64,000 nucleotides of DNA from Atherinomorus stipes (lineage: Eukaryota > Chordata > Actinopteri > Atheriniformes > Atherinidae), in NCBI GenBank assembly GCA_023101725.1, contig JALJCO010001023.1:97501-161500 (forward strand), given 5' to 3'. The first letter of the stretch is position 1; each line of letters starts with the position of its first letter. Position numbers and translations under genes: made by a program. The notes beneath the pieces are model-generated. The model saw nothing but the letters and a program-made list of their open reading frames with translations, had not been told where the DNA came from and searched no databases. Shown here piece after piece: positions 1-64,000 of this stretch.

Positions 1-1165
1 GTGAAGATGTTCCATCTAATGATAAAATGTCTCCGTTTCATCACCTGAAATGTTGTTTGTTCTACTGGGAATGAAACATGTTGATGAGCTTCTGCTGGTT
101 TCATATTTTCCACAGCAACATGACCTTTCCGGGAACTGGTTGTTACGATTGTCGGATGCTGAGAATCAAACGAGTGACGGAGTAGAAACTCATCAGAAAA
201 ACTTTCCCAGCTAAGCTTTCAACAAGCATCTTTGTTCTTTCCAAAGATGTCTGGAAAAAGCAGACGTTTCTGCAGAAACAGGGGGAGCTTCTTTACATCA
301 TCAACATGTCTATCTGAGTTTAGTCCTAAACCAGCCAGTTTTGTGCAGTTCGAGGTGTGATGGAAACACAGCTAATGACTCCTGTCGTCTGGCCCGTTAT
401 GATCTGTGTCTGACAGCAACTTGATCACTGACGCTTCCCTTCACGTCTCGGTAAAAATCTTCATGCAAGATGCTCCATATTACAGTTTAGCCTCATCATT
501 CTTATGCAGAGGTGTCGAAAATTGTGTAGAAGTAGAAAGTAGAAACCCTGCCCGGCAGTTTTTCCAACCAATCACTGAACCAGCTGGGTTTGATTAGCTC
601 CTCTCCCAGGTAGATGAGCTCGTTCGTGAAAACAGCTGTTGTAAATGTACTGGCAGATCCAAAGACATGGCAGGATTTGTACTTGAAAACTACTTTTACT
701 TCTACTTTTGACACCTCTGGGCATATGTTTGTCCACATTTCATGATTTAGATTTGATTTTATGATCGTATTCATTTCAAGCAATCAATAAATGTTTGGTG
801 TATATTTTAACTGGTACTTGGGGTTTACTTTGCAGAATTAAGATCAGTTCAGCTGAGAATTCATGATTGGTGTTTTCCAGACTGGTGTATTTCACCCTCA
901 GGTTTAATTTAGTAATATTCAATGTTCATAACACCACACCAACTTTTCTGGAACTGGGTTGTTCTAAAAAGGATTCAAATACCCGGAATCCTTCTGAAAT
1001 ACCAAGTGTCTGCGTTACCTTCAGTATGTGGGTACTCTTGAGTTTACTGTGCATACTGTCGTGCTCTGAGTTCAGTCCAGTCAGCACGGCAAACCTAAAG
1101 AAACAAAGATAACGTAGCGCATGAAAACCCAAACCATCCCCCGCACGAACTGCATGCGTTTCAGA
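1..1165. other. No recognised feature
   Basis: I see no convincing gene, transposon end or tandem repeat in this stretch. The short open frames on both strands have no recognisable motifs and look like chance. Confidence 0.5.
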
Positions 1166-1170
1166 TGTCC

Positions 1171-1690
1171 GTGACATTGGGTCTCATTTATAAAACTGTG
1201 CGCAGGATCTTTACTAAAAGTGTCCATGCGCCAAAAAATATTCAGATTTATAAAACCGTGCGTGCACACAGGTCCAAGCAATTTCCCCTCTATAAAATCA
1301 CACTCTTCCTGGAAGTTTGTGCAGGTGAGTTTGGCCCCGCCCCCTACACGCCCACATTCTGTCATAGAGGGGGAATGCAAAGCACCTGATGGTGGTTCTG
1401 CTTATAAAGAAGCCGGCTGATCTGAGGCATTTAATGCTTCATCATGGCGACTGAGAAGACAAGAAAACAGTTTTGTGGAAAATGAAGTTGAAGTGCTTGT
1501 TGGTGGTGGAGGCTCGTAGAAACGTTTTATTTAGACTTCACAGTGGAATCACAGATAAACAGAAGTGACAGTGGTGATGCTGCAGTGGTGAATGACGTCA
1601 GCAGCACTTCATTCATCCAAAAACCGATGGCTCGCTCCACAACATAGCCGTTGTGGTCAACAGCTGCACACGGCGTTTAAACGGTTCCGG
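1171..1690 (+). pseudogene. Decayed PIF/Harbinger 5' part with Myb/SANT-like ORF
   Basis: Two copies of a 16-base motif (TTTATAAAAC followed by C/T and GTGCG, at 1187 and 1247) resemble the repeated 5' ends of fish Harbinger elements. A TATA-like TATAAAG lies near 1404 and an ATG at 1444. Translating from 1444 in shifting frames gives MATEKTRK, then VENEVEVLV, then ARRNVLF and HSGIT.KQK, which is the start of the Myb/SANT-like DNA-binding protein that accompanies Harbinger transposases. Stops and at least two frameshifts break it, so it is dead. No matching right terminus was found. Family assignment is from pattern recognition only. Confidence 0.5.
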
Positions 1691-1699
1691 CGGGTCGGT

Positions 1700-2560
1700 C
1701 GGCTCCACTTCAACACATCTAGGAGTTCCCAAACTTGTTGGTGTTGGTAACCCCCACAACAGCTGAGCTCTTTATTGTGTGATATATCAGATCATCCTGC
1801 AGCATCTCTACATGTGAGGCTGGAAAACTGTCAGAATCTTCCTGAATTAGGAGGAGAACCTGGTTTTTGGTGGATTATGTAGACAACTGTAAGAGAGCAT
1901 GATGAAAAACAAAGAAACTGACCAAGATGTTGCCAAAATGTGATTTTTATTATGAGTTAGGCTATAATTTTTCTCTTAGAAAATTAATTTGTTAATATTA
2001 CAGATTAATCTCTCTACATTAGCAGATTTATTTTGACAACCGTAATAATTTAAAAAATAAGTATTTAGTTTACAGCAATTACAACGGTCTGCGACCCTCT
2101 AAATCATCTAAATCCCCAGTTTGGGAAAGGTTGCTCTGGGGAATCTATCGGTATATCAGTCAGTAATAATGGCCAGGAAATCTTCATGGTTTTTAAAAAC
2201 TCTCCATCCTGATCCTCTTCTTGCCATAATCTTCCAGCAGTGCAGTGCGTCCGTTGTGAGGCATTACGCACGAGTGTCACTGCAGGTTTTAATTACAATT
2301 AGCCTTTTGCTACACACCTTTTTACAGTTAATGTACCAATAAGAGCCATCGCTATAACTGAAGATGCAGTATACTGCAGCTATGATGTGGATTGTACGGT
2401 TCAATCCAGGAACACATGAGGGTTTCCGAGGGTCTACAGTCTGATATAAAACATGGCTTAAGTTCATCATCTCACCAGCGGCGCCGCCAGTTTTCCGTCT
2501 CCAAAGTGTTCGTGTGCAAGCCAAGGTTCAGAGCTTGCTGACAGGTGCGCACATTTTCCC
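1700..2560. other. No recognised feature
   Basis: Ordinary AT-leaning sequence with no motif-bearing open frame and no repeat structure that I can see. Confidence 0.45.
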
Positions 2561-2640
2561 GTCACATTTGCTTTCATGAATCAGGAACTTGACAGGCTGA
2601 CCCCAGTGGTTCCGCAGTCGGTTCCGAGCAGCCGGAACAG

Positions 2641-3050
2641 CAGGAGGGATGGGCGACGGTTGTGAGGAAACGTAGCTCTAAGGCTAAAGCTAAGCCCGCG
2701 GGTCACCACCAACCTGTCCACGTTTCTAACCGATACGCCCCACTCAAAGACATACCCTTTGAGCAACAAACCCTGGTTATTGGCAGCTCCATAGTCAGAA
2801 ACGTGGCTTTAGAGACACCAGCGACCGCAGTTAAATGTATCCCAGGAGCCAGAGCGGGCGACATTGAGTCTTATTTGAAACTGCTGGCTAAGGATAAACG
2901 TAAATACCGTAACATTGTGATTCATGCCGGCGGTAACGACACCCGGTTACGCCAATCGGAGGTCACAAAAGTTAATGTTGCTTCGGTATGTGCTTTTGCT
3001 AAAACCATGTCGGACTCCGTAATTTTCTCTGGCCCCCTGCCAAATCTGAT
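2641..3050 (+). pseudogene. Truncated L2/CR1-type LINE ORF1 (SGNH esterase domain)
   Basis: The frame reads [10 protein letters not shown], then [16 protein letters not shown], then [11 protein letters not shown]. The GSS and GGND blocks match the nucleophile block and block III of SGNH/PC-esterase domains, which are known in ORF1 of fish L2/CR1 retrotransposons. The frame breaks abruptly near 3050, where sequence of a Tc1 transposase takes over. The catalytic C-terminal DxxH block is therefore missing. This is a retrotransposon fragment and not a host esterase. Confidence 0.65.
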
Positions 3051-3054
3051 CAGC

Positions 3055-3783
3055 AGAACAATGATCCAGAACACACCAGCAAGTCCACCTCTGAATGGCT
3101 TAAGAACAACAACATGAAGACTTTGGAGTGGCCCAGTCAAAGCCCCCACCTGAATCCCATTGAGATGCTGTGGCATGACCTTAAAAAGGCGGTTCATGCT
3201 GGAAATGTCATGATCAGAATTAGGGAAGGAGGACCCAAAAGCAGACGTACAGCTTCTCAGGTTTAAAAGGTTTTATTTAAGGTCTCCAATCTGGGTTCGT
3301 GCTCCTGAGGTTCAGGCAATAGAGAGCGCAGCAGATGGATGCAGCAGGCGGACAGGCAGGGAGTTTAGACAACAGCAGAGGATTTTGGATTAAAGGAAAA
3401 ACGGGTAAAACTGGCAGCAAAAAGTAATCATGAGCACAAAGACTGGGTGTTACCACTTGTGGGGACGACGATCCGGCAAGGACTGATGATCTGACCAGGG
3501 TAGAAATACAGGTAGGGCTGATGAGATGATTGATGACAGCTGAGTCTGAACAGCTGCTGGGCTCCACCTGCAGAACACGCCCACCTCCATGACAGGAAAA
3601 GCCTCCAATGTGGCTGAATTACAACAATTCTGCAAAGATGAGTGGAACAAAATTCCTCCACAGCGCTGTAGAAGACTCACTGCCAGTTATCACAAACGCT
3701 TGATGCAGTTGTTGCTGCTAAGGTGGAACAACCAGTTATTAGGTTTAGGGGAAGATCACTTTTTCACACAGGGACATGGAGGT
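3055..3783 (+). mobile_element. Tc1/mariner transposase 3' fragment, split by an LTR
   Basis: The + strand encodes TSEWLKNNN, then [19 protein letters not shown], the conserved C-terminal block of Tc1 transposases with the final acidic residue of the DDE/D triad in NPIE. The frame stops at 3205 and resumes at 3595 with the family's C-terminal stretch ELQQFCKDEWNKIPPQRC. The gap is a 389-bp LTR insertion. The 3' side ends with the TCACTTTTTCACAcAGGG motif usual near Tc1 right ends. The 5' half of the element is absent. Confidence 0.8.
3206..3594. mobile_element. Solo LTR inside the Tc1 fragment
   Basis: The segment begins TGTCATGATC and ends CTCCATGACA, so it has TG...CA ends within a 7-bp inverted repeat TGTCATG/CATGACA. 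It is flanked by a 5-bp direct repeat GGAAA (3201-3205 and 3595-3599). It interrupts a Tc1 transposase reading frame. The size, termini and 5-bp duplication are diagnostic for a retroviral-type or Gypsy-type LTR left by recombination. An AATAAA on the minus strand (near 3275) suggests minus orientation. No internal coding region remains. Confidence 0.8.
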
Positions 3784-4068
3784 TTGCTCCGCTCTCAAAT
3801 AAAGCACGCTAACCAGACAATAGACTACATAAATGCACAGAATTGCAATGAGAAACTCCTTAAAACCATGAATGACACGCGAATAGATTCTCATAATACA
3901 CGGACGGAAAATATCCAGTTGAAAAAAAAAGGTATCGGAACAAAAAGCCACCATAAGTTTTCTTTCAAAGGCAAAAAGCTTCGGTGATAAGCTGGTTTCC
4001 CCACTGAAACAAGTGGGTTCACGTGGGGTTTTCAAACGCACATCGACATGCTTATAATCAGCATTTCG
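3784..4068 (+). repeat. Upstream duplicate of the coiled-coil gene 3' end
   Basis: These 285 bases match 5916-6200, the last coding part and 3' flank of the coiled-coil ORF, with only two or three substitutions visible. The copy encodes the same C-terminal residues (IKHANQTIDYINAQN onward) and the same stop, but has no upstream coding part and directly abuts the Tc1 right end. It is a partial duplication, either recent or kept similar by gene conversion. Confidence 0.85.
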
Positions 4069-4247
4069 TTCTATGAATATATTGATATATTGATTTTTAA
4101 TTTTTTAAAAAAATTATCCCGATTGAAATTTAATATTTTAATACTTTTGATGCACAAAAGACCTTTTTTCCCTCCGACTTGATTTTCACATTCCGCTGAT
4201 GTCATCATTTGTGCGAGCTAATATTTTACAGTTCAACCTCTAAAGAT

Positions 4248-4260
4248 GTTGCTAAGCAAC
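4248..4260. promoter_or_regulatory. RFX X-box-like palindrome, copy 1
   Basis: GTTGCTAAGCAAC is a perfect palindromic match to the RFX X-box consensus (GTTGC, one to three bases, GCAAC type). RFX factors drive ciliary genes. It lies 282 bp upstream of the ATG of the coiled-coil ORF. Function is inferred from the match only. Confidence 0.5.
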
Positions 4261-4297
4261 GGACTGTAAAGTCAGAGGGTTAGCATTTTCCCCAGCG

Positions 4298-4428
4298 ATA
4301 GAATGGGGGCGGAGCCTAGCACTTGAAAGGTGCTAAGCTCCGCCCCCATTCTATAGCTCATCAAAGGAGCTAGGCTCCGCCCCCATTCTATCACTGGGGA
4401 TAGAATAGGGGCGGAGCCTAGCTCCTTT
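4298..4428. repeat. Two GC-box hairpins between the X-boxes
   Basis: First inverted repeat: 4298-4324 with 4327-4354. Second: 4363-4392 with 4399-4428 and a 6-base loop, arms about 30 bp and nearly perfect. All four arms carry GGGGCGGAGC or its complement, a GC-box-like core. The block sits between two copies of AAGATGTTGCTAAGCAAC. Confidence 0.8.
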
Positions 4429-4434
4429 CAAGAT

Positions 4435-4447
4435 GTTGCTAAGCAAC
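4435..4447. promoter_or_regulatory. RFX X-box-like palindrome, copy 2
   Basis: Second exact copy of GTTGCTAAGCAAC, within an 18-base direct repeat shared with copy 1. It lies 95 bp upstream of the ATG of the coiled-coil ORF, a typical distance for a functional X-box. Confidence 0.55.
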
Positions 4448-4541
4448 AGCCTGTGATGTCAGACAGTATGTACGATTAAGCCTCATGTTTTAGAAATTCA
4501 GAAATTCAGTCACTTTGCTTCTTACAGAGAACAGAGCTGTT

Positions 4542-6119
4542 ATGGACATGGCCAAGCTTTCGAAAAAAACACAGAAAGAAATGAAGAAATTTCAGGAGGA
4601 AACCCACCTGGCAAGAGTCGAGAAAGAAATGCAATTTTATTCAAAAAAATTTTCCCGTCTCATGGCAGAAATCGAAGACTTGAAAATAAAATTAGATAAA
4701 GAGAGAGAGACACAGAGAGAGACAAAGCAAGCCTATGAGGAAAAGATTAAAGATTCAGTTTCTGCACACAAAAATGAAATGATTCAAGAAACTTCAAGAA
4801 ACCTCAAACTTCAAGAAAAAAATGAGGCTCTAAATGATGAGATACTTTTTTGGAGGAAGATCTGTACTGGATTAACAGAAGCAGAGGGTGCAAGACAAGA
4901 GAGAGTAGTGGAATCAGAAAAAATTAGTTTAGGCCTAACAGAAGAAAACAAACGACTAAAGGAGACTGTTTCAAACCTGCAGGCAGAAAATGAAATGCTA
5001 CATGAGCGTTGCAGGAAAGCAGAAACGGATCTTCAACTCTCCCAGAGCGAACGAGAGAGTTTAACGAAGGAAATTTCAGCCAAAGAAACAGAGTCTTTAC
5101 TTAAAACTAACCAAATAGCTGAATTAGAAAATGACCTTGAAACAGAGACAGTTGACCTGGAGATGAAACTTATAAAAGCAGAAGACACTATAAAAGACCT
5201 CAAGAATATCGTTGAAAAACTTTTACAAAGCAAATGTGAAGCTGCCGATGCAGCAGGCAAAGAGAAGCTTAAATATGACAATGAAATGAACCAGATGAAG
5301 ATCCTCTATGCAAACCTGCAGAAAGAATACTTCGCCAGGATCCGCAGTTATGAAACATTAGAAAATAAGTTCTGGATGGAAAAACTAAAGAACGATAAAT
5401 TGGTTCGAGAGAACGAGGCTCTCAAGCATGAGCTTAAGAATGTAACCAAAGATTTAAAAGTGTCGACAGAAAAATATGACAATATTCAAAAGGAAAATGC
5501 CACGCTGAAATTCAAAGTGGACATGAAAATAGAAGTATGTGAAACAATTACAAAACAATTAAGAGATATGAAAAGGAAACATGACACGGCCGAAGCTAAG
5601 AGCAAAGTTTTATTGTCTGATAAGATCAACCTCGCTCATGAAGTCCAATGTCTCAAATTAAGTAGAGCTGCCATAGTGACTGAAAATAAGCGGTTGGAAA
5701 ACATCATTAAATGCATGTCTAACAGACACGTGTCTCTCCAACGAGACCTGCAGGACTGCCAGGATGCCTTCAGCTCTCAAAAATTTGCATCTAAATTCGG
5801 ACAACTTGTGAAGAAATACAAGGACGAAGATACTGTTTCAGGTCACCGTATGGCATCAGAGTTATTCAAAGACAGAGAGGAGGACATTAAAGCTACTGCG
5901 GCCCGGACGGAAAAATTGCTCCGCTCTCATATAAAGCACGCTAACCAGACAATAGACTACATAAATGCACAGAATTGCAATGAGAAACTCCTTAAAACCA
6001 TGAATGACACGCGAATAGATTCTCATAATACACGGACGGAAAATATCCAGTTGAAAAAAAAAGGTATCGGAACAAAAAGCCACCATAAGTTTTCTTTCAA
6101 AGGTAAAAAGCTTCGGTGA
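4542..6119 (+). CDS. Long coiled-coil protein, possibly axonemal (unidentified)
   Basis: One uninterrupted frame of 525 codons from the ATG at 4542; a second ATG follows two codons later. The protein is almost entirely predicted coiled coil: rich in E, K, Q and L, with long heptad-like runs from about residue 10 to 470 and no transmembrane or enzyme motif. The basic tail (KKKGIGTKSHHKFSFKGKKLR) is duplicated upstream at 3784. I do not recognise the family; coiled-coil proteins of cilia are the best guess because two RFX X-box palindromes lie just upstream. CTTACAG at 4521-4527 could be a splice acceptor, so an upstream exon is possible. A single long exon could also mean a retrocopy. Codon use and lack of stops argue it is, or recently was, functional. 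Confidence 0.7.
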   Translation: MDMAKLSKKTQKEMKKFQEETHLARVEKEMQFYSKKFSRLMAEIEDLKIKLDKERETQRETKQAYEEKIKDSVSAHKNEMIQETSRNLKLQEKNEALNDEILFWRKICTGLTEAEGARQERVVESEKISLGLTEENKRLKETVSNLQAENEMLHERCRKAETDLQLSQSERESLTKEISAKETESLLKTNQIAELENDLETETVDLEMKLIKAEDTIKDLKNIVEKLLQSKCEAADAAGKEKLKYDNEMNQMKILYANLQKEYFARIRSYETLENKFWMEKLKNDKLVRENEALKHELKNVTKDLKVSTEKYDNIQKENATLKFKVDMKIEVCETITKQLRDMKRKHDTAEAKSKVLLSDKINLAHEVQCLKLSRAAIVTENKRLENIIKCMSNRHVSLQRDLQDCQDAFSSQKFASKFGQLVKKYKDEDTVSGHRMASELFKDREEDIKATAARTEKLLRSHIKHANQTIDYINAQNCNEKLLKTMNDTRIDSHNTRTENIQLKKKGIGTKSHHKFSFKGKKLR

Positions 6120-6247
6120 TAAGCTGGTTTCCCCACTGAAACAAGTGGGTTCACGTGGGGTTTTCAAACGCACATCGACATGCTTATAATCAGCATTTCG
6201 CTCTCCTGAACTCAGCCAGAAGAGTTTATTTTGGACATCTGGCTGCC

Positions 6248-9059
6248 ATATATCAGATACTAGCAGGTATTAGATACTAGCATATATCAGATACTAGCAG
6301 GTATTAGACACTGGCATATATCAGATACTAGCAGGTATTAGACACTGGCATATATCAGATACTAGCAGGTATTAGATACTACCATATATCAGATACTAGC
6401 AGGTATTAGATACTAGCATATATCAGATACTAGCAGGTATTAGATACTAGCATATATCAGATACTAGCAGGTATTAGATACTAGCATATATCAGATACTA
6501 GCAGGTATTAGATACTGGCATATATCAGATACTAGCAGGTATTAGATACTAGCATATATCAGATACTAGCAGGTATTAGATACTAGCATATATCAGATAC
6601 TAGCAGGTATTAGATACTGGCATATATCAGATACTAGCAGGTATTAGACACTAGCATATATCAGATACTAGCAGGTATTAGACACTGGCATATATCAGAT
6701 ACTAGCAGGTATTAGATACTACCATATATCAGATACTAGCAGGTATTAGATACTAGCATATATCAGATACTAGCAGGTATTAGATACTAGCATATATCAG
6801 ATACTAGCAGGTATTAGATACTAGCATATATCAGATACTAGCAGGTATTAGATACTGGCATATATCAGATACTAGCAGGTATTAGATACTAGCATATATC
6901 AGATACTAGCAGGTATTAGATACTACCATATATCAGATACTAGCAGGTATTAGATACTGGCATATATCAGATACTAGCAGGTATTAGATACTACCATATA
7001 TCAGATACTAGCAGGTATTAGATACTGGCATATATCAGATACTAGCAGGTATTAGATACTAGCAGGTATTAGATACTAGCATATATCAGATACTAGCAGG
7101 TATTAGACACTGGCATATATCAGATACTAGCAGGTATTAGATACTACCATATATCAGATACTAGCAGGTATTAGATACTAGCATATATCAGATACTAGCA
7201 GGTATTAGATACTAGCATATATCAGATACTAGCAGGTATTAGATACTAGCATATATCAGATACTAGCAGGTATTAGATACTGGCATATATCAGATACTAG
7301 CAGGTATTAGATACTAGCATATATCAGATACTAGCAGGTATTAGATACTAGCATATATCAGATACTAGCAGGTATTAGATACTGGCATATATCAGATACT
7401 AGCAGGTATTAGATACTAGCATATATCAGATACTAGCAGGTATTAGATACTGGCATATATCAGATACTAGCAGGTATTAGATACTAGCAGGTATTAGATA
7501 CTAGCATATATCAGATACTAGCAGGTATTAGATACTAGCAGGTATTAGATACTAGCATATATCAGATACTAGCAGGTATTAGATACTAGCATATATCAGA
7601 TACTAGCAGGTATTAGACACTGGCATATATCAGATACTAGCAGGTATTAGACACTAGCATATATCAGATACTAGCAGGTATTAGATACTGGCATATATCA
7701 GATACTAGCAGGTATTAGATACTAGCATATATCAGATACTAGCAGGTATTAGATACTAGCATATATCAGATACTAGCAGGTATTAGATACTAGCATATAT
7801 CAGATACTAGCAGGTATTAGATACTAGCAGGTATTAGATACTAGCATATATCAGATACTAGCAGGTATTAGATACTAGCAGGTATTAGATACTAGCATAT
7901 ATCAGATACTAGCAGGTATTAGATACTAGCATATATCAGATACTAGCAGGTATTAGACACTGGCATATATCAGATACTAGCAGGTATTAGACACTAGCAT
8001 ATATCAGATACTAGCAGGTATTAGATACTGGCATATATCAGATACTAGCAGGTATTAGATACTAGCATATATCAGATACTAGCAGGTATTAGATACTAGC
8101 ATATATCAGATACTAGCAGGTATTAGATACTACCATATATCAGATACTAGCAGGTATTAGATACTGGCATATATCAGATACTAGCAGGTATTAGATACTA
8201 GCATATATCAGATACTAGCAGGTATTAGACACTGGCATATATCAGATACTAGCAGGTATTAGATACTGGCATATATCAGATACTAGCAGGTATTAGATAC
8301 TAGCATATATCAGATACTAGCATATATCAGATACTAGCAGGTATTAGACACTGGCATATATCAGATACTAGCAGGTATTAGACACTACCATATATCAGAT
8401 ACTAGCAGGTATTAGACACTACCATATATCAGATACTAGCAGGTATTAGATACTAGCATATATCAGATACTAGCAGGTATTAGATACTAGCATATATCAG
8501 ATACTAGCAGGTATTAGACACTGGCATATATCAGATACTAGCAGGTATTAGACACTACCAGATATCAGATACTAGCAGGTATTAGATACTAGCATATATC
8601 AGATACTAGCAGGTATTAGATACTAGCATATATCAGATACTAGCAGGTATTAGATACTAGCATATATCAGATACTAGCAGGTATTAGACACTGGCATATA
8701 TCAGATACTAGCAGGTATTAGATACTACCATATATCAGATACTAGCAGGTATTAGATACTAGCATATATCAGATACTAGCAGGTATGAGATACTACCAGA
8801 TATCAGATACTAGCAGGTATTAGATACTACCAGATATCAGATACTAGCAGGTATGAGATACTACCAGATATCAGATACTAGCAGGTATTAGATACTACCA
8901 TATATCAGATACTAGCAGGTATGAGATACTACCAGATATCAGATACTAGCAGGTATTAGATACTACCAGATATCAGATACTAGCAGGTATGAGATACTAC
9001 CAGATATCAGATACTAGCAGGTATGAGATACTACCAGATATCAGATACTAGCAGGTATT
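6248..9059. repeat. 34-bp minisatellite, about 80 copies
   Basis: Tandem array of a 34-bp unit (CATATATCAGATACTAGCAG then GTATTAGATACTAG). Variants differ at GATACTAG, GACACTGG and GATACTACC, and some units are a 20-bp short form. Variant blocks recur in the same order (for example near 7470 and 7820), so higher-order amplification has occurred. The last about 280 bp (from 8780) are dominated by a divergent variant with GAGATACTACCAGATATC. Confidence 0.95.
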
Positions 9060-9345
9060 ATCAACATGTGTCTAATTCTAATGTTTCTAACAACTTGGTA
9101 ACTTAACCAACAACTTAAAATCAGACATATTATCAGCAGCTTCAAAGTAAATCCAGTGTGTTCGTATCGGGGGAATATCGGCCAATCAGAGTAGGGGAGG
9201 AAATAACTTGCTGCCACGGTGGAGAAAACACTGGATTTAATCCCCAACAACAAAAACACGGTAAATTATGGTGAACACTCATTAATCTGACACTTTATTT
9301 CACGTATCTATGCTCCTGAAAATGATGCACCGCATAACGTTCTAA
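9060..9345. other. No recognised feature
   Basis: Unique-looking sequence between two tandem arrays, with no recognisable gene or element. Confidence 0.4.
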
Positions 9346-9517
9346 TGCTAGCTAATGCTAACAGAGACAGCTGTGGTTCATGCTAGCTAATGCTAACAGA
9401 GACAGCTGTGGTTCATGCTAGCTAATGCTAACAGAGACAGCTGTGGTTCATGCTAGCTAATGCTAACAGAGACAGCTGTGGTTCATGCTAGCTAATGCTA
9501 ACAGAGACAGCTGTGGT
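9346..9517. repeat. 35-bp tandem repeat, 5 copies
   Basis: Five nearly identical copies of TGCTAGCTAATGCTAACAGA followed by GACAGCTGTGGTTCA. The near identity suggests recent expansion. Confidence 0.95.
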
Positions 9518-10009
9518 GTTGCTGAGAGTTAATGACTAATCTGGGAGATATTGTGAAATATCAGGTTATTGTCTCTGATCAGGGCAACGTTGGGACCAGA
9601 AAATAAAAGCAGTTCAGTCAGAAACACAAATGGATCAGGAAGACGGTGTCCTGCAGCCTTTAGTTTCATCTGCAGGACATGTGAAGCTACGTGGTCTGTA
9701 CAGTCCTGAAACAATACCAAAAGCCAAATATGGTAGAAAATAGAAAAGGAACCACCTTTGAAAGAGTTTAGTTTTTAAACTTTGATAAGTAATCAGAGAT
9801 GTTATTCCAATGTGGCCTGTCAGTAAAGCCAGCTTCCAGAGATGAATAATAGTTTAAATTCATGCTCCAGTGTAAAAAAAAAAGTCAGAATACTTTATAG
9901 ATCTCGGGATAACAAACCTATAAATGATCATTACCTTAGACGACTGTCCAACGTTGTAAAGATGCAGAAGATTTGACGAAAGAAGATCAAGCTACGAGGG
10001 AAAAGCTGT
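9518..10009. other. No recognised feature
   Basis: No gene-like frame or repeat seen. It ends at the start of a LINE fragment. Confidence 0.4.
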
Positions 10010-10620
10010 GGCCAAGGATCAAGGAGGCGCGGGATCAGAAGAAAAGGGCGTACTTCTGAGGACCGCTCGACTTCGAGTTCTCAGGAACTAATTCTGACAA
10101 CTTTTTAAAACAGTTAAACAACCATTAATCAGGCAAATTGATCCTGATTTGAAAATAATTTGTGATTCTGATTTGAAAATTGAGGAGCTGGGTGCAGCCG
10201 AGAAGAAAATGACACCGGGGAAATCACCAGGACAAGATGGACTAATTTTGATCAGTTTTTCTGGTCTGATCTAAGAGAATTACTTTATGAGGTTCTGAAA
10301 GAATGTTTACAGAATAGTACACTATTAACAACAATGAAACAGGGTTTGATTATCTTAATCCCAAAACCAAACAAAGACAAAACAATTATTGACAACTTCA
10401 GACCAATAACTTTACTCAATGTAGATTATAAAGACTTAAAAGTGGAATACATGCAATCATCAGTGAAACTCAGTCTGGCTTTCTGCAAAACAGGTTGATA
10501 CATAACATCCGTCTTGTTTTAGATTTGTTAGATTACAAACATTTGGTCGAGGATGAAGGCCTCATTTTGTTCTTGGATTTTTTTTAAGCTTTTGATATTT
10601 TCCTTTGTTCAATGAAGTAA
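10010..10620 (+). pseudogene. Decayed L1-clade LINE reverse-transcriptase fragment
   Basis: With frame changes the + strand reads GKSPGQDGLI, then LLYEVLKEC, then GLIILIPKPNKDK and NFRPITLLN, then SGFLQNR and LFLDF. These match RT domains 1 to 3 of L1-type ORF2 proteins (the PGxDG block, the PKPxKD block, and the FRPI block). Many stops and deletions make it a fossil. It ends in an A-rich (CAAA)n tract near 10625-10665. Confidence 0.65.
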
Positions 10621-10967
10621 AAAAAAAAAATGAAGAAAAACAAACAAACAAACAAACAAAAAACATGCTGGACCAACGCTGATAGAACAAGATCTCGCAA
10701 GATTTTGTTTGTATCTTTTATGTAAATATATTGGTCCAAAAGATGCATGAACAGTATTTTGCCGATATCACGTTTTAATGCTATAATATAATATAAATCA
10801 CAACAAGAAAATTATGCCTGTTCCATTGGCAGAATTTTGTTTATTACAAGCAGAAACATCTCGGCCACTCTTAAAATAAGTAAAAAAGATTATTTTATTT
10901 CAATTTTTTTCGTATTTGACAATAATTACACTTAAAAACATAGTTTTTTAATGCACCTTTAGGAGTG

Positions 10968-11808
10968 CAAAGGGTTGTTCTTACGGTGGAACCCTCAAAG
11001 GCATTTCTGTTGTTCCCTCAGCAGTGAAGTTTCTACCTTATAGAGACCAGGACTGGACCTGTGGGAGCCGTCTGGACTCTAGAGACCAGGACAGGACCTG
11101 TGGGAGCCGTCTGGACTCTAGAGACCAGGACAGGACCTGTGGGAGCCGTCTGGACTATAGAGACCAGGACAGGACCTGTGGGAGCCGTCTGGACTCTAGA
11201 GACCAGGACTGGACCTGTGGGAGCCGTCTGGACTCTAGAGACCAGGACAGGACCTGTGGGAGCCGTCTGGACTATAGAGACCAGGACTGGACCTGTGGGA
11301 GCCGTCTGGACTCTAGAGACCAGGACTGGACCTGTGGGAGCCGTCTGGACTCTAGAGACCAGGACTGGACCTGTGGGAGCCGTCTGGACTCTAGAGACCA
11401 GGACAGGACCTGTGGGAGCCGTCTGGACTATAGAGACCAGGACAGGACCTGTGGGAGCCGTCTGGACTCTAGAGACCAGGACTGGACCTGTGGGAGCCGT
11501 CTGGACTCTAGAGACCAGGACAGGACCTGTGGGAGCCGTCTGGACTATAGAGACCAGGACAGGACCTGTGGGAGCCGTCTGGACTATAGAGACCAGGACA
11601 GGATCTGTGGGAGCCGTCTGGACTATAGAGACCAGGACAGGACCTGTGGGAGCCGTAAGGACTATAGAGACCAGGACTGGACCTGTGGGAGCCGTCTGGA
11701 CTCTAGAGACCAGGACTGGAGCCGTCCGGTCTTTATAAGGTGGAAGCTGCACTGCTGAGGGTACGACAGCTGCACCCTTATGGGAACCCCCCCAGTAACA
11801 ATCCTTTG
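10968..11808. mobile_element. Long-TIR MITE with an internal minisatellite
   Basis: The outer 70-80 bp at each end are inverted copies: CAAAGGGTTGTT at 10968 pairs with AACAATCCTTTG ending at 11808, and CCCTCAGCAGTG near 11016 pairs with CACTGCTGAGGG near 11750. The centre is filled by a 39-bp tandem array. The superfamily is unclear and no target duplication could be fixed. Confidence 0.65.
11040..11740. repeat. 39-bp minisatellite, 18 copies
   Basis: The unit is 39 bp (AGAGACCAGGACAGGACCTG then TGGGAGCCGTCTGGACTCT). Because 39 is a multiple of three and no unit contains a stop in several frames, long open frames run through on both strands (13-residue repeats such as GSRLDSRDQDRTC). These are a by-product of the repeat length and not evidence for a protein. 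Confidence 0.95.
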
Positions 11809-14414
11809 TAGCCGTTTGGGTTCTTTATTAAGTGCAGTAATTGTCAAACATGGTGAAATGTGAATCTGGCTCCTCATGTCAGATGGATCGCTGAAATGAT
11901 CCGTTCGGAAGAGTTTTATATGCAAATGAATAACTTATTAACATAAATATCGTATTTTTCTATGATTATTCATTTACGCCCCAAATCAAACTATTGTCGA
12001 CAAAAACTCGGCCTTTAAAGCTCAGCTGGCCTTTTCCCTTTACTCACGTCTTTCTTCCCCCCCTCTATGATATTTTACCGTTGCAACACTGGGGGTCACA
12101 TTGTACTGAATGTGGCACCTGAAATTCGACGCCCCTGCTCTCATAGATAATTATATTCAGCATTTCTGGCTGAAACAGATTAACTAGCAACAACTGAACT
12201 CCATGTAGGTCTGAGGGCAGCTCACTGACTAAAAGAACCAAAGAACCAGATTGTCAGAGGCGAATGAACCCTGCTGCAGACCTGCAGTGATGGAAAGTTC
12301 AGGATTTTGTACAGTGAAAGTCAAAGCACCCCGTTCCTGACTGAGACGCACATTCTGATATCATTTTGTGGGGGTTGAGCTGAAGCTGTGGGCAGTAACG
12401 TGCCAAAATTTCAGGATGGAACCGGGAAAAGTTTTATATCTTGGAATGAACTCAGGTACAATAATCAACATCAACATCAATCAACATTGATCCAGATCTT
12501 TTAACATCCAGTTCAGACCAAAATGGATCAAAGTGACATTTCAAACAGATGCTGTGCTTTAAAATGTGACTCCAAAGGGTCCTGACATCCATCAAGGTCG
12601 TTGGAAATGACTCATTGTTGATAATCAGCGAACAAGATTAAAGTTTCTTCTCAACTTCTTTGAACGTAACCAACAGATACTTCTAGACAAGGGGTCAGTC
12701 TGAGCTGACTTTTATTCCACACATGAAGAACGTCAAAAAAATAAGATTTAATCACTCACAAAACATCGCCAGAGTCCACCCCAGTCTCTCTCAGGCCAAC
12801 TCAGAGACGCTGAGGCATGCTGTTGTAGCACTTAGAAGGTGCTTTCTCTACCTTTTTATGGTATTTGGTTAGGGAGTGAAAAGGAGAGTAGGCCAGATCA
12901 GAAGATTTCTAAGCACGAAGGAGCCCAGGGGTGCAATCAACATAGAAACACAGTAAACACTTTTGATTAGAAAGAAAAATGTTATATTTTAAATGTAATT
13001 AATTAACCATGGTGTCAAACATAAGAATAACAAAACAAGAGCTCTCTTTGCTAAATAAATAAATTTTAAAAAATTAAATATACCCAGGTATTGTCCTATT
13101 AGTTTTTTTTATTTTTTACTGTCAGTTATAGTCTGGTTCAATGTCCATCAAATGTTCGTCCAGTGTTCAGTGTGTTGGTAACCAGTCGGCTACAAGCTAC
13201 CAGTTCGTTGGACTCTTGGGCTGGGGCTCGCCATCCAGTACTGGAAAAGGATTCACTCTCCTGCACGTCTGCAGTTCACAGCTCCGATCCAGACAGAAAA
13301 ACCTGACCTAAGGGATAAGGTCAGAATGAAGGAGCTTAAAATATGTACTATATTACTATAATACCCTTTTTGCTACTGATCAGATTTAACGCAGAAAAAT
13401 AAAACATGTTGTACAACAATACAGTTTCAAAAGATTTACAATTACCATATAAAAAAAACAAATAAAACAGTTGGAATGTGGTAATAAAGTAGTCATACTA
13501 GTTCAATTTCTCAAAGTGCATAGTCAATACACCTTTAAAATAACAAAATACCTTTAAAGTGTATTACAATAACACATTGGCTTTTAGATCTAATAATCTG
13601 TACCAAAAATAACAGATAAATAGCAATAAATTACACTTGTAGCTCTCAAGTCATTTTCTACAGTGTTCATGAACTGAGCTGAGTCTATAGCTGGTTTCTG
13701 AGCAACGTCACAGATAGGATGCGCACGCATCCAGGGGGCAATAAAACAGAGGAAAACATTATTTAACCATGAGAAGACGTGTGCTTTACATACAAAACTC
13801 GTCTTTTAATGCAGATTAGGTCAAGATATGACGTGAAAGTGTCGGGGAAATATAATGTTTGAGTCCTGGTATTTGTTCGGTTGCAAAAATCAACACATTA
13901 ATGCATGTGAGCAGGTGAAAATGGTGAAAATAGGACAGTAGGCGTGACTGATCTTCAGAAAACCCTCCCAGATAACTTATTCCGGTTCAGACTAGGATTT
14001 ATTTAGTCTTTCTCCATGGTCACATGTAGGATTAAACCACGGCGGAGGCAGAAATTATTCCCGTATTCTAGTGGGAAGACTGTAATAGCAGCATCACCGC
14101 CGCGATCGGCTGCATGACATAAACTGTAAACACTGTGTGTGACAGCCATCCTCTGCTGCTTAGACACGAACTTAAAAAAGAAGAAGAAACTGATGGTGGA
14201 GCCGTTTACGAACGTTCACGTGGCATAACAACGCATCCCGGAGATTTAGTACGAAGTACGGGGGTCGTAAATCAGATGGCGTTTGAGTTTATACTGTTAG
14301 CTTGCTAGCAGTTAGCTAGTCTGTCTCCTGTCCGCCACGATCTCATCCACAATAAAGCAGAACGTTACACAAGCAGCGAAACTTACCGACAGCAATGCGT
14401 GTTAGTCCCTAACA
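11809..14414. other. No recognised gene
   Basis: About 2.6 kb with no motif-bearing frame. At 13690-13745 a CTATAGCTGGTTTC...CCAGGGGGCAAT stretch resembles, in inverted orientation, 25055-25120 on the other side of the large transposon. The two flanks may therefore be parts of one older inverted-repeat element. Confidence 0.35.
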
Positions 14415-14430
14415 GGGTGATTCTCACGAA
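14415..14430 (+). repeat. Left terminal inverted repeat of the large transposon
   Basis: GGGTGATTCTCACGAA, the exact reverse complement of 24552-24567. Similarity stops after 16 bp. Confidence 0.9.
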
Positions 14431-14596
14431 CATGGTCTAACATGTGCCTAAACAATTCTTTGCAAATTTTAACATTTTTTTCTCTCATAAGTATCAAGTA
14501 GGTTCTGAATTAACTAGTTTTATAAAAATGTAAGATCTCTATATGTTTTTAAATACATTTTTAGGGTATTTTGTTGAGTCACTGACCAAATAAATT

Positions 14597-14987
14597 CATT
14601 ACCGTAACACATTTTCAACTGATAATTACTCAATGTGAGTAAATGTTAGACATTTTATTTTTTTTCATGTATGCGCCTGTAAATAGTTACAAATAGTCAC
14701 ATACCTTAAACATTCAAGTAAATATTTATTTATATATTTTTTTTCATCCTTTTCTTCATTACCGTAACACAATTTATTGTTCCACACACTTATTTTCACT
14801 TTAGTGAAAATTTTACGATTAAAAAAAAAAAGTTTGTTTAAATAAATGAAAAGACATGACAAACATTTCCTGTACAAAATTAAATTTTGAAGTTTTTCCA
14901 TATTACTATTAAAATATTTGCTTTTTCAGGAAGTGTTACGGTAATGAAAAGAGCATATTGGTAATGAAAAGATTTATTACGGTAATG
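14597..14987. repeat. Left sub-terminal TTACCGTAA cluster
   Basis: Four copies of a near-palindromic motif: CATTACCGTAACAC at 14597 and 14757, GTGTTACGGTAATG at 14933, and TTACGGTAATG at 14977, plus a weaker GGTAATGAAAAG at 14960. The same motif clusters at the other end of the element and I noticed it nowhere else in the window. It is probably the binding site of the element's own transposase or THAP domain. Confidence 0.8.
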
Positions 14988-15264
14988 ACGTTAATGAGCT
15001 CAAACGTATTAAAAGCCATTTGTTTAGAATTCCAACCAATCCAATATTTTACACAGTTTAAAATACAGGCCTACCAAATATTTAAATTCTTTTTAGAAAA
15101 TGACAAGTACTAGTAAAACTTTACAAAGAAACTTTATTCACAGATAGGCATCATTTGATAAATCCAATAATAATAAAAAAAAACCTTCCCTGCCCCTCCC
15201 AGTGATCAACAACAAACAGTTATAACATTAATAACATCTATTCCTAAACAAGTCATCAACAACA

Positions 15265-15605
15265 ATTCATGTTCTCTGCTCTCCTCCCATTGTTTTCCAT
15301 GTCTCGTCTCCTCTCCCATCTCCTCCCCTCCACCCCTTTCTCGTCTTCCTCCTCTCGCCTATCTTCTCACTTTCCTCACTACACTCCTTAAAAACCCTGA
15401 ACTCACAAAAACAGATATCATTTAAAACCTCAACAATTAATATAACAATCCTTTCCTCATCCTCTTTTCCCTCCTCCCCCCTAATTTCCACAATCTCCCA
15501 TCCACCCTCTCCTTTCCTTTGTCTTCCCATCTTCCATCTCCTTTCTCTTCTCTGAACTTATCCTTTCCTCTTCCCCATCTTCTTCCCTTTCTCTTCACCC
15601 TTTTC
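15265..15605. repeat. Pyrimidine-rich tract upstream of the YqaJ gene
   Basis: The + strand is almost all C and T (repeats of CTCCTCC, TTCCTC, CTTTCC) for about 340 bp. A shorter tract of the same kind lies at 22853-22978 before the transposase gene. The open frames that cross it on the minus strand are low-complexity artefacts. Confidence 0.75.
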
Positions 15606-15612
15606 ATCAAAC

Positions 15613-15676
15613 AATGGGGTTTATGCGCGGTGACTTCCTGTTTACGATAAGGCCGCTCCACGACTTCCGGTTCAGC
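15613..15676 (+). promoter_or_regulatory. Promoter module of the YqaJ/SWIM gene
   Basis: Contains, in order, AATGGGGTTTATGC (15613-15626), ACTTCCTGTTTACGATA (from 15632) and TTCCGGTTCAGC (15665-15676); the last two carry ETS-type TTCC cores. The same three blocks, in the same order relative to the gene, precede the transposase gene at 22755-22829. The module ends 48 bp before the ATG. Confidence 0.6.
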
Positions 15677-15723
15677 ACTGTCACAACCGCTGTTTACGGT
15701 CTGTGTTCACAACAACGGCTGAA

Positions 15724-18700
15724 ATGACATTTTTTACGCGCTGTCTTCAAGACCTGCCTCGCATCAACGTGGACGATGTCCATAGGCTTTTTCAGAAGCA
15801 CACTGCGACGTCCGCAAGCAAACGAGTTAAAGGATTTAAGTTGTATATAACCAACTTCATACACGATTATGAAGGTAAGTGTTTAGCTAACACCGGTAGC
15901 TCGAAGGCAGCTAGGAAAGTGACAGATCTTGGTCTATGGACAGATATATGTTTAAAATGTTGTTGATTCGGACACCGTGTTGTAACAACAATAAAAATAT
16001 AACTCACATATCGCTCACATTTAGCACAGAAATGTATTTGAACCGTTCTTTGTGCTATGGTAAATGCTTTGCTATTTTATTTGTTTTCCTAGGTTAACAT
16101 TAGCTATATTTGCTAACAAGTCACTACTTCTCTTTCTCAGTTTCCGACAAGAGTCAGACAGGAGAAGTGACAGTGAGGGCAAGCTGCTTCCGATCCATGA
16201 AGAAGAGCGAAAAGCCACATACATTGAGTGTAGGGAAATGGGAGAAGCGGGAAGTTTTCCTAAATATGACCTCAAACGGCAGTTAACTAGTTGCACCATT
16301 GGGTGACCATGCTGCTGTAATTTTCTCTGTTAATGTCGTTCTCTGGTGTTATTCAGAGGTATCTTCTCTTCTACTTTTATTATTGTGATGGGAGCTATTT
16401 AACTTGTTACATTTATTGTCAGGAGTTATAATGATTCATAATTCCATACCTTTTAAGAATTTTTGGTTTAAAACATATAACAAGATTGACAACTTTAGTT
16501 GCTATGATTATAAATTTAGCCAGTTTTAGTGCTGATATTTACTGCAAGGATTAAAAAAACAAAACAAACAATACTGTTTGTATCAACTTCTTTTACAGGT
16601 GGTTCTCAAAGACACTAAACCTGTTGAGCTGCTGAGGTACAAGTGTTCATGTGTTGCTGGGCTTGCCCTGTGTAATCACATTGCAGCCTTGCTGTATCAG
16701 TCTGCTGATTACAGCCAGAAGGGACTGACAGCTGTACCCCCGACACAAAGCTGCACAGATTCCGAACAGCAGTGGCACAAACCTCGTACCCAGGTGAACA
16801 ATCCTAATCTTATAACATATTGTTGGTATTCACACACATGTATGAGAACATCATCTGTAACTTTTATGTTCATATACAGGGCTTCAAACCAGGTCCAACC
16901 AATCAGATGGTGGTGGTATCAGCAAGACCCAAAGAAAGGAGACTGACAAAAGGAATCCGGTAATACATTACACTAAGAACAATTTTTATATTTCTCTTTG
17001 TTTCATTCAGTCTTGCTTTGTAAGCATGCACACATACAGTCTTGTTCCCAAAGCACACAGCTTGTTAACAGTGAGGCACGAGAGAAGGCATAAATGCAGT
17101 GAGTACAGTACATGATAGATGGTACCCTGCAATTTTAACAACTTATTAAAGGGTCCATTTTATGCATACTGACTTTTCTGAGTGCTTGAAATGGTCTTCC
17201 AGAGTGTTTTAACTTACAGAGACAAAAAAGCCCATAAAAACAAACTTCATAGTCACTAAGAGTCTTTAAGACTTTTAAATGAAGCTTTTTTTTTTTTTAG
17301 GATCAGCCTGACTTCAGCAATTTATTCATACGTCACTGGTTAGTCATTCCGGTCTGGAACACCGTCCACTTCCAGACCTGACTGGAAAGCACTGCTCCTC
17401 TTCTGAGACTGAGATGCTCTCTCGCTTCAGAGAGGGGTCTATTAGCATGCTGCCCTGCACAACACTGGTAGAGACCAGAAACCATGAAGCTGCTGCAGCT
17501 GTTCGCACAACGTACTCAGAAGTGCGCTTGAGAGAGTAGGAAAAAAAGTCAGTGGTGCAGCTGAAGCTCTGACGATGGATTTGATCAAACCATGACTCCA
17601 TTATTACATTAAGATATCAAAGAATTGTTTCAGATGGGGTGGGGTGATGGGGAGTGCATAATATGGACCCTTTAAAGTCTGCTCCACATTTTTGATTACT
17701 TAACTGCTCACATTGTCCAGATACACTCTTGTATGTGGAATTGTTGTTATTTGTTACAAAGCAAACAAAATTCAAATAGCAGAAAAAAAGTTTAATCCAA
17801 AGTTTGGCAGGTCAGATAAAAAAAGTCATAACTTAACTGTCTGTGAACAAAATCTCAAAATATTTAAATGAACATGTAAACCAATGATGCTATGTTGTGA
17901 TTGCAGGAGTAATTTATACAAAGCAGCCTCCAGCTTCACCTGTGAGCTTCCCGATATGACAGTGCTTCACCTGAATGATGTGTATGAAGGGATGCCAAAG
18001 GAGACTGCTCCACTTATAACTACAATGGGGATCACAGGAGATGTACCACTGGTGGACAGCGCCTTTGGCAAAGTTCAAGAGGGAAGTGTCCTCTCCTATC
18101 TCCTCCCAGCATGGAGCCCACCTAAGACATGCTTGCATCCTTCTGCACCACCACGACCATCTGTACCTCTCCAGAATTACTCTTTGGGCCCCACTAAGTG
18201 CTGCTTTGTGCTGAGCCACCACCAGCAGCTCCACATGAAGTCTCTCGAAACATCACATGACATGGCCTACCGAATTGAGGGGAGCACAAGGCAGCAAAGC
18301 GCTCTGCAGGAGTGGCACCTCTTAAGGAGGCCGCGTGTGACGTCCTCTAGATTTAGGTATGTGCAGTTTTCACCAAGTTGTGCTTTATACACTGACATGA
18401 TGTCATGTCATCTGCACTACTACTCAAAAGTTTGGGATAACGGTCTTTTTTTTAGGGAAATTGGCTTGAATTATAGTTATGAATGGACATGATGATCCTG
18501 TTGGAGAACAGTTATTATTTTGATGATGTAATTATGACTTTGTACTTAAAACTTTGCCTTGCTTCTAAAATACAGCATCAAAAAGCTGCAGCTCATCCAG
18601 ATGCTGCTGCTCGAGTTGTAGCCAGAACTAAAAGATCCAAACACATCACACAAGTTTTAAAATTTCTGCACTGGCTTCCTGTTAGTTAGAGAATAGATTA

Positions 18701-19730
18701 TAAAATCCTACTGATCATTTACAAATCCAAGAATGGTTTAAACTCAGAATACATCTGTGATAGGTCCAGAGTATAAACCCAGCCGGCCTCTGAGATCCAA
18801 GGACTTGGGCCAGCTAGTTGTGACCAGAGTCCAGACTAAACATGGAGAAGCAGAACTTGGCTGTTATGCTGCAAACAATTGGAGCAAACTGCCAGTGGAG
18901 ATTAAACTTTCCCCAAATGTAGACACTTTAAAATCCCGGTTGAAAATATTTGTGATGTGCCTATGCATGAAATCTGCACCGAATATTTTAACTTATTTAG
19001 CTTTTTTCAATCATTGCAATTAATTTTAGATTATTTAATTATGATATATTTGATTTTTTTTCTGTTTTTTTTCTTTATTCTTATTTGCTTTGAAATTCTT
19101 TTATATTATTAAATATAAATTCTTTTATTCTATATAATGCGCTTTAAATGGTGTTGTACATGAAATGTGCTATACAAATAAACTTGTTTGCTTGTGTGCT
19201 TCAGAGAAGTTTGCCATGTGAGAGGACAGTCATCTGCAGAAAGCTTGGCCGTTCGGATCTCTCGGTCAGGCTACCAAACTGCTGACATGAAGCGAGGCCT
19301 TGAGCTGGAGCCAAAGGCTGTAGAGGAGTATTGTCTGGTGCGGGACGTGAACCACTACCCATGTGGTTTCATCATTCATCCAGATGCGCCGTGGCTCGGG
19401 GCTTCACCAGATGGTCTGGTCTATGACCCAAAAGCTGAACCTACATTTGGACTGGTAGAGGTGAAGTGTCCTAATGTCAGAAGCTACGTCGATTGCACTT
19501 ACCTCAGGGTCTCTGATGACATGCTCCAGCTGAAAAAATCACATGCCTACTACTGGCAAGTGCAGGGGCAACTTTTGTTAAGTGGACTGAAATGGTGTGA
19601 CTTTGTAGTGTACACTGAGGATGACCTGTTCATTCAGAGAATCTATCAGGATGATGAAGTTTTACAAGCAATCAAAGAAAAGACTGATTACTTTTACTTT
19701 TACATTTATCTGCCCATGCTTTTGGCATGA
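15724..19730 (+). CDS. SWIM zinc finger plus YqaJ nuclease, transposon gene (six exons)
   Basis: Exons 15724-15874, 16141-16229, 16599-16793, 16880-16959, 17907-18356 and 19205-19730 have GT-AG borders and join in phase to 496 codons plus stop. Residues C96, C98, C105 and H107 form a SWIM zinc finger (CxC, six residues, CxH). Residues about 322-480 form a YqaJ/lambda-exonuclease-type domain: GLELEP, GASPDG with D391, EVK with E407 and K409, and YWQVQGQ at 438-444. YqaJ proteins are PD-(D/E)XK nucleases that resect DNA ends for annealing. In ISL2EU transposons such a gene accompanies the transposase, probably helping excision or repair of the donor site. The GTAGGG donor of exon 2 is the least certain border. 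Introns 4 and 5 hold a TTAA MITE and an L2 piece. Confidence 0.8.
17150..17671. mobile_element. TTAA-flanked MITE (522 bp) in an intron
   Basis: TTAA at 17146-17149 and 17672-17675 flank inverted ends AGGGTCCATTTTATGCA and TGCATAATATGGACCCT. TTAA duplication with short inverted ends is the signature of piggyBac-type elements. It lies in intron 4 of the YqaJ gene and has no coding capacity. Confidence 0.8.
18560..19187 (+). pseudogene. L2 LINE 3' fragment in the last intron
   Basis: Frames read AAARVVARTKRSKHITQVL then LHWLPV, RIDYKILL and SRLKIF, the C-terminal end of fish L2-type ORF2. The fragment ends with GTACATGAAATGTGCTATAC and AAATAAACTTG, the L2 3' terminus. Stops make it dead. It finishes about 17 bases before the splice acceptor of exon 6. 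Confidence 0.75.
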
Positions 19731-20370
19731 ACATTCTATGATGCTTGCACTGCTTGTAAAAAAAGAAACACAGGACAATTAAAATTCTATTGTTTGTGTC
19801 CCACACAAAGGCTATGAGATCACCTTTATTTTACTGCATCAAAATTATTTACAACAGCAATACCTAGGGATACACAACATTGGAATTTTGGCTGATATGC
19901 CGATATTTTAAAACTCATGTGGCTGATATCGATATTAAAACTTTAAAATAGATTATGTTTTCATTCCTTGTACATATTTAGAAAAACACCTCAACTTGTG
20001 TTATGAATTACAAGTCAAACTTCATGAAAAGTTGTTCAAACAAGACTAAAAGAATATGTGCATCATATCAAAGAACCGCTTGGATTTTTTTCTTCCTGAG
20101 AAAGAAACACCCAAAAACAGGAAATTTGGTTATTTACAGAAATTATCATGTATAAACTCTGTTTACACAGACCATCTAAGAAGAAACTGTTTTTAGAAGT
20201 TTTAAAGTCGAAACAGCGGCCTGATCGGTTAAATATTGGTGGGGTTTAAGGTTGATATAGGTCAGTACAGATAGTGGGCCGATTATATCGTGCATCCCCA
20301 GCAATAACTGTATCACATCAATGACTGTAATTATTCTACAACAATTACTTGGACTGTCAGATTTGATGTT
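19731..20370. other. Spacer between the two convergent genes
   Basis: Contains the end of the YqaJ transcript, a hAT MITE and the 3' end of the transposase transcript. AATAAA-like signals are not clearly placed. Confidence 0.4.
19864..20299. mobile_element. hAT-type MITE (about 436 bp)
   Basis: Ends CTAGGGATACACAAC and TCGTGCATCCCC are inverted copies of the usual hAT terminus (cAGGGATGCAC). They are flanked by an 8-bp near-duplication AGCAATAC (19856) and AGCAATAA (20300). The interior has the GCCGATATT-rich sequence common in fish hAT MITEs. Confidence 0.7.
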
Positions 20371-22592
20371 CTACTTTGCCCAAGCTTTAACCAGGGGACG
20401 ATTTTCGTAGTTCAGAAGGAGACATGCAACAGTGTACAGCTGGTTAATATTACCAAACATATTCAAAGGGATGACTGAATCGAATAACTTGTGTTCTTTC
20501 AATCTTCGAATCACACGCTCCACATGCACTCGGAGGTGTGCGATTGCCTGTGTTTCCCTGACCTCGCTTTCAGGCATTTGAGGTCTTCCTGACAGAAATG
20601 CAGGTCTGTACACCTTGCAGGGTGCACAGTTGTCAATCAGGAAGCCTCTGTCCACCATGACTGCAGAGTCTGCACGGAGAAGCCTGGAAAGTCCTGATTC
20701 CACAAAGAGCTGCTTGTCACTGATCGAACCAGCGTAGAGGGGAGAAACAAAGGTCACTGCACCATGGGGTGCTATGCCGATCATTCCTTTCAGAGTGCAG
20801 TGGGACTTATAGTTTGAATAGATCTCACTCTGTAGCAAGGGAGAAGATGGGGTTTGACACCTCAGCTTAGTGCAGTCCAGGATCACAGTGGTGTCAGCAT
20901 AGTCTCTGAACTCTAAAGGTAGGCACTCCTGGATCTTTTCTGGTGTTATCCAGATTCTCTGTGCACCAAGGACCGCAAGCAAAAAATTGCTCCATGTGAA
21001 AATGATTCTGCTCACAGTCGATTGGTGGATCTGATAGCGGTCAGCCAGATCCCTCTGCTTCAGTCCAAGGGCAAGGTAGTTCAGGAACAGGAACATTTCA
21101 TCGATTGGGTGTAGAGCCTGTCCCTGTAAAACACATAGGATATAGTTATTTGGCTGTACTTCTCTAATGTGCTCTAGTTGGAAAATCAAATAATTGCAAC
21201 TTTATGCCCTACCATGGGAGCACTCTGCTGTGCAGTGTCTTCAGAAGTTGACCTGGTCACTCGGACCATGTACTTCAGCGATGGCTGAATGACCTGCCAA
21301 AAACGCATCAGGTGGTCGTATGATGCAAACCTGGAAATAGATACTTTATTTAACCTGAGGGAAATTGTAATTAATCTATTTATTTATTTATGTCTGTCTG
21401 TCTGTCTACTAAATACAGTTTTGCTTCCTCATGCTGTGTAAATCTATCATGCTTCTGGTGAACTACATGTGCATTTGCATATCTAAAATATAAAACCTTC
21501 CTGCTACAAGCAACCATCATGTCAGACAGGGGTCTTATATATATATATTTGTATTTTTGATGTTTTAGAGACCACGAATAGGGTCATTACAAAGGTAAAC
21601 CAGTCTATGGGGGAAAAAAAGACAACATTTCCTTTCTTCTTAGTGTTTCACTCTCAGCAGATAGTGAATCCCTATTTCTCCTAATTTCTCCCTGCTGCTG
21701 TCAAGACTTTATAATCACGGTCCACCACACGTAGATGTTTACAGTAAAAATAATACTACCTCTTGAGCAATAACCGCTTTTTTTTGTTAAAAAAATAATG
21801 GAGCTCCTATAGTGACACTGAACTAAAACAGCAATAAATATGATAATGGGAATAGTAATACTGATATTATCATCATTATATTATTTATCATTAATAATAG
21901 TAATAATAAACGTTGTGGCCACGCGTATTTATTAGCCTATTATTACTATCTCACAAGAGGGGCTCCATATACCTGGCCTGTATGTGTGTGTACATATGAA
22001 AACAAGTGAAAGCAACTGAAAGCACATACCTGCTGAAAAATCGGATGTCCACGTCAGAACCAACAAATCGCTGCAACCCAAAACGTGAGAGGGACATTTG
22101 CTCCAGCTGCTGTCTCAGTTGAGCAACCTCGTCTCGAAGTCTCTTGTTTTCCTCCAGCACAATGTCCACAAAGGCAGGATCCGGGCCGGCGCAGTAATCG
22201 TGATCTTGAGCACGAACTTTTTCACTAGCTTCCACCTTCTCTGGTCGAGCCGTACGTTCCCAAACAGACAATCTTCTCTCACCAAGAGAATAATTGTTCC
22301 AATGGAAAAGAACTGGAACGGCGCCGGGTTTCAGCCTCCTCCTCCCACCTGCCTCACTCGGCTCTTTGACATCCTGCGCTGTAAAGTGTCTACTGCAGAC
22401 ACGGGTGTGATTAGTGATGGTGAAGTTTTCCCTTCTGATGTTCACAATCCATCTCTTTCGTAGTTGATCATCCGACGGAAATGTGTGAAAACTAATGACC
22501 GAATTATATTTCGCCGACACGGCACACAAAGGAACACAGCAGTGTTCAGCCGTTGTCCCTTCACGTCGCTGAAACTTGAAAAACGGCTTCAT
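20371..22592 (-). CDS. THAP plus DDE transposase of the large element (three exons)
   Basis: Minus-strand exons 22592-22030, 21330-21213 and 21123-20371 have GT-AG borders and join in phase to 477 codons plus stop. Residues 19-93 are a THAP zinc finger: C19, C23, C66, H69, the invariant W48, and an AVPVLF end. A leucine-rich coiled-coil segment follows at about 150-175. Residues about 245-290 are a helix-turn-helix of the DDE_4 type (LKQRDLADRYQIHQSTVSR). The catalytic triad is D310 (ILDCTKL), D385 (VDRGF) and E429 (VERVIRRLK). This is the complete set for an active IS5/ISL2EU-like transposase, which would bind the element's ends and cut and join DNA. No frameshift or stop is present. Confidence 0.85.
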
Positions 22593-22754
22593 CTCTTACT
22601 ACTTCTACTACTACTACTATTGCTACTGTTATATCGATATATAAATATGTACTATCTTAAAGGTTAAAATACAATCTGTCGTCTTGATAATGATCAATAT
22701 CTCATTCATATGTATATTTCCGTCTTCAATCTACCGCCACAACACATCCCACAA

Positions 22755-22829
22755 GCTGAACCGGAAATCCTTTCACTGGCGTATAGTAAACCGGAAGTTC
22801 TAAAGAACGCGTCATGCATAAACCCCATT
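22755..22829 (-). promoter_or_regulatory. Promoter module of the transposase gene
   Basis: Read on the minus strand: AATGGGGTTTATGC (22829-22816), ACTTCCGGTTTACTATA (from 22798) and TTCCGGTTCAGC (22766-22755). The 14-mer and 12-mer are exact matches to the module before the YqaJ gene and keep the same order and orientation towards the gene. The transposase ATG lies 163 bp downstream. Confidence 0.6.
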
Positions 22830-22852
22830 AACAGCTGCCAACAACAAAGATG

Positions 22853-22978
22853 GCCATTCTCTTCCATCTTTCTCATCACCTTCTCTCCCCTCTTCTTCCT
22901 ATCTACTTTATTTTGTATTCTCCTCATCTTATACCTCTTTTCCTCTCTTCCAACCCCCTTACTCATCTCCATTTTGCC
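22853..22978. repeat. Pyrimidine-rich tract behind the transposase promoter
   Basis: Mostly C and T on the + strand, comparable to the tract at 15265-15605. It overlaps the end of the third gene's last exon. Confidence 0.6.
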
Positions 22979-24110
22979 CAGATTTCTGCAGCAACACTAA
23001 AATGCCGAGCAGAAGATGTTGCCGGCATTGGTTCAGGGATAATATCCTTTATCTTCTCTCTGTAATACCAAACCTTTTCCCCTGGTAACTTGATGGAGGG
23101 TGTATAGAATTTGTTTACACCAGCACAGTTCATTGTGTCAACCTCGTACTGGTCCTCCACAATCTAGATAAGAAAAAATATAAAGAAAATGAAAGCTTAT
23201 TATTACAACAATAATGCACTGTGCTCAATGTTTGTGTGAGACATTTAATTTTTTTACATTCATACATTTTCTGTACCATACATTGCCTCAGAGTAAAGAA
23301 CAAAAGACAGTTTCTTGCTTTCATGTTCACTCCTTGACAAAATGTTCCACAATAATGATTCCAGCACATGTTTAATACTTGGATAACCAACTGTAGCACA
23401 TTCATACCTCTGTCACAATACCAGGATACAGATCTCCTTCATAATCGACCAGCACCCATTGCCCAACTCCAATGGAGTCCTTGTCTTGGTCTTCTGATTC
23501 TCTGAGGATGACCTCTTTTAGTGAGTAGCAGTCACAGGCAGGCCTGCAGAAGCAAGATACCTCCCTCACTTTTATCTTGCCTGGATCTGTTGCAACAAGC
23601 TGCCCTTGCCTTTGAAGCTGCCCTTTTTCTCTCCATCTCTCCTGCTCTAAATGTAAAAAGTTATTCAGTATTCATTAAATATGTTATTTGTAAATTATTT
23701 ACATTAATTCTTAATAGTTGTATCATTAAAGATCACCATACATTCAACACATTCATTACCATAACAGTTTTGTTCATTACCGTAACAGCCTCAAATGTTA
23801 CACGGTAATGAATGCAGAGCATTACGGTAATGAATGAAAAAAGCATTTAGCTAGCAATAGCTAGCATAGATAAGCATGATTCAGCAGAAATATTTTCAAC
23901 ATCATTTTGGCTCTATTAAAGCTACTTTTCTATTGATTATCAAATCAGTATCTTTTAAAAAAAATTAAATATGCCCCATTACGGTAATGACCATTAGTGG
24001 TGTACCCAGGGGTGTCTGTAAACACAATCTTTAACAAATCTATAATTTAACAATTAAAACTTATCTTACCTCGTTGCCATCTTGCATCCTCTGTTCCAAG
24101 CAGTACATCA
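22963..24110 (-). CDS. Third gene of the transposon, SH3/Tudor-like, 5' end unresolved
   Basis: Two firm minus-strand exons: 23646-23408 (acceptor ATTTAG, donor GTATGA) and 23163-22963 (acceptor TATCTAG, stop TGA). They join in phase. An upstream piece ending at a GTAAGA donor near 24070 reads ISHDVLLGTEDARWQR and fits the phase, but its start is not visible. The protein contains a cysteine-rich CFCRPACDCY, then GQWVLVDYEGDLYPGIVTE, EVDTM and GEKVWYYREKI. The WVLVDYEGDLYPG strand pattern resembles SH3/Tudor-type small barrels that bind peptides or DNA. I have no firm family. Its position inside the termini, on the transposase strand and upstream of it, suggests an accessory transposition protein. 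Confidence 0.6.
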
Positions 24111-24386
24111 TGGGAGATTAAAACTTTATTTAATCAAATACAGGGATTTTAATGGGGCCAAAAAGCTGTGCAACGGTAATGAACTCCAAATGCTCCGGAC
24201 ACACAGATTTGTTAAAATATATTTGAATTGATAAATGTTACACCAAAAATGAGAACATTATTTGTTAAAATGTACAATTTTAACTGTTTTTTGTACTTAT
24301 GTTTCTATTAAATTAGGCAGTTTTATTGTGATATTTTGGGGTTAAATGTAAAAAAAAAAACAGTCCGGACACATTACGGTAATGAA
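23754..24386. repeat. Right sub-terminal TTACGGTAA cluster
   Basis: Seven copies in both orientations: CATTACCATAACAG 23754, CATTACCGTAACAG 23775, TTACACGGTAATGAATG 23797, ATTACGGTAATGAA 23821, CATTACGGTAATGA 23977, CAACGGTAATGA 24171 and CATTACGGTAATGAA 24372. They mirror the left cluster. Confidence 0.8.
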
Positions 24387-24551
24387 TATTCTGACAGAAA
24401 AAATGTTTTAGAAATATGAATTAATGCCTCAAGTACAAAGACAACAATAGTCCCACATAAAACACACACTGCAGTTTGATGTAGAATAAATTGTTTTGAT
24501 TATTTTAGCTATTTTGACCTTCATTTCCTCACAGACATGACCAAAAGTAGT

Positions 24552-24567
24552 TTCGTGAGAATCACCC
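24552..24567 (-). repeat. Right terminal inverted repeat of the large transposon
   Basis: TTCGTGAGAATCACCC, the exact reverse complement of 14415-14430. The flanking base pair is AA. Confidence 0.9.
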
Positions 24568-25354
24568 AATTCAGCTGGAATCAGCTCCTTTCCAAACGTA
24601 GTGATGATGTCATCTTTGCCTGGTTTAATCCCAAACTAGTGAAAGTTGCTCCTGTATGGAGGAGGTGAGGACGACACGGAGCTGAACTGAACCTGCTGCA
24701 GGCTGCACATTGTTGTGGCCTCTTTTGGTTTTAACAAAGAGTCTAAACGAAAGTTTAAGCCGCTTTCTAACTCAGGATTTTCAGGCAAATTTCAAATGAG
24801 GTCCAACACGAATAATATCCATGTTTCAACAAGAAAAATGCCGTTTCCGGGTGATGACTCACTTACCAAGTTAGTGTAATGGTGATAGAAATATAACACA
24901 GCAACGCAGCGTCGGTATTTTGTTATTCGTCATCAAAATACAGATTTATTCAATATAAAACACAACGATCTCTGTTTGTTTCGTCGGGTTACTTTACATT
25001 TTTATGAATGATATGAGTGCGTGTTTGACCGTAGACTCCAATACAAAACAGGCTTTTTGCCCCCTGGTTGCGCGCGCAACTGCCAATGTTTGTAAACGGG
25101 AAACCCATCTATAGCTTAACAGAAACTAGGTGCTGCTACCAAAAACGAGTAGAAATATAACACTTTTTACAACCAAAATACAAAACTTTACGAAGTACCT
25201 TTTTGGTGGCATGAATGGTTGAATATACCACTCACAGATAATCGTTTTAACCCATAAAAAGACATTTTTACAGTAAAATAGCTAGCGGAAATTAGCATCG
25301 AAGCTAGCGGAAATTAGCGGTGGAGCTAGCACAGTACATTGTGTATGGGACAAA
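24568..25354. other. No recognised gene
   Basis: Right flank of the large transposon. The stretch 25055-25120 (CCCCCTGGTTGCGCGCG...CATCTATAGC) is a loose inverted match to 13690-13745 on the other flank. GCTAGCGGAAATTAGC occurs twice near 25280-25320. Confidence 0.4.
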
Positions 25355-25833
25355 TGCTGCGTTCCATTTGAACTCGGAAGTCGGAAATTCCCAGTTCCGA
25401 GTAGGAAGTTTCAACTGGAACGCCCCCCTGAAGTCGGATTTCCCACTCGGAAAGTCTGACAACTCTCGCAGCTCCGAGTTCAGATTTAAAGATGGCCGCG
25501 CCCTGTGTTAGCAGTTTTAGAAGCTTCTGTAATGTTACATTTATTTACACTTCTTACTAATATTTTGTTGCATAAATCAGTCGTACACGTAGTATTGGTT
25601 TATACAGATGTAGGGGGAAGCTGCTGTAGTGTAATTCACATTTTTCATGTCGTATATGTGAACTACAACGCCAGCTGTGCCAACAACGGCTAATAGCAAT
25701 AGCCTTAGCAAACACGTTGTTTTGCTAGGCTGCTAACTGGTTTTCCGACCAGTGAGCTGGAACGCAAGTTGGTCGGGTGTAACGTCACCCCCCAGTTCCC
25801 ACTTCCTAGTTCCGATGAAAATGGAACGCAGCA
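25355..25833. mobile_element. MITE with TGCTGCGTTCCATTT ends (479 bp)
   Basis: TGCTGCGTTCCATTT at 25355 and AAATGGAACGCAGCA ending at 25833 are exact inverted repeats. Imperfect inverted similarity extends inward through GGAAGT/ACTTCC blocks for about 45 bp. Superfamily not resolved and no coding capacity. Confidence 0.75.
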
Positions 25834-25977
25834 TAACCACTGCTGGGCTGCGAAAACCCCCCCAAACATGATGGCATGCAAAAATCCGAAATTAAAAAAT
25901 GGTTCAAGGAAAATGGTCAGAGCGCATTCTGCTCTCTCTCTCTCTAAGTAGCTACTGATTGGTAGCTATGGCAAGCT

Positions 25978-26110
25978 ATCGCATACTTCCATTGTCAATA
26001 CTCAAAATTTTGAGTATACTGCATCTAAATGAAAAACAGTATGCATAGTATGTGAAAATTAAGTATGCAAAAGTACCCGGATGACGTACTGAAACCTGTC
26101 AAGATTTTGA
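25978..26110. repeat. GCATACT/AGTATGC repeat end, partner near 29705-29857
   Basis: Repeated GCATACT, TGAGTATACT and AGTATGCA words match, in inverted sense, the 29705-29857 stretch (AGTATGCGATTTGGGACAG...TTAGGACGCAGC). Such words form the ends of Harbinger-like fish MITEs. If the two ends belong together, the tiny Myb-like gene lies inside the same element, but this is uncertain. Confidence 0.4.
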
Positions 26111-26142
26111 GTACGCGACTGTGGACACTCACCAGTGGAAAG

Positions 26143-27200
26143 ATGGCAGCGGAGAGCGGTTCTTCGTACGAGTCCACAGTGAACACGGCGGCTCTTTACA
26201 AATGTAAGTTTGTGTTGTTTTTCTTAATGCCTTTTACCATGAAGAACCACCAGCTGCGGTCATTTTCAGTGTATTTGTGGTGTACCGATGTTAATTTTAA
26301 ATGCGAACGGTGTTGCAAATGCTAATGCTAGTTAGCTATTAGCTGCCGGGTTACGAAGCATTACCCACAATAACCAGGCTAATAAAAATAACCGGTGTCG
26401 GTACACGATCGTCATGGGCCAGAGAGTGTACGGCCAATAGTACACGGTTATAATAGTATTGTTCCGTCTAAATTATTGAAGTATTTTAACTCTGGCGCGC
26501 CGTGGTGCTTTCACTGTCGGCTCGGTCAGCTGCACTCATATCAACCAAAGATTGAATTTCCCCGTTAAATGTTAATGTGGTAAATGGAATGAGTTTTCCC
26601 CTTCACTGCTGGGGAGGCTGGTATCAGAGCCAGGCTTCACTGCTGGGGGGGCTGGTGTCAGAGCCAGGCTTCACTGCTGGGGAGGCTGGTGTCAGAGCCA
26701 GGCTTCACTGCTGGGGAGGCTGGTATCAGAGCCAGGCTTCACTGCTGGGGGGGCTGGTATCAGAGCCAGGCTTCAGTGCAGGGGAGGCTGGTATCAGAGC
26801 CAGGCTTCACTGCTGGGGAGGCTGGTATCAGAGCCAGGCTTCAGTGCTGGGGAGGCTGGTATCAGAGCCAGGCTTCACTGCTGGGGAGGCTGGTGTCAGA
26901 GCCAGGCTTCAGTGCTGGGGAGGCTGGTATCAGAGCCAGGCTTCACTGCTGGGGAGGCTGGTATCAGAGCCAGCCTCAGACGGGTAGATGGTTTGTCAGT
27001 ACTACCAGCATTAGTTATGGAGGTTTTATCTGTACCATTATTTGTTCACTTATTATATGATTTCTGTAACGTATGTTTTGCTCTTTCTAGGGTCAGACGA
27101 GGATACCCGGGGACTCATTGCCTGGAGGGGCACTGTGGCATTTATCTGGCAGTACATCCTGGGGTTTGGAGGCTATGGGGAAAAAGGGAAAAATGTCTGA
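26143..27200 (+). CDS. Tiny two-exon gene with half a Myb/SANT-like domain
   Basis: Exon 1 runs from the ATG at 26143 to 26203 (AAAT, then donor GTAAGT). Exon 2 runs from 27091 (after CTCTTTCTAG) to the TGA at 27198-27200. Joining restores a tryptophan codon across the junction and gives WSDEDTRGLIAWRG, the start of a Myb/SANT-like DNA-binding domain of the kind carried by Harbinger elements and their domesticated relatives. The product would be only 56 residues, ending GFGGYGEKGKNV, so the domain is incomplete. AATAAA directly overlaps the end (27201). The intron carries an 11-copy minisatellite. This may be a truncated transposon-derived gene or the 5' end of an alternatively spliced one. 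Confidence 0.45.
26605..26985. repeat. 34-bp minisatellite, about 11 copies
   Basis: The unit is CTTCACTGCTGGGGAGGCTG then GTATCAGAGCCAGG, with variants GTGTCAGAG and CAGTGCTGG. Open frames through it reflect the repeat and not a protein. It lies in the intron of the putative small Myb-like gene. Confidence 0.9.
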
Positions 27201-27584
27201 AATAAAATCAGTTTAATTTATATTAATAGTGGTGTGGTTTTGTATTTTTTTGCTGTCTTTTTTTTTCATTTACTTATTTTTTAAAGAAGTGTCCTCACAG
27301 TAACATGCTGTAACACTGATGCCTCAATAACAATGATGTAATATAATTACATTTTAATCACATTATGTATTATGTCAACGGAGCTCAAATCTGAGGTCTA
27401 CAGGAGCCAGTCCCGACTCAACCCAGCAGAGGTAACCAAATCAGACCAGCAGAGACTTTGATGGCAGATGAAGCATAAGAAAATGAGTTATGAATCACAG
27501 AAATGTATTACATATATCGTTGTGTACAACAATACTGTATAACAAATGAGTAACAACATGTAATTGTTGATTATTAATCAAGTA
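27201..27584. other. No recognised feature
   Basis: AT-rich sequence after the small gene; nothing else visible. Confidence 0.4.
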
Positions 27585-27800
27585 AGTAAGTAAGTAAGTT
27601 TTATTTCTATAGCGCCTTTCACAGACAAGGGGACGTCACAAGGTGCTGCACAGAGGGAACAATTAAAATACAAGAAAAAAAATACAGCAAATATAAAATA
27701 CAAAAAACAATACAAGCAACGAGAAAATTTGAATAAAAATCAAAGGGTTGCTGACAATATGTAAAGTCAGAATGAAGGAGACTGCTAAACACAGGGAGAG
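27585..27800 (-). mobile_element. LINE/SINE 3' tail with (GTAA)n
   Basis: AAGTAAGTAAGTAAGT followed by TTTATTTCTATAGCGCCTTT and CACAAGGTGCTGCACAG is the reverse complement of an L2-like LINE 3' tail with its short tandem end. No clear coding part remains. Confidence 0.55.
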
Positions 27801-28151
27801 CTGGTTTCAAGTTCCTAACCCCGCCCTGCGAATGGGTTAGTACAAGGAGAGTATTGAAGCAGATCGTAGAAATATGATTGAAATAATAAAATGATGTGTG
27901 ATGAATGTCATCAATTGTCTGAAATGTAAGAAGAGTATAAAAGTCAGAGTGACTAAGCATAACCCGAGGTTTGAAAACAACAGCTTGAGTCTGTTAAAAC
28001 ACTGAGGTAACCAGCAAAAAGAGGAACTTGGAAACTCCCTAACTTTTGGCAGTAAACAACATGACATTAGGTCATCGTTCTGGAAAGATCATTTGTTCAA
28101 GCCAATCAAATGGACCAGACCGGGCCTTGTGATCACCCTTCAACCAAGGTG

Positions 28152-28862
28152 ATAAAAGATCCCTCTAAAGTGCGATTATAGCATTACGTCTCGGTGGATC
28201 TGAAGAGGCAGGATGCGTCCTCACCATCTGAAGGAATCGGACAGAAGGCTTATTTTGGACTTTTAACACCAGATCTGGACGTAATCTCAACCAACTTTCA
28301 ACTGAAAAGGATTTTAGCTTCTGGACTGATAGCATTAGCCTTGTGCTTCTAACAGTGGCAGTTTGGACCCTCAGGACGGGGGGGTCCAGGACAGCTGTCA
28401 CTGGGGCACACAAGTGGATTTGAAGTACAATCCGGGGCCCCGGATACTGGACTTTGAACCACTCTCCTAAATTTTTAATGGGTTATCAGCTTTGAGTTTT
28501 CAAGGGACTTTCAACATTTAAAGGTAGACTGAGAGATAATTAGGATTAATTTGTAAGACATTTTACACAAAATGGAGAAGTTAGGATGTTGGATTATGAT
28601 GAGATTATTCTGATTAATTTGGGAATTGTTGGATTTTCTTTGATTATTGGACTTTCTATTACCGGATTTAATCTCAGTTATCCCATTTTTGATCATTTTA
28701 CAGAATCGGATCCCTCGATTAGATTAAGGTGTTGGAGACAGATGATTATTTCATTTATACTGGGTTTTATAAATTGTTACTTGATTGTACTTTTGTTGAT
28801 TTTAAGCTGTTTATACCTTTTCATCCCCTGCTAAATTGCTTCAATAAATGTAACCTGCATGA
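28152..28862 (+). other. Unclassified unit: TATA, small 2-TM ORF, poly(A) signal
   Basis: GATAAAAG at 28152, an 82-codon ORF at 28586-28834 with two hydrophobic stretches (INLGIVGFSLIIGLSITGF and IISFILGFINCYLIVLLLIL), then AATAAATG at 28843. I do not recognise the protein. The arrangement could be part of an LTR or a small membrane-protein gene. There is no homology I can name. Confidence 0.3.
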
Positions 28863-29704
28863 AGAATAATTAGTGATTATTTCACGTTTTCATAGTTCGA
28901 TGGTTGCTACCCTCATTGAGGGAAGTAAAGTGGTCTAGGTAATTTCCTACCTATTTTTAACAACTTTAATGGTCCTAACAGGTTGGTTTTAGCCAGATAA
29001 CATGTCCCAGCATCCTGTACTTTCCTGGATGTTAAATATTCCGGATCTGAACAAGTGCTCGGAAAACGTTTAGGGGACAAGCTGTTGATGAGATGAGGTA
29101 GCTGATGAGGGGGTCCGGGATAAAAGGTTGTTCGCCCGTGAGAGACTCGCAGCTGTAAAGGGCAGACGATATCGAATTAAGGCAGTTAGTTGTCCGGACG
29201 AATTGTCCCCGTCACCAGCTTAGACTGGCTTATGAGTCAAACCCACTGAGGTTAATAACCCTTGGGGACTTTTAGCTGCTAAACCCGTTACTGGAGAGCT
29301 GGTTTTTCCCGATTTATACCATCCACGGATCGAGGGTTTTCAGACAATTACTCATACTTGTGTGTTTTTTTCATATTGCGTATTTCTAGCATACTTGTAA
29401 TTATCTTACATCAGTGTGGACACAAGTTTGAGTTTAAAATTACGTCAGATGTTACTAGTAGGTTCACACAAATTACCATCGGCTGCAGACCTGCGCAGCT
29501 TCAGCCAGTAGCAGGAGATCAATTTGCCGGCGCCGGTTTCGGCGTAAGGCTTCCCTAAGGATGTTCATGTTTTCCTGATGAGAAATAACCAAAAAAAAAA
29601 ACACTTAACGGGAAAAAGGGCCGGCAGAAGATGGCGGCGGTGCGCTGTGGCTGTACGCCGGTCAAAAATTTCCGTAGAAGAAGAAGTCAACACCGGCCTT
29701 TCAT
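28863..29704. other. No recognised gene
   Basis: No motif-bearing frames. GATGGCGGCGG near 29631 is a YY1-like word. Confidence 0.35.
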
Positions 29705-29858
29705 TTCCGGTGAGTACTCCACACGGGAGTATGCGATTTGGGACAGCACTGCATACTTGAAAGTCACGTACTAAGCCACTGAGTACATAGTATGGTTAGT
29801 GTACTCAATTTGGGATTTTGAGTATAGAGTATGCAAGTTTGCGGTTTAGGACGCAGCA

Positions 29859-31440
29859 AGTAACTCAGGACTGAGGCAAGAATTGAGGACATCATTTTAT
29901 TTTATTTATTCTATTTTTTTTTGCTCTCTGACCACATCAAATGTTAACAGCAGGGATGGATGCCGTCACATCCAGTATAACAGTCTGTGCTCATGGCTGT
30001 CATGTCAAAATGACTCTGCGTTTTATGACGCTTCAGTTTTTCCGTCCCTATTAATGTCTATCATCGATGGATGCTGAAAATTCCTGGAGATGGATGTTGG
30101 ACATTAGTGTCGGAAGTAAAGATCCTCGACCGTTGCGTATTTCCGGTCAAAAAACAAGGAAGTGTGATAAAGGTCTATAGTTTTTTGCAGACATCCGACT
30201 TCATCATCATTTTCATCATCTTGAGGTCTTATCCATCGCGGGGAGAGTTAGTTTGGACTTCCTCTTTTTTTTGCGTTTCTGCGTCAGTGGGGTACTCGGT
30301 TCAGATCCTGAAAAGTCATTTTGAGGTTCCTCATTTTGATTTGTTCATACTGATTCCTGGCATGACAATTAATAACGGTGCTGGAGGGGATATTGACGTT
30401 GCTTTATCTCTTTAGAAAGCTGGACCATCCAGTAGGCGGCTGAGTTTGCGGTCTTTTAAAGGGCTGTAAAAGATTTTTCACTGAATCTAGCAGATGCGAC
30501 CCCTGCACTCTTCGACCCTCTGAAATTAGGTCTCCTTTTCGGCTCCATCCCCCGTCTTTTTCAGATAATTTCTTCAGCACGTACGCTATGGAAGGTGAAG
30601 GGGGACAAAATAAAATAAATATATATGACATGAAATAAATAAATATATCATGAAATACATACCTGTAAATCTCCCATTAATTAAATATATCATGAATTTC
30701 TTAAAAACATCATTAAATAAATAAATTTACCACTAAATAATTAAATATATCATTAAATCATTAAATACATCAATAAATAATTAAATACAACATGAAATTA
30801 TGAAATATGCAATTAAATAATTAAATGTCCCATGAAATAATTAAATATACCTTTTAAAATAATTAATTTAAATACTAAAACAACATTTTAAAGAAAACTT
30901 TTATTTAAAGATTTATTTAATTATTTCATTGTGTATTTAATTATTTCATGCCTCCTCTGTGAGCGCTGTTGTCATGAAATCATTGAAAATGTCATTTAAA
31001 ACGTCAAACCCAGCCATCAAACTCAGTGGGCGGGACTAACGTTGATCCTGTGAAATCGATAGACCTTTTTCACACTTCCTTGTTTTTTGACCGGAAATAC
31101 TTAACGGGCGAGGATCTTTGCTTCCGACAACAGTGTCTCAAGCTGGAAAGTCAAGTCATTGCAGCACCAGGCTGTTTTTCTTTTGCTCTGAAGCAGTCCA
31201 ACGTCCATTTCCAGGACTTTTCAACATCCATCGATGATAGACATTAATAGGGACGGAAAAACCGAAGCGTCATTAAACGCCGAGTCATTTTGACACGACT
31301 GCCGTGAGCACAGACTGTTATACTGAATGTGACCGTATCGATCCCTGCTGTAAACATTTGATACAGTCAGAGAGCAAAAATAAAATAAAATAAATACAAT
31401 AAAATGATGTCCTTAACTCTTGCCTCAGTCCTGAGTTACT
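29859..31440. repeat. Large inverted repeat (foldback-like), arms 320 and 382 bp
   Basis: 29859-30178 and 31059-31440 are inverted copies, starting AGTAACTCAGGACTGAGGCA and ending at the mirror TGCCTCAGTCCTGAGTTACT. The right arm has about 60 extra bases near 31140-31200. The spacer 30179-31058 includes an AT-rich stretch (30600-30960) of repeating ATTAAATATATCATGAAATA-like words. Confidence 0.8.
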
Positions 31441-31620
31441 GTTTTCATCCATCAGTGTTAAAGCAGAAGAAAAGAGTTTTTATATTTTTGTCCTTGCATG
31501 CGTGGAGATAGTTTAACTGTGTTGTGTGAAGTCGTGGCTGCTGTCATCTGTGGATCTTCATGGTGGACTGTGTTGAACAGCAGCATGATGCTGCTTTGTA
31601 GCCGTGGATTAATGTTCTCA

Positions 31621-31714
31621 CGTATGTTATATGAGAGGCTGACGAGGCAGTTCGGGTCCAGCGATCTTTTACTGGACTCGAACTGCCTCGTCTCAGCCTC
31701 TCATTATAACATAC
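31621..31714. repeat. 94-base near-perfect hairpin
   Basis: Arm 31621-31661 and arm 31672-31714 are reverse complements over about 41 bp with one mismatch and two small bulges; the loop is CGATCTTTTA. No flanking direct repeat is visible. Could be a tiny MITE or a small-RNA precursor. Confidence 0.85.
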
Positions 31715-32591
31715 ATGACTGGTAACCCACAGCTGTACTAGAATAATACATGTATGTACTCAAAGCTACAACAGAAGCACGTTAAATAAAAGCCACCAAA
31801 CATACAGAATATTATTTAATTTTATTTCAAACTCAGAATGAACTACGATCTCCTCGATCTCCTGCAGTTTAACACGTTACAATGATATTCTACCATCTGT
31901 GATCCTTATTTTGTTCACGATCATTTAAAACAATAATTCTGAAATCAAAGTGATCAGAGAAGTTTGACCAAACCTATGTGAAATCTTTAAAAAAGAAAAA
32001 AGCATTATTTCAGCAGAGGCGGTAATTTTGGACATTAATACGTTAATTTGCGGACATTATGCACGTACTGGATGCATTAATAACACCTGCACGGTCACGT
32101 TTTATTTCCTGTCAATGTCATCAGAGCGGCTCTGCAGGTTTCATTCTAATCTGATGCTTTCTTATGTCAGAAATGATGAATAATCGCAGCTAAACCTCCT
32201 CTTTAAACATTCGGTTTCGGACGTGATTGAATTACATTTAAAGCTTGTTATTAACAAACTCCCTCTCTTTAAAATCCCGGGAGCAGCTCAACACATACAA
32301 ATGACAAAACAATGCATCGTTGGTCACATGATGGAAATAATGCAGGCAAAACTTCTGGTTCTGAAGATCGAGGCAGAGTCGAGTAAACGGGCTCAAATGT
32401 AAAATCCAGAGTGGAAACATGATCCATTTTTGACGTTTGACTGAAGTCTGGCCCTCACAGGAAGACAAGATTCTCGCCCATTACGTACTTCCGGTTTTTC
32501 TGAAAAAGGTCTTTTGTTTTGGCCTGTTGACTGTTTCGTGTTGTGTTCAAACATGGCGGCTCCGTTCGTGCCTACCTGAATGAGCTCTACA
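31715..32591. other. No recognised gene
   Basis: Nothing convincing. ACATGGCGGCTCC near 32552 is a YY1-like word with no open frame after it. Confidence 0.4.
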
Positions 32592-35500
32592 GGTGTAATA
32601 GACCTGCTCAGAATGACAGTTACTAATAACCGGTGCAGTAAACCTGCTCTGAATGACAGTAACTAACAACAGGTGTAATAAACCTGCTCTGAATGACAGT
32701 AACAAATAACAGGTGTAATAAAGCTACTCAGAATGACAGTAACTAATAACAGGTGTAATAAACCTGCTCAGAATGACAGTAACTAATAACAGGTGTAATA
32801 AATCTGCTCAGAATGGCAGTTACAAATAACCGCTGTAATAAACCTGCTCAGAACGACAGTAACTAATAACAGGTGTAATAAACCTGCTCAGAATGACAGT
32901 AACTAATAACAGGTGTAATAAACCTGCTCTGAATGATAGTTACTAATAACAGGTGTAATAAACCTGCTCAGAATGACAGCTACTTATAAACGGTGCAGTA
33001 AACCTGCTCAGAATGACAGTAACTAATAACAGGTGTAATAAACCTGCTCAGAATGACAGTAACTAATAACAGGTGTAATAAACCTGCTCTGAATGACAGT
33101 AACTAATAACAGGTGTAATAAACCTGCTCAGAATGACAGTAACTAAGAACAGGTGTAATAAAGCTGCTCAGAATGACAGTAACTAATAACAGGTGTAATA
33201 AACCTGCTCAGAATGACAGTAACTAATAACAGGTGTAATAAACCTGCTCTGAATGACAGTAACTAATAACAGGTGTAATAAACCTGCTCAGAATGACAGT
33301 AACTAAGAACAGGTGTAATAAACCTGCTCTGAATGACAGTAACTAAGAACAGGTGTAATAAACCTGCTCAGAATGGCAGTAACTAATAACAGGTGTAATA
33401 AAGCTGCTCTAAATGACAGTAACTAATAACAGGTATAATAAAGCTGCTCAGAACGACAGTAACTAATAACAGGTGTAATAAACCTGCTCAGAATGACAGT
33501 GACTAATAACAGGTGTAATAAACCTGCTCAGAATGAAAGTGACTAATAACAGGTGTAATAAACCTGCTCTGAATGACAGTAACTAATAACAGGTGTAATA
33601 AAGCTGCTCTGAATGACAGTAACTAATAACAGGTGTAATAAAGCTGCTCTGAATGACAGTAACTAATAACAGGTGTAATAAAGCTGCTCTGAATGACAGT
33701 AACTAATAACAGGTGTAATAAACCTGCTCTGAATGACAGTAACGAATAACAGGTGTAGTAAACCTGCTCAGAATGACAGTAACTAATAGCAGGTGTAATA
33801 AACCTGCTCAGAATGACAGTAACTAATAACAGGTGTAATAAATCTGCTCAGAATGACAGTAACTAATAACAGGTGTAATAAACCAGCTCTGAATGACAGT
33901 AACTAATAACAGGTGTAATAAACCTGCTCTGAATGAAAGTAACTAATAACAGGTGTAATAAACCTGCTCTGAATGACAGTTACAAATAACAGGTGTAATA
34001 AACCTGCTCTGAATGACAGTAACTAATAACAGGTGTAATAAACCTGCTCTGAATGACAGTAACTAATAACAGGTGTAATAAACCTGCTCTGAATGACAGT
34101 AACTAATAACAGGTGTAATAAACCTGCTCTGAATGAAAGTAACTAATAACAGGTGTAATAAACCTGCTCTGAATGACAGTAACTAATAACAGGTGTAATA
34201 AAGCTGCTCTGAATGTCAGTAACTAATAACAGGTGTAATAAACCTGCTCAGAATGACAGTAACTAATAACAGGTGTAATAAACCTGCTCTGAATGACAGT
34301 AACTAATAACAGGTGTAATAAACCTGCTCAGAATGACAGTAACTAATAACAGGTGTAATAAACCTGCTCTGAATGACAGTAACTAATAACAGGTGTAATA
34401 AACCTGCTCAGAATGACAGTAACTAATAACAGGTGTAATAAACCTGCTCAGAATGACAGTAACTAATAACAGGTGTAATAAAGCTGCTCAGAATGACAGT
34501 AACTAATAACAGGTGTAATAAACCTGCTCTGAATGATAGTTACTAATAACAGGTGTAATAAACCTGCTCAGAATGACAGCTACTTATAAACGGTGCAGTA
34601 AACCTGCTCAGAATGACAGTAACTAATAACAGGTGTAATAAACCTGCTCAGAATGACAGTAACTAATAACAGGTGTAATAAACCTGCTCTGAATGAAAGT
34701 AACTAATAACAGGTGTAATAAACCTGCTCTGAATGACAGTAACTAATAACAGGTGTAATAAACCTGCTCTGAATGACAGTAACTAATAACAGGTGTAATA
34801 AACCTGCTCTGAATGACAGTAACTAATAACAGGTGTAATAAACCTGCTCTGAATGAAAGTAACTAATAACAGGTGTAATAAACCTGCTCTGAATGACAGT
34901 AACTAATAACAGGTGTAATAAAGCTGCTCTGAATGTCAGTAACTAATAACAGGTGTAATAAACCTGCTCAGAATGACAGTAACTAATAACAGATGTAATA
35001 AACCTGCTCAGAATGACAGTAACTAATAACAGGTGTAATAAACCTGCTCAGAATGACAGTAACTAATAACAGGTGTAATAAACCTGCTCAGAATGACAGT
35101 AACTAATAACAGGTGTAATAAAGCTGCTCAGAATGACAGTAACTAATAACAGGTGTAATAAACCTGCTCAGAATGACAGTAACTAATAACAGGTGTAATA
35201 AACCTGCTCAGAATGACAGTTACTAATAAAAGGTGCAATAAACCTGCTCAGAATGACAGTAACTAATAACAGGTGTAATAAACCTGCTCAGAATGAAAGT
35301 AACTAATAACAGGTGTAATAAACCTGCTCTGAATGACAGTAACAAATAACAGGTGTAATAAAGCTGCTCAGAATGACAGTAACTAATAACAGGTGTAATA
35401 AACCTGCTCAGAATGACAGTAACTAATAACAGGTGTAATAAACCTGCTCAGAATGACAGTAACTAATAACAGGTGTAATAAACCTGCTCTGAATGAAAGT

Positions 35501-36098
35501 AACTAATAACAGGTGTAATAAACCTGCTCCGAATGACAGTAACTAATAACAGGTGTAATAAAGCTGCTCAGAATGACAGTAACTAATAACAGGTGTAATA
35601 AAGCTGCTCAGAATGACAGTAACTAATAACAGGTGTAATAAACCTGCTCTGAATGACAGTAACTAATAACAGGTGTAATAAACCTGCTCCGAATGACAGT
35701 AACTAATAACAGGTGTAATAAAGCTGCTCAGAATGACAGTAACTAACAACAGGTGTAATAAACCTGCTCAGAATGACAGTAACTAATAACAGGTGTAATA
35801 AAGCTGCTCTGAATGACAGTAACTAATAACAGGTGTAATAAAGCTGCTCAGAATGACAGTAACTAATAACAGGTGTAATAAAGCTGCTCAGAATGACAGT
35901 AACTAATAACAGGTGTAATAAACCTGCTCAGAATGACAGTAACTAATAACAGGTGTAATAAAGCTGCTCTGAATGACAGTAACTAATAACAGGTGTAATA
36001 AAGCTGCTCTGAATGACAGTAACTAATAACAGGTGTAATAAAGCTGCTCTGAATGACAGTAACTAATAACAGGTGTAATAAAGCTGCTCAGAATGACC
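32592..36098. repeat. 40-bp minisatellite, about 88 copies
   Basis: The unit is GAATGACAGTAACTAATAAC then AGGTGTAATAAACCTGCTCA. Variant units recur at fixed spacing: GAATGACAGCTACTTATAAA at 32971 and 34571 (1,600 bp, 40 units), and GCTCTGAATGTCAG at about 34205 and 34925 (720 bp, 18 units). The array therefore has higher-order repeat structure. Three sequential units make 120 bp and stay in register throughout. Confidence 0.97.
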
Positions 36099-36429
36099 GA
36101 AATCTGTTCCATCACAACAGTTACAGAAAAGAGATAATTGCTCACAAATTGTTTCATAATTATTTTCGTATCAAAAATGTACAGATAGACAAATTATGAG
36201 AATGTTCACGTACTGATTTAGTTATGAAAATACAAAGAACAGTCATTAGTGAAATCACTGTATAAAATGTGTAGTTGTATCACACTGAAGTCACTTTGTT
36301 TGACACACTGGTGAGATGAAGTTAAAAGGTTTTCGACTTTATTTCTGATCTAAACTCCTTTAGTTTGTTTTACCTTTTTCACACCTTATTTAGGTGCATT
36401 TTGGGGGGTTCAAACATTTTTAATTGAAA

Positions 36430-36515
36430 CTAAGTCAGTTCTTTTTCTGTTAATACCTCTCCTGCTGTGGAGAACACACTTTCACACCGTCCAGATGTAG
36501 GTGGAATATACAAAC
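36430..36515 (-). pseudogene. hAT transposase C-terminal remnant
   Basis: The minus strand reads PPTSGRCESVFSTAGEVLTE, the conserved hAT dimerisation-domain motif (SER.FSTAG type). Nothing upstream is recognisable, so only a short remnant survives. Confidence 0.6.
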
Positions 36516-36635
36516 TGTAGGTATGGTGCAGGTGCACATGAACGTGTTCCCCTGAACCTCCAAAATTTTTCACCGGCAGGAAATCAGAGTAGAAGGTAGT
36601 GAAAGCCGTTATGTGCAAATTGCATAGACAATGAT

Positions 36636-36770
36636 ATTTTTTTTATTTGTAAAACACATTTCACATACAGGACAATTCAAAGTGCTTTACATAAAATAAT
36701 AAAACCATCACAGCGGGGTGCAGAAGCAGCATTAACAGAAAATAGACACTTTAAAAACGTTTATTAGGCC
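36636..36770 (-). mobile_element. L2-type LINE 3' end
   Basis: TTTATTTGTAAAACACATTT then CACATACAGGACAATTCAAA and GTGCTTTACATAAAA are the reverse complement of the fish L2 3' terminus. No ORF remains. Confidence 0.6.
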
Positions 36771-37199
36771 ACTGTGAGCATATTTGTTTCTTTTTCTATT
36801 TGGGTGAAATTTCTTTTCCATTTGTGAGGATTTGTCTCTTTTCCTACTAGTGTTGTGAGCAAGTATGTGCACCTCCGTGACCTTTGCAATTATCAGTTAT
36901 TATGTCTATAATTGAAGTCTGAAAGCGTGGTTGACATGTTGGTATTAAAAAAATGTTAGGAAGGGATTAAAAAAAGTATTAAAAGGTATTAATTTAAGCT
37001 AAAGAATTTCCGTATATACCCTGTTTTGGGAACTGGATAAACATCCTATCTTGTCCGTGTGGTAGTTATGTTTATGGCAGCCAAACAAAGTGGGACTTCT
37101 CGGTATTTCCAGAGTAGAATAAATGAAGATTGATGAGTAATGATGCAGGTAATCAAATGGCCGCTCTCCTATGCAACGAAGCAATGTTTTCACCTCCTA

Positions 37200-38615
37200 C
37201 CTAACCGGATATGACGAATTTGGCAAAAATTCCCGGATGCTCGCGGTGATCCATAGTCCGGATCCGTGAAAAAGAGGATTTTATTTCCCTGTAAGATTAG
37301 CTTGGGTTTCATGCCGAGTCCAGTCATCACACGTAGAATCAAAAATGAGTCAAAAGATCTGGCGTTGTGAGCGATAAAAGTGGTGTTTCAAAACCGCAGT
37401 TTCCTGTAACGGAGTAGAACATCCTCCACACAGCGTAGAGAGTAGGACTCCCATTGAGTATTATCGAGACTTTCTGTGCTATTAAAAATGGAACATGCTC
37501 GTTATTCTGGTTGGGATAAGTCTCAAAATCATAGAAAACAAATTTTCCCTCCTGCTTATCCCCTGCTACGCGAGGTTGAATGTAGCACAGATGATTTTCA
37601 GAAATGATCCTGGTATCTGGAGGTAAAATTTCGTGGCAGATGGGGCATTTCGCACTTTCACAAACGTGGGGCTTGTTCTGGTCCGTTTGTGGGATATAAT
37701 ACGTGCGGTTACATTTTCGACAGCGTTTTACCAGCTCGCAGTTACTCACGCGCACCATAGTGATGGGTCTCTCTGTAGGCTCAGTCATAGTTATGACGAC
37801 TACGATTGCAATCCGAGCAAAATGTTAACTGCATCGGTTGAGTCGATGAATAAATGTTTCTTTTTCTTCACAATCAATTCACTGTCTAGTGTTTTTTCAA
37901 CCTTTCCTTTCCCACCCTGTAGGATTACGTTTAATCTGAAAGATAAATTCCAGTTCTGTTCCCGGACTGATCTCTGTGTTAGATTGAAAAAGTCTCTAAG
38001 AGTTCATCGATCGCCTCCTGAAAATCCTCTCTCTGCGGGACGTAGGTGAACGAGACGTGGCAAGAGAGATTTTTGCCAAAAATCTCAATCTGCCACAGAT
38101 TTAACTCTGTCAATCACATCGAAAAGATCATTCATAATCTGAATGTAGAATCCAGCAAGGTCCAGAGTTTGCCCTGGTGCAGGGTGAGGGATTCTAAAAA
38201 CGTGTCTAAATTCCTGATTACTGAACTGTTCACGGGATGTCGTGGCAGAGTGTGGTCCCACAGCTCCACCCAGTTGCATGTTCTGTTCTTGGATCAAATT
38301 TGGAACAGCTTGCTCGATCAGAGAGAACTTTATCTGCGCGGTTGAATTAAACGTTGTAGCTGAGGTGGGAGATGAAGGTGGCAGCATTGAATTTACCTCT
38401 TAGAGAGTTTGGTCTAAATTTGCAAAATAGCTGTCAGAGTCGGAGTGAAGGGGAATGTCTCCTAACTGTCGCACCAGTAACTCCAATTCTGCCGGTACTG
38501 CGGAGTTTCCCAGAGAATATATTAATCCCTCCACTACAGATTTTAACTCTGCAAGAATGACCCCGTTTGATAAACATTCTGTCACTTCATGCATTAATGC
38601 GAGTATCAAAGTTCC
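37200..38615 (-). pseudogene. Protein-primed family-B DNA polymerase N-terminal remnant (Polinton/virus-like)
   Basis: Minus-strand frames give, in order, FRIPHPAPGQTLDLAGFY, a zinc-binding stretch CRKCNRTYY...CPICHEILP, the Exo I motif FVFYDFETYP, and after one frameshift near 37390 the Exo II motif FIAHNARSFDSFLI. These are the N-terminal domain and 3'-5' exonuclease of pPolB enzymes of Maverick/Polinton elements and related viruses. Several frameshifts and stops break it, and the polymerase palm is absent. This is an inactive fossil of a large self-replicating element. Confidence 0.65.
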
Positions 38616-38639
38616 TGTTAATAGTCAGTCAGCTTGGTC

Positions 38640-38745
38640 TTTGTTCAGAAACTATTAAATCAGACAGCAGCACATCGTTTGACGTAGTTTCATCATGCTA
38701 CGTAATGCAATTGCTCCAATTAGAGCACTCTGTCAAGCAAACATC
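38640..38745 (-). repeat. Fragment of the TTAA MITE family seen at 47374
   Basis: On the minus strand this stretch matches 47925-48010 (ATTGGAGCAATT, ATTACGTAG, CTGCTGTCTGATT, GTTTCTGA). It is a second, partial copy of the same non-autonomous family. Confidence 0.65.
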
Positions 38746-38767
38746 ATGTGTGTGTGTTTGTGTGTTT

Positions 38768-39412
38768 CTACTTGCTACAGGCTGACGATGGTGTCATGAT
38801 TGCAGTGGGACGCTGCAGGCACTGGTGTCCTCCATCTCCCAACAGGAAGTACCCAGCTGGTGGATACGGGGCCTCGCGGTACATTGGGGATCTTCTGAGC
38901 ACAAGCGCATCATGCACTGATCCTGGTTGGCCAATATACACATCAAGGAATCTTCCTCTGGCATCACAAATGCTCTGCAGGAGGAAGGATCCGATTGTGG
39001 CACCCATAAATGGCCCCCGCAGCACACCGAAGGGCACCATGGCCAGCAAAGTCCGCAAAGCCGGCCCCCACCTCCTCCTCTGGTCTCCTCTGGGAAAATG
39101 AATAACTGTGTGGAGGATGGTCATCATTTCCTCCACAACGGTGTGCACTACCCTGCACACTGTGGCGAGTGGCATGGCAAAGATGTCTGCCGTTACCCTG
39201 TAGGACGATCCACAGGCAAGCCAGTAGAGCGGGACCAGCACCTCAACTTCATGACTCCATCCATGGCCTTTTTCCCGGGGCAGTATCTGGCGCAGCATGG
39301 CGATGCTGTTCCTGGATAGACTGAAGGCTGGTTTCATATCTGCTCCAGAGAAGAAGATAGCCACGATCTTCAGGATAGCCACATTATTATTAATTTGTGC
39401 ATACCTCTGCAA
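38768..39412 (-). pseudogene. PIF/Harbinger transposase (HARBI1-like) pseudogene
   Basis: The minus strand encodes YRVTADIFAMPLATVCRVVH (helix-turn-helix) and CDARGRFLDVYIGQPGSVHD then LGDGGHQCL, the D2 region of the DDE domain. Between about 39158 and 38964 the correct frame shifts: FAGHGALRCAAGAIYGCH carries Tyr where the first catalytic Asp (AIDGCH) is expected. With two frameshifts and a lost catalytic residue it cannot be active. Confidence 0.75.
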
Positions 39413-39704
39413 GGGGCCTTGGTCCTGTTAAAAAAGAATATGCATGTATGTATATATAACCAGATGACTACAGACCAGTTGCAATGACATCTCACATCAT
39501 GAAAGTCCTGGATAGGACAAGTTCTAAGAAAGAAAAAACAAAACAGACGTGATGCTCATGGTTTAATAGTTTAATTAAAGGAGCAGCTTGTGATTTTTAT
39601 GATGGTTCTGCAGTTCAGAGACAGTGCAGACTGACGGGCAGGCAAATGGAGAACCGCAATGGCAGGTTGACAGTGGGAGCACAGGGTGAAGGGGGAAGGG
39701 GGAG
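39413..39704. other. No recognised feature
   Basis: Short spacer before the SINE. TTAAAGGAGCAGCTTGTG at 39576 may be an unpaired end of a TTAA element. Confidence 0.35.
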
Positions 39705-39935
39705 TGGATAGCCCAGTGGTAGTGTCGTGGGCTTTGGCGCGGAGGACCCAGATTCGATTCCCCGACACGACCCCTGGGTGTACCACTGTGGACCCCTGAG
39801 CAAGGTCCTTAACCCCCCACCAACTGCTCCCCGGGCGCGTTAAGTAGCAGCCCACTGCTCTCTGATACTCACAGTACAGAGATGGTGAAATGCAGAGCCC
39901 TCATTTACCCTCGGGGATCATACAAGTATAACAAA
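39705..39935 (+). mobile_element. tRNA-derived SINE
   Basis: RNA polymerase III A box TAGCCCAGTGG (39709-39719) and B box GATTCGATTCC (39751-39761) are followed by the fish SINE body CACTGTGGACCCCTGAGCAA, GGTCCTTAACCCCC and ACTGCTCCCCGG. No cloverleaf 3' half exists, so this is not a functional tRNA gene. Confidence 0.8.
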
Positions 39936-40093
39936 AAAAAAGGTGGGGGGGGGCAGAGTGGCATCGTGGATCTGCATCAGGTTGTGTTTTTTTTAAGATC
40001 CGGCAATGTTTATAAGTTTGTGTTTGTTTGGGCTTCTTTGATCACTGTTTCAATTGGTTTTAATGTCATCTTGCATTAACATTATTGTCATCA

Positions 40094-42748
40094 GGGCCCA
40101 GTATTTCAAAAATAATCCACCAGGATTAATCCAGGTGGATTGGATTTTTTCCAGATCTGATCAGAAATTGGGTATTTCAAACGGGATTTTATCCTGAAGA
40201 TTTAAATCCAGATCTGTAAATCCAATCCTACCTTTAATCCAGATTTTTTGCTCTTTTGGGTATTTCAAACGTTTGGGCCCAAATCTGGATCATTTTGATC
40301 CTGAAAATGGGGATTAAAATAATCCCACCTCCAGAGGTGGATTTGAGGAGGATCGTGAGGTGTGGAAAACAATGAGGTTGGCAGCTGCAGTCACGAACTA
40401 CACATCTTTCACTCTGAATCTGTTACATAAATCAACTCCTTTCATACTGAAGAAATAATATATTTATAAAAATGAAATGTTTCATACGCATTGTGATGGA
40501 GCCAAATTTACAGCAAACATAGTGCTCTTGTTTCTGCTAAGTAAATTATTTTTGCGTGAGACCTGTTTTTCACTTTTAAGATTTGAAGAGTGTAACCACA
40601 TTTGAAGCGGCGTCCATGCACAACATTTTTGTTCCAGCGATGCGCTAAATTACTCACTATGTGGACCACTCAAAGCGCTTTAGGCAATAATACAGTGCCA
40701 ACTCTTCCAAACTTGTTCTGGAAAGCGGTCTTTTGTCTCTTATACCGTTATCATCCAGACAAACGCCTCCATGTCATTAAAGAGGAAATGTTGCAGCTCG
40801 TTGTTTAGGCTGAATGCACAACAAAATGTCCCAACACCGCTGTATAATTCAGAACTTTTATTACTCTGCCTGGTGCATTCATTTATTCGTTGCTGCCGCT
40901 TTCTACTATCTACAAAAGCCGAATGTTCTCTTCTTCTTCACTTTCTGACATCACAGTCACAATGAACAGCGCCCCTTAGTGGCGACCCGCAAACATGATT
41001 TCACATCACTACAACAGGGATGAAAGGATGCCTGTGCGACAAACGACACATCTACAATATTTCCCTAAATCTGATCGTAGCTGTAATTGCAGTCCATCAT
41101 TTAAAATAAGTAAACAAAATCTGCACATAGCTCAGAGTTTAGTGACAGTTACAGACGAATCCTGACAAGTTAAATTTCTGTCACAAAGTAAACATGTTGA
41201 CGCTCCATAAATAAAAATGTTTGCATGAATAATTGATAACCATGTTTCATTTTCACATAAATTTATTACTTTAACTGCTTGTCAAGCATCTTAATCTTTA
41301 CCTTCACCTCTTCTTTCTGAGCTGAGTGAGTCCGTCCCTTTCAGAGGATATTCTGTTGCTGAGTCTGCTCAATACTCTCAATAGCTTCTTTTACTCAAGA
41401 TTTTCATTTCTGCACTTCTTCACTGTAAATTCTAATAAGTTGGCTTTACTTAAAAAAAAATATGCAAAATCTGCCTCAAAAAAATTAAGTAAACTGGAAT
41501 AGGAGTGATTAAGTAGAACAAACTAAAATGGTTTAAGTTTGTAGAACTTTTCTGAACTTAATAAATTTGATTAAACTGTAAGTGAATGATGCTGGGTAAC
41601 AAATGTTATGTGATTAATTTAATAGAATTTAGATGAGATGTTTCACATCATTTTAATTTATACCAACATGATGCTTTCGAGTTCATCTTACTGAAAGTAA
41701 ATGATGAACTCATTACTATTCATAGTATGTAGCAAGAACTTAGTGTAGGCGGGTTTCAGCTACAACTATTGTCAGACCACATACTTCTGTCGTGGTGCAG
41801 CAGCTGCTGGATAGTAGGTGTTACAGGAATAAACAAACAAGTTGAGAGCAGTCATATGACACTACCAACATCATTTATAAATCCCTCATTTGTGAATGAT
41901 CTCCAATTTATTGTTAAAAAAAAGTGAACTGCATTGTGGGAAACCTGCTCCCTCACCATCCCTAACTCATTTTAATTAAGCTGTTTCAACTTAAGTAAAT
42001 TAAGTTATCTAACATGTTGCCCTCCAAAGTTCTTACAACTTATTTAGAATAAGTATTACTAACAACTAAGTTAAAATTAAGTTCTGCCTACTAGATAGAT
42101 TCTATTTAAACCAATATTACAATTTTCAGTGTTGTTGCCAAATAACAAAACACTTTTATTATCTAGCTTCCTTGATTTGTGTCTTGGTTATTAAAATCAT
42201 TTATTAAACATCTTTATTGGTATGGAAATGTTAAAAGTAGCCTACTTACAGACCGCTCTGTTTCTCATCTACAGCTTCTCTGTAGCTGAACAAACGTCTG
42301 AGTTAAAGAAGAAAAAGAAATTTGACTGCCAGAGTTGTTTCTCTGTTTGCAGTGATGGTTTAGCGTCAGCGTTGACTGATACATGATCATATTGATCAGA
42401 CACACGCTCATGACAAGTCCTTTATGTCATCATTTCCTGTTTCCTGTCAATGATCCAGTGGGAGGGACGGATTTGTAAATCTCCATCTAACAGGATCAGG
42501 ATCATTTTGATCCAATTCACCAAAGTTTTGAAATATCCAGATATCAATCTGAGATCCGTGGACCTGAATCCAGGGATTTGGAAATCCAGATCATTTTGAT
42601 CTGGATTCAAATTTTTTGAAATACTGGGCCCTGGATTTAAATCTTCAGGATTAAATCTCGTTTGAAATACCCAATTTCTGATCAGATCTGGAAAAAATCC
42701 AATCCACCTGGATTAATCCTGGTGGATTATTTTTGAAATACTGGGCCC
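40094..42748. mobile_element. GGGCCC-ended element with about 115-bp inverted ends (2.65 kb)
   Basis: The left end GGGCCCAGTATTTCAAAAAT and the next 110 bp reappear almost identically inverted at 42635-42748; a partial third copy lies just inside the right end (GAAATACTGGGCCC at 42617-42630). The interior has no recognisable transposase. It also contains a CACTG-ended MITE. Superfamily unknown. Confidence 0.75.
41421..42131. mobile_element. CACTG...CAGTG MITE (711 bp)
   Basis: Ends CACTGTAAATTCT and TTTTCAGTG, with repeated TTAAGT/ACTTAA words inside, are typical of EnSpm/CACTA-like or related fish MITEs. No target duplication is certain. No coding. Confidence 0.5.
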
Positions 42749-44423
42749 AGTATTACTATTAGAGATGCACCGATCCAGGCTTTTCCGATCCAATCCCATA
42801 CCGATTTAGCCTTGTAGCAAATTAACATAGATAGAGATATACTTAATTTGATCTTTTAACAAATAAAGTGTACATTTTATTTTGATATCAATAAAAATGG
42901 AAATGACGGACTTCCGGTGACCAGCGATGGAGTAGGCAGCAAGTTGCGGGCTCCTGCGAATATTTCTTCTCTAACTGTTAATACTATTCATAATCATATT
43001 TGTGGTAGCACTAAGGCTTGGTGAATTATGTCAAAATCCAGCAAGGGCAGCAGGAAAGATCATACAGCGGAGTGCTCTTCTGCGGGCGCTGGCGCAGCTA
43101 ACGGGGCTAGTGGAGCACTGACCGTAACGCAGGTTTCGGATTTACTTGAGAAGTTTCGGGAAAGTCTTGCAGCTGATTTCAAGTCTTCATTTGCGACCCT
43201 AAACAACAAATTGGACACAATTCAGTCGACTGTCTTAGGACACGGACAACGTATCGGCGACCTCGAGTCCCATGCTAATGATGTTAGCCGACGCCTGGAG
43301 CTGCTGGAGATGACGAGCTCAGAGTTACGTGAAGAAAACAAGTTGCTGAAGTTGAAACTTTCCGACCTCGAAGGGAGAAGCAGACGCCAAAACATAAGAA
43401 TTGTGGGCCTACTGGAGTCCGTTGAAGGCCCACAGCCTACAGCATTCTTTTCTCAGCTTCTTCTGGAGGTGTTTGGAGACCGGGTTCTGTCCTCTCTACC
43501 CGAGTTGGACAGAGCGCACCGCATTCCCATGCCGAAACCGGGGCCAGGTGGACGCCCTCGTCCTGTCATCATTCGCTTTCACCGATTTCAGATTAAGGAT
43601 TTAGTGATGAGAGAGGCACGGAAATGTGGGACTGTGGAATACCAAGGACATAAGCTTCGTCTGTACGAAGATTACAGTTTTGATGTGCTGAAGAAACGGC
43701 CTGAGTATCGGGACGTCATGGCTCAACTTTACAAGAAGGGACTCCGGCCATCTCTTCTTTATCCGGCGAAGCTGCACTCCCAAGCGGTGAGAGGCAGTGG
43801 TTGTCATCAGTGTCAGAGGCTACCGACCTTGGCCGCGTTTCCCAGATTAGTTAAGACACTCTTAACGCTGAGGTCCTCCTTAAGTCACTTCTTAAAGGTG
43901 CCTTGTTTGGACGTTGCGTTTCCCAGATGCGCTCTTAACTTAGTAGCTTCTTTATTTTCAGGAGCGGCCAGACCCACTCTTTCGACCCTTCTTTAACGTT
44001 CCCCCCTGCTAAGGGAACAACAGGCCCATCTACTGGTCACTTTTGGAAACGACACTATTTCCCGTGAAAAAAAAGTAGAAAATGGAAATTATTAAAAATG
44101 GACCTATTCACGGATCAGTTGTTGTATTGAGTCATGTTTTCTCACTCATGTCATAATGTCAATCATCTATGATGGAAGAAAACTGTAGTTACCGAGTGAA
44201 TGACAGAAAATATTGTGGTTAAGTTTAATCATTATGGCAAGATAGGCCTAATTAGTTACTGTGGGTATCAACCACAGAAACAAAAACATTGCGGTAGGAA
44301 TTGAAAATACGCAATCTATGAGGACTCACGTCATATTTACGCATTTGTCAGCTGTTCATGATGAGATGCACCTGCTTCGCTCAATAAAAGCATGGCCATT
44401 TACGCATACCCGTATCAGACATC

Positions 44424-44798
44424 ATGGCTGCTTTACAGCAAATTTTGGTAGCAAACCAACAGCGTCGCCGTAGACGGAGTGACACTGTGTATGTACATGC
44501 TTTCATGCGCCAGCATCTCAGTCCTCTAGATGTGCTGTCAGATCGCGCTATTCAGATGCGTTACAGGCTACCGCGCGACGAAATCGAGCGGATCATTCAA
44601 ATAGTTGCTCCACACATCAGGAGGCCCACAAGGTGCAACTTTGCTCTGAGCCCAGAGGTGCAGTGCCTGGCTGCGTTGCGTTTCTACGTGGTGGGGAGCT
44701 TTCTGGAGGTAGTGGGGGATGGAACCGGACTCAGCAAGGCGTCGGTGTCAGTCGCGCACACTGCAAGGGCTGGATGGGGACATTTTCAGCGCTATTGA
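44424..44798 (+). pseudogene. Truncated HARBI1-like transposase (N-terminal part)
   Basis: From the ATG at 44424, 124 codons encode RYRLPRDEIERIIQIVAPHI, then LSPEVQCLAALRFYVVGSFL and DGTGLSKASVSVA, the N-terminal helix-turn-helix region of Harbinger transposases. The DDE domain is missing because the frame runs into the reversed Myb ORF. Confidence 0.75.
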
Positions 44799-44988
44799 TT
44801 GCCATGCCCTGGCCTTTGCTTCTATGTCTTTTTTCCCCTTTGTCCCTCCAAAGAGAATGCTTTTTTTTACCTGCCACTTCTTCAATCAGAATCGCCATCT
44901 CCTCTGGCGTGAAGGCCGGAGAGCGCTTCATCCTCTTGGCGGGGTTCCCTTCAGCCATTACGTCAACAAATAGCGTCAGAATGACCAT
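44731..44988 (-). pseudogene. Truncated Myb/SANT-like accessory protein of Harbinger
   Basis: The minus strand reads EGNPAKRMKRSPAFTPEEMA then ILIEEVAGKK, the beginning of the Myb/SANT-like protein that partners Harbinger transposases in DNA binding and nuclear import. It ends by running into the transposase remnant. Confidence 0.65.
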
Positions 44989-45923
44989 TATTTATAGGGC
45001 ATCTGTAAATTTCCAATCGCCTACACCTGTTTAGCACAATTTGGCCAATTACACAATATACAATGAGCTTTTCAATGAATATTTGCAATCACTGGTAATC
45101 ACATGCATATTTTTAACAGTTTGTCTTCTTGCACAAACACATAAACGTATAAATGGGCTCAATATCAGCGTCGGAAAATAACCCCCACACTAAATGAATG
45201 GTGTCGATCGATATACCTGACCTCGATTGCTTTTTTTTCAGCACCGCCGGAAGTGGATAGCTTCTGTTAGGACCTTCTAAAGATGTAGCGTAGCCAAGAC
45301 GTTTCTCAGGAAATAAGAACGCGTGAAAGAAGCAATCTGGGAAACGGGCGTATCTTTGCGATCCTTTGTTGGGAAGAGCTTCCTTGAGGCCTTCTTTAAT
45401 CCAAAGAAGAATCTTAACTGGGAAACGCGGCCCTTGTCCGATCCTTAGAGGAGGACCAGCGCTCGTTATCGTGAGTGGAGTGGAGGTGTACCTATTCCTG
45501 ACCTGCTCAAATTTACTAGTATGCATAGCTGACTGAATCTAACTGGACTGCTGCTTGGTATCTACTGTATACCAACTGGTTCATTATTCTGTTTATTATG
45601 CGTGAGACTACATATTGACTGTTTGGGTTTGACCTCCAAGTTATTTAGGGGTTAAGTGTTATTATTGTGCAGGAGAAAAGCCTTAGCAAGGAAGTTATAT
45701 TATTGAATGACTTGTTGGAGTATTGGTGCTCTAGTGGTTGCTGTTTTTGGCAACCTGTTTTTTGTTCTTGTTCTGAGAGTTTTCTTTTTTAGGATGGCAG
45801 TTTTTTCTTTTTTTTTTTCCTTTTTTTTCTTTTCTTATTTTATTTTACCCTTTCCTCTCCCTCACGCCCACTCAATACTCAATATCATATTTGTCATTTT
45901 CTTTCTGAAGTTGATAATGGTAG

Positions 45924-48900
45924 ATGAACAGCAATCTTACTTTCACTAGTTGGAATGTGAAGGGGCTAAACCATCCGGTAAAACGTAAAAAAGTCTTTTC
46001 ACGTCTGAGGCAGCTCAGGTCTGGGGTAATCTTTCTACAGGAAACTCATCTGAGGGATCGGGATCACTGGCGGTTGGGGAAATGTTGGTCTGGGCAGTAT
46101 TTTCATTCAAACTTCAGTGCAAAAGCTAGGGGTGCTGCTATTCTAATTAATCAAAATATCCCTTTTGTTGCATCTACAATCCTATCGGATAAAAATGGAC
46201 GATTTGTTATTGTATCAGGCAAACTTGGTAACAAACATGTGACACTTGCTAATGTTTATGCTCCCAATCTTGATGATGCTCAATTTTTCCAAAATTTTTT
46301 TCTCCAAACTCCCTGATATGAATTCTTATTCTTTAGTTCTGGGGGGAGATTTCAATTGTTTAATGGATGCATCACTAGACCGTTCCTCCTCAAAACCTGC
46401 CTGCCCAAATAAATCTGCCACATACATCAAATCTTTTCTTCAGGATTTTAGTATCACTGATCCATGGCGTTTTTTATATCCAAATGGTAGAGACTATTCT
46501 TTTTTTTTCTCACGTACACCACACTTACACCCGCATTGACTACTTTTTTATGGACAACCGGTTACTTCCAAATCTCAGATCTTGCAGTTATGAAAGTATT
46601 AGAAGAATTTCTGATCATGCCCCTCTTGTCGTCAAAATGGCTTTACTGGACAATGATTCCATGAAAAAGCGCTGGAGACTTGATCCTTTCTTGCTTTCGG
46701 ATGAGAATTTTGTTACATTGACCTTGTCCAAAATGAAAACTTTCTTAAGTGAGAATAGAACTCCAGGTATGTCCTCCCAAACAATTTGGGAAGCCATGAA
46801 GGCTTTTCTAAGGGGAGAAATAATTTCATATGCAGCATTCAAAAGGAAATCTGTAATACAGAAACAAAAGGATCTCTCGGATCAAATATTGAGCATAAAT
46901 AGACAATATGCACAATCACCATCACCTTCGTTATATAAGGAACGACTGAAACTACAGACCAAATTTAATATACTTTCTACCCGTCAGGTTGAAGGCTGTC
47001 TTATTAGGACTAAGAGTGATTTTTATGAACATGGTGAGAAAATTGGTAAGATCCTGGCTAATCAGTTGCACAGTGTTAGAGCCAAGCAATTGATACCAGG
47101 TGTAAAAACTGACAATGGGAACATTTCATCAAATCTGAAAACAATCAATGATCATTTTAAAGTGTTTTATTCAAAATTGTACACCCCTGAATCGACCGCA
47201 TGTTTGAGTGATATGGAGGTCTTTTTTGACACTATTAATGTTCCTTCACTGTCCCCGGATGTAAGACAAAGTCTTGAAGCCCCTATCGCCCAGGAAGAAA
47301 TTAAAGCAGCTATATCATCCATGCAGTCTGGAAAATCACCAGGACCTGACGGGTTTCCGACAGATTTTTTTAAAGGAGTGATGACATAGCAGTTAAAAAC
47401 TAGTTTATGTTGTTGGCATTACTGCATATGTAAATACTCCAAAGAAAAAACGGCATTTTTTACAGCGGAGTATTGTTTTGAAACGCCAGACCTCACTTCC
47501 TCAGTAATACAGTTGGGTCCGGTGATGATATGGAGCTTTACCCGGAGACCACGTTGACTTCATTTTGATTGGCTCACCTTATTTCGCTATGACCTTATTT
47601 GGAGAATCTAGGTCAAGCTGCGATCGGAGTTTGCTAAAGGCTAACTGCTAGCAACAATCCAGACAGTGAGCTACGTTTATCAGACAAGACAGCATTTAGA
47701 AAATAAATAAACTTACAGGTAATGACAAGGTTGTGGCCCCCTCCCTCAGTGTTGCTGCAGAAGTTTTCTTTTAAATCCATTTGTTTGAAAATCCAGACCT
47801 GACTGCACAGAAGTTACTACTAGCTCCATACGAAGCTGAATCAGACAGGGAGGGGGGGGGGGGAGCGGACGGTGCATCGGCCGTTAGGAGAGAGAGGGGG
47901 GGGGGCGCTGTTTACTTGATAGTGTGCTCTTATTGGAGCAATTAAATTACGTAGAATGATAGAACTACGTAGAATGATAGCCTGCTGTCTGATTCAACTG
48001 TTTCTGAGCAGAGAAACAAAGCTGACAGACCATAAACAGGAACTTTGATTCTCACTCTGGACATTCACATGGCCTCATCAGTGCCACAATAGATCATATT
48101 ATACCCCAAAACCCCAGAAAAGTGAAATTTGATGTCATGGCACCTTTAAGACATTTTCAAGTGATCTCTCATCTTTTGTGCATTTGGTCTTTACTGATTC
48201 GCTGGAGTTTGATGCCCTTCCTCCCACATGTTATCAGGCCTGTATTTCTTTGCTGTTAAAAAAGGACAAGGACCCAGTGGATTGTGCATCTTATAGACCT
48301 ATATCTTTTACTAAACACCGATGTGAAAATACTGGCTAAATTGCTGGCTCCCCGGCTGGAAAATGTCCTTCCTTATATTATCTCTCCTGACCAGACCGGT
48401 TTTGTTAAAAATCGCCATTCCTTTTACAATATTAGACGTTTGTTTGACATTATCTACACATCTAACAATAAAACAGAAGAATGTCTGATTTCATTGGATG
48501 CTGAAAAGGCATTCGACAGGGTCAATTGGGATTATTTATTTTTTACCTTGGAGAGGTTTGGCTTTGGCCCCTTATTTTGTTCTTGGATAAAACTGTTATA
48601 TAAATGTCCTTTGGCTTCAGTGTTAACAAATATCCAATATTCAGAATATTTTAGGCTGTATCGTGAAACAAGGCAAGGCTGTCCTTTAAGCCCCCTCTTA
48701 TTTGCTTTAGCAATTGAACCACTAGCTATTGGGATCCGTGGCAGCGGGGAGATACGGGGCATTTGTAGAGGTAAATTTGAGCACAAGGTCTCGCTTTATG
48801 CCGACGATTTGCTTTTATACGTTTCTGACCCACTTAAGTCGTTACCTGTAATACTCCAGATGCTGGATAATTTTGGAAAACTGTCTGGTTATAAAATAAA

Positions 48901-50487
48901 TTTTGATAAAAGTGAATTGTTCCTGATCAACGATGCAGCAATAAAACTTAATTATGGCGGTTTTCCCCTAAGGAAAGCGACCGAACAATTTAAATACCTT
49001 GGCATATGTGTAACTAGAAAATTTCAAAACCTATTCAAAACCAACTTTCTTCCTCTACTTGATCAGTCAAAACAACTCTTATCTAAATGGTCCCCATTGT
49101 TATTGTCTTTGATAGGTAGAATTAACTCTGTGAAAATGATGCTGCTCCCCAAATATTTGTATCTTTTCCAGTGCCTCCCTATTATGATTCCTAAATCATT
49201 CTTTGCATCTTTGGACTCATTAATTCTTTCTTTTAGTTGGAATGGTAAACACCCCAGGTTAAGAAAAGCTTTTCTACAAAGGCCTAAACAGTCAGGTGGG
49301 ATGGCTTTGCCTAACTTTCAAAACTACTACTGGGCAGCTAACATTCGGGGTCTACTTCACTGGCGACATTTTCATTTGGAGCCCTCACCCTAGTCTGGGT
49401 GTCCATGGAGGTTAATGCTGAAGGCACTGGAACTTCGCTGCCTGCACTTATAGGTTCACCTCTTCCTCTTACCTGTTCAGTCTCCTTCGGCCCGGTGGTT
49501 AAGCAGGCTCTTAAAATCTGGTCTCAATTCAGGAAAACATTTGGTCTCCATGCTTTTCCACTTTTAAGCCCAATTGCCGCTAATCACCTGTTTGCTCCAT
49601 CGGCCGGCTTTCCAGTTTGGCATGCAAAAGGAGTGAAGTGTTTTCTGGATTTGTATTCGGATGGATACTTTTCTAGCTTCTCCGAACTAACAAAAGAATT
49701 TGGAATTGCATCCACACACTTTTTCAGATACTTGCAAGTCAGGGATTATGTACGAAACATTACATCACAATTTCCCTGTAAACCTCCAGATAACCCTCTC
49801 GATGTGATTCTGTCAATCAATCCAACTTCCAAAGGCGTGTTGTCTAAACTTTATTATCTTATCTTCAAATTACACTGTCCATCTCTGACTGCTATTTAAA
49901 CAGTCTGGGAGCAGGACCTCCAGTGCACCATCTCTGACAGTGTGTGGGACTCTATTCTAGATCAAGTGCATTCATCCTCCATGTGTGCACGCCATGCACT
50001 TCTGCAATTTAAAGTTGTCCATCGGGTTCACTTCAGTAAAGTTAAACTGGCGCGCATTTACCCAAATGTGGACCCCACAAATGACAGGTGTAGGAGTGCA
50101 CCTGCTACATTAACCCATATGTTTTGGTCTTGCCCCTCTTTGACCACTTTCTGGAAGTCAGTCTTCTGTACAATTTCTGAAGTTTTGCTCTGTGAGATTG
50201 AGCCAAACCCCCTCTCTGCCATCTTTGGAATTGCCCCAGAGCTGGACCTATCACATTTCAAACAAAGAATACTTTCATTTTCATCACTGATTGCTAGGAG
50301 AGCTATCTTATTGAGGTGGAAAGCTCCTGCTCCCCCTTCACATTCACACTGGATAAGGGATATTATGTTATGTATGGACCTAGAAAAGATAGCATTTACT
50401 GTCCGAGGTTCTGAAAACAGATTTCATAAAGTTTGGCGCCCCTTCTTAACTGTATATGAGAAATCTTCAACTATTGTCTCTGAGTAG
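45924..50487 (+). pseudogene. LINE ORF2 (endonuclease and reverse transcriptase), broken
   Basis: From the ATG at 45924: LTFTSWNVKGLNHP and FLQETHLRD (apurinic-type endonuclease), LGGDFNC, and SDHAPLV. RT begins with SGKSPGPDGFPTDFFK (to 47373) and, after the MITE, continues with DQTGFVKNRHS, LISLDAEKAFDRVNWDY, GCPLSPLLFALAIEPLA and the catalytic YADD at 48797-48808. The C-terminal knuckle CRSAPATLTHMFWSC lies near 50090-50140. Frameshifts near 46316, 46540, 48290 and 49393, a stop at 49898-49900 and the insertion inactivate it. It once nicked target DNA and copied the LINE RNA. Confidence 0.85.
47374..48145. mobile_element. TTAA MITE (772 bp) inside LINE ORF2
   Basis: TTAA at 47370-47373 and 48146-48149 bracket inverted ends AGGAGTGATGACAT and ATGTCATGGCACCT. 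It splits the RT domain between the PGPDG block and the following helix. It contains two G-runs (47851-47862 and 47898-47906). Confidence 0.8.
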
Positions 50488-50930
50488 ACCCCCTCCCCCA
50501 CCTCTTAATTTTCATTTATTTTTCTTGATCTTACCCTTTTTTCTTTTTTTTTTTTTGTCCCTTTTTTTCTCTCTCTCTCTTTTTCCTTTTTCAATGCCAT
50601 TGCTTGCTTATGGTATGCTTTTGCTACTGTGTGCAAATGTTATTGTTATTAATTGATTTCTGTTTAATTTTGCGTTGGTGCTTCTGCTGTCTGGAGATTT
50701 GTTTGAGGGTTAAAAGTTAAAATTTGATTACTGTGCTTAGTTTTGTACTATATCTGTCAATGTTTTGCTAACAATTAATAATAAAAAGACATTTGAAGAA
50801 GAAAATAAAAAAAAAAAAAAAATGGAAATGACTGGACCGGAATGCTGGATGGGCCACATTCATCCGATATCAGATCCAGTTAATTTGGCAATATTGGAGC
50901 CAGTATCTGATCCGGGTATCAGCTGACGTA

Positions 50931-51687
50931 CTATAGGCTAAATGCTCGGTTAGCGTTTAGCCCATAGTCCAGAGCGGCTTTGCCTTTGCCCACTTTAGTA
51001 TTTTGCGGGAGTGACGACACACGTGACACAGCAAGATGGCGACGGTGGGACACGCCCACCTGGCTTCATTTTTAGCTCTTCAGAAACCAACGGGTGACGT
51101 AGCGGAAGGTTCGTCGCTCTCTATATACGGTCTATGGTTTGGACGAGCCGTCCTTCAGCTGCTGGGACAGGAAGACGGCAGGCGGCTTTCTCTGCTGTCT
51201 TTAGGCTACATCGCCCCCCGCTGGTAGGAGGTTTTACTACCGCCATATAGTGACATTTATTGCATAGCTTCAAGACGTACACTACATACACTACCACCGG
51301 ATGATCGAAAAAAAAAAATTGTGATCGAAAAAATTCTTAACGATCAATTATCGATTGATTAATTGAGCCCATCCCCCACATGGGACGGAGGAGAGAAAAG
51401 AGACCACCTGTAAGCTGATGGCTCAATGATTGTCAGCACTCTACAGCTGACCAATCAGAATGTGGTGCGTGTGCAGGCATGCTCTTTCTTGCAGAAGAGA
51501 CATCACGAAATCCAGAGCGAGCAAGAGAGAGAGAGACAAAACGGAGGAAATGCGTGCTTCGCTTGAAGGTGGGGATGTTGTTGCAATATAACGTTGTGAT
51601 ACTGCCACTCATAGGAATCTAACTTCAGTCTCTGAGCATTTTCTTTTCCAGCGGCCCTGATTAGCATTTATTGAATGAAGGGCTTAA
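50931..51687. other. No recognised gene
   Basis: GC-richer 51000-51230 has an open frame from AAGATGGCGACGG, but the sequence reads like a dispersed repeat. GCGAGCAAGAGAGAGAGAGAC near 51520 is low complexity. Confidence 0.35.
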
Positions 51688-52540
51688 AGGGGAAGTTCAG
51701 GATTTTTGACATAGGGCCTCATTTTCAAGTGAGCCAGAATGCTACTGATCACTGAAGACGGTTTCAACATATTTCATTCCGTTATTCAAATTCCAGTGGG
51801 TCGCCAATGCTAATGCTAGTGCAAGTCAATAGGAATCTGCTAGCCTGTCATTAATAACAATCTTATCCACTCCACAAAACATTTGAGGCAAATCATTTAT
51901 ATCTTCAGACTATCTGTGTAAATGCCGTGTTGATAGAATAATATTACAAATCAAACTAACCTGCATTTCGTTGCATTTTGATTGTTGCTGCTGAGACACT
52001 TTACAAAGTTTTACTTCCTGTATTTGGCAGCGGAGTGATGTCATCTGCTGCTACATGCATGAAGGAGTCTGATTACAAAAATATAAAGTCTAAAATACGG
52101 CCACATCTGAAAGGCATGAGGATATGTCCGATTTTGAAAATGATTTCAAACTTTTTTTCATCAAACTAACTTTCACCATGTCTTTATGAACCGAAATACA
52201 CTGCCAAAGGTAGCAAGCTGGTAGGAAAACTAGTTCCTCAATATGTAATGCAAAATTTGTCATACAAGGCTAGTTTTACTGTTTTAACACGAGTTTTCTA
52301 GTTTAACACGGCATTTACACAGATAGACTTGCTGATTTGTCTCAGATCTTCTGTGGAGCGGATCAGATTGGTTTTAATGACAGGCTAGCAGATTCCTATT
52401 GACTTCCACTAGCATTAGCATTAGCGACCTCCTGGAACTAGAATAACGGAATGAAATATGTTGAAACGGTCTCCAGTGATCAGTAGTATTCTGGCTCACT
52501 TGTAAATGAGGCCCTATGTCAAAAATTCTGAACTTCCCCT
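51688..52540. mobile_element. TTAA MITE with about 180-bp inverted ends (853 bp)
   Basis: TTAA at 51684-51687 and 52541-52544 bracket AGGGGAAGTTCAGGATTTTT and its mirror AAAAATTCTGAACTTCCCCT. Inverted similarity continues for about 180 bp on each side (AATGCTAATGCTAGTG, GAATCTGCTAGCCTGTCATT). No coding. Confidence 0.85.
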
Positions 52541-52833
52541 TTAAAGTTTTCCGGCACCGTGCCAGATTTCCGGCGTACGGCGGCAAGGGAAAAAAAATTT
52601 AGAAAAAAACAACATTAACAACTTAGGTGTGTGGTAACAAAGTTAGGGGAGAGCGGGGTAATGTGATGCAGTTTTTACATTTGCTCCCCTCTTGCCAAGA
52701 CAAAACGATATATCAATAAAATTTTCACATTTCCCATTAATTCAGGATGTTTTCTAGTTATGGAAATGATCAGAATGTTTTTAGGACAAAGGGCAATGAA
52801 AATATGATTTGTTTTAAAAAAAAGTGGTCTCGT

Positions 52834-52869
52834 GTCTCACTTTACCCCAGCCTCGGGGTAAAGTGAGAC
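52834..52869. repeat. Perfect 15-bp hairpin
   Basis: GTCTCACTTTACCCC, six-base loop, GGGGTAAAGTGAGAC. Related GGGGTAAAGTGA and GGGGTAATGTGA words occur nearby (52658, 52888), as in a dispersed fish repeat. Confidence 0.85.
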
Positions 52870-53082
52870 AATCACGAAAAATCAGTGGGGTAAAGTGAAC
52901 CGGTTAGTGGGTAAGCTGTTCCTCTTCCATTTTCCACTTTAAAACTACCATAACAACCCATTTTTAACAATTACAGCTGGACTGACAACCGCACGTTCCA
53001 AAACTACTGTCAGAAAGGTAACAGAATCATGGGGATTTTGGTCAAATAAGCACTTTTTCAAACACTTGAAATTTATCCAAAG

Positions 53083-53390
53083 TAGGGCTGCCATGATAAA
53101 TCGACTAATCAACAAATCGTCGACTATCAAAATAGTTGGTGACTAATTTTATCATTTTTCCTCTAAAAATTGCCACTGTACCTTCTGCTGCCTCGTTTTT
53201 CTGTCTGTCAGCTTCTACAATTGAATATTGACATAAATGAACATAAACACGACCAGAAAAGCTTGAACCTATTTTTCCATCAGATTTAATGAGAACGTTT
53301 CCAAACTTTTGACTGGTTCTGTAAATATGCTGCAATTTTTGTACCATCCGATTAGTCAACGAATCGCCAAAATAACCGGTGACTATTCAC
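53083..53390. mobile_element. hAT-type MITE remnant
   Basis: TAGGGCTGCCATGATAAATC then GACTAATCAAC and, at the right, GATTAGTCAACGAATCG match the CAGGGCTGCAACGATTAGTC-type fish hAT MITEs. The right terminus is missing. Confidence 0.55.
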
Positions 53391-53399
53391 ATTCACAGT

Positions 53400-54850
53400 G
53401 TGGGACCAGGACAAAGGACAATCAGAACCAGCTGGTTCTGGCCTCTGGGTCAGAGCATGGAACCATCAGAACCTGTTTGAAGAGCCTGGGACTCTAAAAT
53501 AAAACATATGTTACGTAATATTACACAAAAACATGTTGAGGACTAAACTGGAAACATCGCAGTTTTACTGAGTCCGCTTATTAGGAAGAACAACTGTTCG
53601 TTTAGGAGTACAACTGCTAGAAGGGGTTCTGAATTAGAATATTGAGAATTTTTCTGTTTTTTTTTTTTTTTAGATTTGCTGTACTCAGCTTGCACAGTTA
53701 TTTAAAGCCTAAAAAATATTTTCCTTGTGAACTTGTGGCTGTGGACATCTGTCCTACAGGTTTTACATGTTTGCCAGCTGTAATATAACTGAGTTAAACT
53801 ATGAATGGGTCATTAAGAGGCTCTGCAGAACTTGACATCAAGCTGTCATGTGGATCAGATGTTGCAGCAGGGAAACATCTAAAACCTGCAGGTGGTGATC
53901 CTGCACAAAGATGCAGCATAGCCTCCTCTCCTCATTCAGGATAAATGCTAGTTTAGAGCATCTCTGCAGGTCCAGGTGGATTTTTATGCTCATTAAAAGC
54001 TCGTGGATAAGTTAAGAGCGTATTTATAGTCTAAATAAATTTCAATGTTCATCTACAAGTTTTCCTAATATGGTAAAGCAAAGAAACTGTCCAAGAGATG
54101 AAGTATTGGTCAGTTAAACTAAAGATCAGTGCTGTTACAAAATACTGGAAGAAAAAAAGATTTTAAATTCCTTGGATATTATAATTCAGTCTTCTAAGCA
54201 GAGCAGACACTAGGTCAAAAAATAGCCTCTATTTTTGGCCAAATTCTCCAATATAAATGCGAATAAACTCCCTTTAAACAAGCCCACACGTCCGAAAAAA
54301 GTTCAGGGTCAGGATTTTAATTTGCTTTAAGCCCTGTGAATGTCTTTTTAAGACTTTTGGCTAATTTAATTCACAACTGTCATCTTGGGGAGACATTACA
54401 GAGAAACACTGATTGAAACGAGTGTGTAACTGATGCAGTTGTTAACAAGAACTAAACTTGAATGTAAAGTTTGAAATATCAGTCTGATCCTGCATTATGT
54501 TATCTTAGGCCTGTAGTCTGTGCATAAGAATAAAAAAAACAACAATAACGATAATAATAAAAGTACTATAATAGAAAGCTATAGGAGTATTTTTTGTTAT
54601 ATATTTGTAGTAGTAGTAGTAGTACTGCCAGGCCACTCATAATGGTAGTAGCAGTAGTAGTAGCATTTGTATTATAGTCTCTGATAATAGATAGAAGAAA
54701 CAGTCATAGTTTTTTATCGTGATTGTAATTATTATTAGTAGTAGTACGAGTAGTCGTAGTTGTATTTACTGTAGTTTGCATTAACTGCTTTTGAATCTTT
54801 TGAGGATAGTATTTACATTAATTTCATGACATAGTTTACCATTGAGGCTA
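53400..54850. other. No recognised gene; imperfect (GTA)n near 54605-54760
   Basis: AT-rich DNA with short GTAGTAGTAGTA tracts and their degenerate copies. No gene-like frame. Confidence 0.4.
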
Positions 54851-55178
54851 CACTGAAAAAACTCAAATCTTAGCAAGTATATTTTTCTCATCTAGTCAAA
54901 ATATCTCATCACACAAAATAAGATAAAATTACCTAAAGAGAAACATTTCAGTGAGATATAAGATCTTGTTTTGAGACAACGCATCTTATTTCAAGAAATC
55001 TTATCAAGAAAATTTTGCTCGTGCTATTGGCTGAAATTTTTTGCTTATTAAAAGAAAAATATATATATCTGTTTTACTTATTTTCAGAGTGGACAAGATT
55101 TTTTTTTTTTTTTTGCTTGTAATAAGCAAAAAAATCTGCCAATGGGACAAGCAAATTTTTCTTGATAAGATTCAGATT
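54851..55178. mobile_element. CACTG-ended MITE, partial
   Basis: CACTGAAAAAACTCAAATCT and inner words CTTATTTCAAGAAATCTTA and CTTATTTTCAGAGTGGACAA match a common fish MITE. A second inverted run of these words (AAGCAAAAAAATC, TTTTTCTTGATAAGATT) forms the right side; the terminus is lost. Confidence 0.5.
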
Positions 55179-56219
55179 AAAAAATTCATCATCAAGTTCT
55201 TTGAAGCCTGTTAATGACCCAACCGTTTGATTCAGGTGTGTAAAAGTAGGTTTGCTTCAAGAGTAGTGGGTCCTGAAGACGGGAGTTGAGAAGCACTGCC
55301 CTACGAACACCACTGTTAACCCCCCCCCCCCTCTCCCTTTTTGCTTTCCTTCCTCTCTCTTCTACTTTCTTTCTCCTACATTACGTATATTTTCACCCAT
55401 ATACATATTTGATACCATAATAATTATGTGTAAACCTTGTCCTCTTTCTTTTATCCACCTTTTCCCCCTTGTCTCCTCTTTACACATTGTTTCTATCAGC
55501 TGTGGTGGAAATTCTAATAAAGACCCAGATGAGATGACTTGCAGAGTATGAAGCTTATTTTACAACCAGGTTGGAGATGGTACACGCAATCAGATTGTGA
55601 GCACCTTCTGAAGAAGTACAGAAGGAACATGTCTTTTAAACCAGTAACAGAGAAGAAAAAAAAGCTGGATCAGGGAACTGTTGCTGTCACAGTTGACATG
55701 AATCACACATCCTTATCTGAAGCTGTATGTGCTATGTGCCTCACACATCTAACTAGAAGCAAACACATATCACAACTTCAGACAGTTGAGGCCAGTTCTC
55801 AAGAACACCTGGCAATTTTATCATTAGCTAAACCCTGAAAAGAGAACATCATACTCATATTTCATATTGGTGCAGAAACAATAACCCATTCGGTGAAGGT
55901 CTGCGTTGCAATTAAAAGTTAAAATACACAAATATACTTGCTTAGGTGAATAAACTCAATGTGCTCATACTAAGCTCAGTGTGATCATAAAATTTCCATT
56001 ACACAGCCTTCCCATGTAAACGTTTTCACTGTCAATACACATTTCCCTGTAAATATTGTCACAATTTGAAATAAAAAAAAAAAAAGAAATGCATAAGTTC
56101 TGCACAGACCGGGTGCATATTACAATGATAAATTTGGAAGTAAATTCTACATTTTTTTAAAAAGAAAGGTTTTTCTTAAGTTATTTTGCATGAGACAGTG
56201 CAGCACCTTTAATAATGAC
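55179..56219. other. No recognised gene
   Basis: C- and T-rich at 55320-55480. The 99-codon open frame at 55539-55838 begins at a non-ATG codon and has no motif I recognise. The right part is the 3' flank of the receptor gene. Confidence 0.4.
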
Positions 56220-57206
56220 TCAAAACAGCTTTAAATTGGAAAATTCCCGCTGAAATATTTTCCCAGAGACGATCATTCTAAAAGCAGATCTGAACCACCT
56301 GTAGAAGAAAGCATAAACAAATGGATTGAGCATTGAATTTGACCATCCAAGCCACTTAAAAGTCTCGATCACAACAACTGGTATTGCATGATTGCTCACA
56401 TGATAAAAACTGCTAATGAGAAAATAAGGAGCCCAACACATGAGAAAGACTCCGACAACTATAGCCAGCGTTTTGTTGGCCTTTTTTTCCATCTTACTGA
56501 CAGCTGCTTCAGTCTTGGTTGAGTTCTGGATGCTGCGTGCCTGTCTTTGTGCCACGATTAAAATTTTCAGGTAAATGGATAAAATGACAAAAGCAGGAAT
56601 GAAAAATGCAAAAACTGGTCCTAAAACGGGTCCACTTCTTTTTTGAAGTGCAACACTATTACACCTCTGGCTGGTCTTCTGCAGATTGAGCCCATGGATT
56701 ATTATACCAATTCCAACTAGAAAAGAGATCAACCAGCTTAACAAGATCATGATCAAAGAGACACGGACGTTCATTTTGCTTTGATATGTCAGAGGCTGGC
56801 ACACCGCATAATATCTGTCAACAGAGATAAAACACAAGTTATAAATGGATGCTGTACATAGTAATATATCGCAAAGATTTCGTATCTTGCAGAGTACATC
56901 TCTGAGATACCAGCATGAGTGTAAAGTCAACAGCGTGCTAAAAGGCAAGATTAAAACCCCAACAAGCAGGTCGGCCACAGCCAGAGAGAGGAGGAGGTAG
57001 TTTGTTGGAGTGTGGAGCTGTTTGAAGTAGATTATGGAGATGATTACAAGAAGGTTTCCACATGTTATTAGAAGTGATAAAGAAACAAAGAGAAAACACA
57101 ACAAGTACGTTGTAACATGTTCCTCAGTTACCGCTGCTGATTCATTACATTCATATTTGTGTTCTACAACATCATCAGTCCTGTTGACAAAGAATTTAGA
57201 TTCCAT
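56220..57206 (-). CDS. Trace-amine-associated receptor (TAAR), olfactory GPCR
   Basis: A single exon of 328 codons with seven membrane segments (about 33-57, 68-92, 105-130, 148-171, 195-216, 247-270, 278-301). TAARs are class A receptors, mostly in olfactory neurons, that sense amines and signal through Gs/Golf. Key residues: N51 in TM1, D79 in TM2, D113 (3.32) that binds the amine, DRY at 130-132, CWAP at 257-260 and NPFVY at 294-298, followed by the TAAR fingerprint FFYRWFRSAF. C106 and C182 can form the usual disulfide; C20 may pair with the receptor body as in other TAARs. N-glycosylation sequons occur at N8 and N21. TM5 has no Asp. The gene is intact. No second TAAR is visible although these genes are usually clustered. 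Confidence 0.95.
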   Translation of the reverse strand: MESKFFVNRTDDVVEHKYECNESAAVTEEHVTTYLLCFLFVSLSLLITCGNLLVIISIIYFKQLHTPTNYLLLSLAVADLLVGVLILPFSTLLTLHSCWYLRDVLCKIRNLCDILLCTASIYNLCFISVDRYYAVCQPLTYQSKMNVRVSLIMILLSWLISFLVGIGIIIHGLNLQKTSQRCNSVALQKRSGPVLGPVFAFFIPAFVILSIYLKILIVAQRQARSIQNSTKTEAAVSKMEKKANKTLAIVVGVFLMCWAPYFLISSFYHVSNHAIPVVVIETFKWLGWSNSMLNPFVYAFFYRWFRSAFRMIVSGKIFQREFSNLKLF

Positions 57207-57599
57207 GTAGAAATCCTCAGAAACACTGTAGGAACTGCAGTCTCATTCATTAAATGAACTCACTTCTCACCCTGTAATGCAGATGTAGAATCAGGTGCTC
57301 TTGATCTCTGCACCACAGAACAGTATGTTTGCATCTTATTTATTACTCTGGGTTCATTAGCATAGCACAGTCAGGGGGAATAGCTTGATCCCCATGGTTA
57401 CGATTCTGTTAGAGCCACTGAGTGTTCACAATGACATTGCATGATAGATTTTGTTTGTTTATTCTTATCATAGAAAGAAAAGATTATGCAACACAACTTT
57501 GGCTTTTGCCCTTTACTCTAAATCACCACATTTTATATCTGATGACAAACTAAAATGGACCAAATGCCACAATGTTGTTCATAGAAGAGAATAAATTAA
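57207..57599. other. 5' flank of the TAAR gene
   Basis: No clear TATA box or repeat seen; it holds the presumed promoter. Confidence 0.35.
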
Positions 57600-58280
57600 A
57601 GCAGAACTCAGTGACTTCAGCTCAGGGCTCCTCCTAGTGGCGTCCTTTCACTTTCATAAAGTTCGTACTCCCCCTACACCCCCACATCACATAGACGTCT
57701 TCTCCACCTGTCTTTCCTCTAGTTTGATCGCTGAATATATTTCTAAGCTTTTACTAGCTTGTTGATGCTACTTCGCTACGTTGGTAGCAGCAGAGTCCTG
57801 TGTCTCCTGCATTGGGACGTTTTTGCAGGTAAATATTCCGTGGATAATATTTTTCTCTGGTTTTGGCGGGTAGCAGGCAGGAACACAAACTTTTATTTGA
57901 GAAGTGATTTGGCCGTGAGTCTCGGCGCTGAGTCACCCGGCGCCCAGGCAGCGCAAGCTACGTGAACCGTTTTTTTATTCTGGTCCAACAAAGATTTGGT
58001 TTTGACAGCCAGGAGCCGGTGTTTAGGTGATGGAAAGCTAAAGAATCGGTTAGTCTGGTTCTGGTTCTAAGCAGCACTGGAAGCAGGTCGGGTCGGATAG
58101 GGGACCAGAGTGACATACAGTGCTTTCTGTTGTCACAAGATCTGCGTCTGGCTACTTGCAAGTACTGTTAACAGGCCAGAGAGACCGGGGGAGGGGGGAG
58201 ACCTCGAATTGCTTCATAAACACTTGGTTTAGGGATTCTGAAAAGCATTTATTGAGGTGAAAACGTTACTGAGTGCTGCT
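57600..58280. mobile_element. TTAA MITE (681 bp)
   Basis: TTAA at 57596-57599 and 58281-58284 bracket AGCAGAACTCAGTGAC and GTTACTGAGTGCTGCT. Non-coding. Confidence 0.8.
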
Positions 58281-58284
58281 TTAA

Positions 58285-58626
58285 AGGGACTAGAGGCAAG
58301 ATTAAGAAATGAAACTCACGACTGGATCGTTTGCTGATGGCAGAAGAATCCATAACTATCGTTTTCAGTGTTTGAATTTACTGCGACTGTCTTCTTCCTG
58401 GATCAAGACTGCGGATGTAGGTCATTTGACGTCACGTCCGCAGGGCAGCGCGGGAAATTCGGCCACGGAATTGCAGTGCATTTTGCAGCACACAGCCTGT
58501 TCAAGGCAACGGAGAGAAATGTGGGTGTAAACGTTCTTTTTGGCATTTAGCGCTTCATCACCCATTAATATAAAAAAAAATTGACCTGCATGTTTGTTTG
58601 TTTTTTAATTCCTGCTTCTAGTCTCT
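58285..58626. mobile_element. Second TTAA MITE abutting the first (342 bp)
   Basis: AGGGACTAGAGGCAAGATT at 58285 and its mirror AATTCCTGCTTCTAGTCTCT ending at 58626 are bracketed by TTAA at 58281-58284 and 58627-58630. The left TTAA is shared with the preceding MITE. Confidence 0.8.
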
Positions 58627-58630
58627 TTAA

Positions 58631-59099
58631 GTACTGTATGAGCAAAAATATTTAGGGTGCATGTTAAATGTTCTCATGAAAGATCTCATGGAAGGCACAA
58701 AGTATAGATTTGATGTCACATCAAGTACATTTATTGCTCAGAGCAGGGGGTTCCGCCCCACATACACACATTTGTAACTCCATATTCGTGAAGACAGTCA
58801 TCGACATAATGTATTCCTCAGCCTCCTACCCTAACCCTAAACATCGCAACAAATTGTCAAAACTTAACCCTTGCCTCAACCCTAAACAAAACCTAATGCT
58901 AACCTAAATAAAACTAAATCCTGACCCCGAAAAGGGGTCTTTCTCAGTGAGGACGGGCTAAAATGTTCTCACTTTCCAAAAATTACCTCACATAGTTGGT
59001 TATGTGAGAAACATGGTGAGGAACATGCAGAATGTTCCTCACCATGTAGCAAGTCAAGGAACACATGCATAAGTGATTCTCTTTATTGTTTCATTACTG
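58631..59099. other. No gene; degenerate CCTAAC-type words near 58820-58920
   Basis: CCTAACCCTAA and related words recall telomere-like repeats but are scattered and imperfect; probably part of a dispersed repeat. Confidence 0.4.
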
Positions 59100-61340
59100 C
59101 AAGATCCTGGCGGTCTGATCCTCAGCGGCGGAAGCTAGCTCTAGGGATGTGGAATATCACCTCTGTTGCTGGAAAGGAATCTGAGCTGGTCCGCGAGGTT
59201 GACTAGTTCCAACTAGCTACAGTTGGACTCACCTCGACACACAGCTTGGGCTCTGGGAACACCATCCTCAACAGGGGCTGGACCTTGTTCCACTCTGGAG
59301 TAGCTCCTGGTTAGAGGCACCAAGCGGGTGTGGGAATACTCTTTGTCCCCTGGCCTGGTGCCTGTGTGTCGGGGTTTATAACCTGGTGGAAGAAAGGGTA
59401 GCCTCCCTCTGCTTCTGGGTGGGGGGACACATCCTGACATCCTGTTGTCTGTGCCTATGCACAAAACAGCAGTTCAGAGTACCCACCTTTTTTGGTGTCC
59501 TTGGACGGTTTGTTGGAAAGCGCTCCATTAATGCTCATGTGGGCGACGACAGTGGGACCTGGTGGCGGGGGTTGATTGGGAGTAACAGCCCCCTGATCTG
59601 AATCCTTGTAGGTCCTGTTGTTGGACCTCTGTGCTCGTCACTGATTGTCCATAACAAAGGCAAGGAAAGGTTATTTGTATAGCACATTTCATGTACAGGA
59701 CAATTCAAAATGCTTTGCCTAAAACATTATAAGCATTACTGTGGGGTGCAAAAGAAGAAAAATAACAAGAAAGTAAAAGCATGATTGAAAATTAAAAACA
59801 TTTAAGATTAAAAAGAGAGAGTATAGAGCTGTGTGATTTTAAGTTTTGACTAAAATCTATGTAAATGCAGCGGAGAACAGGTGGGTCTTCAGCCTGGATT
59901 TAAATAAACTAAGTGTTTCAGCTGATCTGAGACTTTCTGGGAGTTTGTTCCAGACATGTGGAGCATAGAAGCTGAACGCAGCTTCTCCATGTCTGGTTCT
60001 GACTCTGGGAACTGATAAAAGACCAGAACCAGATGACCTGAGGGTTCTAGTAGGTTCATACTGGGTCAAGAGGTCACTGATGTATTTTGGGCCTAAACCA
60101 TTCAGAGCTTTATAGACCAGCAACAGAACTTTAAAGTCTATTCTCTGTTGGACCGGCAGCCAGTGTAAAGACCTCAGAACTAGACTAATGTGGTGCACTT
60201 TTCTGGTCGTAGTGAGAACTAAGACCAGAAACACCATGTTCAAGCATAAAAGTATCCACATGTACAAATGACATCAAGACACCTTAGGCCACAGCTGGAT
60301 GATGGACTTTGTAGTCGTGTCATTGGACTTGCAGTCCCTTTTCCTGGACACTCGGGTGAAGAGAGGGGTAGAGCTGTCCACTGATCACCACCTGGTGGTC
60401 AGTGGACTCAGATCGTAGGGGAGGACATCCTCAGACCTGACAGGTCCAAATGTGTGGTGAGGGTCTGCTGGGAACGTCAGTCAGAGTCCCCTGTCAGCAA
60501 GAGCTTCTACTCGCGCCTCCGGGAGAGCTTCAACCATGTTCCAAGGGAGGCGGGGGACATTGAGTCGAAATGGGCTGTGTTCTGAGCTTCTATTGCTGAA
60601 GCTGCAATTGAAACTGTGGCCGTAAGGTTGTCGGTGCCTGTCGTGGCGGTAACCCCCGAACTCGCTGGTGGACACCAGCGGTGAGGGATGCTGTCGAGCT
60701 GAAGAAGGAGTCCTACTGGGCCTTCCTGGTCTGTGGGACTGCTGAGGCAGCTAACAGGTATTGTAAGGCTCAGCAGAGCGCAGCTCTGGCGGTCGCTGAG
60801 GAGTTTGGAGAGGCCATGGAAAACGACTTTTGGACAGCTTCGAGGAGATTCTGGTCCACCATCAGGCAAATCAGAAGAGAGAAGCATTGCAGGATCAATG
60901 CTGTGTGTAGTGGAGATGGTGGGCTGCCAACCTTGACTCAGAACATTGTGGGTTGGTGGGGGGATTACTTCAAAGACCTTCTCAATCCAGGGGTGGACTT
61001 ACTGAGGTAATCTAAAAGTTCCTTGGTGGCAGGGCACTGGGGGTAGATGAGATCCGCCCGGACTTCCATAAGCTCTGCATGCTGTGGGGCTGTCTTTGCT
61101 GACACGTTTCTGCAGCACCACGTGGACATTGGGGGCAGTTCCTCTGGAATGGCAGATCGGGGTGGTGGTCCCCCTCTTCAAAAAGGGGGATCAGAGAGTG
61201 TGCTCCAACATCTAGGGAACACTCCTCAGCCTCCCTGGTAAGGTCTATTCAAGGGTCCTGGAGAGGAGGGTGTGTCGGATGGTTGAACCTTGGATTGAGA
61301 GGGAGCAGTGTGGTTTTCGTTTTGGTCGTGAAAAAGGGGT
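59100..61340 (+). pseudogene. RTE/Rex-like LINE, decayed, split by an L2
   Basis: Frames give WNITSVAGKESELVREVD, then STHSLGSGNTIL, AGVGILFVPW, LSTDHHLVVSGL (endonuclease with the DHHLV motif), RWWTPAVRDAVELKKESYWAF, EFGEAMENDFWTASRRFW (linker), and after frameshifts VPLFKKGDQRVCSN and LPGKVYSRVLERRV and EQCGFRFGR (start of RT). It ends in RT near 61340 where a minisatellite region begins. An L2 piece (59655-60240) interrupts the endonuclease. The clade is uncertain. Confidence 0.7.
59655..60240 (-). pseudogene. L2 LINE 3' fragment inserted in the RTE-like LINE
   Basis: The minus strand encodes LRSLHWLPVQQRIDFKVLLL, then YKALNGLGPKYISDLL and FKSRLKTHLFSAAF, the C-terminus of L2 ORF2 with little decay. 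The 3' end TTTGTATAGCACATTTCATG lies at 59672. It was inserted by reverse transcription after the host LINE arrived. Confidence 0.75.
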
Positions 61341-61467
61341 CAATTTTCCAGGAGCCGTGCCAACTTCTCCACGGATGTACCCACTTCGCGGATGAGGTCA
61401 CGACTACAGCCAGCGTGCCAAGCTGGGCATGAATGGCATCTAACTTGCGATTCAGTTCGTTCAACAC
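61341..61467. other. Non-repetitive lead-in to the terminal minisatellite
   Basis: The minus strand can encode LNELNRKLDAIHAQLGTLAV, which is heptad-like and reminiscent of the start of a retroelement gag or a coiled-coil exon, running in frame into the array. Identity unknown. Confidence 0.3.
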
Positions 61468-64000
61468 CAGAGTCTGAGTGTTGATAGCATGACTCATCCC
61501 CACACAAACGCCAGTCTGAGTGTTGATAGCACGACTCATCCAAACACAAACGCCAGTCTAAGTGTTGATAGCACGACTCATCCAAACACAAACGCGAGTC
61601 TGAGTGTTGATAGCACGACTCATCCCCACGCAAACGCCAGTCTGAGTGTTGATAGCACGACTCATCCAAACAGTCTGAGTGTTGATAGCACGACTCATCC
61701 CCACACAAACGCAAGAGTCTGAGTGTTGATAGCACGACTCATCCCCACACAGAGTTTGAGTGTTGATAGCATGACTCATCCCCACACAGAGTCTGAGTGT
61801 TGATAGCACGACTCATCCCCACACAAACGCCAGTCTGAGTGTTGATAGCACGACTCATCCAAACACAAACACCAGAGTCTGGGTGTTGATAGAACGACTC
61901 ATCCCCACACAAACGCCAGTCTGAGTGTTGATAGCACGACTCATCCCCACACAAACGCCAGTCTGAGTGTTGATAGCACGACTCATGCCCACACAAACGC
62001 CAGAGTCTGAGTGTTGATAGCACGACTCATCCCCACACAAACGCCAGTCTGAGTGTTGATAGCACGACTCATCCCCACACAAACACCAGAGTCTGAGTGT
62101 TGATAGCACGACTCATCCAAACACAAACGCCAGTCTGAGTGTTGATAGCACGACTCATCCAAACACAAACACCAGGGTCTGGGTGTTGATAGCACGACTC
62201 ATCCAAACAGTCTGAGTGTTGATAGCACGACTCATCCCCACACAAACGCCAGAGTCTGAGTGTTGATAGTACGACTCATCCCCACACAAACACCAGTCTG
62301 AGTGTTGATAGCACGACTCATCTCCACACAAACGCCAGAGTCTGAGTGTTGATAGCACGACTCATCCCCACACAAACGCCAGAGTCTGAGTGTTGATAGC
62401 ACGACTCATCCCAACACAAACGCTAGAGTCTGAGTGTTGATAGCACGACTCATCCAGTCTGAGTGTTGATAGCACGACTCATCCCCACACAAACGCCAGA
62501 GTCTGAGTGTTGATAGCACGACTCATCCCCACCACACAGAGTCTGAGTGTTGATAGCACGACTCATCCCCACACAAACAGAGTCTGAGTGTTGATAGCAC
62601 GACTCATCCCCACACAAACGCCAGAGTCTGAGTGTTGATAGTACGCTCATCCCCCAACGCCAGTCTGAGTGTTGATAGCACGACTCATCCCCACACAAAC
62701 GCCAGAGTCTGAGTGTTGATAGCACGACTCATCCCCACACAAACGCCAGAGTCTGAGTGTTGATAGCACGACTCATCCCCACACAGAGAGTCTGAGTGTT
62801 GATAGCACGACTCATCCCAACACAACCTAGAGTCTGAGTGTTGATAGCACGACTCATCCAGTTGAGTGTTGATAGCACGACTCATCCCCACACAAACGCC
62901 AGTCTGAGTGTTGATAGCACGACTCATCCCCACACACGCCAGTCTGAGTGTTGATAGCACGACTCATGCCCACACAAACGCCAGAGTTGAGTGTTGATAG
63001 CACGACTCATCCCCACACAAACGCCAGTCTGAGTGTTGATAGCACGACTCATCCCCACACAAACACCAGAGTCTGAGTGTTGATAGCACGACTCATCCAA
63101 AGGTTGAGTGTTGATAGCACGACTCATCCAAACACAAACAAGGGTTGGGTGTTGATAGCACGACTCATCCCAAACAGTTGAGTGTTGATAGCACGACTCA
63201 TCCCCACACACGCAGTTGAGTGTTGATAGCCGACTCATCCCCCAAGCAGGTTGGTGTTGATAGCCGCCTCCCCACACAACGCCGTCTGAGTGTTGATAGC
63301 ACGCTCATCCCACACGCAGGTCTGAGTGTTGATAGCCGCTCTCCCCAGAGTCTGAGTGTTGATAGCACGACTCATCCCCACACAAAGCGGTCTGGTGTTG
63401 ATAGCACGCTCATCCCCACACAAACGCAGAGTCTGGGTGTTGATAGCACGACTCTCCCCACCGCAGAGTCTGAGTGTTGATAGCACGACCATCCCCACAC
63501 AAACGCCAGTCTGAGTGTTGATAGCACGACTCTCCCCACACAAAACGCCAGAGTCTGGGTGTTGATAGCACGACTCATCCCCACACAAACGCCGAGTCTG
63601 AGTGTTGATAGCACGACTCATCCCCACACAAACGCCAGAGCTGAGTGTTGATAGCACGACTCATCCCCACACAAACGCTAGAGTCTGAGTGTTGATAGCA
63701 CGACTCATCCCCACACAAACGCCAGTCTGAGTGTTGATAGCACGACTCATCCCCACACAAACGCCAGAGTCTGAGTGTTGATAGCACGACTCATCCCCAC
63801 ACAGAGTCTGAGTGTTGATAGCACGACTCATCCCCTCACAGAGTCTGAGTGTTGACAGCACGACTCATCCCCACACAAACACCAGAGTCTGAGTGTTGAT
63901 AGCACTACTCATCCAAACAGTCTGAGTGTTGATAGCACGACTCATCCCCACACAAACGCCAGAGTCTGAGTGTTGATAGCACGACTCATCCCCAGACAAA
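61468..64000. repeat. 42-44-bp minisatellite running off the window
   Basis: The unit is GAGTCTGAGTGTTGATAGCA then CGACTCATCCCCACACAAAC and GCCA, with shortened versions lacking GA or the CACAAACGCC part. About 60 copies lie in the window and the array continues past its end. 42-bp units keep frames open on the minus strand (AINTQTGVCVGMSR repeats), again a length effect. Between 63,100 and 63,560 many single-base losses occur. Confidence 0.95.

Follow-up and report, generated by a model that had tools for sequence, protein, structure and literature searches.

Genes and ends of the inner element

The window analysed here, a 64,000-nt stretch of contig JALJCO010001023.1 of Atherinomorus stipes, very probably holds two DNA transposons of the cut-and-paste type, one nested in the other. 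The inner element occupies 15616-22826 (7,211 bp) and carries two convergent genes, which start 108 bp (gene 1) and 234 bp (gene 2) inside its ends, while the outer element comprises 14415-15613 plus 22829-24567. Gene 1 (15724-19730, plus strand) encodes a predicted YqaJ-type nuclease of 496 codons in six exons (15724-15874, 16141-16229, 16599-16793, 16880-16959, 17907-18356 and 19205-19730). Gene 2 (20371-22592, minus strand) encodes a predicted transposase of 477 codons in three exons (22592-22030, 21330-21213 and 21123-20371). These exon borders were those named in an earlier, first-pass annotation of this DNA, and for both genes they gave an open frame without a stop.

The spliced transposase matched the Pfam models THAP (8.2e-20), HTH_Tnp_4 (1.1e-10) and DDE_Tnp_4 (3.8e-36), which is the combination of DDE, HTH and THAP domains expected of an ISL2EU transposase. 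The residues D310, D385 and E429 and the THAP finger, all claimed previously, were found in the spliced protein, its domains and the alignments. The second gene expected of ISL2EU, encoding a YqaJ exonuclease domain, was recognised in the nuclease by Pfam (YqaJ, 4.7e-20; Viral_alk_exo, 6e-10) and by comparison with solved structures (exonuclease 3syy, 5e-16), and its claimed residues D391, E407 and K409 were likewise present in the spliced protein and the alignment. The HMM searches proposed with the first-pass annotation were thus borne out for THAP, DDE_Tnp_4 and YqaJ, whereas the SWIM model gave no match to the spliced proteins at E <= 1. Residues 96, 98, 105 and 107 of the nuclease form CxCx6CxH, which we take to be a SWIM pattern, and some of the listed nuclease matches bear the name 'SWIM-type' in their source.

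An open phase by itself is little proof of a gene model, because many other GT-AG combinations were also open: 812 alternative transposase models of more than 440 codons and 108 alternative YqaJ models of more than 400 codons. The chosen models are favoured by their domains and by the relatives that align along them. All 17 relatives in the transposase alignment run along the protein, P0036 being without a short internal stretch. In the nuclease alignment, 17 relatives match over the later part. The first exon has a counterpart in four or five (P0126, P0127, P0136, P0138 and, more weakly, P0190), the remaining ones being annotated with other starts. Of the columns that show strong conservation in the other rows, the transposase keeps 129 of 132 and departs at 3, and the nuclease keeps 108 of 110 and departs at 2; each is among the better-kept of the 18 rows of its alignment. 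One departure is Lys 313 of the transposase, three residues after the catalytic D310, at a position that is almost invariably Glu in the relatives; P0042 likewise has Lys there. Judged from these alignments, both ISL2EU proteins look intact. A scan of viral contigs gave no relatives of the nuclease, nor of the transposase when its alignment was used.

ISL2EU elements are reported to create an AT duplication in the context A|AT|T, to have ends beginning with GG, and to contain a YqaJ gene besides a transposase with DDE, HTH and THAP domains (available part of PMC4482050). The inner ends stand in the context A|AT|GGGGTTTATG ... CATAAACCCC|AT|T. On the left, the sequence across the border is ACA AT GGGGTTTATG; inversion of the right end likewise gives GGGGTTTATG, bordered on its outer side by AT followed by T. 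The two copies of the target duplication lie at 15614-15615 and 22827-22828, giving A-AT at 15613-15615 and AT-T at 22827-22829. The terminal inverted repeats (left, 15616-15676, plus strand, about 61 bp; right, 22755-22826, minus strand, about 72 bp) are imperfect, contain gaps and start with GGGGTTTATG, in agreement with the GG start and the length of 6-259 bp by which membership in the group was judged. When the 101-bp inner ends were aligned with gaps (61 left against 72 right bases), they scored 24.5. None of 1000 resampled pairs reached this value, and 2 did so among 1000 pairs drawn at random from the window. With the first 10 bases removed, a score of 22 remained, which no pair in either control (1000 each) attained. 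Taken on its own, the exact core of these ends, 13 bp long, was not significant: at <=2 mismatches, two or more matches arose in 45 of 100 shuffles. A 2-bp AT duplication is by itself weak evidence. As read from the letters, the inner ends are equal to the published ISL2EU signature. The earlier claim of an ISL2EU-type element with intact-looking THAP-DDE transposase and YqaJ genes was upheld.

Age and activity of the inner element

Three guest-like repeats were found in the inner element. The first, in intron 4 (17146-17675), is MITE-like, with 21-bp inverted ends (95%) that both have TTAA. The second, in intron 5 (18669-19185, plus strand), consists of pieces of a dispersed repeat, apparently of the LINE type, which also occurs on the minus strand at about 60165-59667 and 36699-36642. 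The third lies between the genes (19864-20301) and is also MITE-like, with the ends CTAGGGATACAC and CTGGGGATGCAC and CAATA on both sides; its family is presumably hAT-like. All three are in noncoding DNA, and the coding parts are whole. The guests seem to have landed after the arrival of the ISL2EU element, and they may be common to all copies of the family. Because of these three insertions the copy need not be recent, and a very recent arrival is less certain. No match to the element was found elsewhere in the window except for the LINE-type pieces, and the window is thus without a second copy.

The THAP finger and the HTH of the transposase would bind DNA, and its DDE domain would cut and join it. 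The protein probably binds and cuts the inner ends in a cut-and-paste process and inserts the element at AATT, as in its group. The nuclease may trim the DNA ends that excision or insertion leaves behind, or assist in their repair; the available part of PMC4482050 states the function of the extra ISL2EU genes as unknown.

It is possible, though on balance doubtful, that this copy remains active and autonomous. Both genes are open and keep their catalytic residues, departures from conserved columns are few, and neither of the ends nor the duplication is missing. ISL2EU transcripts have also been reported in several teleosts, without proof of activity (available part of PMC9179366). However, the terminal arms are imperfect, and the three guest-like insertions suggest some age, though all of them lie in introns or between genes.

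Several further features were noted in the window. A fragment of another transposase, Harbinger-like and with a partial DDE_Tnp_4 match (2.8e-07), lies at 38771-39427 (minus strand). A LINE-like element broken into several frames lies at 43025-50487 (plus strand), with a reverse transcriptase match (4.9e-36) and an ORF that matched Transposase_22 weakly (8.2e-4, short of the Pfam cut-off). An intact-looking, single-exon GPCR gene was found at 56223-57242 (minus strand; 7tm_1, 5.2e-60), which looks to us like a trace-amine-type receptor. Minisatellite-like tandem repeats at 10952-11824 and 26556-27205 leave several frames open. No tRNA was found in the window with bacterial settings, and no Rfam match reached the gathering score.

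The outer element and the probable nested insertion

The outer element is bounded by a perfect 16-bp terminal inverted repeat (14415-14430, plus strand, and 24552-24567, minus strand). This repeat had been claimed in the first-pass annotation and was confirmed here, its sequence matching the window perfectly at two places. Of 100 shuffles, 2 likewise yielded two or more matches when up to 3 mismatches were allowed. The alignment score of the outer ends was 16, which was reached in 6 and 8 of 1000 in two controls. Beyond the 16 bases no similarity between the ends was detected (score 9, reached by 529 and 203 of 1000 in the controls), and no target duplication of 2-12 bp was found at the outer ends, which are flanked by CA and AA. 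These two facts make it less sure that the outer element is one intact transposon. When viral contigs were scanned for the 16-bp end, 8 single matches were obtained, about the chance expectation for so large a collection. No paper containing the letters of the ends and the motif was found in the open-licence part of PubMed Central.

The left arm (14431-15613) contains CATTACCGTAA-type sites at 14597, 14757, 14936 and 14977 and a pyrimidine tract at 15277-15613. The tract continues at 22829-22975 in the right arm (22829-24551), which contains further CATTACCGTAA-type sites at 23754, 23775, 23820, 23977 and 24372. The sites in these arms are palindromic and of the CATTACCGTAATG type. A short remnant of a gene, with conservation in five proteins of fish, lies in the right arm (22963-24130, minus strand) and has exons at 24130-24070 (open further upstream), 23646-23408 and 23163-22963. 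Its product had five short relatives, all from fish, in a search that considered only proteins of 0.55-1.75x the query length, with a query one residue short at an exon join; because of this length limit, full-length relatives would be missed. The product had no match in Pfam, and the structure predicted for the protein family (5 sequences) had a mean pLDDT of 32 and was not used.

With at most one mismatch, CATTACCGTAA was matched 12 times in the window (9 sites, three of which are read on both strands), compared with at most 3 matches in 100 shuffles. Every one of the 12 lies in the arms between the outer ends, and neither the inner element nor the rest of the window contains any. The C+T content is 79% to the left of the inner element (15277-15613), 78% to its right (22829-22975) and 50% across the whole inner element. 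When the window was read in 337-bp steps, the two highest C+T values were at 15251 and 15301, and in 147-bp steps (n=2,555) the step by the right inner end ranked 5. Such a pattern would be expected of a single tract divided into two pieces.

Very probably, the ISL2EU element at 15616-22826 jumped into AATT within the pyrimidine tract of an outer transposon with its ends at 14415 and 24567, and AT was duplicated. This conclusion draws on the ends, the target duplication, the gene models, the domains, the conservation and the split tract; the insertion of ISL2EU at A|AT|T and its two-gene content are taken from the literature. It is very unlikely that the outer 16-bp ends still work and that a transposase of the outer element, encoded elsewhere, moves the whole 10.15-kb unit with the ISL2EU element as its cargo, the outer family being an undescribed one.

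The first-pass annotation had instead read the locus as a single ISL2EU element of 10,153 bp with three genes and 16-bp ends. The perfection of these ends would fit such an element, as would the position of the third gene and both ISL2EU genes between them. Nevertheless, this reading is hardly tenable. The outer ends start with GGG, yet they are without the A|AT|T context or a duplication at 2-12 bp, whereas the inner ends have this context, the AT duplication and the GG start, and are closer to the gene starts. Moreover, the motif sites and the pyrimidine tract are confined to the outer arms, the tract being split at the inner ends, and the ISL2EU elements described in the available part of PMC4482050 carry two genes. 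The 16-bp repeat thus does not mark ISL2EU ends, which are better represented by the pair 15616/22826; the third gene (24130-22963, minus strand) belongs to the outer element; and the length is 7,211 bp when measured by the ISL2EU ends. As improbable is a takeover of the ISL2EU genes by the host for a function of its own. Nearly every strongly conserved position is retained in the two proteins despite the guests, which would fit such a use, but the element still has its two ends and the target duplication, and its relatives in many teleosts form repeated families, judging by their member counts.

With the nested reading, a vertebrate ISL2EU element that may be complete receives corrected borders. 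Tests of mobility or of the role of the YqaJ protein need the ends 15616/22826, and would fail trivially with the 16-bp outer ends. Furthermore, the case shows how an annotation based solely on inverted repeats and open frames can fuse nested transposons into a single 'new' element.

Relatives and comparison with known ISL2EU elements

At E <= 0.001, 443 proteins related to the transposase and 432 related to the nuclease were found; only 7,993 candidates were scored in the transposase search, and 120 were listed for each protein. The named rows among these 120 were nearly all from teleosts. Non-teleost labels among the listed nuclease matches were the nematode Cylicocyclus nassatus and, as a second label on P0150, 'Mustela putorius'. 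The former belongs to P0127, which is 53% identical over 99% and is filed under this horse nematode on a 17-kb contig; the label reflects either contamination or horizontal transfer. Among the matches listed, the nearest nuclease was from Perca flavescens (74% over 79% of the query), and the nearest transposase was LOC121642613 of Melanotaenia boesemani (P0001), 85% identical over its whole length and, compared as a protein, with the same three domains. In Mugilogobius chulae both genes have consecutive tags (WMY93_005449, P0082, and WMY93_005450, P0143), and the gene pair is thus also seen elsewhere.

The first-pass annotation had supposed that complete vertebrate copies would be uncommon. 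This is unsupported, given the 443 and 432 relatives and the 12 of 25 ISL2EU families in which both genes are intact (available part of PMC4482050). ISL2EU elements were also reported in five of eight teleosts examined, with transcripts in some and no proven activity (available part of PMC9179366). With such plentiful relatives, intact families and teleost reports, the completeness of this copy is no surprise, and the element is a tidy example of the known ISL2EU type.

Compared with the ISL2EU group of the PHIS (PIF/Harbinger-ISL2EU-Spy) superfamily, as described in the available part of PMC4482050, the element shares the AT duplication in A|AT|T, the GG ends, the DDE/HTH/THAP transposase and the YqaJ gene. 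It differs in length, since autonomous ISL2EU elements average about 4,840 bp there as against 7,211 bp here, part of which is guest DNA, and in that the present copy sits inside another transposon. The teleost ISL2EU elements covered in the available part of PMC9179366, where families and transcripts are counted, have the same two genes as the element described here.
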